From Spisula solida (Eukaryota; Mollusca; Bivalvia; Venerida; Mactridae): a stretch of 64,000 nt of DNA. Of the stretch, positions 1 through 64,000 are shown piece after piece. Within the stretch, counting starts at the first letter, position 1; the number at the start of each line of letters is the position of its first letter. The position numbers and the translations under genes were made by a program. The stretch is taken from positions 3,610,530 through 3,674,529 of the forward strand of contig OX365947.1 of the NCBI GenBank assembly GCA_947247005.1, in the 5' to 3' direction. The notes under the pieces are model-generated. The model saw only the letters and a program-made list of their open reading frames with translations. It ran no database searches and was not told where the DNA came from.

Positions 1-568
1 GACACAATATGATAAGTCCATCCAGCGGTTCGGGAAAATGTTAGTGAGAAGTCTCCTCTAGACGTGTATTTAACGGATACAAACCTATGTTTTGAACTTG
101 TCCCTGTCCGTAGCGTATATGTAATGAACATACCACTTACAAAGCGTATATCTAGCTATCATGACCTATATGGAACATTGACACAATGTTTAAGTCTCAC
201 ATATGTCCATGGTATCGACGTATACATAGCATTATGTGTATTTGCAATTCACGTCGCACCAGGTATATAAAGTCTAACAGCAACTCAATGACATCATACT
301 GCAGCTACTGAGCTTGCTTTCCAACTGTGACTTATTAAAAAATCACCAGCATATTTGCTCAAATTCGTGTTGTGTTTGGCGTACATTGTTGTTAATTGTT
401 ATTTATTGTGGCATAAGCCATGTACACCCAGGGTCATACTTTTAAAATCTTGACAGATAACATCAAATGCACGTCTAATAAAAAGAAGTTGTTGCTCAAG
501 AGAGGGACGCTATGGAGAGGTTGGACTGTATTGTAGTTGTATAACAACACCTTTTATAATTATGTACA
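1..568. other. 3' flank of the modular gene
   Basis: No coding signal seen. It lies just downstream of the stop codon of the minus-strand modular gene. Minus-strand AATAAA words sit at 569-574, overlapping the stop and so an unlikely choice, and at 402-407, a more plausible poly(A) signal. Short open frames here start at non-ATG codons and look random. Confidence 0.4.
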
Positions 569-573
569 TTTAT

Positions 574-844
574 TTACACAAATCTTCGCAAAAATCCTAT
601 TATTTTCAATGCTTTATCTTTTTTCTTTTCAGCTGTCCACACCGAGACAGCTTTGGCTTTGTTGCGTTCAGTTTTTGTTATTTTTGTGGCAAACAATGTC
701 AAATATTCAGGTTTGATATCTTGATAAGCCATAGTGGCATCAGATGTATTCTTATTGTGGTTAACTATCTCTTTGTTACTGCGGTACTGTTCACGTTGTT
801 TGTGGCGTTTACTGTTTTTCTTCTTCGACACACGATCTATAAAT
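574..844 (-). CDS. Modular gene, exon 37 (terminal, basic tail)
   Basis: Acceptor TTTCAG is followed by A-TTT-ATA-GAT, phase 2, and the frame runs to a TAA at 574-576. It encodes 90 residues plus the split Arg. The start is very basic (RVSKKKNSKRHKQR), the middle reads IKPEYLTLFATKI, and the end is Lys-rich (AEKKKDKALKIIGFLRRFV). The basic charge contrasts sharply with the acidic upstream exons and could be a nuclear or nucleic-acid-binding tail (inference). No family recognised. Confidence 0.8.
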
Positions 845-3800
845 CTGAAATGAAAAATGAACACTCAATATTTTGCTTTTATTTTAAAACGTTGTAATTA
901 TATATGTGGCATAAGGTCAGCATGAGCTTTCATGAAATAAATATGACATAAACATATAAACAGTGTAAAGTTCACTCTTTTTATTACGTTTTAATAGTGG
1001 TTTTAAACAGTGCTTTTAAAATATTTTTTTATAAATTCAAAAACATTGAATAAGAGGGTTTTAGCCATCTGCAATTGAGTAACTGACCAGACGCCAGTGT
1101 CTAAGAGAACGTTCCGCCCGTTCGGTAGTAGATTTTTCCTGTCTGATGGTAACAAGCGAATCCATTGGATTGTGCAAAGATGTGTTATATATATTGTCAA
1201 TGTATTTACAACCGAAATCTTTACATTATTAGGCAACTGAATTCTATCTATTTACATGAAAGAACACCAGAAGTACCTTGATATATGGCTCTTTTTATGT
1301 CCATCATATGTTGGTGTAGACGGTTGGTCAACGGTTGTCTGATAAAACATGGACACCCCACATGCTTCATCAGCTTTGTCTATATATGACATTTGGTTAC
1401 TCAATGTTAGCGGTTCGTGAATTATTGTTTTCATCCCATTCTTGGTTGGTTTTATGTTCCTGGAAATACAAGTACACACTGGTAAGTAATAATAAAAATA
1501 CGGAACTATAAAACAATAAATGGGAAACCAAGAGACTATATGTTGTATAAGAGATCTGACATCGGAGTCCAGTAAAATTCATATCGCTAGGGACGCACAA
1601 ACTGACATCTCATTCATCCAATCTATTCAAACCTTTTATACAACATATAAAACAGACAAGACAATTGGACAACAGGTTTCACATAACACGCACGGACACT
1701 CATACTAATTGCCCTCCTCGGCAACTTCCGTCATTGCCCGTAACCCACGAACAATGACGAAGATCTCCGATTTGGTCAATCCGCAGACGACAGAACAAAA
1801 CGATAAGATACAGTAATTACAAGAAACGGCGCATGCGCGATAAAGATAACTACAATTTGCCGCATTAACCGAGCGGTCATACCGTGACATTTATGCACAA
1901 GCATGCTAAGACTGAAACTGATTATGATATGATTTGGCATAAGTGTAAGATGGGTAAGAACAAATGAACGGACATATAATTGGTTAAGATTCAAACGAAA
2001 ATGAAACACCAGTTATCATAACTTATGCTAACTTTAAGTCAATACCTGAAGCCCAACCACACAGGCAGTTGTGTGACCAATTGTAAGAACTAATAAGTGT
2101 ATAACTTCTATTTCTTTCATCAACAAACGAATGTAACAAATATTTTATGTATGGTTCGAGTAACAGACATAGCACTCGTGATGAGTAAATTTCATCAGTG
2201 AATCAACCAATCGTGAAAGCTCGGCCATATATTGCAATTCATAAAGGTCGAGATTATCAGAATGCTAACAAACTTTATAAAAGTAAATAATGTCAGAATA
2301 CAAACACATACCTTGATAAAGAAGTTTGATTTGACTTTGAAATTACATCAGAAGTTGTAGAATCTTCGGTTATAGGTGATATTACTTGATGATTGACTTG
2401 CACGACTTCGAGCATCTGTTCTGATTTGTTCAAACATTTCTCTGACTTTGGCGTCCTTTTTTGGCTCTGCCATTTTCGTTTCGTGCATTTTCGTTTCTCA
2501 CTAGTTGGAGGCTGTGTATGACTAGAAAAAAATATTATTATTAACACATTTTGTCTCTCCACGACAACAACACTAGTTTTGTAGATGTTGCAATATTTGT
2601 TCAGAGAAAGAAAGAAAGTCACACGTCTTAATACTTATATTAATCTGTACTAGAATAAGTACTAGGACATGTGTATATTGTTTATACTATACACGTACGC
2701 TTGCAGGAATAAATTGCAATCAAATGGCACAGACATTTAGCACTTTATATGTTAATATTATTTAATATTTTGATGATATGATGTGAAAGTCACTTCATCA
2801 TCTACGTCAGGAAGAACTTTGTTTTGAAAATATTAAGCGAAACATATACTCGACGAACTTGTAGCATAACAATAGAACAGCCATATTACGCAAGATAGAA
2901 CGTTTCGTTCGCTCACTCACCATTATTAAAAGCATTTGTGAAAATGTAGAACTGTATAACAAAACACTACTATCACATTTGTACCTAGGAATGACTGTCT
3001 GGTTCTCTCCTGGATTGTTTTCAGTGTTGCATATAGTTGGTGCTGACAATGACTTCCGAATTATTTCATCTCCAATGTTATGTTTGTATTCTGTCGTTCC
3101 TCTGAGCTTTTTGCCAGGTTGCCATTTTCTTTTTCTGTCATGGTTCTTGGTGACTTTACATACAGCTCGACTAGAAAATTATATCATATGCAAATATGTT
3201 TATATTCTAACATGCTGGCGCTAGTAAGTAATTGGATAGATAGCAATTAAGTATAAGGACATCAGCAATTAATAATGGTACATGTATAATACTTCGAAAA
3301 AAGGTTAGTACATTGTAGAGATTCCTACTACTAGTATGAGATAAATATATGACATAACGTTTTAAATTCCGTGTCTTAAATAGCACTCGGAAAGTCCTAC
3401 ATTGTTCAAAGCGATGACAACCCATATTCAACATAATAACGTCAACGATGACTATTTAGGCTTACAATGAATACTATGTGAATGTTATTTAATACTAGAT
3501 TTTACATGTAGTAGATTAAGTAATTATCGTGAAGTAATACCTTGTTTCATTAAATATGCTATCAGTTGACCTATGTCCTTCGTGCCCATTCTTCGTCTTG
3601 GAAGATGAGCAGTCTAGCAGATTCATGATGGAACTTGGTGCCTTGTGTATATGTTGAGATGGTACACATATAGTAATATCAGATTCCTTCAGAGTTGAGT
3701 GCTCTTCGGCAAAGACGTCATAAGATGAAACACATGGAGCTACTTCAAGTATTTTCGGTATGTTATGTTGATATTTGGGCAGCTTGTTGACAAGGTCTTC

Positions 3801-6800
3801 AGCAATGGTTTTCATGGGTACATCGTCCTTACTGGTACTCAATGCGTCTGCTTTGTAGGTAGATGTATGAAAGGTTGTGTCGTGTAAATTGTCCAAAGAC
3901 GCTTCAGCTGATATTATCTTATTTGTAGGAGCCTGTGTGACATCGAGCAACTTTTGAGATACTGATGGGAGTTTTTCCTGTGGTATCACAATAGCAGACG
4001 AATCTAGGTGCTTAACTAAGTTGTCTTTGCCTATGATATCCTTACATGAAATAGATAAGTCAATATCAAGTGGTTTTGATTGTGTAATTGAAGGCTGCTG
4101 TGATACACGTTCTGACGAAACCACTGACTCGTTGTTTACGACTTGTTGCTCGTTGGTAGATAAAGCCAATGATATTGTAGAATTCTCGATATTCAGTTTG
4201 ATTGAAAGCTTGGTGGTAGGTTGTTGTACAGGCATATTCTGAGATGTATTTGATTCATTAATATCAGGCATGCTCGTATCTTTGGTTTCAGATTTTCCAA
4301 CAGACAAATCAGGCGATTCGCAATGCAGATAATCTGGAATTACAGGAGTATGATCCGACTCAACGAGTGGTACTCCTGTATCGACTGTATTTACCGGAGA
4401 TATAGAATAAGGCTCACAATAGTCTGTACGTACATCTGCAGGTTTTGTGAATGCTGCATTTGGTTGTGCAGTTACTGTTTCGACTTTCAACGGCACGGAG
4501 GATTCCAGCACTGGCTTATTACGACATTTCATCTCTTTGGAAACTACAACTTGTCTGTCCCCTGCAGCAGTCTGTGACATGAGCAAAGCGTGATCTTTTC
4601 TGTAAATGAGTAATGAATTACTAGTACATTGTATATGTTGCATTAGGAGAGTTAGAACATTTCTGTAAACGAGCAATACATTCTAGTACATTACATAACC
4701 ACAATTGATGAAATAATGCATTATACCACGTTCGCAAACTGAAATAATCAGTGAATTTATACGAACATGGCCATGTGGAAACATTCATGAACTGATTGTA
4801 ATTATGAAATGACCGTAAATAGTTATAAGGCCTGTCGAAATAATTAAGTTATAGTTAGAACATATTAAGTAAATTTTAATGATTAAAAAGGTCGGAGCGA
4901 GCGAAGCGAGGCCTTTTTAGTCATTAAAATTTACTTAAAATGTTCTAACTAACTTAGAATATAACATTCTGCATTCTGATTGGCCGATAGAAATTAGCGC
5001 CAACGTATGACGTCAAGACTGTGAAGAGAAAATTTTAATGATTAAATTTTCATTTAACCGCGAAAATGCGACGTTTTCATTGGCTCATAATGTAGGTTAT
5101 ATTCTAAGTATACATATAATTTAATAATCTCCATAATTAGGTCAAAATACAATACCTGATATGTTCACTAACAACAACAGCTTCATCCCACGGCAAGCTT
5201 TCCATGCTGTCATCGTCACCCAAACAAGCATTTTCCAGCAGAGCACCATCCATTGACTGACAACTTATACTGACATCGTCACTCGTACTTGCAACATTAT
5301 TATCGTAGTAGATAACAACATATTCTTTTGCGAACCTGACTTCCTTCTTCTTAACTTCATTTCCATTCCTAATTGAAATATATCATTGATATCTTAACAA
5401 ATCTAATTTAACAAAAATAGATCAAATATGTTACATTGTGGTTTCAAAGACTATATTAACACAAAGAGAAACAAGACTGCGTTCAATAAACGCTTATGCC
5501 CCCTGTGGAAGCCTTGTCCATAAATAAGTCTAAGTCCAAAATTAGGTCAAGGTGAAGGTCAAAATGGGGTTAGGTGATACTGGCGTGTGGAGAGTGTTCA
5601 TACACAACATCCATGCAAGTATGAAAGCTTTGTAGCAAGCTATATTAATGCTAGAAGAAACGGTCAATTTGGGTTAACCAGGACGGACGGACGAACGGAC
5701 GAACGACGGACGAACGGACGGACAGGTGAATCACTATATGCCTCCCCATCTATCGATAGGGGGGCATAAAAATGAAATACCGTAAATCAGTCAGCTGTTC
5801 AGTAATATACTAATATAATTATACGTAATGCTCGCACATACGAGCAAGGGTGTGTGATTTTAAACCTCTATGATATTTGCAGATTACCAAAATTATATGA
5901 CGTCGGAAATGTGTTTGTGGCAACATTAAAATAATGTTTGAAAAGGTTACTTTTGCTCAAGTTCCGTGTGATGCTGTAATATAAGTATATATATAAGGAA
6001 CTGAATCTCAGACTGTGCTTCATAAACATGGTATATCTGTCCACAACTCAAACATGCAAGTTCGATTGAATAAATATTTTGTTGAAGTGTCAAAATGTAT
6101 TATGTTGAATATATGAACGTTTATAAAATATTATCATTACCTGCACAAATGTATACATTCTAGGCTGTCAACAGATCCGATCAGAGCATTGTCTTCCTCA
6201 GTAAGAGACGAGACATCGTTTGTGTCCTGAAGTGTGTTTGATCGCTCATCAGATGTTGACGGAATGATGCCCTTTGCTTGCTGAGGTGTGCTCAGAACCG
6301 TCATCTGGGTAGACACATCTTTTGTTTGCTGAGGTGTGCTTGGAACCATCATCTGGGTAGACACATCCTTTGTTAGCTGTGGTGTGCTTTGAACCATCAT
6401 CTGGGCAGACGCATCCTTTGTTGGCTGTTGTGTGTCTGGAAACATCGTCTGGGTAGACATATCCTTTGTGTGCTGAGGTGTGCTTGAAAGCATCATCTGG
6501 GTAGACACATCCTTAGGTTGCTGAGGTTTGCGTGTAACAATCATTTGAGTAGACACATCCTTTGTTTGCTGTGGTGTGCTTGTAACAATCATCTGGGTAG
6601 AAACATCATTTGTTTGCTGAGGTGTGAGTCGAACCAGCATCTGGGTAGACGCATCCTTTGTTCGTTGAGGTGTGCTTTGAACCATCATCTGGGTAGACGC
6701 ATCCTTTGTTTGCAGTGGTGTGCTTGGAACCATAATCTGGGTAGACACATCCTGTGTTTGCTGAGGTAAACATGGAGCCATCACCTTGGTTGATATATCC

Positions 6801-9800
6801 TTTATTTGCAGATGTGTACATGGAACCAGCATCATGGATGACATACCATTTTCTTGCTGAAGAGTACATGGCACCATCATCAGGGTAGGCATATCCTGTA
6901 CTCCCTGTGCCTTGGTCCCTTCGAAATGTGTTCTGAAAAATAGAGTTTATTCGCCTATGGAAAGTGATAACATTGAATGCAAAAATTAAAATAAACACGA
7001 ACACGTTGAGTTTGACATTGTCTTTCCGATTATAGTTCTTAGTGTGAATGCGCTGTGCATAATCAATACATTTTGCATATCTATAATCATTAATATAAAG
7101 TTACCACTGCCGTTCAATATTTACAATCAATTTACTTTTTATGAATTTGGTGAAATATATACCTGTGAAGTTTAGTGACAGTATCACTATTGGCGTCACT
7201 ATTATCTAGAAGCAAGTTGTCAATATCATCTTCAACTGAACAACTGATCTTCTTCCTAACAATTATATCAGCATCGTTTATTTTACCATTGTCGTCATCA
7301 AATTGCAATTCTTCGTCTTCCATTGCATAGACAGTCTTCTGTCTAAAATGAAAGAAGTACATTTATAACACTCACATATATAGACAATGAGATTCGGAAA
7401 TTATTTATAAACAATTATCGCACAGAACAAAGAAAGGCACTCTTTCGCACAATGAACGTAAACCAATGAATCAGGTTTAACCAAAACTCGATTTCGCTAA
7501 AATAGCTGTATGCAAAAAGATTATATAAAGTCAGACAGGGAAGGCAGCACTCAACTTAACAAGCCGAGCACAGAAACATTAAACGCACACAAAGCACAAT
7601 GCCCAACAACTGAACCAACCGAGCACAGGAAACATAAAACAAATGCAAGGCTACAATGCCCAACTAAACAAGCAAAGATCCGACCAAGTCAAAGCTGTCA
7701 AAAGTTTAATAAATTATAACTAGCTGAATTACCCAGTTTCCACAGCAAAACGACTATAATGCCCAGTTTTAGCTGTCAGAAACCCTAAAACGAAGAAGTG
7801 CCCAACACACTGCCAACCAAGAAAATTAATCAGCCCTTGTCCCAACTATTAAAAAGCTGAAAAGAAAAGTTTCAGCAAACAAGAGGCGGAATGTCTACGC
7901 TGAACGACCTAGTTACAATACCTGTATAGTTCGTTCCTATCATCGTCATCAGTGTCATCATATGGTAGGCTTTCAATATCGTCATCATCGGTCATACAAC
8001 CTTCATTATAATACTTATCATCGTTGCTGTGGATGCAATAAAAGTTAATTATAGCCTGTAATCTTGAATGTTATAGTGATATAAAATAAACATATACAAG
8101 TTAAAGTAAAACAATATAACAGAAAACAAGGAGACTTAAAGAAAACATCATTCAGTAATGGATATTAACATCATAGTTGAATTTAATTTACAGAACAAAA
8201 TGTAAAAAAATGCCTAAGGAAATGGTTTTCTTTTTGTCTTCATAACATTGTTTGAGTATCGCTAAAATTCTTGCCAAACTAACACACTAATATAACTGCT
8301 GTTATATTGAGATTTGTACATCATATGGTCGTTTAGACCAAAACATGGGTTGAGCGAGAAGATTCTTTTATTTTACCTGTATTCTCCTTGAGTATCATCA
8401 AAAGGCAAGCTATCAATGCTGTCATCATCGGTCATACAATCATACTCATAAACTGCCTCATCATTAGACACACTTTCTACATCGTCTTCGTTATCTGATG
8501 CAACATTCTCGTCATTGGTGGCAGGAATTTTGTCCGCAGATCTAGCAAAATCGTATGTTTATTTATTAATTATAAATTATTAAAAGACATGACACTAAAG
8601 GATAATAATTAAGCTAACAATGACCAAATGGATACGGATTAGTTACATGTGCACGTTATATTTCCAAGAAATATACATGGAAACATTTTAGCTAATTGCT
8701 ATATGATATCTACGTTACTAACTTGATTCAGCAATTAAACTGATAAAATGTTTACTGGTAAAAGTACAAACTACTAAAAGATACATTTGTACATTCTATG
8801 TGTTCAATTAATACATGTTTTCTGTAATGTATTCGTTCACACTATACAACAAAAGCACATATGGTAATCATAGGATAAACTTATCGCCACATGTGTTTCA
8901 ATTAGTCCAAACAAAATTTATATATTGTTCGTTCATTCAAAACAAACAAAAATAAATGTGTACAATAATTATAATCGTTAATATTAAATAAGTAACGAAC
9001 AACTTACCTAGTTGATTGATCACTTTCATCAGTAACATGAATTTCATCATAACTATTAGATTGACTAACTGGGTGAACACCCCAATCACTGATCGAGGAC
9101 GAATGGGTTCCATCGTCTTCATCTGCACAAGTATCATTTGCAGACGAAACAGACCTGACCAATAACAAATATAATATTTTGAATTATCGAAATATTCAGC
9201 CAATAAAAGATTTCCACAAAGTACAAAGTATACTGTGCTTCATATGTTATCAATTGAAATTGTGTTAGGAAGACATAAAACCTAATAACACGAACAATGA
9301 ATGCATTAATATCACATCTTATTCATCACATGTTACACTCATGTGGCGTGAAGTAATATCAGTAACGGGTGTCATACTACTCAAATGTATTTTTGAAAAA
9401 CCTATATGATTTATTTTATATCGCATCTTATTCATCATATACTGGTATGTAACACTGATGTAGTGTCAAGTAATGGCAGTTACGGATGTTATACTACTTA
9501 CTTCAGATATGGCAATGCCTTCTGTCATATTTTTGCAGTCTAACTATCAAATCACATTTGGCTACGGTACAGTGTATAAAACGTTGCATACTATGCCTAG
9601 ACTTGCTTTATTGACTTTTTCAGAATTATTTGCACCATGTATTTGACATTGGACACTTAAGTTAATCTTTGTACAAATGTCAATTACCTGGCTAATGAAA
9701 CATTATTGTCAACAAAATGTTCTTCATCTTCGAGTTTGGAGTGACTACTATAACATCTGTCATCATCCCAATCACTGTCCGACGATACATCAGTGTCATC

Positions 9801-12800
9801 CTCTGATGCTGTGAAACAAACCATCTTGGCAGAGGAAGAACTTCTGAAAAAGGTGATTATTGTGTTTCCATGTGATATAGGGTAATTGATATGACGCGCA
9901 TTGAAAGATAAAAATTTTACAAATAACATAACAACAGTAAATGTTACAAAGGAGTATGATAAATGTTACACAATTGAAATTGCCACATGTACTTACCCGA
10001 TTAACGTTTGTGAAGTTGAAGCACAACTTTCTCCGCTTGACCAACTACTTGTGTCTGATTGGTTGGTATTAGGTTGGGAACTTTCACTTTCATCTTTGTT
10101 AATGTCACTAAATTCAGATGTAACAGCCGGCGAAACATTTGTCAGGGATGTAGATCTGTAATTGTAATAAGAATAATATAAGTTTTATTGATTTTGACAA
10201 AATATTTGCTGTCTACAAAATGATTATTATCATATATCTAACAAAGATATGCAAAATGTAGCGATTTCGTCAACTAAACATGCATTAATATCACTTACCG
10301 GGATAATGTAAAGCTGTCATCAGTTGCATCCTCCTCATCCTCATGTTCGTAGTGACTACTAGTACATGGCTCATCACCCAAATCACTGTCAGTTGATATA
10401 TCAGTGTCATCGTCTGATGCGGAACAAACATTCTTTGCAGATGAAGAACTTCTGAAACATACAATGAGGTTTTGATAACCATTGAGTTGCGAGTAAAGAA
10501 CATTTCCTAAGAGCGCATTGGTAAATACAGTTTAAAGATAATTACCAATGAGAAACAATGGTGCAAATGAATCGTAAATGTTAAAACATACTTAGAATAA
10601 TTATATATAGTAGAAATAGCATCATGCACTCACAAGATCAACTTTTCTGAAGTAGATGCACTATGTTCTGGATCAGTCTTACAGTTGTAACCAATCTGGT
10701 TTTCGCTATGTTGTAAAATATCACTTATATCTTTTCTAGGATCAACTACCGCAGCCGTAGAAACATTCTTCAGAGATGTAGATCTATAAATGTGCATGTG
10801 TACGTATTATATATGTTATTTGTGGAATGGTGTGTTAATATATATTCTAACATCATGATTTGTTGTCTCAATAATGGATAAATATTACATCAAAAGAATG
10901 TAGACGTTCGACCTATTGTTTTCACACAGAGTTAAATGCCTACAATAAACAGAAGGACAAGTTGCGCAGTTCGAATTAATGTAAATGTAACATAATTTAT
11001 CAACTACATAGATAAAAACATTAAAAAACAATACAGATGTTTTATCAACTACATACGTATACGATTCAAACAAAACATACGATTCACTTAACAATTTGCA
11101 AGTATATTGAATGTAAATATGGAGAATTCAATAAATACATGTAAATATAAATAGCCAATACCTGGGTATAAAGTCTTCCATGTAATCAGCACCATGCATT
11201 TCACCTTCTCTATAGGAGTGACTCAATGTAACATCAATCCAATCACTGACCGAAGATATATCTGTGTCATCATTTGATGCGAAACTGGCGGAATTTGAAG
11301 ATGATGAAGGTCTGAAACACAGATCGACATTTGGATTGTCTATTGGTTCCATGTGCTGGACAAAAGGACAAATCCTAATACCGCATTGATTCATACAGTT
11401 TAATGAGTATTGTGAATAAGAATAAATGTTACATATGAAATGTTATTTAAGAGTTTGGAGAAATTAGCATAATAGGAACTGCTTCATGCACTAACCTGGT
11501 CAACTTGTCTGAAGTAGATGCATCATGTTCCAGGCTTGGCATACTACAATTATCTAGGAGTTGTTTTTTATGTTGTGCTTCATCACTTATTTGTTTGTTA
11601 AGGGCATTTGAAATACTATCGTCAGAAGGCGAAACTTTCTTTAGAGATGTAGATCTATAATTGTAAAAATGATAAATTGTCAAATTGATTATTTTATATA
11701 CTAGTAACATAATGATCATTCGTTTTTCATTGAATGGTTGATACGATATAAAACGATCGGTTTGAGTTTGAACGAAAATAAATACAGAGAAGTCGTGAAC
11801 TACATGCTTATATAAGAAAATCTATTACCTAGGTATAAAGTCTTCCATGTAGTCAGCACCATACATTTGATCTTCTCTATAAGAATGACTCAAAGTCACA
11901 TCAATAAAATCACTGACCGAAGATACATCAGTTTCATCATTTGATGTGAGACGAGCAGACTTTGCAGAGGAAGAACTCCTGAAAATTAAATGACTTTGTG
12001 TTATTGAATGTTTTCGACAAACACAGGGGCAACTTATTACCAATTGAAAACACATTTGAACATTAATAAAAAAAATCATTCAATAGTGCATAATTATACA
12101 CTGTACATCGAAAGTGTAAGAAAACGTTACGTCACTAGAACGGTACACTTTGCACTATAACAAACTGATAAATGTACTAACTTGATTAACTTTTCTGAAG
12201 TAGAGGCACCATGTTCTTGGCTTGACAAACTGTGGTCATCGATGTGGTTTACACAAGGTTCTAACTTCTCGTTTTTATCTTTGTCAAGGGTATTTGAATC
12301 ACCTGCGGCTGCCGGCGAAACAGTCTTCAGAGATCTATAGTTGGAATAAAAATGATTTCTGGTAAATGACATATATGTGTTCTATATATTATAACATCAT
12401 GAGTTACTGTTGCAACTTGGACATATATTGAGCTAAACATATACACGAAAAACTTAACAGTTGAGAGTACATGGTATGTAATAACGGAGAATTGACAAAC
12501 CTCGTACATGTATTCAAAAATATCAATTACCTTGGTACAAAGTCTTCCATGTAATCAGCACCATACATTTCACCTTCTCTATAAGAGTGACTCAAAGTCA
12601 CATCAATCAAATCACTGACCGAAGATACATCTGTGTCATCATTTGATGTGGAACGAGCATACTTTGCAGATGAAGAACTTCTGAAAGTGGAATGACTTTG
12701 TAGTATTGATTATTTTTAGCAAAAAAGGCAATTTCCTACGGCAAAAATGGCAATTTCCCACGGCAAAAAGGGCAGTTTCCTATCACCAAATAATGAATAC

Positions 12801-15800
12801 AATTTTGCAATGATAACAAATCGCAATATATATTGCATATACAATGTTCATCGAAACTGTAACAAAACATAACGTCACTAATACGGTAAACGTTGCACAA
12901 TAACAAACTGACAAATGTACTAACTTGATCAACTTTTCTGAAGTAGAGGCACCATGTTCTTGGATTGACAAACTGTGGTCATCGAAATGGTCTGCACAAG
13001 GTTCTAATTTCTCGCTTTTATCTTTGTCAGGGGCATTAGTATCACCTGCGGCTGCCGGCGAAACAATTTTCAATGATCTATAGTTGGAATAAAAATGATT
13101 TTGTTAAATGATATATATATATATATATGTATTTTTATATATTATAACATCATGACCTACTATTGTAACTTGGATATATATTAAGATAAACATATACAGG
13201 AAACACTTAACACTTAACAGTTGAAAATACAATGTATTTAATTACGGAGAATTGATCAAGCTCGTTAATATATATTCAAAAATACCAATTACCTGGGTAT
13301 GCAGTCTTCCATATAATCAGCACCGTACATTTCACCTTCTCTATAAGAGTGACTCAATGTAACATCAATCCAATCACTGACTGAAGACACATCCTTGTCA
13401 TCATTTGATGGGTGACAAGCTAACGTTGCAGATGAAGAACTCCTGAAAATGAAATAACATTTGGAATAAGAATTGTTTCCGAGTGATGGTGATGCACAAT
13501 AATACAGGCGTACTTCAAATAACGCATTGATGCACACGGTTTTAAACTTCTAGATAAGCGCGAATGCAAACATGTATTGTAATTGCAGAAAAGGGTATGG
13601 TAAACTTTGCACAATATATGAAGATACCTCTACAGATACTAACCTTGTAAACTTTTCTGAAGTAGATGCACCATGTTCTTTGCTTGACAAACTGCTGTTA
13701 TCGAGATGGTTTGCACAAGGCTGGGAATTTTCTATTCTCTCTTTGTCAAAAGCATCAGTATCACCTGCAGCTGCCGGCGACATATTCTGCCGAGGTGAAT
13801 GTCTACAATTGTAATATGAATAGTTTTTGTTAAGTGCTATGTTTCATATATTCTAACACCATGTACCTACTGTTTCAACTTGGATATACATTGCTAATGA
13901 ATATTGAAATTAACAAACGACACGCTTAAAAGTTAGAAAGTATGTAAATTGAGAGAACTCATCAAGAACATATACATGTAAATATAATATCCATTACCTA
14001 GGTATAAAGTCTTCCATGTAATCAGCACCATACATTTCACCTTCTCTATAGGAGTGACTCAATGTAACATCAATCCAATCACTGACCGAAGATATATCAG
14101 TGTCATCATTTGATGCGGAGCGAGCAGACTTTGCAGATGAATAACTCCTGAAAAATGGAATATTATTAGGACTATACAATGTTTCCAAATGATTGCACGA
14201 TACCAAAATGTCATTTTTGTAAACACATATTGATACGTATGGTTTAAAATTAGTCCAAATCAGAACCAAAAGGGCTATGAGTTGTAAATATCATTACAGA
14301 ATATTGTGAATCTTTACAGCATTCAAAATATTGCGAAATTGTCAATTGTTATATTATAAAAAGTAATTACCTAGATGACGTTGTATTGTCCTCAGCAACA
14401 TGTACTTCATCCTGTCGCTTAGAGTTACTGCTAATGCTAGTATATGTGTCATCTACTCGCTTTGAATAACTGCTAGTGCTAGTATATGTGTCATCATCCC
14501 GCTTGGAGTAACTGCTAGTGCTAGTATATGTGTCATCATCCCGCTTGGAGTAACTGCTAGTGCTGGTATGTGTGTCATTATCAAAATCACTGTCGGTTGA
14601 TACATCAGTAGCATAGTCTGATGTTGAACATTGATCCTTTCCAGATACAAAACTTCTGAAACATACAGTGATATTTCGATATTTCCGTTGTGAATCAGAC
14701 AACAAAAAACATGGAACGCAATGATACAGATGTAAGAGTATAACGAATGAGAAGCAACAAAACAGCGTTATTGAAGTGTCGACTACGAAAGCTCGTATGC
14801 TAAACATTGCACTACAAAAAAAGATCCATGTGCTAACCTGTTAAACTTGTCTGAAGAGAAGGTACTAGGTTCTTGACTTGACAAACTCAGACTTTCTTGT
14901 TGGCGTGCACAAAGTCGTGAATTCTCACTTGTATCTTTACCAGGAGCAATAGAATCACATGCGGCTGCCGGCGAAACATTCTTCAGAGATATAGATCTAT
15001 AATTGTAATAAAAATGATTTGTGTTAAATGACATATTTTTAATATTAAAACATCGACGTATTATCTTTTGAAAGTATAACAAACATAGCATTCTTGAAAT
15101 GCATAGTCATATAAATATCCATTCATTGCTAATGAATATTGAAATTAACATACGACACGCTTAAAAGTTAGAAAGTATGTAAATTGAGAGAACTCATCAA
15201 GAACATATACATTTGTACATGTAAATATAATATCCATTACCTGGGTATAAAGTCTTCCATGTAATCAGCACCATACAGTTCACCTTCTCTATAAGAGTGA
15301 CTTAATGTAACATCAATCCAATCACTAACCGAAGATACACCCGTGTTGTCATTTGATGCGGGGCCAGCTGACTTTTCAGATGAAGTACTCCTGGAAAATA
15401 GAATAATATTTGAATTATCGATTGTTTTCGAGAGATACACGATACTAGTAATACAAATGGTAAATTCTAATGACGCATTGATATATACGTGTTGATTTAA
15501 ATTATTCCAAATGAGCGCTAATACTACATAAATACTGTAAAGGTTGCAAAATAGTATGATCAAATAGAAAACCTCTTCATGTACTAACTAACCTGGTCAA
15601 TTTTTCTGAAGTAGGTGTACTATGTTCTTGGATTGACAAACTATGATCATCTAGGCGGTTTATACAATGCTGGGAATATTCCCTTTCTTCTATGTCAGGG
15701 GCATTAGAATCACCTGTGGCAGCCGGTGAACCTTTCTTCAGAGATGTAGATCTGTAATTGTAATGTGAACGACCATTGTTTAATGTTGTGTTTTACATAA

Positions 15801-18800
15801 TCTAATACCGTCATCGAGTGTCTCACAATGGACCTTAAACATTTAACAAACAAGGACTTGGGCATTTTGGACACAAGTAATTACGAAAAATGCATCAAAT
15901 ATATATACAAATATAAATATCAATTACCTGGGTATAAAGTCTTCCATGTAATCAGCATCATACATTTCACCTTCTCTATAAGAATGACTCAATGTGACAT
16001 CAATCCAATCACTGACCGAAGATATATCTGTTACATCCTTTGATGTGGGACACGCTACTTTGACAGATGAAGAACTCCTGAAAAATTAAGTAACATTTGG
16101 ATTATCGACTGTTTTTGAGTGATTCATGTTGATAAAATGGCAAAATTTAAGAATCCATTGATACATACGGATTTTAAATTATTCCAATTGAGAACCAAAG
16201 GGCATATGAACTTTTAATATCACCACAGAATATGGTGAACTTAAGTATGCAAAATATTAAGAATTTGTCAATTGTATGCTATTATAAATAACAATTACTT
16301 GGCTGATGTTGCATTGCTTTCAGCAGCATGCACTTCGTCCACACGCTTGGAGTAACTGCTAGAGCTAGTATGTGTGTAACTTCTAGTGCTGGTATATGTG
16401 TCATTATTCGAGTCACAGTCTGTTGATACATCAGTGTCATCGTCCGATGCCGAACAACCATTGTTTGCAAGTGAAGAACTTCTGTAAAATAAAGTAAAGT
16501 TAGGGGATGTTCGGTGTTATTTAGAAAAGGAAAACGAGCGAGAACGCAATGCTACATGAAGTTTAACAATTATTATTAACGAGAATCGAAAACATATCTT
16601 TATCGGAAATGTCTATGAAAGCGTACGTAGAGCTTTGCAAGAAAGCTAACGTTTCAAATGAGAATCAATATCAAACACTTGTACTACTTGAAATTTCTGC
16701 AAAACTGAATGGGAAACTAAGAAAAATACATGTAGTAACGGTTACATGCGCTTACCTGGTCAACTTGTTTGAAGTAGATGTACTAGGTTCTTGACTTGAC
16801 AAACTCCGACTTTCTTGTTGGCGTGCACAAAGTCGTGAATTCTCACTTTCATCTTTGTCAGGAGCATTAGAATCACCAGCGGCCGCCAGCGAAACATTCT
16901 TCAGAGATATAGATCTATAATTGTAAAAAAATGCATGTGTTTAATGGCGTGTTCATATAAATGTATATTCTAACATCATGACCTATGATCATTTTGAACG
17001 TATGTAAAGACAGTCATATCATAAAATGCATAGAAATATCAATATGCATTACCTGGGTATAAAGTCTTCCATGTAATCAGTACCATACATTTCACCTTCT
17101 CTGTAAGAGTGACTCAATGTTGCATCAACCCAATCACTGATCCAAGATACGCTAGTTTCATTGTCTGGTAGGGGACAGGATACCTTTGCAGATGTCGAAC
17201 GACTGAAAAATTGCGTTACATTTGGGTTATCTATTGTTTCCGAATGATGCACGACAATACAAGGGACATTCTAATGACACAATGATTATTACTGTTTTAA
17301 AATTATTCAAAATGATAACCTATAAGTCATTATTGTAAATGTGACAAACAGGATGTGACCTAGCATAAGAGAAACCATTTTATTCACTAACCTGATCAAT
17401 TTTTCTGAAGTAGATACATCATGTTCTTGTCTTGGCAAACTGTGGTCATCTTGGAGGTTTGTATTATCATCAACAGCATGTTCTTCATCCTCTTGATATG
17501 TGTGACTGATATAATCTTCGCGATCATCCCAGTCAATGATTGAAGGTGCGTCGTTGTCAGTGTCATTGTCTGATGTGGGATCTACATACTTTCTAGATAT
17601 GGGACTTCTGAAAAATAGAGACATACCTCGCTTTTTCGATAATATCGGAATGACACAGGAAACAAAGATGAACAATTGCAATGATATATACAGTGTACAT
17701 GTTAAACATTATTAACAATGTTATCAGTAATGACAACGTATCTTTAAAAATGGTACAAGCTCGTGTGGCAATCTGCTAAACAGACTAACTTGAATAACTT
17801 GTATGGATTAGTCTCATTGTTTTAAATAATGTTACAAAATGATCTAATTCCATATATGGAGATTCAGTAAACTAATCACTTGAAGAATATTATGAAGGTA
17901 CCGGCATGTACTATCATAGAGAATTCGTTAACTACAATGTATCTATATTAAGACAATTACCTGACTAATGTAGCATTCTCTTTATCAGAGTGACTAAGTG
18001 TGTCGTCGTCCCAATCACTGTCGTATGATACATCAGTTTCATTACCAGATTCCTGTGAATCTTTGTTTGCAGGCGAAGCAGATCTAGATAATGGAAAACA
18101 ATGGCGTTCGACTATAGTTAGTTACCAAATGGTTAAACCGATGGGAACATTCAAAATTGTTTCTTGTTTTGAAGATTAATTTCATGAACTTAGAAAACAT
18201 ATCTCCCATGCTGTAATGTCGTTTAATGTTAACTTTAATTGTTTAAAACTACCTCTACAGATTAGAAATAATATCATCCTTTGTACGTTTGGAAACTGAC
18301 CATCCTGGTGGGTTAGTCTAAATATTCGGTTGAATAAAGTATTGGGTTTGTAATTACATTAATTAGATTTAGGCTGAATAATGTGCAAAATAGTAAAATA
18401 TGACTTGGGAACTTTATCTATTAATTGGGATGTTCTTTAGGAGATTTTAATCTTCAATATAAGCAAGCAATTACCTGCTATGTTGGTCGGAAGGCGTTAC
18501 GCCAAGTCGGCAATTGGATGATCGGGCATTGTCCAAATGATTTGCAGATGCTATGAAATCTCTCTTTTGGTCCTTGTTCTTGGGAACATCGGAGGTAGAC
18601 AGTAAAGTACTCTTAGACGGAGCAGATCTGTTGTTTGAAATGATATTCAAGTATTATACAATCTTCTATAATAGTAGAATTAAATTTAATAAACTAATCA
18701 GTTTCCAACATTTTCATGAATACAATGGTTCAATTGTTCAACTAAATGTTTCTGAAATACATGTAACGTACAGGTATTTGTACTATGTAACTTAATCGAA

Positions 18801-19785
18801 TATAAATCGTTAATAAATTGTATTTTTTCAAATAGGGAAAAACAGGAATAAATCTGAAAAAATAACATGAATTTCTAACTGTATGCTGGTACCTGCAAAT
18901 ATCTTCAACAATGTCATCCTGTGACAAACTCTGGAGGTTTGTACCACCTGGGTTATCATCACTGACATCATGCTGAGACTCACTATTAGTACCGGAATTG
19001 GTGTTGAGAGTGTCGTCTTGTGACAAACTCTGGAGGCTTCTACCACCTGTGTCATCATGGTGAGACTCACTCTCGGTGCTGGACTTGATACAGAAGTCGT
19101 CGTCCATGGAGGAACCACATGTTGGTTGCAATTTGTAGTGTGGACCACGTCTGTAAATCCAATAATTACTAGATATATTAATACAGTGTATAGTGCATGT
19201 ACATTTATATTACCCATACTTAAGCCTGTTGATAGACGTATGTGGGGGACCAATGAATAAAGCAGTTCTTAACTTTATTGGCAGTTTACCTCATGTAAGC
19301 TACCGCTAAGTAAAGGTGTTATCGAGACATTTAACAAACCAAATGTTCGGCCAAACAATGAACGAACACATTTAAAATTATTAAGTATCCTTATTAACAT
19401 AACATTGCTTCAATTACAGTGTTAGACAAAGTTGTGGTTTATAATATCGCCCATTTTGTTTTTTTTACCTGTAAAGTATATCGATATCTCTTTGTAGACT
19501 ATCAGTACGACTCGCTGCATCCTTGTCACTGTCACTGTTCTCACTGATGCTCTCCAAGTAGTCGATGGCTGCCTGTATGCTATCCAAGTTGGCAATGGCT
19601 GCCTGGGCGGGAGTGACGCGGGTGATGGCTGACTGTGCTGGTATGACGCTGGTGGTGGCTGTATCCAAGCAGGCGATGGTTGCCTGGTTTGGATCCTCCT
19701 CGGCTAATTCCTCCTCCTTCTGGGTTCCTGGGACAGCCACAGGTTGTCTCTTCTTGAAGACAACATTGCCTTCAAATGCTCCGTG
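574..19785 (-). CDS. Large modular gene of at least 37 exons (whole span), product unrecognised
   Basis: I assembled this by hand from acceptor and donor sites on the minus strand. Exons are numbered 1 (19469-19785) to 37 (574-844). Exons 2-36 all start with one base completing a split codon and end with two bases of the next, so all are phase 2-2. Summed coding length is 7,965 nt, about 2,654 residues plus stop. The product is rich in Ser, Asp, Glu and Thr, has many acidic Ser/Thr kinase-type sites, has almost no hydrophobic stretches, and ends in a Lys/Arg-rich tail. A and B modules alternate through the 5' half; longer unique exons fill the 3' half. No known domain is recognised. I infer a largely disordered scaffold-type protein. 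The first exon was not found, so signal peptide and location are unknown. Treacle/Nolc1-like acidic-repeat proteins and acidic matrix proteins share general features, but homology to neither is shown. Confidence 0.82.
1277..1459 (-). CDS. Modular gene, exon 36
   Basis: 183 nt, phase 2-2. Acceptor TATTTCCAG, donor CAAG|GTACTTC. It encodes a 61-residue segment beginning NIKPTKNGMKTIIHEP and ending GHKKSHIS before the split codon. Unique sequence, no recognised motif. The 432-bp intron after it leads to the terminal exon. Confidence 0.72.
2312..2521 (-). CDS. Modular gene, exon 35 (Lys-rich)
   Basis: 210 nt, phase 2-2. Acceptor TTTTTCTAG, donor CAAG|GTATGTG, a strong match. It encodes a basic segment with KRKCTKRKWQSQKRTPKSEK followed by a polar tail. 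The KRK..KRKWQ pattern recurs in exon 34, so these two exons may be related. The basic cluster could be a nuclear localisation signal (inference). Confidence 0.77.
2985..3170 (-). CDS. Modular gene, exon 34
   Basis: 186 nt, phase 2-2. Acceptor TTTTCTAG, donor CCTAG|GTACAAATG. It encodes a basic first half (KNHDRKRKWQPGKKLRG) and a polar second half ending NPGENQTVIP. It shares an RKRKWQ-like core with exon 35. No known domain. Confidence 0.75.
3541..4599 (-). CDS. Modular gene, exon 33 (longest exon)
   Basis: 1,059 nt, 353 codons, open throughout. Acceptor TTTACAG, donor ACAAG|GTATTAC, phase 2-2. The product is low-complexity and polar, rich in Ser, Thr, Val, Asp and Pro, for example KVETVTAQPN, SIKLNIENSTISLAL and ISVQKLLD-like stretches. 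No transmembrane segment or folded domain recognised. A 353-codon frame in AT-rich DNA, with splice sites fitting on both sides, is strong evidence of coding. Confidence 0.85.
4854..4950. repeat. Foldback element in an intron
   Basis: Arms of about 37 bp starting GTTAGAACAT and ending near TTAATGA are inverted around a loop of GGAGCGAGCGAAGCGAGG. It lies in the intron between exons 32 and 33 of the modular gene and looks like a small MITE. Confidence 0.75.
4952..5109. repeat. Second foldback element with a CRE palindrome
   Basis: ACTTAGAATATAAC at 4952-4965 is inverted at 5096-5109. The interior holds a TGACGTCA palindrome at 5008-5015 and a GATTGGCC CCAAT-type word. It lies directly next to the preceding foldback, in the same intron. 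Confidence 0.6.
5156..5368 (-). CDS. Modular gene, exon 32 (RVxF-like motif)
   Basis: 213 nt, phase 2-2. Acceptor CAATTAG, donor ATCAG|GTATTG. It begins NGNEVKKKEVRFAKEYVV, then acidic sequence, then DDDSMESLPWDEAVV. K-E-V-R-F fits the RVxF protein phosphatase 1 docking pattern, preceded by lysines and followed by a hydrophobic/aromatic patch (VVIYYD), as in several PP1 regulators. Binding is inferred, not shown. The SLPWDE block recurs as SLPFDD and SLPYDD in exons 28 and 29. Confidence 0.8.
5507..5769. mobile_element. Non-autonomous element with ACGG-type microsatellite
   Basis: Ends are inverted: TTATGCCCCC near 5509 and GGGGGGCATAA at 5759-5769. Near the right end is a run of GGAC/GAAC tetramers (5691-5723), followed by a TATCGATA palindrome. 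This resembles the non-autonomous, microsatellite-bearing elements common in bivalve genomes. It lies in the intron between exons 31 and 32 of the modular gene. Confidence 0.7.
6141..6932 (-). CDS. Modular gene, exon 31 (sixteen-residue tandem repeats)
   Basis: 792 nt, 264 codons, phase 2-2. Acceptor TTTTTCAG, donor TGCAG|GTAATG. The core is about twelve tandem copies of a 16-residue (48-bp) unit with consensus STPQQTKDVSTQMMVP. The first copies (CTLQQENGMSSMMLVP) are the most diverged. After the array comes an acidic end with IGSVDSLE, similar to the ESLP blocks of neighbouring exons. Thr/Ser/Gln-rich with regularly spaced Met-Met pairs. No family recognised. The array is in frame, so copy-number change would not break the protein. 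Confidence 0.85.
7163..7342 (-). CDS. Modular gene, exon 30 (acidic)
   Basis: 180 nt, phase 2-2. Acceptor CATTTTAG, donor CACAG|GTATAT. It encodes MEDEELQFDDDNGKINDAD, then IIVRKKISCSVEDDIDNLLL, and a Ser/Asp-rich end. It contains an internal ATG, but the frame is continuous from the acceptor. Highly acidic, unrecognised. Confidence 0.77.
7517..7920 (+). repeat. Dispersed repeat D, copy in an intron
   Basis: It begins AAAAGATTATAT and contains GGGAAGGCAGCACTCAACTT and CACAAAGCACAATGCCCAAC, shared with copies at 28.2, 33.5, 46.7, 56.0 and 57.4 kb. Its far end (GGCGGAATG..CGACCTAGTTACAA) runs to the 5' splice site of exon 29, so most of this intron is the element. Small open frames inside it are repeat shadows. 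Confidence 0.8.
7922..8026 (-). CDS. Modular gene, exon 29 (short acidic)
   Basis: 105 nt, phase 2-2. Acceptor CATCCACAG, donor TACAG|GTATTG. It encodes EGCMTDDDDIESLPYDDTDD and a short tail. It is clearly a shortened relative of exon 28 (DCMTDDDSIDSLPFDDTQ) and shares the SLP-aromatic-Asp core with exon 32. Its donor abuts repeat D. Confidence 0.78.
8377..8541 (-). CDS. Modular gene, exon 28 (acidic)
   Basis: 165 nt, phase 2-2. Acceptor TTTGCTAG, donor TACAG|GTAAAA. It encodes an Asp/Glu/Asn-rich segment ending YDCMTDDDSIDSLPFDDTQ. The second half is homologous to exon 29 and to the end of exon 32, indicating exon duplication. Confidence 0.79.
9008..9154 (-). CDS. Modular gene, exon 27 (B-like)
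   Basis: 147 nt, phase 2-2. Acceptor TTGGTCAG, donor ACTAG|GTAAGT, a near-perfect donor. It keeps the B-module outline: SVSSAND start, SSISDWGVHPVSQSNSYDE centre, acidic end (HVTDESDQST). It is more diverged than the 150-nt B exons upstream. The intron before it (9155-9687) holds two diverged tandem copies of about 115 bp. Confidence 0.78.
9688..9843 (-). CDS. Modular gene, exon 26 (B-like)
   Basis: 156 nt, phase 2-2. Acceptor CTTTTTCAG, donor CCAG|GTAATTG. It encodes SSSSAKMVCFTASEDDTDVS, then SDSDWDDDRCYSSHS and EDEEHFVDNNVSLA. It matches the B outline with a more acidic second half. K-M-V-C-F formally fits an RVxF pattern, but the position is not conserved in sister exons. Confidence 0.8.
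9997..10155 (-). CDS. Modular gene, exon 25 (A module)
   Basis: 159 nt, phase 2-2. Acceptor AATTACAG, donor TCGG|GTAAGT. It encodes STSLTNVSPAVTSEF at the start and SCASTSQTL at the end, the A-module frame with many internal changes. The split codon gives Gly rather than the usual Arg/Ser. Confidence 0.8.
10299..10451 (-). CDS. Modular gene, exon 24 (B-like)
   Basis: 153 nt, phase 2-2. Acceptor ATGTTTCAG, donor CCCG|GTAAGTG. It encodes SSSSAKNVCSASDDDTDIST, DSDLGDEPCTSSHYEHEDEE and an acidic end. The first half matches the B module; the second lacks the DYMEDFIP ending. Confidence 0.8.
10634..10783 (-). CDS. Modular gene, exon 23 (A module, diverged)
   Basis: 150 nt, phase 2-2. Acceptor TTTATAG, donor ATCTT|GTGAGTG, an AG-less exon end with a good intronic donor. 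It starts STSLKNVSTAAVVD and ends EHSASTSEKLI. The joining codon would be TT plus A (Leu). Confidence 0.76.
11162..11311 (-). CDS. Modular gene, exon 22 (B module)
   Basis: 150 nt, phase 2-2. Acceptor GTGTTTCAG, donor CCCAG|GTATTG. It contains SNSASFASNDDTDISS, SDWIDVTLSHSYREGEMHGA and DYMEDFIP. First of the highly conserved B exons when reading from the 3' side. Confidence 0.85.
11496..11654 (-). CDS. Modular gene, exon 21 (A module)
   Basis: 159 nt, phase 2-2. Acceptor ATTATAG, donor CCAG|GTTAGTG. It encodes STSLKKVSPSDDSISNA at the start and EHDASTSDKLT at the end. The PAAAGD core is replaced by PSDDS. Confidence 0.84.
11829..11978 (-). CDS. Modular gene, exon 20 (B module)
   Basis: 150 nt, phase 2-2. 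Acceptor ATTTTCAG, donor CCTAG|GTAATAG. SDFIDVTLSHSYREDQMYGA replaces the usual DWIDV...GEMYGA, followed by the conserved DYMEDFIP. The split codon starts with G (AG|G). Confidence 0.86.
12182..12334 (-). CDS. Modular gene, exon 19 (A module, short form)
   Basis: 153 nt, phase 2-2. Acceptor ACTATAG, donor TTAA|GTTAGTA, so the joining codon is AAG (Lys). It starts SLKTVSPAAAGDSNTLD and ends EHGASTSEKLI. Nearly identical to exon 17, including the short N-terminus, which suggests recent duplication or conversion. Confidence 0.86.
12531..12680 (-). CDS. Modular gene, exon 18 (B module)
   Basis: 150 nt, phase 2-2. Acceptor CACTTTCAG, donor CCAAG|GTAATTG. It encodes SSSSAKYARSTSNDDTDVSS, SDLIDVTLSHSYREGEMYGA and DYMEDFVP. 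DLIDV replaces DWIDV. Confidence 0.86.
12719..12785. repeat. Three-copy 22-bp intronic repeat
   Basis: Three tandem copies of CGGCAAAAATGGCAATTTCC-like sequence lie in the intron between exons 17 and 18. No functional reading offered. Confidence 0.6.
12925..13077 (-). CDS. Modular gene, exon 17 (A module, short form)
   Basis: 153 nt, phase 2-2. Acceptor ACTATAG, donor TCAA|GTTAGTA. It starts SLKIVSPAAAGDTNAPDKDK and ends QEHGASTSEKLI. It lacks the two residues (Thr-Ser) present in the 159-nt A exons. Closest relative is exon 19. Confidence 0.86.
13293..13442 (-). CDS. Modular gene, exon 16 (B module)
   Basis: 150 nt, phase 2-2. Acceptor CATTTTCAG, donor CCCAG|GTAATTG. It encodes SSSSATLACHPSNDDKDVSS, SDWIDVTLSHSYREGEMYGA and DYMEDCIP. 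Second B of the second five-exon block. Confidence 0.87.
13644..13802 (-). CDS. Modular gene, exon 15 (A module)
   Basis: 159 nt, phase 2-2. Acceptor AATTGTAG, donor CAAG|GTTAGTA. It starts HSPRQNMSPAAAGDTDAFDK and ends KEHGASTSEKFT. The usual STSLKKV start is replaced by HSPRQNM. Confidence 0.85.
13998..14147 (-). CDS. Modular gene, exon 14 (B module)
   Basis: 150 nt, phase 2-2. Acceptor CATTTTTCAG, donor CCTAG|GTAATGG. It contains SAKSARSASNDDTDISS, SDWIDVTLSHSYREGEMYGA and DYMEDFIP. Close to the B consensus. The start of the intron after it is nearly identical to the start of the intron after exon 11. Confidence 0.88.
14371..14655 (-). CDS. Modular gene, exon 13 (C type, 13-residue repeats)
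   Basis: 285 nt, phase 2-2. Acceptor ATGTTTCAG, donor CTAG|GTAATTA. A B-like start (DYATDVSTDSDFDNDTH) runs into four tandem copies of a 13-residue (39-bp) unit, DDTYTSTSSYSKR, then DEVHVAEDNTTS. The repeats are nearly identical at the DNA level. Exon 8 has the same layout with fewer copies. Confidence 0.86.
14838..14996 (-). CDS. Modular gene, exon 12 (A module, CARQQES subtype)
   Basis: 159 nt, phase 2-2. Acceptor AATTATAG, donor ACAG|GTTAGCA. It encodes SISLKNVSPAAACD, SRLCARQQESLSLSSQEPST and a KFN end. It shares the CARQQES subtype only with exon 7, and like exon 7 it directly precedes a C-type exon. Confidence 0.86.
15241..15390 (-). CDS. Modular gene, exon 11 (B module)
   Basis: 150 nt, phase 2-2. 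Acceptor TTTTCCAG, donor CCCAG|GTAATGG. It encodes STSSEKSAGPASNDNTGVSS, SDWIDVTLSHSYREGELYGA and DYMEDFIP. Last exon of the first five-exon block. Confidence 0.87.
15593..15751 (-). CDS. Modular gene, exon 10 (A module)
   Basis: 159 nt, phase 2-2. Acceptor CAATTACAG, donor CCAG|GTTAGTT. It starts STSLKKGSPAATGDSNAPD and ends QEHSTPTSEKLT. A diverged but clear A module. Confidence 0.85.
15928..16077 (-). CDS. Modular gene, exon 9 (B module)
   Basis: 150 nt, phase 2-2. Acceptor TTTTTCAG, donor CCCAG|GTAATTG. It starts SSSSVKVACPTSKDVTDISS, then SDWIDVTLSHSYREGEMYDA and DYMEDFIP. Confidence 0.87.
16299..16481 (-). CDS. Modular gene, exon 8 (C type, contracted repeats)
   Basis: 183 nt, phase 2-2. 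Acceptor ATTTTACAG, donor CCAA|GTAATTG. It encodes SSSLANNGCSASDDDTDVST, then about two partial copies of the TYTSTSSYSKR repeat, then DEVHAAESNATSA. It has the same layout as exon 13, with a shorter array. Confidence 0.84.
16756..16914 (-). CDS. Modular gene, exon 7 (A module, CARQQES subtype)
   Basis: 159 nt, phase 2-2. Acceptor AATTATAG, donor CCAG|GTAAGCG. It encodes SISLKNVSLAAAGDSNAPDK, SRLCARQQESRSLSSQEPST and a NKLT end. Sister of exon 12. Confidence 0.86.
17053..17202 (-). CDS. Modular gene, exon 6 (B module)
   Basis: 150 nt, phase 2-2. Acceptor ATTTTTCAG, donor CCCAG|GTAATGC. It encodes RSTSAKVSCPLPDNETSVSW, SDWVDATLSHSYREGEMYGT and DYMEDFIP. The most 5' full B module and one of the more diverged. 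Confidence 0.86.
17392..17607 (-). CDS. Modular gene, exon 5 (B/A hybrid)
   Basis: 216 nt, phase 2-2. Acceptor ATTTTTCAG, donor TCAG|GTTAGTG. It begins as a B-type exon (SDNDTDNDAPSIIDWDDRED) and after an acidic bridge continues as the second half of an A module (LQDDHSLPRQEHDVSTSEKL). This is one exon made from two modules, presumably by recombination or loss of an intron. Confidence 0.84.
17961..18083 (-). CDS. Modular gene, exon 4 (short B-like)
   Basis: 123 nt, phase 2-2. Acceptor TTATCTAG, donor TCAG|GTAATTG. It encodes SASPANKDSQESGNETDVSY, DSDWDDDTLSHSDKENATLV. It keeps the DxDWxDxTLSHS core of the B module and lacks the DYMEDFIP end. Confidence 0.8.
18475..18627 (-). CDS. Modular gene, exon 3 (A-like)
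   Basis: 153 nt, phase 2-2. Acceptor AACAACAG, donor AGCAG|GTAATTG. It encodes SAPSKSTLLSTSDVPKNKDQ, ASANHLDNARSSNCRLG and a VTPSDQHS end. Similarity to the A module is weak (ANHLDN) and the assignment rests mostly on phase and length. Confidence 0.7.
18893..19150 (-). CDS. Modular gene, exon 2
   Basis: 258 nt, phase 2-2. Acceptor GATTTACAG, donor TGCAG|GTACC. It encodes GPHYKLQPTCGSSMDDDF, then two copies of an SESxHD...LQSLSQDD unit of about 30-35 residues. Ser/Asp/Gln-rich. No family recognised. Confidence 0.8.
19469..19785 (-). CDS. Modular gene, exon 1 found (5' partial)
   Basis: 317 nt. The donor TACAG|GTAAAA is phase 2, while the best acceptor (TATTAAAG) gives a phase 0 start, so the upstream exon with the ATG is missing. 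It encodes GAFEGNVVFKKRQPVAVPG, an acidic stretch (KEEELAEEDPN), an Ala/Thr/Ile-rich middle with imperfect repeats of AIxxLDxxQAAI type, and SENSDSDKDAASRTDSLQRD. The weak acceptor makes the 5' boundary uncertain. Confidence 0.65.
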
Positions 19786-20253
19786 CTTTAATAAATTATT
19801 ATACGTTTATTAACGTGGGCGTATTGTGCACATTTACTATCAATATAGTCTAGAGAATTTGACATATATCTCGACCTCCTATTAGCATAAATTAACAGCT
19901 GATATATTGTCTATTTTTACAACCTCGGTTGTATGTTTTCATAAGCGGAAAGTATCACGAAGAAGTTGAGGTATTCTATAAGCCTAGGTCCCATTGGCGA
20001 TGTTCCCCCGATGTCTCCCCTTTCCACCCGATTCATGACAATTCCTTAAGATATCATAAACTGTCTAATGACATCCCCGAAGCCTCCACGAGGCAACAAA
20101 TGCTCGGTGGGACCTAGGCTTAAGGACCGATATTGCACGATTTACTAGCGGAATTTTATATACCCGGTATTCAACGCAAGAACCTTGTAATATATTCATG
20201 CATAAAGGTCAGGGACAAGTCAAATTATCCGTGCCATACTATATATTATATAT
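19786..20253. other. Non-coding flank with inverted-repeat fragment
   Basis: No exon recognised, although the missing first exon of the modular gene should lie in this direction. From 19981 to 20116 there is a sequence bounded by CCTAGGTCCCA and its inverse TGGGACCTAGG. A diverged copy lies at 30470-30626. Confidence 0.5.
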
Positions 20254-20858
20254 GAGCCAGTCTCCAGGAAAACCTGCTATATTGACAAACATATTGACTT
20301 TAAGATTTTCCACAGTATTACAGGATATTGTTAAATTAGCAAATTGCAAAAGAAATTATGTTAATATCTTGAGTTTTAAGGAAGTTACAGCTGTTTTTGT
20401 AGAGTCCCTATTCGGAGCTTTTTGTGTGACGTCGCAAACGTCATTCAAACGTTATTCGACGTAAATGAAATAAGTATTTCATTATTACGCCAGTTGATCA
20501 ATTCTTGACATAAACTGTTCAAAGTAGTACCAAATTCTATAATAATGTTTCACTTTTCAAAATACATGTATATATCAAAATCGAAATTGTTTGCATTCAG
20601 AGAAAGGCTACTTCTGTTTTAAACAACTAAATCCTCGTTTTTCTCAATCGGAGTAGTTTCTGAAATTGGTCACCATAGCAACGAAGTATGAGTTTTTGAC
20701 ATAATTCATAGGAAAATGTAAAGCTAAGGTATAGTACTATATTAGTCAATTACTTAGAATAGAAACTATAGATATGTATTTTTCCTTATTTTAAAGCTTT
20801 ATCAAAATCTTGTTACATATAGTAATTACATAATGTCATTATAGCAGGAGACTGGCTC
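20254..20858 (+). mobile_element. MITE-like element with GAGCCAGTCTCC ends, copy 1
   Basis: About 605 bp with inverted ends GAGCCAGTCTCC / GGAGACTGGCTC, flanked by AT-rich DNA (TATAT and CATATA). A second copy lies in the opposite orientation at 39094-39629. Interior shared words include CCTCGTTTTTCTCAAT and TGGTCACC.TAGCAACGA. No transposase frame. Confidence 0.8.
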
Positions 20859-21400
20859 ATATACATGTATACCCTTGAAGCATACATGTGTACGCATGTG
20901 TTGAACCAAGATAACACTTAACTATGGTAAGTCGGACAAATGCCTATCATAACGCATTTGGCCAGCCTTGACAAAGAAGTTCGAACCAGCCAAGTTCTAC
21001 TGTGTGTCCAAGATGAATCCAAACAATAAAAGTCTCCTAAACACCTAGTAATGTTACATGACATTTGTTTTTGTTATAAATGGGGGATTTTCGACTGGGC
21101 TGTTTCATAGAACATGTTATAGTCTGGTTCCCGTCAATTGGCATTATCGTTAGATACATTAGTAGAATATTAGGTGCCAAAGATACTTAGTACATTCCTT
21201 GTTTAACATTTCGAAAAAATGCAAAATACTTGGAAATGCGAGCTGTTAGTATTCCGAGAGAGTCCAAATAATTTAGCTGTAATACATGTTTTCTCAGTCC
21301 CTTTTACTCGTATATGTATTGAATGCAATAAAATGAAAAGCTCCTCCTATTTTGATTCGCAGATCTAGCTGATATGTTACTATATGACATTGTGACCTGA
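20859..21400. other. Intergenic, nothing recognised
   Basis: AT-rich single-copy-looking DNA between the MITE-like element and a tandem array. No exon, RNA gene or repeat identified. Confidence 0.4.
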
Positions 21401-21404
21401 AAAT

Positions 21405-21960
21405 GTACTCCATATGTGGAGAAAATGTCAGAACAGACTCCACATGTGAGAACTTCACATTTTATCCTCCATTTGTGGAGAAGTTGTCAGAACAGACTCC
21501 ACATGTGAGAACTTCACATTTTATCCTCCATTTGTGGAGAAGTTGTCAGAACAGACTCCACGTGTGAGAACTTCACATTTTATCCTCCATTTGTGGAGAA
21601 GTTGTCAGAACAGATGTGAGAACTTCACATTTCATCCTCCATTTATGGAGAAGTTGTCAGAACAGACTCCACGTGTGAGAACTTCACATTTTATCGTCCA
21701 TTTGTGGAGAAGTTGTCAGAACAGACTCCACGTGTGAGAACTTCACATTTTATCCTCCATTTGTGGAGAAGTTGTCAGAACAGACTCCACGTGTGAGAAC
21801 TTCATATTTTATTCTCCATTTGTGGAGAAGTTGTCAAAACAGACTCCACGTGTGAGAACTTCACATTTCATCCTCCATTTGTGGAGAAGTTGTCAGAACA
21901 GACTCCACGTGTGAGAACTTCACATTTTATCCTCCATTTGTGAAGAAGTTTTCAGAATAT
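21405..21960. repeat. 59-bp tandem array, about nine copies
   Basis: Unit includes GAACAGACTCCACRTGTGAG, AACTTCACATTTTATCCTCC and ATTTGTGGAGAAGTTGTC. Spacing between GAACAGACTC starts is 59 bp (21431, 21490, 21549). TCCA.RTGTGA and TCCATTTGTGGA give each unit short dyads. One copy (near 21610) has an internal deletion. Confidence 0.92.
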
Positions 21961-22285
21961 CCTCCATCAAAGGGAGAAAATTCAATACAGAAAAAGTTGG
22001 ACCAAGAAACAATGGGAATCAATGCAAACACTTTTTAACAGCTTAGGGGTTGCATGTTTATTTGGTTTGTCTCCCTTTGACTTAATTGGATCTACGGAAG
22101 GGGCTAATAGCAGATACATTATAGCTATGTACGAGTGGCACTTGGAACGTATTAATCTGTGGGAGATAACTTCTTTCATATTTAGTTAATGTTTATAAAA
22201 GTAAGCATTTTCTGAAAATATAACCTTCATCCAGCGAATTAATAAAACAATATTATACTCAGAAAAATTGCGACATACCAGTAAC

Positions 22286-22441
22286 CACAGGAATTTGAAA
22301 TTCCATTAATAAAATACCATAGCAGTCGATCTAATCAAAATCGCTCTATACGTATATAATATACTATATATAATACTTAGATGCGATTTTGATAAAATCG
22401 ACTGCTATGATATTTTATTTATGGAATTTCAACTTCCTGTG
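22286..22441. repeat. Foldback MITE
   Basis: Arms of about 60 bp, CACAGGAATTTGAAATTCCA to AATCAAAATCGC, are inverted around a TA-rich loop of about 35 bp. No coding capacity. Confidence 0.85.
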
Positions 22442-22555
22442 CAGTAACCGAAAGGGTTTATATTAATGTTAATAAGTTCTGTCATATTAACCGGATTCAT
22501 TGCACAAATCATGCAATATACGTTTTTAACTAGCGGTAAATGCTGAGTTATAGTT

Positions 22556-22870
22556 GGACAAGTGGCCCAGTGGTAAGAACTACTGACTGCTGATCCGAGG
22601 TTGTGAGTTTGATCCCGCCTTCAGCCAGATTAAAACAGAAATGCTTTTTAGTATTTCCCACCTAACGTAATTAAACTTACTAACAGTCTTTCGGACGAGA
22701 CTTTACAACCGAGGTGCCGTGTTTGAGTAAGAGAACCAGGGATGCTTCTGGAACTGGGGCATATTCTGTATCATGCGCATTCCCCCAAAAACTAAAGTAA
22801 CTAACCTCTTCTGGGGGCCTCGCCCATATGTATTTCCGGTGGCGAGGATAAATAAAAGCATATAAATTAA
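22556..22870 (+). mobile_element. tRNA-derived SINE
   Basis: The head resembles a tRNA gene: A box-like TGGCCCAGTGGTAAGAAC and B box-like GAGTTTGATCCCG. A conserved body follows (CTTTCGGACGAGACTTTACA, ACCGAGGTGCCGTGTTTGAG), then a 3' tail CCTCTTCTGGGGGCCTCGCC and GGTGGCGAGGATAAATAAAA. The same tail is at 57617-57685. No complete cloverleaf, so it is not called a tRNA gene. Confidence 0.75.
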
Positions 22871-23267
22871 ATCGGCTAATGAACGTTATTGCTCGGACAG
22901 TCTAAATAGGGAATCCGCCATGTCCCAAATACTCTCGAAAATAACTTTTTACTGGAACTATGACATGCTATTGTATTCACGGCACTACTGAACGTATATA
23001 TGAGCAAATCAAACATGTAGCTACTTGTACATACATACATGTTATTATCTATTAAAATTATGATTTATTCATAATTTGTCCTGTTAAAGAGCTCATAGAA
23101 TATAATCACGTGACCAACACAAAATTACGAATTTTTGGTTTATGACGTGATATCCCAAATACACCATAAGCTGTGTTTTACGAGTTGGAGTTTATTTGTT
23201 GATGTTTGGAAAGGGCTGGACGTAAGGATACCTAGTGATTGGTTGTGGCTGTGATGGTTACGTTTGG
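22871..23267. other. Intergenic, nothing recognised
   Basis: No gene seen. The minus-strand open frame that enters from the tandem array to the right ends here, and I treat it as an artefact of the array. Confidence 0.4.
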
Positions 23268-25265
23268 TTAAAATTGGTTTAGTTTGGAATGGAAGAGTAG
23301 TTGGTGACAAGTTGTTGGTTTGGACGGGGTTGTGGCTGGGTGGTAGAGTACAGTTTGGGTTGGTGGGTAAGTATGGTTGGTTTGGACGGGGTTGTGACTG
23401 GGTGGTAGAGTATTGTTTGGGTTGGTGGTTGAGTATGGTTGGTTTGGACGTGGTTGTGACTGGATGGTAGAGTAGTGTTTGGGTTGGTGGTTGAGTATGG
23501 TTGGTTTGGACGGGGTTGTGACTGGGTGGTAGAGTATTGTTTGAGTTGGTGGTTGAGTATGGTTGGTTTGGACGGGGTTGTGACTGGGTGGTAGAGTATT
23601 GTTTGGGTTGGTGGGTAAGTATGGTTGGTTTGGACGGGGTTGTGACTGGGTGGTAGAGTATAGTTTGGGTTGGTGGTTGAATATGGTTGGTTTGGACGGG
23701 GTTGTGGCTGGGTGGTAGAGTATAGTTTCGGTTGGTGGTTGAATATGGTTGGTTTGGACGGAGTTGTGACTGGGTGGTAGAGTACAGTTTGGGTTGGTGG
23801 TTGAATATGGTTGGTTTGGACGGGTTGTGACTGGGTGGTAGAGTATAGTTTGGGTTGGTGGTTGAATATGGTTGGTTTGGACGGGGTTGTGGCTGGGTGG
23901 TAGAGTATAGTTTGGGTTGGTGGTTGAATATGGTTGGTTTGGACGGGGTTGTGACTGGGTGGTAGAGTACAGTTTGGGTTGGTGGTTGAATATGGTTGGT
24001 TTGGACGGGGTTGTGACTGGGTGGTAGAGTATAGTTTGGGTTGGTGGTTGAATATGGTTGATTTGGACGGGGTTGTGACTGGGTGGTAGAGTACAGTTTG
24101 GGTTGGTGGTTGAGTATGGTTGGTTTGGATGGGGTTGTGGCTGGGTGATAGAGTTTTGTTTGGGTTGGTAGGTAAGTATGGTTGGTTTGGACGGGTTGTG
24201 GCTGGATGGTAGAGTATTGTTTGGGTTGGTGGTTGAGTATGGTTGGTTTGGGCGGGGTTGTGGTTGGGTGGTAGAGTTTTGTTTGGGTTGGTAGGTAAGT
24301 ATGGTTGGTTTGGACGGGGTTGTGACTGGGTGGTAGAGTTTTGTTTGGGTTGATGGGTAAGTGTAGTTGGTTTGGACGTGGTTGTGACTGGGTGGTAGAG
24401 TAGTGTTTGGGTTGGTGGTTGAGTATGGTTGGTTTGGACGGGGTTGTGACTGGATGGTAGAGTTTTGTTTGGGTTGGTAGGTAAGTATGGTTGGTTTGGA
24501 CGGGGTTGTGACTGGGTGGTAGAGTATTGTTTGGGTTGGTGGTTGAGTATGGTTGGTTTGGACTGGATTGTGGCTGGGTGGTAGAGTAGTGTTTGGGTTG
24601 GTGGTTGAGTACGGTTGGTTTGGACGGGGTTGTGACTGGGTGGTAGAGCATTGTTTGGGTTGGTGGTTGAGTATGGTTGGTTTGGACGGGGTTGTGACTG
24701 GATGGTAGAGTAGTGTTTGGGTTGGTGGTTGAGTATGGTTGGTTTGGGCGGGGTTGTGGTTGGGTGGTAGAGTTTTGTTTGGGTTGGTAGGTAAGTATGG
24801 TTGGTTTGGACGGGGTTGTGACTGGGTGGTAGAGTTTTGTTTGGGTTGATGGGTAAGTGTAGTTGGTTTGGACGTGGTTGTGACTGGGTGGTAGAGTTTT
24901 GTTTTGTTTGGGTTGGTAGGTAAGTATGGTTTGTTTGGACGGGGTTGTGACTGGGTGGTAGATTTTTGTTCGGGTTGATGGTTGAGTATGGTTGGTTTGG
25001 GCGGAGTTGTGACTGGGTGGTAGAGTTTTGTTTGGGTTGGTAGGTAACTGGTTGGTTTGGACGGGGTTGTGACTGGGTGGTAGATTTTTGTTTGGGTTGG
25101 TGGGTAAGTATGGTTGATTTGGACGGGGTTGTGACTGGGTGGTAAAGTATTGTTTGTGTTGGTAGGTAAGTGTGGTTTGTTTGGACGGGGTTCTGACTGG
25201 GTGGTATAGTTTTGTTTGGGTTGTTGGTTATGTACGGTTGGTTCGGATGGGGTTGTGCCTGGTGT
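23268..25265. repeat. 62-bp tandem array, about 32 copies, G/T strand bias
   Basis: Unit TTGGTTTGGACGGGGTTGTG, ACTGGGTGGTAGAGTATTGT, TTGGGTTGGTGGTTGAGTAT, GG. The plus strand is almost pure G/T with few A and C. The unit has no stops in minus-strand frames and 62 is not a multiple of three, so three units cycle through all frames and create open frames of 706 and 503 codons (Pro/Thr/Asn/Gln-rich). The frequent GGTTGG spacing could allow two-tetrad G-quadruplexes (inference). Confidence 0.93.
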
Positions 25266-25597
25266 TGCAGAAACTGAAAACTGAAACTGAAACAGAGTTG
25301 GTTTACATTGGCAACAAGATAGTGTTTGTTTTTGAGAAGTAGGTCCGGTTGGTTTGGGCTTGTGAGTTTGTTTTTGTTTGTTTAACATTGCATCTACACT
25401 AAACCTTGATTTTGTCTAATTTACCGTAATCTATAACTTTAATTACTATCAGGTCTAATAATTTTTTTTTTTAAATGTATTATTAATTAAACAGTTATCA
25501 CAATTATATATATACTTAGTAGAATATAATTATATCAGATTCTACAAAATAAAAACAGTTACGAGTATAACAGTGATACAGTGTGTCTAGATATATT
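25266..25597. other. Intergenic, AT-rich
   Basis: Contains the ATG and first 40 or so codons of the array-derived 706-codon minus-strand frame, with a Gln/Lys/Pro-rich start. No promoter or splice evidence seen. Confidence 0.4.
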
Positions 25598-25859
25598 TTT
25601 ATCACATAACCTGTGGTCCCGGAGTGCCGTAAAGCCGTGACGTAAATATCGTTCGGCACTCTCAGACCGTGCAATAAATATTTAAATTAGCTTGACGTGA
25701 CGTTAGCCAATCCATGCATTGATCCGTCACTGACGTCAGAATAATATCAACGTCACCATGACGTCGCGCTCATTGTACCGCAAAATTTTGGCTGAAACAT
25801 ATGCAGCGCACATCATCCTTATGAACAATATTGAGCGTTTTCTAAGGTTATGTGATAAA
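25598..25859. mobile_element. MITE with 15-bp inverted ends and CRE-like sites
   Basis: TTTATCACATAACCT at 25598-25612 is inverted at 25845-25859. The interior has a TGACGTCA palindrome (25731-25738) and several other TGACGT/ACGTCA half-sites. No transposase. Confidence 0.78.
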
Positions 25860-25875
25860 TAGAATCTTACATTCG

Positions 25876-25992
25876 TGCTCATTACATACGAGTTTTATTA
25901 AACTCGTCGACAAAAACAATATGACACTCGGCAAAGCCTCGTGTCATATCATTTTGTCCACTCGTTTAATAAAACTCGTATGTAATGAGCAC
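25876..25992. repeat. Foldback element
   Basis: GTGCTCATTACATACGAGTT is inverted at the right end. The arms are about 50 bp around a short GC-richer loop with GGCAAAGCC. Confidence 0.85.
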
Positions 25993-26629
25993 TCATGCAA
26001 GATCCTCTATATCATCACTGATTAATTTTATACATACTAGTACTGAACATTTTTATTATTATCGTTATTATCGTTACACTTGGTCAGAAAAGGCCAGGGT
26101 CGGATACATTATTTGGTGTTGTCATGCGAGGACGAAGCGAGCTAGAAAAAAGCATTTTGTATCTAAGAAGCATACCTACAAAATTAGCAGCGTGCTGTAT
26201 AAACTCATTCCTTACTTGCCAATATTGGTGGATAGATTGTTTGAAAATCATCAACTTATAGGTCTTGGTTTTTTTAAATTTATGGAACATAGTAATGGTA
26301 ATTAAAGTTATACCAGTAGTAGCTATTGCAAACTTTATCAGAGCCGCATGCCAGACCAATTCGTCATTTAGAGCATACATGTTTTCAATAGCTACTTAAA
26401 AATAGTATAAGTTATATTATTTAAATCTAGTGATTAAAGTTATTTAATTAGCGGAGCGAGCGCGAAAAATCCGTATTTTTAGGGTGTTTTCACCTAGAAC
26501 AAAAGATAAATTACATATGCTCCAGCTATTTGGGGGGGGGGGGGGCGTCCTCTTCCGTACCCTCTAAAGCCGCACTTGAAGTCAAGTCATTAATGATAAA
26601 ATATTTGACAAAAATACAGAAGTACTTAC
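25993..26629. other. Intergenic; G homopolymer
   Basis: AT-rich. Contains a run of thirteen or so G near 26531 and CGGAGCGAGCGCG near 26453, like the loop of the foldback at 4.9 kb. No supported gene. Confidence 0.4.
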
Positions 26630-26845
26630 AGACAATGGTCCTGGGTTTGGTTCAATCCCTTGTACCGACAAGAGAAGAGCTAAATAATCCGCGATACATC
26701 GCAAAATGGAGAAGATAACTTTTCCACTGTGTAGGTAATATATAAATACATTACGGTCACCGGAAACAATGATGACAGTCTGTGTAGATTGTCTGTAGGA
26801 CATCGTGAAAAGCGCTATAACTAGGATAGCGCCCGCTGGTGCCAT
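26630..26845 (-). CDS. Putative first exon ending in a 2A-like peptide
   Basis: The ATG at 26843-26845 starts 72 codons to a consensus donor TCT|GTAAGTA, phase 0. The product has a hydrophobic start (AGAILVIALF) and ends YLALLLSVQGIEPNPGPLS. E-x-N-P-G-P with a preceding leucine-rich helix is the signature of ribosome-skipping 2A peptides; the usual Asp before Ile is Gly here, so activity is uncertain. Such peptides occur at the N-termini of non-LTR retrotransposon proteins and some invertebrate genes. I found no convincing downstream exon. Confidence 0.45.
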
Positions 26846-26859
26846 GTTGTTTCCTTCAA

Positions 26860-26916
26860 TGACGTCGTTGCTAACAACGTTCTACTACGTAACGCCTGTG
26901 ACGTCACATGACGTCG
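26860..26916 (-). promoter_or_regulatory. CRE-type palindrome cluster upstream of the 2A-like exon
   Basis: TGACGTCA at 26899-26906 with flanking ATGACGTCG words on both sides, 15-70 bp upstream of the minus-strand ATG at 26845. It fits a CREB/ATF-responsive promoter (inference); no TATA box seen. Confidence 0.35.
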
Positions 26917-27727
26917 TCGGAACATGGACGTTTGCATGTAATAGGTAGCTGGGTGCGGGACCCTCGTGGGCGCTCAGGATTATTGCAAGCTTGGTCATAG
27001 TATTATTGAATTCTGTTCTTTAAAGTTAATAATGTTTCTGTACTGTTTGTGATTACAAATGTCTAATGTCCTTAAAGGGCCTTGACTTGAAATTAAAATT
27101 GCGGCTACTGTTTTACTCATAGGTTAGATACCAAACCTCAAAGAGAGGCTTTAAAATGTTTGTAAAAAAATCACTACCTATTTTTTTTATTGAAGAGGAA
27201 GGTCTTTGGAGTTGGAAAACGGTGGTTGGGAATCTGAGATCAATGTAGATCATTATCAAAATCGACTTTAGGTACATGTATATGCTTTTGGTGTTTGGAG
27301 AGGCAATTTTACGACGTATTCTTTTCTCGAAATCACCTAGCGACTCAGAATTTAATATATTAACGAATGTAAGGGTTAAGAATTCTCAAGTTTATTACTA
27401 ATGGGAAGTAATCGATATAACACAATTTCATATGATGCGAGAGTTACTTCCCGTAGTCAGACTTGCAAGGCAACAGTGAGTAAATCTGGGTCGACAGACA
27501 TGAACAACCCCAAATACAGTCCGCCGATGATAACACTAGCCTTTGTTAACAAATAAAAATGAAAATTAATTGCATTTTCGATGTCCATTTTTGTTCAATT
27601 TTGTGCGTAATCACTTTCAATGCACGCTGATAACAAGCGGTCAGTCAACCGTGCTGTGTTTATATTATCCAATCGCATGTTTATTTATTGATAAGGCTAA
27701 AGTTATCTCCGGCGAGCTATATGAAGT
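26917..27727. other. Intergenic, nothing recognised
   Basis: No open frame, RNA or repeat of note. GAAGTAATCGATATAAC and GAGTTACTTCCCG near 27400-27455 form a weak dyad. Confidence 0.35.
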
Positions 27728-27912
27728 GTCCAGGTAAAATAAGAAAAGAGCGAAGCAGTGGTCGAGTCCACTATTACAGTGTGAAACCAATTATAAATCT
27801 ATACTTTCAATGCTAAATTAAAAATTATTTATTGGCTTTACCCATTCAGACAATCGTTATAATAGTTTGTGCACACATAAACGACAACGTCACCCTCACA
27901 ATACTCTAACAA
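27728..27912 (+). mobile_element. Dispersed repeat B, copy 1
   Basis: It shares AGTGGTCGAGTCCACTAT, TTATAAATC.ATACTTTCAATGCTAAA-like and ACGTCACCCTCACAAT words with copies at 43.3, 50.8 and 62.8 kb. Ends resemble the TCCAGTCAGGGTAAGAAT / CCAGTTAGGA pair seen in the better copies. Confidence 0.65.
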
Positions 27913-28042
27913 GTAAAGCTATACATTTAATTTGTAACATTTGTTATATGGTTTAAACAATATTTATTGCACAAATTAATGTACAGCAAAATAAAACAGT
28001 TACAAATAGTCCACATAGAGAAGAGATTAAGAAGAAGTTGTT

Positions 28043-28660
28043 CAATGTGTTGGTTGCAGTGGCCTTCAGGTAGGGTGCACGCTTCGGGATCGAGATTTTT
28101 GGTTTCGATTCCCGTCTGCGCCACTGCTTAATTTCTCTGAGCAAGAATAACCCACATGCTCAACTCGACCAAGGTGTGAATTGGTACATGTGAGGATGGT
28201 GTCTGTACATGTTTGATATTCCTGGGCGCCGCAAAAAGATTATATTAAGAAAGACAGGGAAGGCAGCACTCAACTTAACCAGCCGAGCACAGAAAACATT
28301 AAAAACACACAAAGCACAATGCCCAACTAAACAAGCGCTGATCCGCCCAAGTCCAAGCTGTCGAAAAGTATAATAAATTATAACTAGCTGAATGACCCAG
28401 TAGACAAGATACAGCAACCAAAAGGCGGAATGCCTACGCTGAATGACCTAGTTACAACAGTAAAACTGCTGAACTACATAGTTGCCGCAAGTCTATGTTG
28501 GCTGCACACCCACTAGGAGAGAAATAGCCTCCCAAGGGAGACTCGAACGCAGGTTTCCTTAGGTAACCCAATAATCAGAGAAAGTTAAATTGTCAAAGAC
28601 TGGCTGAACGGCTACACTGCTGAAAATTGGTAACTTAACTTTTTAGAATTAAATTAATAA
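28043..28660 (+). mobile_element. Composite tRNA-derived SINE element, interrupted
   Basis: The tRNA-like head has A box-like GTGGCCTTCAGGTAGGGTGC and B box-like TTTCGATTCCCGTCTGCGCC. A body follows with CAACTCGACCAAGGTGTGAA, then CTGTACATGTTTGATATTCC. Repeat D interrupts it at 28235-28483. It resumes with TGTTGGCTGCACACCCACTA and GGGAGACTCGAACGCAGG, a second B box-like word. The uninterrupted right part is at the window end in reverse. Confidence 0.75.
28235..28483 (+). mobile_element. Repeat D inserted with target duplication GCCGCAA
   Basis: The element begins AAAGATTATATTAAGAAAG and ends GAACTACATAGTT. GCCGCAA occurs on both sides (28228-28234 and 28484-28490). The related sequence at the window end has a single GCCGCA at this point, an empty site. 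This defines the ends of a 249-bp copy of repeat D. Confidence 0.85.
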
Positions 28661-29261
28661 ATTTAACGTCAATTAACGGGTGACAAGATAATGTTGAGAT
28701 GGCTCACCGCCTTAATACATCATTATTATGGTGATAGGTTTTACTACAGTCGTACGCCAAATCTATAATTCACGAATAAGACGCTGATAATATTTATTAC
28801 AAATTAACAACTTATGATCGTCAGGACAAGTTGAAAACAAATTGAGATTTGCAGTAAGATTGTAGGATAGATAGACATGTCAGGGACTAATTTATTATAT
28901 TTAAGGGTCGATGCTAACTACTTTGTTTTCAATGTGTGTATTAGCTCACTAATCTGTTGACAGTAATATAATGTTCGGCCCCACTTTAAACCCCTTGTAC
29001 ACCTCATTATCGAATGATAAACAGTATGAACATAGCGTGAAGTTAATGCATTCCAAAATGTTTTTGTCAATTACGTATGATTTATATGACCAAGAATTAC
29101 ATAAATTGGCAATATGTTAGTAGTGACATTATTTGTTTAATAGTTCAATGTACCTAAGACTTTCAACACATGGATTGGAATTTTAATCCTATTTGAAATA
29201 ATATGGTTATGCCGTTGAAGCATCCGACTGATATACATGTAATTATATCTGAACCCAGGGG
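28661..29261. other. Intergenic, nothing recognised
   Basis: AT-rich. No supported gene, RNA or repeat. Confidence 0.35.
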
Positions 29262-29752
29262 CCAGGATTACAACGAATACTCAGCACTCAGCACTCAGCA
29301 CTCAGCACTCAACACTCAACACTCAACACTCAACACTCAACACTCAGCACTCAACACTCAACACTCAACACTCAAATATTGAAATTCACTCCTTTCAGGT
29401 TCATTGTGGCATTTTCTAAGAGCAAGACGTTGTAAAAATGTTAAATTGGTACTAAATATTGTTTTTGGCTTACTTCCTAGTTTAATTTAGTTTATTTGTA
29501 AGCTATAATTGTAATTCATCAGTCTGAGTGCTGAGTGTGGAACTCAGATTCAATAATTACATTAAATTTTGCACCTCATAAATAGTACAAAATGGCAGAG
29601 AAAATGTATCACATGTTGTTTTACACTCATTAACTATCTTATACATTTTCCTCATCTAAATTTGCAATCTAGGACAAATAATAGCTCATTATATTACATT
29701 TTCAATATTTGAGTGTTAAGTGCTGAGTGTAAGTATTCGTTGTAATCTCGGC
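29262..29752. mobile_element. Inverted-repeat element carrying an 8-bp microsatellite
   Basis: GATTACAACGAATACTCAGC at 29268 is inverted at about 29724-29744 (GCTGAGTGTAAGTATTCGTT). Inside the left end are about twelve 8-bp units, CACTCAGC/CACTCAAC (29279-29374). GAGTGCTGAGTGTGGAACTC near 29526 is a related internal word. Confidence 0.75.
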
Positions 29753-30469
29753 ACCAGAACTCTCCAAGTTTTAATTCAACATTTAGCCACATTTAATATA
29801 CATAAAATGTATAAATTCTCTTAAATGGTTAGGCTCATGCAATATATATCCAGCTTAAAAACTGTTAATTATGTACACTTTGAACTTAATATAGAATCAA
29901 AGCTTGAACTATTGCATTGCTTTGTTTAAGTCTTGCACAGTATCACAGAATAGAGCTCCCTTCCAATACAGCTCTGTATTCATACGATTTATGGCTCCTT
30001 GCTATAGGGAGCTGTATTCGGCGGGAACCATATTCGGTATGGCAAAAACAAAAGTGGAGATCGCCGACTAAGGGACATCACATCTTATAGTTCTTCGTCG
30101 ACCGCACTTGCTTAAAGCCTTGATCACCGTCTTCCTTTATTTCATTCGCTTTGGTTACGATATTGCTATTTTGGACGGGGTTGGGTTGCACATAATATTT
30201 TTCTGTACATGTATCATATATATTTTGATTTTATAATTGACCGGTTGCTATGATATTTTATGAATAATATTTAAAATTGCAGGGTTATCAGAAACAACAC
30301 TTTGTGTTGTATTATGTGTGTTATATATCAGTCGTTCTGGTAGCACTGGTTGATAATTGATTGCAAAAAATCTGTTCATCGGCTAACTGTTCGCACATAA
30401 AGCCTTGGTCACACTGAGCCTTTTTTGCCTCGTCAATGTACTCCCGATTTAAATAATGAGCTATCAGGA
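29753..30469. other. Intergenic, nothing recognised
   Basis: No supported gene. Part of a minus-strand 123-codon open frame begins to the right and ends at 30321; see the repeat at 30470-30626. Confidence 0.35.
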
Positions 30470-30626
30470 AATTGGGAACAGGTTCCTCGTGGTCTATGGG
30501 AAGCTTCGGGGAAGTCATGAGACAGTTTGTGATATCTGGAGGTATTGTGATGAATCGGGTGGTATCGGAAGAAATCGGGAGAACATCGCCGATGTGGAAT
30601 TCCTCAGTGGGACCTAGGCTTAAGAC
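30470..30626 (-). repeat. Dispersed repeat C, copy 2
   Basis: On the minus strand it reads CCTAGGTCCCACTGAGG.. and shares TTCGGGGA.GTCAT.AGACAG with the sequence at 19981-20116. A 123-codon minus-strand frame crosses it; the copy at 20 kb has a stop in the same frame, so I treat it as repeat-derived. Confidence 0.6.
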
Positions 30627-31263
30627 TAATTGTCGAATTACGGCACAAATCATGATGAAAAATCCATTCAGCAACTTAAAATTGAAAGTCAACGAATTTT
30701 GTCTCGCGTTCTTACTTGTCGAAATATATCAGAAAATATGTGAACTATTTTGTAAACTTTCAAGTAATGGGCTAAACCCCGTGTATTACTTCAATGTACG
30801 TATTATTCAATGATTTCAGCAAGCCAAGAGCTGACACTGCAGAATAACTGACACAGCTTAAGAGATTGACACTGTTAATTGAGTCGAACATCATTTAGGA
30901 GTGCATGAAACTCTTATAGACGCGTTATTAGGATATTCTAAATTTCGAACTCCTGGATGTGTGTACATCTGTCTATGTGAATCAACTCTGTTACACTTCA
31001 TTCAAACATATGCTGGTTGTGAAGTGTGGATAAGTGTGTCATGATGCATATTATGAATGAATACCCCTGTCTAAAAAATAAAATGTCTCGTTTGTAATAA
31101 ATTATGTTTCTCAAGAAGTTACAGATATTGTCCATTAATCTTTGTTGTAAAACTTAGATTTTATGATTAATGATTTACATAAAATATAACAGTAAATCCT
31201 TTCTGTTTGTTTCACACTTTGTATAATAGTTGATAGATTCTGGTTAATATCGACCCGCGATAT
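30627..31263. other. Intergenic, nothing recognised
   Basis: AT-rich DNA without a supported feature. Confidence 0.35.
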
Positions 31264-31519
31264 CGCTGACTTAGAATTAGAAGGTCGTAAGTACAAAATT
31301 AATATTTTGAGAAAACAAGAAAAAAATGTCTGAAAACTACTCTTTACTTATGTAAAAGAACAAGCTTTTTAAACTTCGGTTTTGTCAAGATGTCCACTTC
31401 CGTTTTTTCATGAATATTAGCAAAAAAGGAGTGCATTGAGATGCAGATTTCAAATATTTTTTTGCACCAGTCTTATACGATCGAAGTACTACTTACGACC
31501 TTCTAATTCTAAGTCAGCT
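31264..31519 (+). mobile_element. CGCTGGCTTAG MITE, copy 1
   Basis: 256 bp. Ends are inverted for about 29 bp: GCTGACTTAGAATTAGAAGG and GGTCGTAAGTAC. The interior has TTTTGAGAAAACAAG and GATGCAGATTTCAAAT, shared with four copies between 53 and 64 kb. No coding capacity. Confidence 0.88.
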
Positions 31520-31700
31520 ATATATACTACTCAAAATTGCATAAGGGTCAGCAAGCTATCCTTGTGAATATTTTAAAAATTGAATAACATGGACTGGTGG
31601 AATTTTGAGGGAAAAAATTGCTACGTCTGCAATAATGTAGACGAATAATGATTGTTTCGAAATTTGATGTTTCAGTGCTGATAAGCCAGATAACGTGTTT
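31520..31700 (+). repeat. Dispersed repeat at the base of the 22-bp array
   Basis: It shares TACTCA.AAT.GATAAGGGTC-like, TTGTGAATATTTT.AAATTG and GTGCTGATAAGCC words with 39672-39860. There the sequence continues without the array, so the array seems to have grown from the GATAAGCCAGATAAC end of this repeat. Confidence 0.75.
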
Positions 31701-32774
31701 GAGCGTACAATAAACTGTTTTGTTTAAGCGAGCAAGATTATATGTTTTAGTGAGCCAGATAACATGTTTTGGTATGCCAGATAACATGTTTTGGTGAGAC
31801 AGATAAGATGTTTTGGTGACGCAGATATAATGTTTTGGTGAACCAGATATCATATTTTAGTGAGCCAGACATTATGTTTTGGTGATCCATATAACACGTT
31901 TTTGTGAGCATGTTTTCTGAACCAGATAACATGTTTTGGTGAGCCAGATAACATGTTTTGGTGAGTATGTTTTTGGTGAGCCAGATAACATGTTTTGGTG
32001 AGCCAGATAACATGTTTTGGTGATCCAGAAATCATGTTTTGGTGATCCAGAAATCATATTTTGCTGAGCCAGATAACATGTTTTGGTGAGCCAGATAACA
32101 TGTTTTGGTATGCCAGATAACATGTTTTAGTGAGACAGATAAGATGTTTTGGTGACGCAGATATAATGTTTTGGTGAACCAGATATCATATTTTAGTGAG
32201 CCAGACATTATGTTTTGGTGATCCATATAACACGTTTTTGTGAGCATGTTTTCTGAACCAGATAACATGTTTTGGTGAGCCAGATAACATGTTTTGGTGA
32301 GCATGTTTTTGGTGAGCCAGATAACATGTTTTGGTGAGCCAGATAACATGTTTTGGTGATCCAGATATCATGTTTTGGTGATCCAGAAATCATGTTTTAG
32401 TGAGCCAGATAACATGTTTTGGTGAGCCAGATAACATGTTTTGGTGATCTAGATATCATGTTTTGGTGATCCAGATATCATGTTTTGGTGAGCCAAATAT
32501 CATGCTTTGGTCAGCCAGATAACATATTTTGGTGAGCCAGATAACACGTTTTGGTGAGACAGATAACATGTTTTGGTGATCCAGATATCATGTTTTGGTG
32601 ATCCAGAAATCATGTTTTGGTGAGCCAGATAACATGTTTTGGTGAGCCAGATAACATGTTTTGGTGATCTAGATATCATGTTTTGGTGAGCCAGATAACA
32701 TGTTTTGGTGAGCCAGATAACATGTTTTGGTGAGCCAGATAACATGTTTTGGTGAGCCAGATAACATGTTTTGC
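31684..32774. repeat. 22-bp tandem array with 336-bp higher-order duplication
   Basis: Unit GCCAGATAACATGTTTTGGTGA, about 49 copies with many variants. A run of variant units beginning TATGCCAGATAACATG at 31773 recurs at 32109, exactly 336 bp later, including a rare TGAGCATGTTTTCTGAACC unit. Minus-strand frames (SGSPKHVIWLTKT repeats) are by-products of the unit. Confidence 0.93.
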
Positions 32775-32775
32775 C

Positions 32776-33544
32776 ACTTACAATGAAAGAAGAAAATGAA
32801 TTATGTATTTTATTTCCCTTAATACAAGCATCAACAAACACATACAATAATACATTTTATCTAACACATGTACACATAATAATATAATAGAAGTTCAGTG
32901 TGTCACACACTAGTAGCACTGGTCCGATGTCAAATACGTGAACTGTTTCTAAACGACATCTAGTTTAACGGTTAAGGTTTCCTAACGATATACGACAATG
33001 TTTCTATAAGCAGGTTTATTCGAACCGTAATTCGGAATATTTTCATTTTGGCTGTACGTACATGGTACTTGTAAGACTTCATTTGTAGACATGTCATACC
33101 TACACGTGTTACAATAAAGTAATTGTACCACAATATAAATATTCAACATGTTTAAAGTCCTTACTACTCGTACATACAGCACTTGTTAAATTTACTCTGA
33201 CTGAAAGATACAATGAAAGCATGTCGAGTCCACATGTACCAGTAATGTGAGTTGCTGATCACATCAGTAATATCAACTATTTCCTTCAAAAGAAACCAAA
33301 CAACTAGTATGTGATCCCCTATCTGCGATATTATACAGCAAGGACCTTGGCAATGTTCGTTTAGAAACCCTGACTTGATATTGTTTAGAAATCAGTCCAC
33401 AATTTTGGTATCATACCATACTAGTGATTATAAAGAGAGGATATGAGACTGTTATAAAATAATACCTGAACATTTTATTTTTCAATAGTACATTTTGGCA
33501 ATGGTCATTCAGCTTTTTATAGCTGAAACTAGTTTTTATCCAGC
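32776..33544. other. Intergenic, nothing recognised
   Basis: AT-rich. No gene or repeat supported. Confidence 0.35.
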
Positions 33545-33722
33545 ATTAAATTTTGACAGCTGGGTGTTGGGCGTTCGACGAACTTGGCCTTTCAGTGGTT
33601 AAGTTAATTTCATAGTTTAGTTGTGTGTTGGGCATTGTGTCGAGTAATTGTGGTATGTTATGTTTTAGGCTGTTTAAGTTGAGTGCTGCCTTCCCTGTCC
33701 GACTTTCTATTATCGCTTTGCA
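33545..33722 (-). repeat. Repeat D, diverged minus-strand copy
   Basis: Contains GTTAAGTT..GTGCTGCCTTCCCTGTC and GGGCATTGTG words, the inverse of repeat D at 28.2 kb. Confidence 0.7.
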
Positions 33723-33837
33723 CAACACGAACAATGTATCTTGTTAGGAGAGTGGGGACGTTAGGTAAGGCTGTATGTGGTTATAAAGGTAGTGGATCAT
33801 TAATATAAAATACAATCATGAACAAAACAGTAAATAA

Positions 33838-34056
33838 ATATATAACTCGATTAATCAGGTCAGTCAATTGTTTACATAATATTGTGTACATTAGCATTGT
33901 AATTTCTCTTAATAATGTCTTATTTGTATAGATATTATACGCATTAGGATGTGGCTTAGTGAATAAGGTATTGTTTCTCGAATTAAAATGTTTAAAACAA
34001 TAGAAATGCAATTTTATGATAATGAAATGTTTATATACAAGTGACAGACCTATCAT
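33838..34056 (+). repeat. Dispersed repeat F, copy 1
   Basis: Shared with 51085-51290: TTAATCAGGT.AGTC, TAATGTCTTATTT.TA, GCTTAGT.AATAAGGTATT and ATACAAGTGACAGACCTA. No coding capacity. Confidence 0.7.
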
Positions 34057-34162
34057 GGCATTGTATAGTGTTCATACATTAGTGTCAACATTGATCGCAA
34101 ACACATCGTTATCATGCATCATTCATAATGTTTAAGAAATAATTAATAATTACTATATACAT

Positions 34163-34274
34163 GTGTTTTATCGTAGAATAAAGCACATTCACGACACTGG
34201 ATGCGTAGTAATTTTAACAATCACTCATGCTACGCATCCGAACAAGTGACAGTGTTGTATTATAGATAAAACAC
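34163..34274. repeat. Foldback MITE downstream of Gbx
   Basis: GTGTTTTATC..ACACTGGATGCGTAG is inverted as CTACGCATCC..GATAAAACAC. It lies about 0.5 kb past the Gbx stop codon. Confidence 0.78.
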
Positions 34275-34736
34275 AGGTACAAATTCATTATTACGATTCT
34301 AATATTAATAGCCAATATTCCGCATTTCACAACAGATCAATACATACGTCATTATTCGATGCACTATTTTCTTCATCGGAAGGCTTATTTGAAGTTTGAA
34401 GTTATTCGGTCGTAGCTGTGTTTTATCGGTACTTCGTGCACACCGTGATTTCCTCTATGTGTATATAGCTGAAACCGCTGGGTGTGTTAAAATATATAAT
34501 GTTCCAAGAGAGGTGCGCTGTTTCTTAAATCTGCCGTTTCCAACTCAGAACACTATTCCTTAATGGAAGTACGCTGTCAAAGCTACTTTTGTTCCAGGAA
34601 TTCCCATGCACACGTTTCCGATTCAACATTCTAGAATCTACTATTACTCTATTATTCAATGATCAATGATAAACACTGAACTTCGTATTCGAATTTCTGC
34701 CCGAACATTTGACAGAAATTACACAATTTCCACTCA

Positions 34737-34742
34737 TTTATT
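34737..34742 (-). terminator. Possible Gbx poly(A) signal
   Basis: Minus-strand AATAAA, 48 nt past the Gbx TAA. It is the nearest canonical hexamer; a longer 3' UTR is possible. Confidence 0.4.
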
Positions 34743-34789
34743 TTCACTGGTTTGTGACCAAAACAAAGTCGCTGCTGAACTGTTGATAA

Positions 34790-35347
<558 letters not shown>

Positions 35348-35529
35348 TCATTCTGGCTTGATTAAGTATATTAATATCAATTTTATCAAAATCATCACCA
35401 TCTTTGCACGCCTTTTACAAATACTTCTTAAATTGAACATCAGTTACGGTACGGTGTGCATCTTAAATTTGGAATGTGCATTTCACAGCATGACATACGC
35501 AATTTCACGATCTACCTAAGCAAATGCAC

Positions 35530-35825
35530 GACTATGAAATTCACTCTATGAAATGCGCATTACGAACTATGAAATGCACATTACGAACTATGAAATGCAC
35601 ATTACGAACTATGAAATGCGCATTATTCAAACTATGAAATGCACATTACGAACTATGAAATGCACATGACGAACTATGAAATGCACATTATGAACTATGA
35701 AGTGCACATTATGAACTATGAAATGCACATTATGAAGTATGAAATGCACATTATGAACTATGAAATGCACATTATGAACTATAAAATGCACATTACGAAC
35801 TATAAAATGCACATTACAACTATGC
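35530..35825. repeat. 21-bp tandem array in the Gbx intron
   Basis: Unit ATGAAATGCACATTATGAACT, about 14 copies, starting about 240 bp upstream of the exon 2 acceptor. Since 21 is divisible by three, both strands show seven-residue repeat frames (for example HIMNYEM); these are not taken as genes. Confidence 0.92.
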
Positions 35826-37234
35826 ACGTTGTATACCTGCTCAAACATAACACAAAGGCAATGGTATATGATGCCAAATCATGTAGGCATACTCTTTTTT
35901 TATTTAGTATTAAATGTACATATGTGATGAATTTTGAGCACTTTAGTTGAGCCCAATAGGCGGGTAACACCATAAGATGGAAGAAAACGAAATACGACCT
36001 CCAGTTGGTTTGTGTACAAGATAACGAAATGTAAACAATAAATACATAATGTATAGTCGAAGCAAAGAATACTATCAGATTTTTTTAAGAATGATTATTA
36101 TCTTTGGTCTCAGGGAAGTACCTCTTGCCAAATTAGTATTTTGTCATCCATATATTTTTGGCATACTATTTCGACAGATATACATACATAGTAACATACT
36201 GTCTTCAATTATTGGTCATATGAGGAAAACAGCCTTAATCCATGCATTAAGTCTATTTACTGGTTGATCGGAAGAAAGTTTTGGGGGAGATAACATGGCT
36301 TTAAGTTTTAAAAGCTGTCCTTAAAAATTGCCCTTCTAGTTGTTGTTACATGATCGTCTTGTCTCATTTGATTGGTGTTGTTATTTATCGGTAAAATGTG
36401 AGTTGAGTTACGATTTCGATTACACATTCTTCAAACGAAACGAAATTGAAATTATGTATTATTATTATTTTATTTGCATTTCAAAATGTTGATTTTGCAG
36501 TTTCGGTACGATGTTACAATACTGTTATATTATGTTAATATTAAGTCCTTGTGTGATTCATAAAGTGCAAATAAATATAATTATATATTTTTAAGATAGT
36601 ATTATCTTATTTGCTTATGGCGCTTTTGCCAAGTAGGCGAGCATATTAAATAAATTATGCTGATTTACTAATGAAATATATTTTGCAGATATGCAGATAT
36701 GCGATACATTTGTACTCAGTATTTATATCTACATGACATGGGCTGTTAGTTTATTCACTCTGATATCTTTACTGATCACATACACACTATGCATTTCAAA
36801 AAGTTGAATAAAAAATCCTACTACTTATAGATTCTATAATAATTTAGACGTATATCTAATTGTTTATAATAATAATAAAAATGTTTTGTTTTTATGTAAC
36901 CTTCATATGTGTACATATATGTAAATGCATAATGAGGCTCACAGGGAAGACTGGGTAAATACCCAACTGTGGTACCGGTTTATATATGACACTGTGTTAA
37001 TTCTTTCAGGCATTTCATAGTTCGTATAAGGAATAACTATATATCTTATTTGCTATCCATGGAGTATAGAGTAAAATAACTGTGAATTAACATTTTGTTT
37101 AAGTAGCTGGTTCCAGTACCATACAGAAAAAAAAAACGTAACTTCAACGGCACCGAGCTTTAAAATTTATATCGTCATAATTGTCACGTCATGTTCTAAT
37201 CTTAAGAGAAATTGAAGCATGTAAAAACAGAAAA

Positions 37235-37372
37235 ATTGTTGATTTTGGTGCTAGACCAAATTTTATTTCACTCCTGATCTCAGATAATATTTTTTTCTCG
37301 TGGCTGATTTTCTTTGATCAGTCGGTAAAATAAAATTCGATATTACACCAAAATCACCAATATCGTCCCGTA
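37235..37372. repeat. Foldback element in the Gbx intron
   Basis: ATTGTTGATTTTGGTG.. is inverted as CACCAAAATCACCAATAT, with AAATTTTATTT / AAATAAAATT in the arms. Confidence 0.72.
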
Positions 37373-37525
37373 ATAGGTTATAATAAGTTTGTGCCATTTT
37401 AGGCAACAAATAATATTAGATTAAACAAAACAATACAAATAGCCGAATGTGATTATTAGAACATAATAACCACTTCTTTCGATCCCTACATAATGCTTTT
37501 CACATACTAGTAGAGTAAAATATAT

Positions 37526-37740
37526 CAACCAGTTTTGTAATAAAAAACCAGAATTGTAATAATTATTACAAAACTGGCACCGTTGAGATGACAAAAAAGT
37601 AATAGTTTTTTTGCAACCACTTTTGTAATAACAACCAGAATTGTAATAACGTTAATTATTGCAATTGTTACATGTTTTGTCATCTCAATCAGTTTTGTAA
37701 TAATTATTACAGTTCTGGCTTTTATTACAAAACTGGTTGC
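37526..37740. repeat. Long foldback MITE in the Gbx intron
   Basis: CAACCAGTTTTGTAATAA at the left is inverted at the right (TTATTACAAAACTGGTTG). Nested inner arms CAGAATTGTAATAATTATTA and GTTGAGATGACAAAA/TTTTGTCATCTCAA pair nearly perfectly, so the whole 215 bp can fold. Confidence 0.88.
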
Positions 37741-38210
37741 TACAATGCAGTCTGAGGAATGCATGAGTTTAGGAAAATGGTTGATGATGTCAGTTAAAAG
37801 TTAACAGATGGCTGACACGTTCCGTGATGAAAGTTTCATATACACAATGCTAAAATGACTTTTGCAAGCGTAGCGTGTGTTGTAAAATTTATTATTCGAC
37901 ATTTGAATTTATACAATTATGAAGCAAACTCAACAAAATGTTAATAATGAAATCTGCGGGTGATTCGTTTGCATTAGGCTCAACATCGTCGTTACCGTCA
38001 ATTGGTATTTAAATAATTAATTCTTTTAAATTGGTGTTAGATTTCACGTGCAACAAAATTGTTATTGAGTCTGTTCTGTTCTGGATCTAATTCAGCGTCC
38101 ATGTGTCCTCTAACATTGTGACATCACAGATTATGGTCTTATGTATTGTACCTACTAGACATTGCGACAAAATGGTTTACCATGATATAATTAAATATGT
38201 GTGCTGTATT

Positions 38211-38402
38211 TAAATACTGTAAACTTATTAATATTCGCGGTGGATTAATTTTCGTTGATTTCGCGGATGAAATAGATCGCGAAATTACAACCCATTGAAT
38301 AATTTACCTCAAAATACGTAACGAGAGATATTTTTTTCAATATTTTAAATCCATGAATTGTAGAAACTAAAAAATCCGCGAAAACTAATGATTTTACAGT
38401 AA
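38211..38402. mobile_element. MITE with TACTGTAAA..TTCGCGG ends
   Basis: The left end TACTGTAAACTTATTAATAT then TCGCGG is inverted at the right as CCGCGAAAACTAATGATTTT then ACAGTA. About 190 bp. TA may be the duplicated target. Confidence 0.8.
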
Positions 38403-39049
38403 TAATAATAATAAATCAGACACAAATCTCGTCTCATGTTTCGTTCTATCAGGGACTGCCCATCATATTTCGTTAGACATTCCCTGGCTCCACATTGTTT
38501 TTAATACAAATAGAGTGTCCAATCCTAAACTTAAAATGTAAGCGAATTACACAATTAATATCTTTTTAGATACTGATAACTCGCCATTTACTGGAAATAG
38601 TATTAGGCAAAACATGTAATAACAGTAAAATGATAATTTGATTGGTTTTTAATTTAGTTGTAATTGTTTAATTCGTGATTCTTATCTTCTTTAATTAGTG
38701 TAAAAAGGGCGTTGCATAAAGTTCCAAAATTTCACATGCTGAGATTCACTTACTCAAGTAAATATTAAATGAGTTCGAAGCTGAAAATATCAAATAAATT
38801 AACAAAACATAATTCGTTACTTTTGTACGGTTTGAATGAATACATATTTACAGAGTTTTTAAATTAATGTGTAACATGCAAATTAAACTCTTGAACTATA
38901 TCTAAATTATATATTATGCATAGTTATTTTTCTAGTTCATTGTTCATTGTTGAGGAGCTAATGGAAGATTGGTATATTATATATTGTCAAATGAGTTTCC
39001 TCGTAATATAAAATCTTTGTTATTATTATTATATATGTATATATATATT

Positions 39050-39665
39050 ACTGCTTTCTTTAAATTTGCACTGGTATATAGATAATTATATATGAGCCAG
39101 TCTCCAGGAAAACCTGCTATAATGACATTATGTAATTACCATTATGTAACAAGGTTTGTAAAAGCTCTAATATAGGAAAAAATATCTATCCATTGATTCT
39201 ATTTTTGAAATTTACTCATATAGTACTATACCTTAGCTTTTAATTTTCCCATGAATTATGTCGTAATCACATACTTCGTTGCTATGGTGACCAATTTCGG
39301 AAAAGTAGTTTGGTAAATATTTTAAAAATTAAAAGATACTGTTAAAATGTGATACCATTTTGAACAATTCATGTCAACAATTGATCAAATAGTGTAATTA
39401 TGAAATACGTGTTATAATTACGTCAATTAACGTTTTAATGACGCTTGCGACGTCACACAAAAAAGCTCCGAAAGGGGACACTACAAAAACAGCTGTAACT
39501 TCCTTAAAAAACAAGATATTAACAAAATTTCTTTTGTATTTCGATTCATAAAGATTATTCTTTCAAGCTATAGAAAATCTCAAAATAAATGTTTTTGTCA
39601 AAATAGCAGGTTTTCCTGGAGACTGGCTCATATATATATATCAGTGCAAATTTAAAGAAAGCAGT
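39050..39665 (-). mobile_element. Element 2 of the GAGCCAGTCTCC family, nested in another inverted repeat
   Basis: The core copy (39094-39629) is the inverse of 20254-20858 and has GAGCCAGTCTCCAGGAAAAC at both ends. Outside it, ACTGCTTTCTTTAAATTTGC (39050 on) is inverted at 39642-39665. That outer pair is absent from copy 1, so this copy sits inside a second inverted-repeat sequence. Confidence 0.8.
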
Positions 39666-39671
39666 ACGTTA

Positions 39672-39860
39672 TATTCGAACTACTCAGAATTTGATAAGGG
39701 TCAACAAATTTTACTTGTGAATATTTTGCAAATTGAATAAGATGGGGAAGTATAATTTTTATTAATCATAATGATACATCTGCTATATGTAAACGAATAA
39801 AGATTGCTTAAAATTGTTGTGTCTAAGTGCTGATAAGCCCAACCTCACTCAAAATGTGTG
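39672..39860 (+). repeat. Dispersed repeat, array-free copy
   Basis: Counterpart of 31520-31700. After GTGCTGATAAGCCCAACC it continues into unique sequence, with no 22-bp array. Confidence 0.7.
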
Positions 39861-40310
39861 AGCTGCATTCAAACCTATGTGATAACTATGTTTTTTATGA
39901 TTTTTGGTCTTACACTTTATAAGAATAAAAAAGGGAAACAAATTTCTGTCGTGTTGTTATTGTCACTTTGGCCCCTGTGAATAGGGATAGTCAGTTTCTT
40001 GGAATAAGACGACACTATGTAAAGGCATACCTAATGCATCACATGAAGTATTCAAAATTTAGCAGCAAACTGGATGATATTTTAATATTTGCATAATTCT
40101 ATACAATGTACATTTTTAATCGGTTTTGTTCCATTAACGTATTTACGGACATGAACCCTTGAAAAACTTTGAAAAGTATATAAGGGTCAGGTCACGTGAC
40201 TGATCCCTTAGGATGTAAGAGCACTTGGAATATTTTGAGTTCGGAATTAAATGCGATTGTTACATACAGAACAATAAGCCTAACGTTACAGTAGTGTAGA
40301 AACTAATTAC

Positions 40311-40440
40311 AATGGAACACACTTATATCGAACTCGGTTATAACGAAAACTCAGTTATAGCGAAAGAAAAATATATTCCCGACTTTATTTCAATGCAATA
40401 TCACTCGATTATAACAAAAGATTTGGCATACTAGTAATCT
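40311..40440. repeat. Possible pogo/Tigger-type transposon remnant
   Basis: Repeated ATATCGAACTCGGTTATAAC and CTCAGTTATAGCGAAAG-like words resemble the ends of pogo-superfamily elements. No terminal pair found. Confidence 0.3.
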
Positions 40441-40859
40441 ATTCCATACACGACCAGGAATATCCACACATATATTATTTACCAAAACAAGAACTCGTCA
40501 CTTGTTTTTTTCTCAGGCTTTTTGATAAGAACCATTTCATTGTAACTGTGCAGGAAAACAGGGCTTTGTTGCAAATTATGAAAATTACTAGTATGAGCAT
40601 GTATCGTTCGTTATAAAGAAAAAAAGTTTTTATGAACAGTTTCTAAAAAAAATGAGCAAAATATAAATTAACTTATGAAATTCCTGACGTTTGAAATCAA
40701 CCATCCCCACCTACTTTACTTTTTTATTTGACGTAACGTTAACATGCATTTCAAAAATTCAGTACATTGTATTTGAAAAATTCTTGCTGATGTAAACTTT
40801 TCAAAATTGTAGATCTATCACAATTTAGAATTATACTCTTATTTTAAAATACCATATTA

Positions 40860-41000
40860 AAATCTGCTTTTAGAGAAAAGAAGCTATTGTTACTAACCAC
40901 TAATACCTCGTTTTTCTCAATTTGGATACTCTTCATAAATTGGTCACCTTAGCAACGACGGAACGGTTATTTTAACATAATACTAGTACATGAGAAAAAA
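40860..41000. repeat. Diverged fragment of the GAGCCAGTCTCC element
   Basis: CCTCGTTTTTCTCAATTTGG and TTGGTCACC.TAGCAACGA match the interior of 20254-20858. Ends are missing. Confidence 0.6.
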
Positions 41001-41444
41001 TCATTCTAAGAGATAATAATAATAAAGACTTAATTTTACGAGGAAACTCATTTTGACAGTACATGTATATATATAAATCAATTCTGAGTGAAATTTATTT
41101 TTATTGTGATATTATGAATCAATGTTTTTTGTTGCTAAAATATATGGAGACATTAGGCCCCTTTCCCACCTCTGCAGAGTATATGTTATTCCCCAAAGAG
41201 TTCTAAATTTCCCCTTGTAAGTCTTGCTCAATTTATTTTCCGCATAAATAAGTAAATTGTGTAAATAAATGAATGCAGAATGGATTGAAATAGTTTGTTT
41301 TGACCACCCATGCATAAAATACCACCAATAAACAACTTAAACTTGGCATTTAAGGAGAATTTAACAAATTTGAAAGCACGCTAATTTTTTTTAACTCTTT
41401 TTCCCCCTAGAAGCCAAAGGAAACACTGTAATTGTTATATGTAC

Positions 41445-41934
41445 CTGCGATAGATCCCTCACTGAGTCCATCTTCGTCTTGTATATCATTGTCAATATCT
41501 ATATGACTGGATACCGACATTCTAAGATCTTTGGGTGCCACATCTTCTCCGTCGGGACCACTTTCAAGATGTCCGTCTGATTGGAACTTGCGAGATTTAG
41601 ATGTCATATAGTCATTGATAGATGAAATTGGGAACTCGTTTCTAGCAATATGTGTCAGGTCTGAGGTCCCGTACGCACTGGGTAGATGACCCGGATATAG
41701 ATGAGCCGCTGTTCCTAGAAGCGGGTACCGCGCGAACGGTGTATGAGCATACTGTAGCATGGCAGACGACAGTACTGACTCCGGCTCCGTACGACTGAGA
41801 GATCGTAAAAGTCCGGCACCATTGGGTGGCAGAAACATGAAGCCGTTATTGTATGACATAGGTCCGTACCGTGATTGAAATGACGGGGAAATGAGTGACT
41901 CGATAGAAAATGAACTGTTCCCCTGCCGACTCAT
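41445..41934 (-). CDS. Gbx: Gbx homeobox gene, exon 1
   Basis: The ATG is at 41932-41934 and 490 nt run to donor ATCGCAG|GTACAT. It encodes residues 1-163 plus one base of the split codon. FSIESLI at residues 9-15 is the N-terminal Eh1-like motif of Gbx proteins, a Groucho/TLE-binding type sequence. FMFLPPNGAGLL and YPLLGTAAHLYPG stretches follow, and an acidic Asp/Ser-rich end precedes the splice. Joined to exon 2 the protein is 328 residues. No second in-frame ATG competes upstream in the exon. A minus-strand TTATAAA lies about 75 bp upstream of the ATG, too close to call a TATA box. Confidence 0.96.
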
Positions 41935-43289
41935 TTTGCCACGATATTTTTAAAAACGAAAATAATAATTCCTTTCAAGTTAGAGATAACATTCATTCAG
42001 TCCCGTTTATAAACTATCCAAGAAGAAACAGCATCGTGTCCTTCAGTCACAATTCATTCTTCTCCACGTGAAAACGATTCAGAGAGAAACTAAACGATTC
42101 TGAGATTTTTCTCCTCCATTAATTGACTCGTTATTTATGTTATTTTCTAAATAAACAATTTCGGCACGCATCTACTTCCCGTGGTAAGGATATCAGTTTT
42201 CACTGACGGTCCCTGGTATGTCTGAACCGACAATACTATTTGCTGAGCAAAAATGTTTCAATAATAAATCGTATAACTGAATGTTTAAGTAGGAAGGTGG
42301 CGCTAAACTTTGGCTTAAGTGTATGTATTCATTTTATCCAAGTATGGCTATAAGATATCTGATTCGTGTTACAGAGCGTAGTTTATTTGACAGACACACG
42401 CCACTGCTCACAGCACGGGCTGTCATTGGTTGGAGAGATATTGGTGACCTTTTACCACGTGAGATCACGGCACAACGTGAGGCAGATAGTGAAACCAGTC
42501 ACTCGGATTGGCTAGAATTTAATTGAAATCGTTAGAATAGAATAGATGCATCGGGGTGAATATAATTTTGATTAATTTACGGCAAATCATCTCAATGAAC
42601 AGTGAACAAGTGGCAGTGAATTAAATCAGGGATTCAAAGACGCAAATTGAATTAAAACTGTCCACAGTTGGTGATGATAATAAAATGTTACAACTGTGAA
42701 AAGCATTGCTTCATTATGATGCGGGTGACACGATCCGACCTTGGTGCGTACAGAATGAGATATTAAACTGCGCAATATTAACGTTTTCCACTAACTCAAT
42801 TCAAGTTTTCAATTATCTTAAAATCGATATACATGTATTTGACGTAAGCAATTGACTGTTTTTGAACTATTATATTCGTTTGTAAGAAATATAATTCAAT
42901 ACGAGCAACGTCCGGCTTAAAGCAACCATTATGTTGTTAATTCGACTAATACACTTAAAAAGTTACAATTAGAATAATGTACTTAAGCCAGTGTGACACA
43001 CAAACACACAGTGACATTACGAAAAAAGACTGCGATATTCCAAAGTAATTATTTCTAGAAAGTGGACCAAGGCTCGAGTAGTGTCTCTTTTTTAGTAGGT
43101 CCATTAATTAATACTGATGAATAATTCTACATGTATATTAAAGCTGCAAACGTTTTCTAGAGATAACATAACCTCTATTATTATGGTGGGGTGTATGATT
43201 TCAGATAACCATGTGTATATATTGAAGTTTATGTTTCGGATGCACTTAATTGCATGTAGAAATCGTTCCCTAAGTTGAAAATACGTATA
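41935..43289. other. Gbx upstream region
   Basis: Presumed 5' UTR and promoter of Gbx in its first few hundred bases (minus strand). No core promoter element can be placed with confidence. No other gene or repeat seen; the plus-strand 67-codon frame at 42323 looks like chance. Confidence 0.45.
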
Positions 43290-43500
43290 TTCAAGTCAGG
43301 ATAAAAATCCAGTGACGCAGCGGTTGGGTCCACTATAACGGTGTAAAACCAGTTATAAAGGCTTATACTGTACAAACAACTATAATTTCAATGCTAAACT
43401 AACATGCTAAACTTCGCTCTACCTGTTTTGACAATGGTTGTGATTTTGGCGTACACATAAACTGCAACGTCACTGTCACAATATCCCAACTGGACTATAT
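43290..43500 (+). mobile_element. Dispersed repeat B, copy 2
   Basis: AAGTCAGGATAAAAATCCAG, GTGACGCAGCGGTTGGGTCC and a right end CCCAACTGGACTATAT, inverse of the left end of other copies. About 210 bp. Confidence 0.75.
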
Positions 43501-44324
43501 ATATGTTTATATAATTATTTATTTATTCAATCCCACATCTATAATTACAACAGTCTGGTTTAAGCTGAGGAGCCAATGACCAGTCAAAGAATACACAATT
43601 ACATAAATATTGACGGACAAGGTTAAAAAAAATGATCAATTATAATTGAATTTACATGTACATCAAAATGTCCATGTACATACATGTATTTCATATGCTC
43701 TTGTATTTTTCATGCACAATCACCATCGATATGTTATGTTTATATGTGTATGAATGTTTGAGGAATGATAGGTTAATAGCCTTTGTCTGAATAAAAGCAA
43801 TATATCTATCTTTCATTGTGAAGCATCTAAAGATAGCATGTGATGTTTTTTTAAAACAAAAACTTAATAACTCAACATTTAATGTTTTATTATTGCCCGT
43901 TTACATTCGTGAAATTGTTTCAGAAATATTGTTGTATGCAACCAAATTGCTTATTTTTGTAAGATGACCCCAAGGGAGATAAGCCCTATGCTTAATACTA
44001 GTAGGTGTATCATCGATAAATAAAGTTATTAATTGTAATTATTATTATTTTTACATGCAGAAATATCCACATCCCACACGCACTAGTAGCAAGCATGTTA
44101 ATATATGGAACGCCATTGCTGTCTGATAATGCATGTGTTACTATTTTCTTTATGTAGAGCACATTCCCTGTTATATCCAATACGACCACATTTTTATGAA
44201 AGTATATCACTTTAGAGAGCCGGAAGTCAAGGTACTTTCCCTTGCAAACAAAATGGCACCGAAAGTAACTGGGGGCTTAAGTAATTTAGTAGAGAAAGCG
44301 GTTTCTCTCCTCTAATAAATAAAT
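43501..44324. other. Intergenic, nothing recognised
   Basis: AT-rich, without a supported gene or repeat. Confidence 0.35.
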
Positions 44325-44745
44325 ATACCAGATTTATATAGCGACTTTTTCATGCGAACACACGTTCAAAGGCACTTTACATTATATTGTTGCAGCCATA
44401 AGGGCTTCTACCAGTGCAGATACAGTATGATCTGACCAGAGGACAGACTGAGAGAAAGCCCCTAAAGGGAGAGAGAGACATTATATACTGGCATGTCCGG
44501 CGCTGCAGAAGTGCGCCTAGCTCTTATATCGAATAGACAGCCTGGTCCTTTAATGTGCCCGGTGTATAGCACCGATACACAACTTCCTGGCACCTTTACC
44601 CAGATACGTTGTAGACCTCACGGTCAGATATAGCGGGAAATATTGTAAATATTTCAGAAATGTCAAGTTCCGATGCCATGGCTTGAACCTACGACCTCTA
44701 GATAGATTGACAGTCCAGTGCGTTACAACTCAGCTAAATCCGCAT
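44325..44745 (-). mobile_element. Full-length-looking tRNA-derived SINE (about 420 bp)
   Basis: On the minus strand, a tRNA-like head: GCGGATTTAGCTGAGTTGTA (A box region) and AGGTCGTAGGTTCAAGCC (B box). The body has GTGAGGTCTACAACGTATCT, TGTGTATCGGTGCTATACAC and CATTAAAGGACCAGGCTGTC. The tail GTCGCTATATAAATCTGGTA then TATTTATTTA resembles a LINE-type 3' end. Head, body and tail are all present. Confidence 0.82.
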
Positions 44746-44779
44746 ATAATACCCGGAACTGCGATCATACAATACGATG

Positions 44780-45785
44780 TAATACATATGTCGTACATCT
44801 AGCGGTTGAGTAGAGGGTCATACATCTAGTGGTTGAGTAGAGGGTCGTATATCTAGCGGTTGAGTAAAGTGTCGTATATCTTGTGGTTGAGTAGAGGGTC
44901 GTACATCTTGTTGTTGAGTAGAGGGTCGTACATCTTGTGGTTGAGTAGAGGGTCGTACATCTAGTGGTTGAGTAGAGGGTCGTACATCTAGTTGTTGAAT
45001 AGAGGGTCGTACATCTAGTGGTTGAGTAGGGGTCGTACATATTGTGGTTGAGTAGAGGGTCGTACATCTAGTGGTTGAGTAGATAGTCGTACATCAAGTG
45101 ATTGAGTAGAGTGTCGTACATCTAGTGGTTGGATAGAGGGTTGTACATCTAGTGGTTGAGTAGAGGGTCGTACATCTAGTTGTTGAATAGAGGGTTGTAC
45201 ATCTAGTGGTTGAGTGTAGTGTCGTACATCTAGTGGTTGAGTAGAGGGTCGTACATCTAGTGGATGAAGAGAGGGTCGTACATCTAGTGGTTGAGTAGAG
45301 GGTCGTACATCTAGTGATGGAGTAGAGGGTTGTACATCTAGTGGTTGGATAAAGGATCGTACATCTAGTGGATGGATAGAGGATCGTACATCTAGTGGAT
45401 GGATAGAGGGTCGTACATCTAGTGGTTGGATAAAGGATCGTACATCTAGTGGTTGGATAAAGGATCGTACATCTAGTGGTTGGATAAAGGATCGTACATC
45501 TAGTGGTTGGATAAAGGATCGTACATCTAGTGGTTGGATAAAGGATCGTACATCTAGTGGTTGGATAAAGGATCGTACATCTAGTGGTTGGATAAAGGAT
45601 CGTACATCTAGTGGTTGGATAAAGGATCGTACATCTAGTGGTTGGATAAAGGATCGTACATCTAGTGGTTGGATAAAGGATCGTGCATCTAGTGGTTGGA
45701 TAAAGGATCGTACATCTAGTGGTTGGATAAGGGATCGTACATCTAGTGGTTGGATAAAGGGTCGTACATCTAGTGGTAGAGTAGA
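44780..45785. repeat. 27-bp tandem array, about 37 copies, two subtypes
   Basis: The left part uses GTCGTACATCTAGTGGTTGA, GTAGAGG; the right part uses ATCGTACATCTAGTGGTTGG, ATAAAGG. From 45415 to 45760 the units are almost identical, indicating recent homogenisation, while the left units vary in length and sequence. Confidence 0.94.
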
Positions 45786-45789
45786 GTGT

Positions 45790-46674
45790 TTTCTAGAGCT
45801 ACTTCACAGGGCTTGTTCTAGCAATAATATTGCCCTTAAATATTGCGACACCAATTAATGTTACCCTCCAATACCCTGTTAAATACATGGCAAGATTTGA
45901 GATTGACATGAGTGAAAATTAGAATAGAATTGAGTATTAATTAACCTAACAATGCTTTCATTACCAGTTCTAATCATTTCTAATATGGTCCTATCAAATT
46001 TCATCCCCACCCCCTGATTGATATGTTTGTCTTTTTAGTCGGTGTGAAGTGCGTGTAAAATACGGTCCACACGTCAATTATGCGGCGCGATAATTCAAAC
46101 CCCTTATAGAGTGAAGAGAATAACATAATTTAAAAGCAATTGAAGCGTTTTGTCTGTTTATTTGACGCGCTGATAAGCGTCAAGTGGCGTTTAGTCCGCT
46201 TTAATATCAGTATCCTACTGTTTACCTTGACACTGGAGTCCAAATTTGTAAAAGGACTATCCAAACTCGACGTTGATAACGAAGGTGTCAAAATAATGTG
46301 TTGTCCGGAGAATTAGGGAGCTATAGGGGGACACGATTAATTAATCAGCATACCTTTGCCTTTATCTTAATGCTTCACTAATCGCTGTCATATTTATATC
46401 AATTAAACCTTGATTGATCATGACAATCGTTTCGTTTACAAGTATTTAATATTTCCAACAAGTGCCTGTCATTGATTCAATATTTATTCCAAAATCTCTA
46501 CACTTAAACGAGGAATTCTACAATTCAACATAAGCTGAAAATAAAGCAATAAGTACATATCGCGATTCATATTGTGATTGGCATATGGTTTGATTGTAGG
46601 TATGGTAGAAATCTTGACATTCAGCTTTTTAACACTGATATTCGGTTTCAAGTTTTTTGGACTTCTGACAGTTA
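45790..46674. other. Intergenic, nothing recognised
   Basis: No supported gene. AT-rich single-copy-looking sequence. Confidence 0.35.
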
Positions 46675-46860
46675 AAACTAGGTAGTTCAGCCGTTTCGCT
46701 GTTGCAACTGGGTCATTCAGTTTCGGCATTCAGCTTTTTGACAGCTTTGACTTGTTCAATTAGGCTTTGTGTCTTGTAAGTTTGTTTTATGTTTTCTGTG
46801 CTCGACTGGTTAATTTGAGTGCTGCCTTCCCTGTCTGACTTAGTATTACCTTTTTGGTTG
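46675..46860 (-). repeat. Repeat D, minus-strand copy
   Basis: It ends with TTTTCTGTGCTCGACTGGTT and GAGTGCTGCCTTCCCTGTCT, the inverse of repeat D. Confidence 0.75.
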
Positions 46861-47007
46861 ATGTATACTTAAACTTCCACTGAATAAAATAAATGTTTGA
46901 TACAAACATAAGTTAATTAACATTAAAATATTAAAAGTCAAAATACAAAGTCGAAAAGTATAGAAGTAATTATATTTTTCAACACTCAACACAGCGTATA
47001 AACCTAA

Positions 47008-47175
47008 TCACTGTATGACTTATTGTGATACTATACTATTCACCTTGTATTACTTATTGGGAGACTATACAATTCAACTTGTATGACTTATTGCGAGCAA
47101 AAGCATATGCGATTACCGGCCACTGCATGACTTATTGGGAGGCTGTACGATTCAACGTGTATGACTTATTGTGAT
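47008..47175. repeat. Degenerate short tandem repeat
   Basis: Five diverged units around GTATGACTTATTGNGA..CTATACNATTCAAC. The spacing is irregular. Confidence 0.5.
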
Positions 47176-48050
47176 AATCGGTAGTTAACTCGTTTATACA
47201 CTGTGAATCAAGCATTAATTTCGGTTGTCTACCTTTAAGCTCATTAAATCAAAACTCATTTTGAAGATGTCCTGATAGAAAAAAAACACAACAAAACACT
47301 TCAATCAATAATTACCATCAACAAAGACATTCTCTGTTCATCAAAATACACGGACACCAGCTCGCATTCTGATTGGTTGATTCCCTAAATGGTCGGTAAT
47401 TGATATATACTTTATAATGAGTGTGTTGAAACAATAAAGCTTATGGCTTTTTTTGATAATCATTTTATCAGACTATATCAGCCGCTCATTTTATGCATAA
47501 TTATCTAAGCTGTTGCTACACTGTAAAGAAGTGAAGTGAGCTAGCCTCTTATAATGAAGGGATTTTGCTTAAGATTACACACTGATTACCGTATATTGCC
47601 CTTAACGTCGATTACAATAAAAACATATCATTAAATTGAATCTTTGTTCGCCTTTGTTGATATATTTCTAGGGTTCTTGAGTTTTTAAGTGCCTAGTAGC
47701 GTTTTGTTATGAGAGCAATTAAAGGCTAAGAGTGTGTATCGGATGTAGCCTCGGTATAAATGCATTTTTAGAATAGCTAGTGTTTTCTTTATTTACAACG
47801 TTTGATTCATTGTCTGGGTTCAGGTTATTGTTTGAACCAGATGTCACACAATGAGCATGTTTGGTACATTGACATGTTTCCACTAAAATAAAACAACAGT
47901 AACATTAACCTTAAATAGAGCCCCAGTATTTGTACATACCTTATTAATTATTCGGATGAGTTGATAGTTCATACATTACTTATTTAACGTATCGGTCATA
48001 TTCACTTTACGAGCTCTTCCCGAGCTCATAGGATTTGATTTTGCCAAAAT
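47176..48050. other. Intergenic, nothing recognised
   Basis: No supported gene or repeat. Confidence 0.35.
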
Positions 48051-48074
48051 CAGTCACCGTCCGTATGGGCATCG

Positions 48075-49985
48075 TAAATTGTACGAGCAGCGTAGACTTG
48101 TACGGACATCGTAGACTTGTACGGACATCGTAGAATTGTACGGACATCATAGACTTGTACGGACATCGTAGAATTGTACGGACATCGTAGACTTGTACGG
48201 ACATCGTAGACCTGTACGGACATCGTAGACTTGTACGGACATCGTAGAATTGTACGGACATCATAGACTTGTACGGACATCGTAGAATTGTACGGACATC
48301 GTAGACTTGTACGGACATCGTAAACTTGTACGGACATCGTAGACTTGTACGGGTATCGTAGACTTGTACGGACATCGTAGACTTGTACGGACATCGTAGA
48401 CTTGTACGGATATCGTAGAGATGTACGGATATCGTAGACTTGTACGGACATCGTAGACTTGTACGGATATCGTAGATTTGTACGGATATCGTAGACTTGT
48501 ACGGATATCGTAGACTTGTACGGACATCGTAGACTTGTACGGACATCGTAAACTTGTACGGACATCGTAGACTTGTACGGACATCGTAGACTTGTACAGA
48601 TATCGTAGACTTGTACGGACATCATAGACTTGTACGGACATCTAGGACGTGTATGGACATCGTAGACTTGTACGGACATCGTAGACTTGTACGGATATCG
48701 TAGACTTGTACGGATATCGTAGACTTGTACGGACATCGTAGACTTGTACGGATATCGTAGACTTGTACGGATTTCGTAGACTTGTACGGACATCGTAGAC
48801 TTGTACGGACATCGTAGACTTGTACGGACATCGTAAACTTGTACGGACATCGTTGACCTGTACGGACATCGTAGACTTGTACGGACATCGTAGCCTGTAC
48901 GGACATCGTAGACTTGTACGGACATCGTAGACCTGTACGGACATCGTAGACCTGTACGGACATCGTAAACTTGTACGGACATCGTAGACCTGTACGGACA
49001 TCGTAGACTTGTACGGACATCGTAGACCTGTACGGACATCGTAGACTTGTACGGACATCGTAGACCTGTCAGGACATCGTAGACCTGTACGGACATCGTA
49101 GACCTGTACGGACATCGTAGACCTGTACGGACATCGTAGACTTGTACGGACATCGTTGACCTGTACGGACATCGTAAACTTGTACGGACATCGTAGACCT
49201 GTACGGACATCGTAAACTTGTACGGACATCGTAGACCTGTACGGACATCGTAAACTTGTACGGACACCGTATACTTGTACAGGTATCGTAGACTTGTACG
49301 GACATCGTAGACCTGTACGGACATCGTAAACTTGTACGGACACCGTATACTTGTACAGGTATCGTAGACTTGTACGGACATCGTAGACTTGTACGGACAT
49401 CGTAAACTTGTACGGACACCGTATACTTGTACAGGTATCGTAGACTTGTACGGACATCGTAGACATGTACTGGTATGGTAGACTTGTACGGACATCTAGG
49501 ACGTGTACGGACATCGTAGACTTGTACAGGTATCGTAGACTTTTACGGATATCGTAGACTTGTACGGACATCGTAGACTTGTACGGGTATCGTAGACTTG
49601 TACGGACATCGTAGACTTTTACGGGTATTGTAGACTTGTACGGACATCGTAGACTTTTACGGATATCGTAGACTTGTACGGACATCATAGACTTGTACGG
49701 GTATCGTAGACTTGTACGGGTATCGTAGACTTGTACGGACATCGTAAACTTGTACGGGTATCGTAGACTTGTACGGGTATCGTAGACTTGTACGGACATC
49801 GTAAACTTGTACAGATATCGTAGACTTTTACGGATATCGTAGACTTGTACGGACATCGTAGATTTGTACGGGTATCGTAGACTTGTACGAATATCGCAAA
49901 CTTGTACGGGTATCGTAACCTGCACGGACATCGTAAACTTGTACGGACATCGTAGACTTGTACGGGCGTCGTAAATTTGTACGCC
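48075..49985. repeat. 19-bp tandem array, about 100 copies
   Basis: Unit CATCGTAGACTTGTACGGA with common variants TATCGTAGACTTGTACGGG and CATCGTAGACCTGTACGGA; variants cluster regionally (the CCTG form around 48.84-49.25 kb). Since 19 is not a multiple of three and the unit lacks minus-strand stops, long frames with a 19-residue repeat (SVQVYDVRTSLRCPYKSTM) appear on the minus strand; I treat these as artefacts. Confidence 0.95.
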
Positions 49986-50084
49986 TATCGCTCGTACATA
50001 CAATGCATTTGTTTACTCGTACAAGACGCCGTGAATTCAATGAAAACTTCTCGAAAGGCATTCGGGATTGCTTAGACAGTCGGT

Positions 50085-50395
50085 GCTCGTTACCAGGTAC
50101 CAGCCGGGATTCTGAAGACAGCTGATGTTCGTTCCCAGGTACCAGCCGGGATTCTGAAGACAGTCGGTGTTCGTTCCCATGGACTAGTCGGGAATCTGAA
50201 GACAGTCGGTGCTCGTTCCCAGGGACCTACCGGGAATCTGAAGGCAATTGGTATTCGTTTCCAGTACCAGCCGGGATTCTGTAGACAGTTGATGTTCGTT
50301 TCCAGGTACCAGACAGTTGATGTTCTTGCCCAGTACCAGCCGGGATTCTGTAGGCAGTCGAATTGCGTTGCCAGGTACCAGTTTACTGTTTTCCT
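50085..50395. repeat. 42-bp tandem array, about seven copies
   Basis: Unit CCAGCCGGGATTCTGAAGAC, AGTCGGTGTTCGTTCCCAGG, TA, partly degenerate. It lies directly beside the 19-bp array. The minus-strand frame with 14-residue repeats is attributed to the array. Confidence 0.88.
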
Positions 50396-50775
50396 GTCTG
50401 TGGCATGGATGTTAGTGTGTGACGGGTTATTGTCAGCGTTTGAGCATACCACTAAGACTTTAATCATCACATCATGTATTTATTTACAAAGTAATTATCA
50501 AATCATTACATACATAATGGTACATTAATTATCACATACCGAACTCGCATTGCTATGTTAGGATGTATTCAAAATATGTAATTAGTATTGAGAAAGAATT
50601 TTGACTGTTTAAACATTCATGTTGTAATTATTGCGTAACACACACAACATCTTGACGGGACTTCGGCGATCACTTTACCACGGTTTCCTGACTTTCCTCT
50701 CTCTCTTAATTATACTTGTTATTCAAAAGGGGCTAATAAGGGGCTCTGGTTCAACTGCTGTGATTACTATCGTAC
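50396..50775. other. Intergenic, nothing recognised
   Basis: No supported feature. Confidence 0.35.
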
Positions 50776-50982
50776 CGTCCAGTTAGGATATAGTGAGAGT
50801 GACAAAGTCGTTTATGTGTACACAAAAGATTACAACCATTGCCAGGGCAGGTAGTGTGAATATAGTATATTAGCTTGCATTTAAATTATAACTGTCTGTA
50901 TTAAAGTCTTTATAATTGATTTTACACCGTAATCGTGGACTAGACCGATGCGTCACTCTATTCTTACCCTGACTGGACTATA
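50776..50982 (-). mobile_element. Dispersed repeat B, copy 3
   Basis: Ends CCAGTTAGGATATAGTGA and TTCTTACCCTGACTGGACTA are mutually inverse in their outer bases (TCCAGT.AGG). Same family as 43.3 and 62.8 kb. Confidence 0.78.
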
Positions 50983-51084
50983 AGACTGAGTCTATCAACA
51001 CTATACATGAATACACAAAGTCTCTACAACTCAGTGAACAAACATAGAAATGCAAACTATCAATATCTTTGCAATGTACTGAAC

Positions 51085-51290
51085 ATGTTTAACTCGTTTA
51101 ATCAGGTTAGTCCCCTGTTTATTGCAATTTCTCTCATTAATGTCTTATTTAATAGATAGTATATGTATTAGCATGTAGCTTAGTAAATAAGGTATTAGTT
51201 ATCACTGCTTTTATCTCCAAATAAAACAATAAAAATACAATGTTTTTATAAAGCAATGTCTGTATACAAGTGACAGACCTAGATAAACGG
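51085..51290 (+). repeat. Dispersed repeat F, copy 2
   Basis: Counterpart of 33838-34056, ending ATACAAGTGACAGACCTAGA. Confidence 0.7.
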
Positions 51291-53364
51291 GCTGCACAGT
51301 TGCCGATCGCGTCAGAATCAGTGTTCCGACAGACACCCCTATACTAGATTAGACTATAGATCTCAGTAGCTAGCCAATCAGCATGGAGAAAAAGTGTTGA
51401 ATAAATCCCGTATACAACACTTTGCTGTGGTATATATAACAATAGATTGCTGTATACTATAGTAGGCCAAGCAAAATAATTGAGCATAGCTATAATAATG
51501 TATACATGCATTTAGCACAGAAAATATGGATGCCAAACATTTTTGATACCAAGCTTAGTTTAGTCTATATTATAACAATACTATATTTTAAACAAGTAAC
51601 TAATTGGACTGATTAGAATACATGTACATGTATATCAAACCTTTCTACATTTGTTCATTATTACTGTCATAATCTGAGACAACATTTTTGATAGATAATT
51701 AACCAATTAAGGTATTGCCAATATCTCTGCCGAGTGCTGACAACATTATCAGTAGAGGGTGAATGCCGTGGTAGCTTCTATGACTACAGTACGACCTCTC
51801 TAGGGGACATATGTAGTGCAACAACCTCTGTATAACAAAACCTTCAAAGTAACTTATTACATGTATGTACTTTTGTAAATTCTGTAGGGCAACAACTTCT
51901 GAACAATGACCAATATTTGCAGCCCACAAAGGGTCTCACTCTACAGAGGTTGTTCTGTACTATTGTGTCTTCAATAATTACGTGCAGATTACCCCTCTCT
52001 TCTAACACATCATTTTCACAGAGTAGAACTTAAACCAACTAAACGATTAAAACAAATTGTAGGGGTTCCAATTGTGTCTGGTGATTGAAGTAAATGACTT
52101 TCATACTATCACAACCCATAATTTACAAATGAAGACCTCACCTATAAGACCACCTTAAAATAAAGACCACTACTTTCTGTTCAATGACTTGCATATTATT
52201 CAACCTCAAATTCACAGTGAAATTGCACCTATATGAAGACCACCTCTTTAACAAGATTGGCTCAGAATTAACCATTTTTCGTTCCGTTTTCATCTGTTTG
52301 CTCTTTTATAGAATGATGCAATCACTCAACATTATTGAGATAAGTTTACAGTCCCAAGAAGGAGTTTCATTATTGAGGTTTTACTGTAAATAGCTTAATT
52401 TTTGCCAATTAGATCTATATATGCATCATGCAACACTTCACATATTACACCAACACTTAAATGGTTTATCATACCCTATGTACAGGTCATATATAGGCAA
52501 AGTGTACCTGATAAACAAAGATTATTTATCTATCGTTTCACTCTGAGTTATAAATCCCATATACAACACCTACTCATGTTCTATCCTATACATATCTTGC
52601 AATTTTACTGCTACATATCCCGGTTTAATCGCTCAGAAAAACTAATCGACAATTTATCTAGCCACTTGCTAATAAGTAAAATATGAGATGTGGCCATGCG
52701 ATGTATGGAGCCTAAAATGGCTTTTATAGACACATTTTAGCGCTTTGTGGGAGGGGAAAGGTACGCTTCATTTATATTTGTAAGACAGCTTGCTCATAAA
52801 CTATAAACATTAATTCTAAATCGGACACGTAGTAGAATAATTATGTATAACAAAGAGTACTGCCTTAATAAACATTCTAGAGGAGTTTTTATTTCAATAC
52901 ATGATTTACGGATTTCATGAGAAATTATTATTACTTTTTATCATATTCGAAATAAATTCCGACTTTTTTTAATAAATTAAGTATTTTAATGAGTGTCTTA
53001 AACACGGCACTTTTTTCTAATAATGACTCGTACATGCGGTGAACATTTTTGTGATGCCGTGTTTGGAAAGAGCTGGCCGGTACCCCACCCGGATTCCTTG
53101 TATCACACAAACTTTCAGACTCTTCCCTTAAAGCCGGAGATCAATGGCCAATTAGGTAGAGATAAAACCAAATACACTACAACTGTCTCCGTTCAGACGA
53201 ACGCACAAAAATGGCTCACTTTACTAATGAATACCCTGAGCGTAATAAACAACATTATAACTGTTGCCAAAAATGACGTACGTATACCGAGTACATTCCG
53301 GTTAAAATATGATTTTGAAAGTTTTTTTAAATGAATTGAAGGTTATGTTTTTCTATTGTTAATT
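51291..53364. other. Intergenic with possible pogo-type remnants
   Basis: Words such as CAACCTCTGTATAACAAAAC (about 51820), CTACAGAGGTTGTTCTGTAC (about 51940) and ATTGAGGTTTTACTGTAAAT (about 52373) resemble pogo/Tigger ends, without an intact pair. A plus-strand 103-codon ATG frame at 53023-53334 is not recognised and lacks other support. Confidence 0.35.
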
Positions 53365-53583
53365 CGCTGGCTTCTAATTAAAAGACTGATACATTTTTTA
53401 AATCTGCACCACAATGCGCTTCTTATGACTCTATTTTCATGAAAATCGGAAATGGTCATGTTGACCAAACTGAAGTTTAAAAAGCTTGTTTTTCCATACG
53501 TAAAGAGTATTTTTCAGACAGTTTTTTCTTGTTTTCACAAAATATTGATTTTGTACTTACGACCTTCTAATTCTAAGCCAGCG
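53365..53583 (-). mobile_element. CGCTGGCTTAG MITE, copy 2
   Basis: Ends CGCTGGCTT and AAGCCAGCG with AATT on both sides. The interior is in reverse orientation to copy 1. The left end is diverged. Confidence 0.85.
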
Positions 53584-55079
53584 AATTGTGTCGGAAATTC
53601 TCGGACCGGTGTTTATCGATGATTCTTTTTTGTCCCATGGCCAGAGATATTTGACCTTTGCGCGTTTTAGATTTGTGGGTAATCATAAATATTAAAATTG
53701 CTTGTACGAGTATTCGTGTGTATGTATATTAAATATAGTGTTATATGAAATAAGATTTGAAATATTGTTTCCATTTGTCATGAGGTAACATAATATATTC
53801 CTAATTTCCACCCCATTAGCCCGGATATTTCCACACCATGCACTGTAATGTTGCTAGACACGATAATAGGAAGGTAATTAACGCCTTAATGCTATTAAAC
53901 TTAGCTTTGAATCGTTTTCGCCTCATTAGAGCCTAAAGTTGGGCATGCTGAGTCCACTTTATATACCTTAAACGCTTGAATTATACGACGAAAAGACGAG
54001 GCAATTAAAGCCAACTAGATTCTACCATGGGACGTCGGGGCGATAGAAAATATCCAACATAATTTCCGGCTCAATATTAATAACACCGTCGTTCTTCATA
54101 TTTTTATGAATACAGAAATTGATTTATATGCGGTTTTATTCGCTAGTTGTCCTTATGTTCGGCCGTATGAAACGACGTCAAATTGAGATATTTTTATTAG
54201 ACCAACACCGGCTGTTCTTGGTAACATGTTTAATTGTCCAATGGATCAGGCTTTTAAAAGAGAGAAATTGAAACTTGTTATGTTAATTACAATCTAGATC
54301 AATATGGTTTGCAAAACATGCTGGGTTAATACAGAATGTGTTTTGTAACACCTTGAAATTATTTGACGAACGGTTATGTGGCTTATAAAATTAGCAAAAT
54401 AGTAGGTTCCTACACAACGTTTTTCTAAAACGAATTTATGGCAAATCATAGGGAATAACATATAGTAACTTCATTGAATGTTTTATAGGTTAGAAACCAC
54501 CAAATAATTTTGCTCGTTAGTTCAATGTAAAGTTTCAATAGTAGGCCCCAAATGTTTACATCTTTTAGTCTATGGCCAGCAGGAAGACATATATCATTTT
54601 AAAGAAGTACCTTTGAGCTTCAAAATAATACAATAAAGAGGGGGGTCATGTACCTTCTAAGAAATATTTTGTCCATCAAACATGGTCTACCTATTTTTAC
54701 ACATGTCCGGACTGATTCAATCCGGGTTTTACCCTATTTTATTTTCACTTTGGCATCAATGTAAGAATACCAAAATATTTCAGAGTGTCCAGTTTCACTA
54801 CATAACATGCATATTTACAATGCATTTAAACTCAATTTCATCACTCCAGTGCACACTAGTCAAGAAATATCCCCATTTACAGGCACGCCAAAGTTTTTTT
54901 TAGGACTACTTCAGTATCACCATTTGGCCCGCGTAGGCATTTGGTGGTTCTTTACCTATAACTAGCAGGACAGTCATCGCACCGAGCATTGCTACACATA
55001 ACAGAGCATTACAGAGTGCAGCTGTCTGACAATTTGATGTAGTCTCCACTCCCTGTATTTCGAACTGCATTTTCTACTG
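53584..55079. other. Intergenic, nothing recognised
   Basis: No supported gene or repeat in 1.5 kb. Confidence 0.35.
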
Positions 55080-55937
55080 ATCCATCAGTGGATGCTTGTA
55101 TCCAGAAGTAAGCTGGATATCATTCATAGAACAACTCTAGTTTGGGAGATTTCGGATGAACTTAGTGTTTGTTTTTCCTTTCCTTCTATTCATTCCAGTC
55201 TGATTTTACAAGCATCTTATCATGAAACGGCTGGAACCAATGTGTCAGGTAATATCATTTCTGTCACTGTATCAGAAACTTCTGTTTACTCTCTTTGTAG
55301 GTTTTCTTGGCAATATGGTTGAGACCTTGTAGTTTCAGTCAGTTCGGCTTTGGCGTTTGTGATGAGTGAGTGGGATGGTAGTCTTTTAGCTTTCTCTTCT
55401 TGCAAATGTTTCTGTGCTCTCGTTTTGTATGAAGTGGCGCAATGTTGGTTGTCTTTTCTTTTATTGAAGCGATTTTCATGACATATATTGAACCATTTAA
55501 TGAACCTTGTCCAGGTTCTGAATGCAGTTACTCATTAGGTTGGAGAATATTCTGCTTGGGGTAGTACGGTGACTGAGTAGACTTGCCATAGGATCTTTTA
55601 ATTTGCTCCCTAAGTTGTTTCAGCGAGTTTCTTCATTATGGCAAGCTTTTCATTTTTCCTATGTAAGGTTCCACGTCATTTAAGAGTCAAGTGTGGTAGC
55701 AAGGAAGGTTGATGTCTCAACATGTGGCACTTGATGGTCATCAAGTTGTAGGTAGACTATCGCGTTGGAGGTGGATAGCGAGAAAAGCGTAGTGACTGTT
55801 GTGACAGTGAGGAACCACTTGTCAGTCCACTCTGCTATAAACCTTGTGAATTTCTGTCTGGATTCCTTGTTTGGCTGTGTCTGTAACGGTCTCGGAACTC
55901 CAGATTGCATGACCATCAGCATGTAGAGTGTAGGTCT

Positions 55938-56056
55938 TGTTTAGTTGGACATTGTGCCTTCTACTAGTATGTGTTTTATGTTTTCTGTGCTCGGTTGGTT
56001 CAGTTGGGCATTGTGCTTTGTGTGTTTTAATGTTTTCTGTGCTCGGCTGGTTACCA
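55938..56056 (-). repeat. Repeat D fragment inside the LINE
   Basis: TTTTCTGTGCTCGGTTGGTT and TTTTCTGTGCTCGGCTGGTT interrupt the LINE frame between the LLQNG motif and the DGHAIWSS motif. Confidence 0.75.
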
Positions 56057-56118
56057 TTTTGGAGCAACTTCAGAAGATTACATTCCTTCCGGACTCTGTC
56101 GAAAGCTTTGGATGTCAA

Positions 56119-56146
56119 CCCCCCCCCCCCCCCCCCCCCCCCCCCC
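56119..56146. repeat. Poly(C) run of 28
   Basis: Twenty-eight consecutive C on the plus strand (G on the strand of the LINE). Assembly length may be unreliable. Confidence 0.95.
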
Positions 56147-56460
56147 TATATTCTCTTAAAAAGCGTCTTCAATGTATTGAGTGAAGTAAGCAAGTTGATC
56201 TTCTGTACTGTGATGCTGGTGATATCCAGTTTATGTTGGCACAAGAAGATTGTTTGACTCATGATACCAGAGCAGGCTCTTGTTTATGATTCTTTCCAAG
56301 AGTTTCCCAGTATAACTTAGTAGACTAATTGGTATGTAGCACTCAGGTTGTCTCTTGGATTTTCCTTTCTTCAGGATAGACGGAATGTGAGCCTCTCTCC
56401 ATTTAGATGAGAATTTGTCAGAGTGCCGGCTGATGTTGAAGATCTTCAAAGGGTTTGTTT

Positions 56461-57445
56461 CGCCTTGTATACAAGAAGCTTGAGCATTTCATTGGTTATG
56501 CCAACTGCTCATGGGGACTTATTCGCCTTTGCGAATTAGAATTTGCCAATTTTTAAACTTTGTTTCTGACGCAAATGTTCAAAAAAACACATTTTCTTAT
56601 TTTAAAGATTCGAATTCTTATTTATCTTTAATACGCATACATGTCTGTATGGTATACAAGTGACTTCTCTACACGAAAAGAGCAATATAGAATACAAATG
56701 TATCAATTGTCAGAAGGGACAAAGGACCATATTTTTTGGAATGGTAAAAGGTTTTTTTCTCAAATTTTATCCAAAACATTACTTGAATTGGACGAATACA
56801 AGTTTCATTCAGAAATGCAATTGTGCTAGTAGAGTTAGAGGTGCCACAATAAACTAAGGTTCAAGAAAAGTTGCTGTGGACTTTCGTGGTGGAATATTTC
56901 GGGCCAAAGACTGCATGGTTCGTTAACTTGAGTTTATCAACCATTTACATCTGCGTCAAATCACTTGTATAACACTTCACTATGAACAAAACACTTTCCA
57001 TAAAATGATGTCATGTTTAATGATATAATATATGCTGACAATTACCTACTGTTCAATCATAATCTTGTCGTGATAATCTTATCAACAATCGTAAGTACTC
57101 AGACCCCAATTATTAAGTGTACCAATCAGGATCAAACTCAGCCATTGTTATTGTTCAAAGATGCTGTTCTCCGCAAACCGCATAAAATGACGTTGGTTTA
57201 AGTAGGAAAATAACATATCACGATCATTTTACATTTGCTTTACTACGCTCATATTTACTTAGGCTAAGTTGACTAATTGTTAACGTAATTGTTAATCCAT
57301 ACTTTAAAGTACATAATTATAACACATGCAATTTGCGTCATTCGTTTTAAATTATCATCTAATGATGGTCCTTCACAACCACGCATGTATTCTACTTCGT
57401 GTCCGCAACGGACAGCAACATTGTTATTTTTAATTCGCACCCTCC
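56461..57445. other. Intergenic, nothing recognised
   Basis: No supported gene. Short plus-strand ATG frames at 56641-56857 have no recognisable content. Confidence 0.35.
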
Positions 57446-57600
57446 AAAAAGATTATATTAAGTCAGACAGGAAAGGCAACACTCAACTTAACCAGCCGAG
57501 CACAGAAAACATTAAAAACACACAAAGCACAATGCCCAGCTGAACCAACCGAGCACAGGAACATAAAACACATACAAGGCACAATGCCCAACTAAACAAG
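57446..57600 (+). repeat. Repeat D, plus-strand copy
   Basis: AAAAAGATTATATTAAGTCA, AACCAGCCGAGCACAGAAAA and CACAAAGCACAATGCCCAGC, as at 28.2 kb. Truncated at the right, where a SINE tail follows. Confidence 0.82.
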
Positions 57601-57616
57601 CAAACAATCGAAAAGT

Positions 57617-57690
57617 GGCTAACCTCTTCTGTGGGCCTCGTCCATATAGATTTGCGGTGGCGAAGATAAACGAAACTCTTTAATGTATCC
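57617..57690 (+). mobile_element. SINE 3' tail fragment
   Basis: CTAACCTCTTCTGTGGGCCT and GCGGTGGCGAAGATAAACG match the tail of the SINE at 22556-22870. Confidence 0.7.
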
Positions 57691-58062
57691 AAGTATTCAG
57701 GGTCTTGATATATGCATGTTACATGTAAATGTAGATTTTTCAAGGGAAGCATATTTTGTAATCATCAAGAAATATCTGATGTGTGATTGCATCATTGACT
57801 CTTAGATAGTTCATTCCAAATCTAAATGAAGATAGTTGTTTAAAACAATAGCAGCGAGCATTTACGATTTTGAATAAATAAATAAAGAAAAAAAACAAGT
57901 AATGAAGTTGCTCAATTAGAATCGACATTAAGCGATGTTTGCATTGTACGATTTCATTGATACTAGCCATGTATCTTGTTTGTGTCTTAATATCACTGAG
58001 CATTATCATAAGCACATGAGTTCGGTATTTGCCAGATCTTACACGCTGAAGTACCAAATACA
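57691..58062. other. Intergenic, nothing recognised
   Basis: No supported feature. Confidence 0.35.
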
Positions 58063-58220
58063 AAGAGAAGGTTGTGCAGTGGCAATGTTTAGCCGCAACG
58101 GATATGACGTTACGAAAGCTGGTACCCAGTTTTTCTACAGTTGTCACAGCAAATACGGATAGCAGTTCCAATGACGTCATATCCGTTGCGGCTGAACATG
58201 GCTGCGGCACAACCTTCTCT
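58063..58220. repeat. Foldback element with CRE palindrome
   Basis: AGAGAAGGTTGTGC.. and GCCGCAACGGATATGACGTT are inverted at the right as TGACGTCATATCCGTTGCGG and GCACAACCTTCTCT. TGACGTCA is at 58172-58179. Confidence 0.82.
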
Positions 58221-58265
58221 CTACATAAGGTACCCTAAGATAATTTGAAACCAACTGCCTATATG

Positions 58266-58758
58266 TATGGAAGGGGATATACGCCATTTCACACATTATT
58301 GTAATTATTATCACATTATTGCAATTCGTAGTTCAATATGCCAATTCCTTTCCGATGCTGGCAATCCATTTCCCATGTCACTCTTTAATAGTGCATTATC
58401 CATATTTGTATTTAAATTGTGATATTGTAATGTGAATAAATTATGACTCGGTGGTTTTCTTATAATTGGCATATACTAAGTAACCAAATAAATGCTTCAT
58501 CTTAATTAAAATATCTACATCTTAATTATTATGACTAAATTATAAAAGAATTTATGAGTTCAATGGTTGTAACAACATTAAAGATCGTGCTATCATTACA
58601 ATATCTCAATTTAACTACAAATATAAACTAAACTATTCAAGAGTGACATGGGAAATGAATTGCCAGCATCGGAAAGGAATTGGCATATTGAAATACGAAT
58701 TGCAATAATGTGATAACAATTACAATAATGTGTGAAATGGCGGATATCCCCTTCCATA
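58266..58758. repeat. Foldback with arms of about 120 bp
   Basis: TATGGAAGGGGATATACGCC, ATTTCACACATTATTGTAAT, CAATATGCCAATTCC and TGGCAATCCATTTCCCATG at the left are inverted at the right end. About 240 bp of AT-rich sequence lies between. No open frame. Confidence 0.9.
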
Positions 58759-59670
58759 AATATGAGCATTATTTGTTCCGGTTTGAAGAATGATGTTGCA
58801 TAAGGTTATGATTGTCATGGTTTACTTGTTGTAATATTTCATGAATATGATGAAAAACAAAAATAAATAAATTGCGGCAGTTGTGTTAATTTGTTAAATT
58901 GTAAACTTTATACAGAATTACCATTCTGATTATCACTCCGGAAATAAGACGGACATTTCTCATAACTCACATCAAAGCAATATGCAAGATCACTTACGAT
59001 AGTGTCGTTATAATCTGCGGGAGTGACTTCGCAATATGCCGCATAATTACGTCAAAAACTTGGTCACGTGACCACCATGTTTTTACCATTTAATAGTAAA
59101 CATTATATTGGGCAATTAAAGCTTTGATATTTGACTTCTTGTAGAACGATTTTCTGCGTGAATAAATTTGGAAGATTTTTCTCTTTTCAAATGTGAGCAT
59201 AGATCTTTGCCTGAGTGCGTATGTCACTTATAGACTGAGCGATTTGATTATGTATCAAAGCACAAACGCCCGCCCGTGAAATACCCGAATCATATTCACG
59301 TGGAGTATCGTTTTGATCTTCAGTCATTATAGGCATTCGTTTAATATTCCCACAATGGATTAATACAAGATCATTTCCTTTTTATCTTATTGTATTTTAC
59401 CTTTAATAGACATGGGTAAATTTAATGTGAAATCTAGCAGAAAACAGCTTCACCATGTTTAGCATGCTTAAACACCTCTTAATCCGTTTCTCAAACAGGT
59501 ACAATATAATGTATTCAAATTGGACCCATTTCAAAAGAGATAATTACATAAGCAAAAACATATTAAATGGTTCTAATAAAAGGGACGTTTTCCGTTTGAA
59601 ATACGTATCATCGGGTGAACAAACCTATTCTTGCTTATTTTGTATACGATTAAAGCTATAGGTCATTAAT
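58759..59670. other. Intergenic, nothing recognised
   Basis: No supported gene or repeat. Confidence 0.35.
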
Positions 59671-59894
59671 CGCTGGCTTAGAATGAGAAGGTCGTAAGTA
59701 CAGAAAGGCTATTTTGAGAAAACAAGTAAAAACTGTCAAAAAACTACACTTTATTTATTGAAAAACAAGCTTTTTCAACTTCAGTTGAGTCAACCTGACT
59801 TGTTCTGATTTTCATGAAAATAGGCTAATAAGAAGCGCCCTGTGATGCAGATTTCAATGGTGTATGGGTCATATAATCTCATTCTTAACGAGCG
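59671..59894 (+). mobile_element. CGCTGGCTTAG MITE, copy 3
   Basis: Left end CGCTGGCTTAGAATGAGAAG; right end diverged (CATTCTTAACGAGCG). ATTAAT flanks both sides. Confidence 0.82.
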
Positions 59895-61075
59895 ATTAAT
59901 AGTAGAGTTCGGAGCCTCACTCGACACTGGACGTTTTCAGATAGACTAACAATAAAAAAAAATTAAAATGTCTTTGTCAAAACTTTCCAGATCCAACTTA
60001 TCCCTAATGTTCAAATCGTCTAAAATCCCTCAAAATTATTTTTATATTTATGAGACATTTTATTTTTCCAATTAAAGTAAATTAGAAGAATTGAAAAATG
60101 TTAATAGAATATGTATGACTTAAAATGCCGAGCATAGCCTTTATTTGCCAGTCAGCTTTCTGCTGAAATATTGCAGCCATATTTAATTATTTATGCGTGC
60201 CTCAAACCGGTTTTAAACCCGGGTCGCCAGATTAGACGGCAAGCGCGCTGACCATTTAGCTATGCAGGCCACAATGATATACGAATAAATTTCGCTATCG
60301 TATTGAAACAGACTCTCTCCCGCAATATTTAGTTTACAGCGCATTTGGTTAGAATACTCAATTCGTTCCTGAAACAGAACAGTTCTCTTATTTAATCGAT
60401 CACATCCTTGATGGTTGCTCGGCGCATTCCCAGTGTTTCATCGCGGCGTAATCAACACAGCACCCGTTAAAACATCATATAATCAGAGTTCGATAATTTG
60501 ACAAATCTCTGAAATGTCTCTGCAATTACTTTAGCTTTGCTGGCTATCGAATCTCAATTTTCTTAATTCCTTCACATTTCTATATTCATCCAATTAAGGG
60601 AACTATGTTGGAAATGATAGTTGTTAGCGCCATGACACTGGAATACACTTGGGAACGCAACGTACCACAGAGAATAGCGGACCAGTGATTGTCTTTCTAA
60701 ATGAATACTCTCAGCTTGCTTGTTTGTCGTGAACGTTATCAAATGAATCTGTTACGTTTAGTGCAGATAAGCTTTCAAATATTTTGAACGAAGCAACGCG
60801 TTGATTAGAGCCACACACACACACGATAGCATAAGCCAGGAGCACGGGGACACAATGTACATTGAATGCTGCATGCCAGACTCTGTTTGGAACACTCTAC
60901 GGTCAAGTATGTGGAATATTTGTTAGTTATTTATCTCGTCACTGTATGGAAACAGACTAATAGTAATTTACCTAGTGTAGTGTTAATGTAATTTAGTCTC
61001 AGTGCATTATACCATGCGTGCCTTCAGTTTGCTGGCCGTAACACTAAACTGTCGTAGGTTTTATGTTCAACCTCT
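59895..61075. other. Intergenic with a tRNA-like relic
   Basis: At 60203-60275 the minus strand reads GGCCTGCATAGCTAAATGGT and GACCCGGGTTTAAAACC, a tRNA-derived SINE head or relic. Otherwise nothing recognised. A CACACACACAC run lies near 60815. Confidence 0.45.
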
Positions 61076-61275
61076 GGCCCCGATCTCCCGGAACATCTCA
61101 AGTAGAAATCGCAACTCAAATTGAGATTTTGGTCAAATCAGAGTTAGAATTTTAGATATATCTGGCACCGATCTCTCGAAACATCTCAATCTGAGATAAA
61201 TCTCATCTCAAATACTGCCATGTGTCGTTTAGATAATTGAGATTTCTACTTGAGATGCTTCGGGAGATCGGGGCC
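61076..61275. repeat. Foldback with GGCCCCGATCTCCCG ends
   Basis: GGCCCCGATCTCCCGGAACA, TCTCAAGTAGAAATC at the left is inverted at the right. A related internal end (ACCGATCTCTCGAAACATCT) lies at about 61167 and a third (GAGATGCTTCAGGAGATCGG) at 61419-61440, so at least two related elements overlap. Confidence 0.8.
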
Positions 61276-61440
61276 AGGTTTTCGAGCTCTGGAACTTTTA
61301 CTGTAATAAACTCTGAATAATTTGTCTGTGTTTTGATGCCAATTTTGAGCCCAGCCTCTCATGGAAATTACCACAAATACACATGACAATATTGGAGATG
61401 ATATTTAGCTCAGCTTGAGATGCTTCAGGAGATCGGGGCC

Positions 61441-62083
61441 TTACCTCGAAATACAGAAGTCGTATATCTCAATCGCTTGACCATATAAGGATGTTTCTAG
61501 GAAAGCTTAGACCAGTGTTATAATAAAGTGACACTGGAGTTATATAATCTTCTTATGACAGAAATACTGTTGGTGGAAAAGAAAACGCATTGATGATAAC
61601 TATAAAAATAATAATAATAAAGACTTTATTTAACGAGGAAACTCATTTAACAATTATATTAAATGGCAATCTTCCATGAGAACCTCAACTTAAGCAGACT
61701 ATTCTACAACTACTAACAATGAACTAACGGATGCCATATTTTTGTTTTCCAGTATAACTCAATCACTTCACAGAGACCGGCCTGTCTATATAGGAGGTAC
61801 TGCCTGATTGACATTATCCAATCAAGTGAATGATTGGACGAGCCCCATTTTCTGCCACTGTTTGTTTCTAATTGGCACTGGACTCTAGAGGGTTAATTTC
61901 TAAATTGTTTTCTCTTGTCATCGCCATTACAGCAGACCTCTATGTGATCGGCGTTTCCATTATTTCAGTAGTTCAGCATCGATAAAGCGCGTCAATCAAC
62001 CATATACAGTGCAGCAATACCACGTGACTCTGGTATCACTAAATGCTACAAAATTAAAATCCAAGACGAAATTGTCAACATTT
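61441..62083. other. Intergenic with one short repeat arm
   Basis: 61603-61655 matches the arms at 38984 and 41012 (AATAATAAAGACTTTATTTA, ACGAGGAAACTCATTTAACA). Otherwise nothing recognised. Confidence 0.45.
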
Positions 62084-62337
62084 CCCCGGCTTAGAAATAA
62101 GAAGGTCATAAGTACTACTTACGACCTTTTAAGACTCTCTAGTATATTTTAAATCTGCATCTAAATGCGCTTCTTATGAGCCTATTTTCATAAAAATCGC
62201 AAGTGGTCATGTTGACCAAACTGAAGTTGAAAAGGCTTGTTTTCCATAGGTAAAGAGTTGTTTTCAGACAGTTTTTTTCTTGTTTTCTCAAAATATTGAT
62301 TTTGTACTTACGGCCGCTTTCTAATTCTAAGCCAGCG
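62084..62337 (-). mobile_element. CGCTGGCTTAG MITE, copy 4
   Basis: 254 bp, flanked by ATTT on both sides. Interior CTGAAGTTGAAAAGGCTTG and CTCAAAATATTGATTTTGTA as in copy 2. Near-complete. Confidence 0.88.
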
Positions 62338-62820
62338 ATTTGCTGTATTTTATTTCTTCATCGATTTCAATGAAACACACGTCAGTTTAAGGGGGGAATA
62401 AATGCCTTCCACGACGTATAGGATCTCTTTCAGGAGCTTGGCCGTTTTTTCCAGCACCATGTGAAATCTTCGAATTGGTTTTCTGCGATTGGACTACAGT
62501 GTCAAGCGGTCTTCTTTTCCGAGGTTTAAAAGTTTGCTGGGGAAAAAGTCCCAGCTACTATAAGGATCCTATATTTCGTGGAAACTTTTATGTTTCCCCA
62601 AAACTGGCGTGTGTTTAATAGAAATCGGCATAGAAATTTCATTTTCCAATGTTGACTAATTTCGTCTTTGATGCAATTTATGACGTCAGAGTTACGTGTT
62701 ATCGCTACACTGACATAGAAACCAAAGTGCGAGTACTACGGTGAGCTGCACACCAGAAGGCCTCCGCCGACTGTATTTCTTTTGTGTTTATACAATTGTA
62801 GTTACAACCAAATACATGTT
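62338..62820. other. Intergenic, CRE palindrome
   Basis: TGACGTCA at 62681-62688. No gene recognised. Confidence 0.35.
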
Positions 62821-63037
62821 CAGTCCAGTTAGGAAATTATGACAGTGACGTTGCAGTTTATGTGTACGCAAAAGATTACGACCATTGGATGAACAGGTAG
62901 AACGAATATAACGTTAGCATGTTAGTTTAGCATTGAGTTATAGTTGTTTGTACAGTACAAGCCTTTATAATCGGGTTTACACCGATATAGTGGACTCGAC
63001 CGCTGCGTCACTAGATTCTTACCCTGACTGGACTATA
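62821..63037 (-). mobile_element. Dispersed repeat B, copy 4
   Basis: AGTCCAGTTAGGAAATTATG at one end, TTCTTACCCTGACTGGACTA at the other. Interior GTGGACTCGACCGCTGCGTC. The best-preserved copy. Confidence 0.82.
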
Positions 63038-63149
63038 TATCAAACACATTTGCATTGTAAACACAGTTACACGTAGTCATAACAACAATTCATCATATAC
63101 TTCGGATATGTCGAGCACATGGCTTAACTCGAGCATTTGCATTGTCCCA

Positions 63150-63185
63150 ATGGGTCCTCGAGATAACGAGGTTTTACTGTACTGT
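63150..63185. repeat. Possible pogo-type terminal repeat
   Basis: CTCGAGATAACGAGGTTTTACTGTA resembles the CAGTAAAACCTCG ends of pogo/Tigger elements on the opposite strand. No partner end placed. Confidence 0.35.
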
Positions 63186-63501
63186 TTGAAATAGCAGCGA
63201 AATTTTGGCTTGCAATTTTCTTTAAGACAATTGTTGTTTGAGTTGTCGTTGCTATCCATGGACATTTTGTTACAGGGTTTTTATTCAGGCTACGTAATAA
63301 ATTGTATGTTGCAAGTATTGCGACTTTTTGTCGATGTAAATTGATATTGAATTTCACTGTATTTATCCATGGTTCTATAATGATTCACCCATGTTATGTT
63401 GACTTGCATGCTTTTATCTATTTGAAATCGTTTTATCCACACCATAATTTTGATTGAGCAACTTTGAATGTGTATTTGCATAATAAACGTGCTGCATAAA
63501 T

Positions 63502-63704
63502 CGCCTGCTTAGAATTAGAAGGTCGTAAATACAAAATCGATATTTTGAGAAAACACGAAAAATCTAATCTTTACATATGGAAAACAAGCTTTTTAAACTT
63601 CATTTTGGTCAACATGAAAATAGGCTCATAAGAAGCGCATTGAGATGCAGATTTCAAATATGCACGAGTCGTATAACTGACGACCTTCTAATTCTAAGCC
63701 AGCG
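63502..63704 (+). mobile_element. CGCTGGCTTAG MITE, copy 5
   Basis: CGCCTGCTTAGAATTAGAAG to CTTCTAATTCTAAGCCAGCG. About 203 bp; the interior is shortened relative to copies 1 and 4. No clear duplicated target. Confidence 0.85.
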
Positions 63705-63839
63705 AAAAGTGGTATGGTAATAATTTTGACGAATAGAGCTAATGCCGGATAGCGCTTATATCACGTGTTTGGTTGTATACGAGTAAAGGCGCTATTCGGC
63801 GAGGAGGGTAAGTTACCAATTTTCGAGGGCTACTTTTAG

Positions 63840-64000
63840 TAGTTCAGTCGTTCAGTCATCATTTGACATTTTAACTTCCCCTGGTCATTGGGCTACCTAT
63901 GGAAATCTGCGTTCGAGTCTCCCTGTGGATACTATTTCTCTCCTGGTGGGTGTGCAGCCAACATCGATCTGCGGCGTCCAGGACTATCGAACATGTACAG
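63840..64000 (-). mobile_element. Composite SINE-like element, partial, runs off the window
   Basis: Read on the minus strand it matches 28204-28227 and then 28491-28660, without repeat D between them. It includes CTGTACATGTTCGATAGTCC, GGCTGCACACCCACCAGGAG and GGGAGACTCGAACGCAG. The rest lies beyond the window. Confidence 0.78.

Follow-up and report, generated by a model that had tools for sequence, protein, structure and literature searches.

The DNA analysed here, a stretch of 64,000 nucleotides to which we refer as the window, carries on its minus strand a coding gene of at least 37 exons, modelled from 19727 down to 574, and upstream of it a GBX (gastrulation brain homeobox) gene. The GBX gene, also on the minus strand, is marked by a homeodomain exon at 34790-35347 (Pfam, 1.8e-24). 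A further minus-strand stretch at 41407-41949, which gave no Pfam match, resembles the GBX N-terminal exon and is presumably that exon. GBX could serve as a syntenic anchor for locating the array gene in relatives.

The exon array and its reading frame

The list of 37 exons was made by hand from the sequence, with two script scans seen beforehand, and was then checked by script. From exon 2 to exon 36 (19150-1277), every exon spans a multiple of three nucleotides and is in phase 2 on either side (35/35), opening with the third base of one codon and closing with the first and second bases of another. Runs of consecutive exons with equal phase at both ends are a feature of symmetric exon-duplication array genes, and here the run takes in all 35. 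The earlier note had described 35 consecutive symmetric phase 2-2 exons, any of which could be removed in frame; the script check bore this out exon by exon, and both the count and the stop at 574 were right. Internal exons measure 211 nt on average, with a median of 159 nt. The introns, which had been described as regular, of 140-550 bp and up to about 850, range from 138 to 852 nt with a median of 237 nt; all 36 are GT-AG, and their lengths modulo three (14, 11 and 11) display no clear preference.

Joined, exons 1-37 form a single frame of 2634 codons whose only stop is the terminal one, in keeping with the earlier proposal of one gene. The predicted frame is open in each of exons 2-36, and the two alternative frames are open in 0 and 4 of these 35; in the joined sequence, the alternatives contain 110 and 323 stops. 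At the present base composition, 2634 codons without a stop would arise with a chance of about 10^-83, which, together with the closed alternative frames, rules out chance open frames. A gene-finding script that allowed any phase, and whose training set included ten array exons as well as the long exon 33, predicted 31 exons. Of these, 23 are identical to exons of the hand-made list, and all 23 are phase 2-2; seven depart from it at one end and hence have different phases, and exons 3, 8, 17, 19, 30 and 34 were missed.

The ends of the gene are defined to different degrees. Exon 1, one of the 31 exons returned by the script, is modelled at 19469-19727 with its start, which is uncertain, taken from that output. 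No ATG occurs in its frame as far back as the preceding stop (ORF 19465-19806), and more than one acceptor could be used for it, with candidates at 19785, 19752, 19749, 19727, 19719 and further. Since an in-frame ATG is absent and several acceptors are possible, at least one upstream exon is missing from the model and the 5' end lies further upstream; the earlier view of exon 1 as a complete first exon is corrected accordingly. Scanning 34500-19760 for first exons gave low-scoring candidates only, with scores that carry no chance control. Among the best were a short form at 26803-26761 (score 1.6, on the same uncontrolled scale) and a minus-strand candidate at 26761-26845 with a hydrophobic start (MAPAGAILVIALFT; score -1.2, likewise uncontrolled), whose phase-1 donor is compatible with the exon 1 acceptor at 19727. 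At the other end, exon 37 (844-574) is the final coding exon, entered in phase 2 and ending in TAA. A polyadenylation-like AATAAA at 569-576 overlaps this stop codon (TAAATAAA).

Exon families and block duplications

Exons were sorted into families by all-against-all comparison, and 190 pairs drawn from 20 exons were tested by shuffling. The repeated A and B modules named in the earlier note were recovered in this comparison. Module A comprises nine exons. Six have 159 nt, namely exons 7 (16756-16914), 10 (15593-15751), 12 (14838-14996), 15 (13644-13802), 21 (11496-11654) and 25 (9997-10155); exons 17 (12925-13077) and 19 (12182-12334) are a short form of 153 nt, and exon 23 (10634-10783) has 150 nt. 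Module B comprises eight exons, all of 150 nt: 6 (17053-17202), 9 (15928-16077), 11 (15241-15390), 14 (13998-14147), 16 (13293-13442), 18 (12531-12680), 20 (11829-11978) and 22 (11162-11311). Related to B is module B', found in exons 4 (17961-18083, 123 nt), 8 (16299-16481, 183 nt), 13 (14371-14655, 285 nt), 24 (10299-10451, 153 nt), 26 (9688-9843, 156 nt) and, in a divergent form, 27 (9008-9154, 147 nt). Exon 5 (17392-17607, 216 nt) is a fusion, its front resembling B' and its back A, and together with modules A, B and B' it accounts for 24 of the 35 array exons. A third motif, of the DDDSIDSLPFDD type, is common to exons 28 (8377-8541, 165 nt), 29 (7922-8026, 105 nt) and 32 (5156-5368, 213 nt).

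Eight exons have no convincing relative. These are exon 2 (18893-19150, 258 nt), which matches exon 13 weakly, in low-complexity sequence (E 7e-4), exon 3 (18475-18627, 153 nt), the acidic exon 30 (7163-7342, 180 nt), exon 31 (6141-6932, 792 nt), exon 33 (3541-4599, 1059 nt) and exons 34 (2985-3170, 186 nt), 35 (2312-2521, 210 nt) and 36 (1277-1459, 183 nt). Outside the known families, only the pair of exons 30 and 34 had a score that none of 200 shuffles reached; the pairs 31-32, 33-10 and 3-31 were each reached by 2 of 200 shuffles. With 190 pairs tested, all of these matches are weak. Within the window, exon copies were confined to the gene itself: all 195 tblastn matches at E 0.01 fall inside it, on the minus strand.

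The introns preserve a record of how the modules multiplied. Introns 5-10 match introns 10-15 at an offset of five, with local scores of 55, 47, 31, 88, 27 and 41, compared with a maximum of 21 in 300 shuffles, and therefore the block B-A-B'-B-A, opened by exon 6 and closed by exon 10, was duplicated as exons 11-15. At an offset of two, introns 16 and 18 (score 114) and introns 17 and 19 (score 72) match, from which it follows that the B-A pair of exons 16-17 was copied as exons 18-19. Overall, 18 of the 36 introns match another intron above a score of 25, and none of introns 1-4, 20 and 24-36 does. Mutual homology of exons and their flanking introns is accordingly found over much of the array (24 of 35 exons in A, B and B', counting the fusion, three with the third motif, and 18 of 36 introns) and is absent for eight exons and 18 introns.

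One pair of introns stands apart. Introns 11 and 14 are identical at 110 of 112 aligned bases, and a tract at 13886-13977 in intron 14 is 98% identical to its partner at 15121-15212 in intron 11, possibly through recent conversion or duplication. In the B exons adjoining this tract, 11 and 14, about 22% of synonymous sites have diverged. Near-identical introns beside diverged exons would fit local gene conversion or later copying. Growth is also visible inside exons, where exon 13 carries, besides its B' module, four in-frame 42-nt (14-aa) repeats and exon 31 is enlarged by about 13 in-frame 48-nt (16-aa) tandem repeats.

These observations agree with the earlier suggestion of an exon array able to grow by duplication, the block duplications being visible in exons and introns alike. 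We propose that the phase-2 array grew by unequal exchange between its introns, two or five exons at a time, that at least one conversion-like patch may have contributed, and that in-frame minisatellite expansion would have added length within exons.

The encoded protein and known exon arrays

Selection acts unevenly along the modules. Across the eight B exons, columns 19-49 gave a pN of 0.049 and a pS of 0.267, a pN/pS of 0.18 (bootstrap 0.09-0.37). In columns 1-18, pN/pS was 0.80 (bootstrap 0.47-1.44), so that suppression is not clear there, and the A exons were near neutral at 0.84 (0.64-1.09). Ratios of this kind among repeat copies may be distorted by gene conversion; even so, the contrast between the two halves of B, lying within the same exon, would be hard to obtain without selection on the protein. 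The substitution pattern indicates purifying selection on the second half of module B and a functioning coding gene. A pseudogene is ruled out by the frame kept in all exons, the absence of internal stops and the purifying selection on the second half of B.

The predicted protein changes in character along its length. Segments from exons 2-30 are acidic (pI 4.1-4.6), exons 34-36 are jointly basic (pI 9.7) and exon 37 more so (pI 10.5). By the charge-hydropathy test, with junction residues entered as R, eight of ten segments are disordered, the exceptions being exons 31 and 33. A structural model of module B from eight copies was of low confidence (pLDDT 60.5, pTM 0.12). Exon 37, folded from its single sequence, gave two long helices (pLDDT 75.7, pTM 0.28), to which we attach low weight. 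CK2-type sites are not enriched (116, compared with a mean of 112 in the shuffled protein), and the number of basic NLS-like patterns (3 versus 1.4) lacks significance, 18% of shuffles reaching 3. Since both counts lie near those of shuffled protein, phosphorylation and nuclear import find no support beyond composition. Exon 32 contains the stretch KKEVRFAKEYVVIYY, which we take to resemble an RVxF phosphatase-docking motif followed by a phi-phi element.

Searches for relatives returned no known family, in line with the earlier note, which had recognised none. Pfam scans jointly covering all 37 exons gave nothing above the curated cut-offs; DacZ_A on the exon 31 region (E 2e-4) and weak matches to PAH_ZNF598, DUF5411, Ezh2-like CXC, Sarcoglycan_2, Wbp11 and AllH all fell below them and were set aside. 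Against a collection of 5.8 billion proteins, the whole protein had no relative at E 0.001 among 7967 scored candidates, and exons 32-37 had none at E 10 among 5933. Candidates in this search were chosen by 100 short shared five-residue words within a length range, and for the whole protein only the 7967 top word-sharers were scored, a procedure by which diverged relatives could be missed. In the PDB, exon 32 had four matches up to E 10, all to beta-propeller proteins (best E 0.021, no single stretch passing), and the best match of a module B profile was at E 5.6.

As a control, the GBX homeobox exon (34793-35347) was run against the same protein collection, and 6959 of 7042 candidates gave a match. 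In the list of 120 matches, unnamed proteins dominate near the top, and the first to carry a name come from Mytilus, Sinanodonta, Haliotis, Mizuhopecten and Pecten. Mollusc proteins are therefore present in the collection, and a bivalve is the probable source of the DNA; a conserved homeobox is no proof that the search would pick up a fast-evolving relative. The array gene is young, fast-evolving or unannotated elsewhere. A gene of this kind, without detectable sequence relatives, can be recognised through its structure.

Genes with many exons of similar size sharing one phase are described as a rare type in most genomes (PMC9168663). The same report describes aphid bicycle genes, in which almost all internal exons are phase 2, and megacycle, a very large gene of more than 100 microexons whose repeated protein units arose by internal tandem duplication and which is without obvious CYC motifs (PMC9168663). 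Our gene resembles these in its phase-2 internal exons (35 of 35) and in its growth by internal duplication. It differs in phylum, and in exon size, bicycle exons being described as unusually small and microexons being absent here. The classifier for bicycle genes given in that report (PMC9168663) yielded a linear predictor of -128 for the array gene, with its first exon incomplete, and a probability near 0 against a cut-off of 0.72.

A second parallel comes from Tetrahymena, where LRR genes are described as arrays of 90-bp exons, more than 96% of them separated by phase-2 introns, and are ascribed to clonal expansion via duplication and unequal crossing over (PMC6564038). Tandem exons and an extreme phase-2 bias are common to both systems. 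The Tetrahymena exons are, on the same account, exactly 90 bp long and encode LRRs in thousands of ciliate genes, whereas here a single animal gene is concerned, 0 of its 37 exons measure 90 nt and Pfam detected no LRR.

Within the array protein, no match was found to C-x(8-16)-YC, which we take as a loose form of the CYC pattern of bicycle proteins. Titin PEVK and nebulin also have successive symmetric exons that arose by duplication and encode a repetitive, extended protein. The arrays of collagen and titin belong to other phase classes, and the array gene differs from both in that Pfam detected no collagen or titin domain in it. The likeness to collagen again lies in successive symmetric exons from exon duplication and a repetitive extended protein (PMC4838654). 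Dscam-type arrays are likewise described as tandemly duplicated exons in one gene (PMC1397879); their exons are spliced in a mutually exclusive manner, whereas here all exons join in one frame. Docking of the Dscam kind was considered and rejected: apart from A acceptors, the 25 longest of 83 inverted pairs showed no recurrent pairing element. In a literature search by titles and the beginnings of abstracts, neither the array gene nor any phase-2 exon array from a mollusc was found described. Phase-2 arrays are already known in ciliates and aphids, and here the same type of architecture is carried by an orphan protein.

Possible roles of the array and its uniform phase

We see about an even chance that the locus is a single functioning gene for a long (more than 2634 residues), acidic, Ser/Asp-rich and largely disordered multivalent scaffold with a basic C-terminal part, grown by exon-block duplication. 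If most exons are normally included, each protein would carry eight copies of a conserved linear motif, the second half of B (SDWIDVTLSHSYREGEMYGADYMEDFIP), and the loosely constrained spacers A and B' would separate these motifs on a disordered chain. The repetition and the selection on B suggest a multivalent binding scaffold whose valency would shift with exon number. Repetition, selection pattern and composition are direct observations on the gene; binding, the scaffold role and constitutive inclusion would follow from them.

Regulated skipping of, or choice among, the 35 interchangeable exons could instead provide a splicing repertoire of very many isoforms. All 35 can be skipped in frame, and the near-neutral A modules would tolerate optional use. 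In 24-27 of the 35 exons, however, symmetry is an automatic by-product of copying a symmetric exon and therefore does not speak for exon choice. All 36 introns are GT-AG and, with a median of 237 nt, short; short introns, together with the joining of all exons in one frame, are no less compatible with constitutive splicing. The 25 longest of the 83 inverted-repeat pairs include no element that pairs with many introns. On balance, we regard such a repertoire as possible and lean against it.

The only recurring inverted pairs among these 25 lie around A-exon acceptors. A palindrome, TATAGATCTATA, contains the acceptors of A exons 12 and 7 (14990-15001 and 16908-16919) and occurs only these two times in the window. 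With the palindrome at both acceptors, its copies could pair in RNA.

The acidity of the exon 2-30 segments would also suit a secreted matrix protein, as might occur in shell or byssus, in which acidic serine/aspartate modules bind mineral or ions, and the named relatives of the neighbouring GBX exon make a mollusc source probable. Against this reading, which we consider unlikely, no signal peptide can be placed while the 5' end is missing and the best candidate first exons score low on a scale without chance control (1.6 and -1.2); moreover, exons 34-37 are basic and the conserved half of B is not simply acidic. We find it quite improbable that the protein is a nuclear or cytosolic phosphatase-targeting scaffold, with PP1 docked via exon 32 and the acidic repeats serving as phosphorylated tails. 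The basic C terminus and the one RVxF-phi-phi match in the protein, KKEVRFAKEYVVIYY, would suit it, but at least one such match occurs in 10% of shuffles and three RVxF matches in 5%, CK2-type sites show no enrichment, and the PDB matches of exon 32 are all to beta-propeller proteins.

The uniformity of phase calls for its own explanation. In related exons, phase 2 follows from the duplication of a phase-2 exon. For the remainder, we considered the sites at which introns might have been gained. AG|R sites inside exons would give phase 1 in 139 cases, phase 0 in 111 and phase 2 in 28 (n = 278), and introns gained there would therefore not be uniformly phase 2; for AG followed by any base, phase 2 would result at 174 of 548 sites. 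Taking nine introns as independent, our own estimate that underlies both figures, the odds of phase 2 in all nine are about 10^-9 for AG|R or 3x10^-5 for AG with any base. The uniform phase in exons without detectable similarity suggests common descent or insertion under the same phase-2 rule: the outer exons are either array descendants diverged past recognition or new exons accepted only in phase 2.

We speculate, with considerable doubt, that every internal exon, including the eight mutually dissimilar ones, derives from one ancestral phase-2 exon. The protein would then be a string of interchangeable exon cards, perhaps varying between individuals, with copy number, and possibly splicing, setting the number of B motifs per molecule. 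Independent gain of introns in a once-continuous repetitive coding sequence, its uniform phase stemming from local sequence bias, would account for junction codons AGA, AGG, AGT or AGC at 30 of 36 junctions, which resemble preferred insertion sites, but is highly improbable given that AG|R sites favour phases 1 and 0 over 2, and is contradicted for the 18 of 36 introns that are homologous to others and so were duplicated along with their exons.

With 35 exons, block duplications, and a constrained half-module beside a nearly free spacer, the array makes a clean test bed for exon-array growth. It also lends itself to asking if individuals differ in copy number and if frame-neutral exons serve as a splicing repertoire.

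Repeats of other kinds are scattered through the window. Two minisatellites, at 21407-21957 (period 59 bp) and 23314-25262 (period 62 bp), lie 1.6-5.5 kb upstream of exon 1; others are found at 31730-32773 (period 22/44/66 bp), 35546-35824 (21 bp), 44790-45786 (27 bp), 48070-49983 (19 bp) and 50074-50312 (42 bp). A dispersed repeat with 69-93% identity occupies intron 29 (7343-7921) and recurs at about 28231-28457, 33626-33722, 46654-46856, 55936-56053 and 57445-57604. A stretch of intron 31 at 5500-5770 contains short tandem repeats at 5681-5723 and a C-run sequence, which we take to be typical of a widespread bivalve repeat. Intron 32 contains a hairpin at 4852-4951, with 40-nt arms that are 95% complementary and a 20-nt loop.
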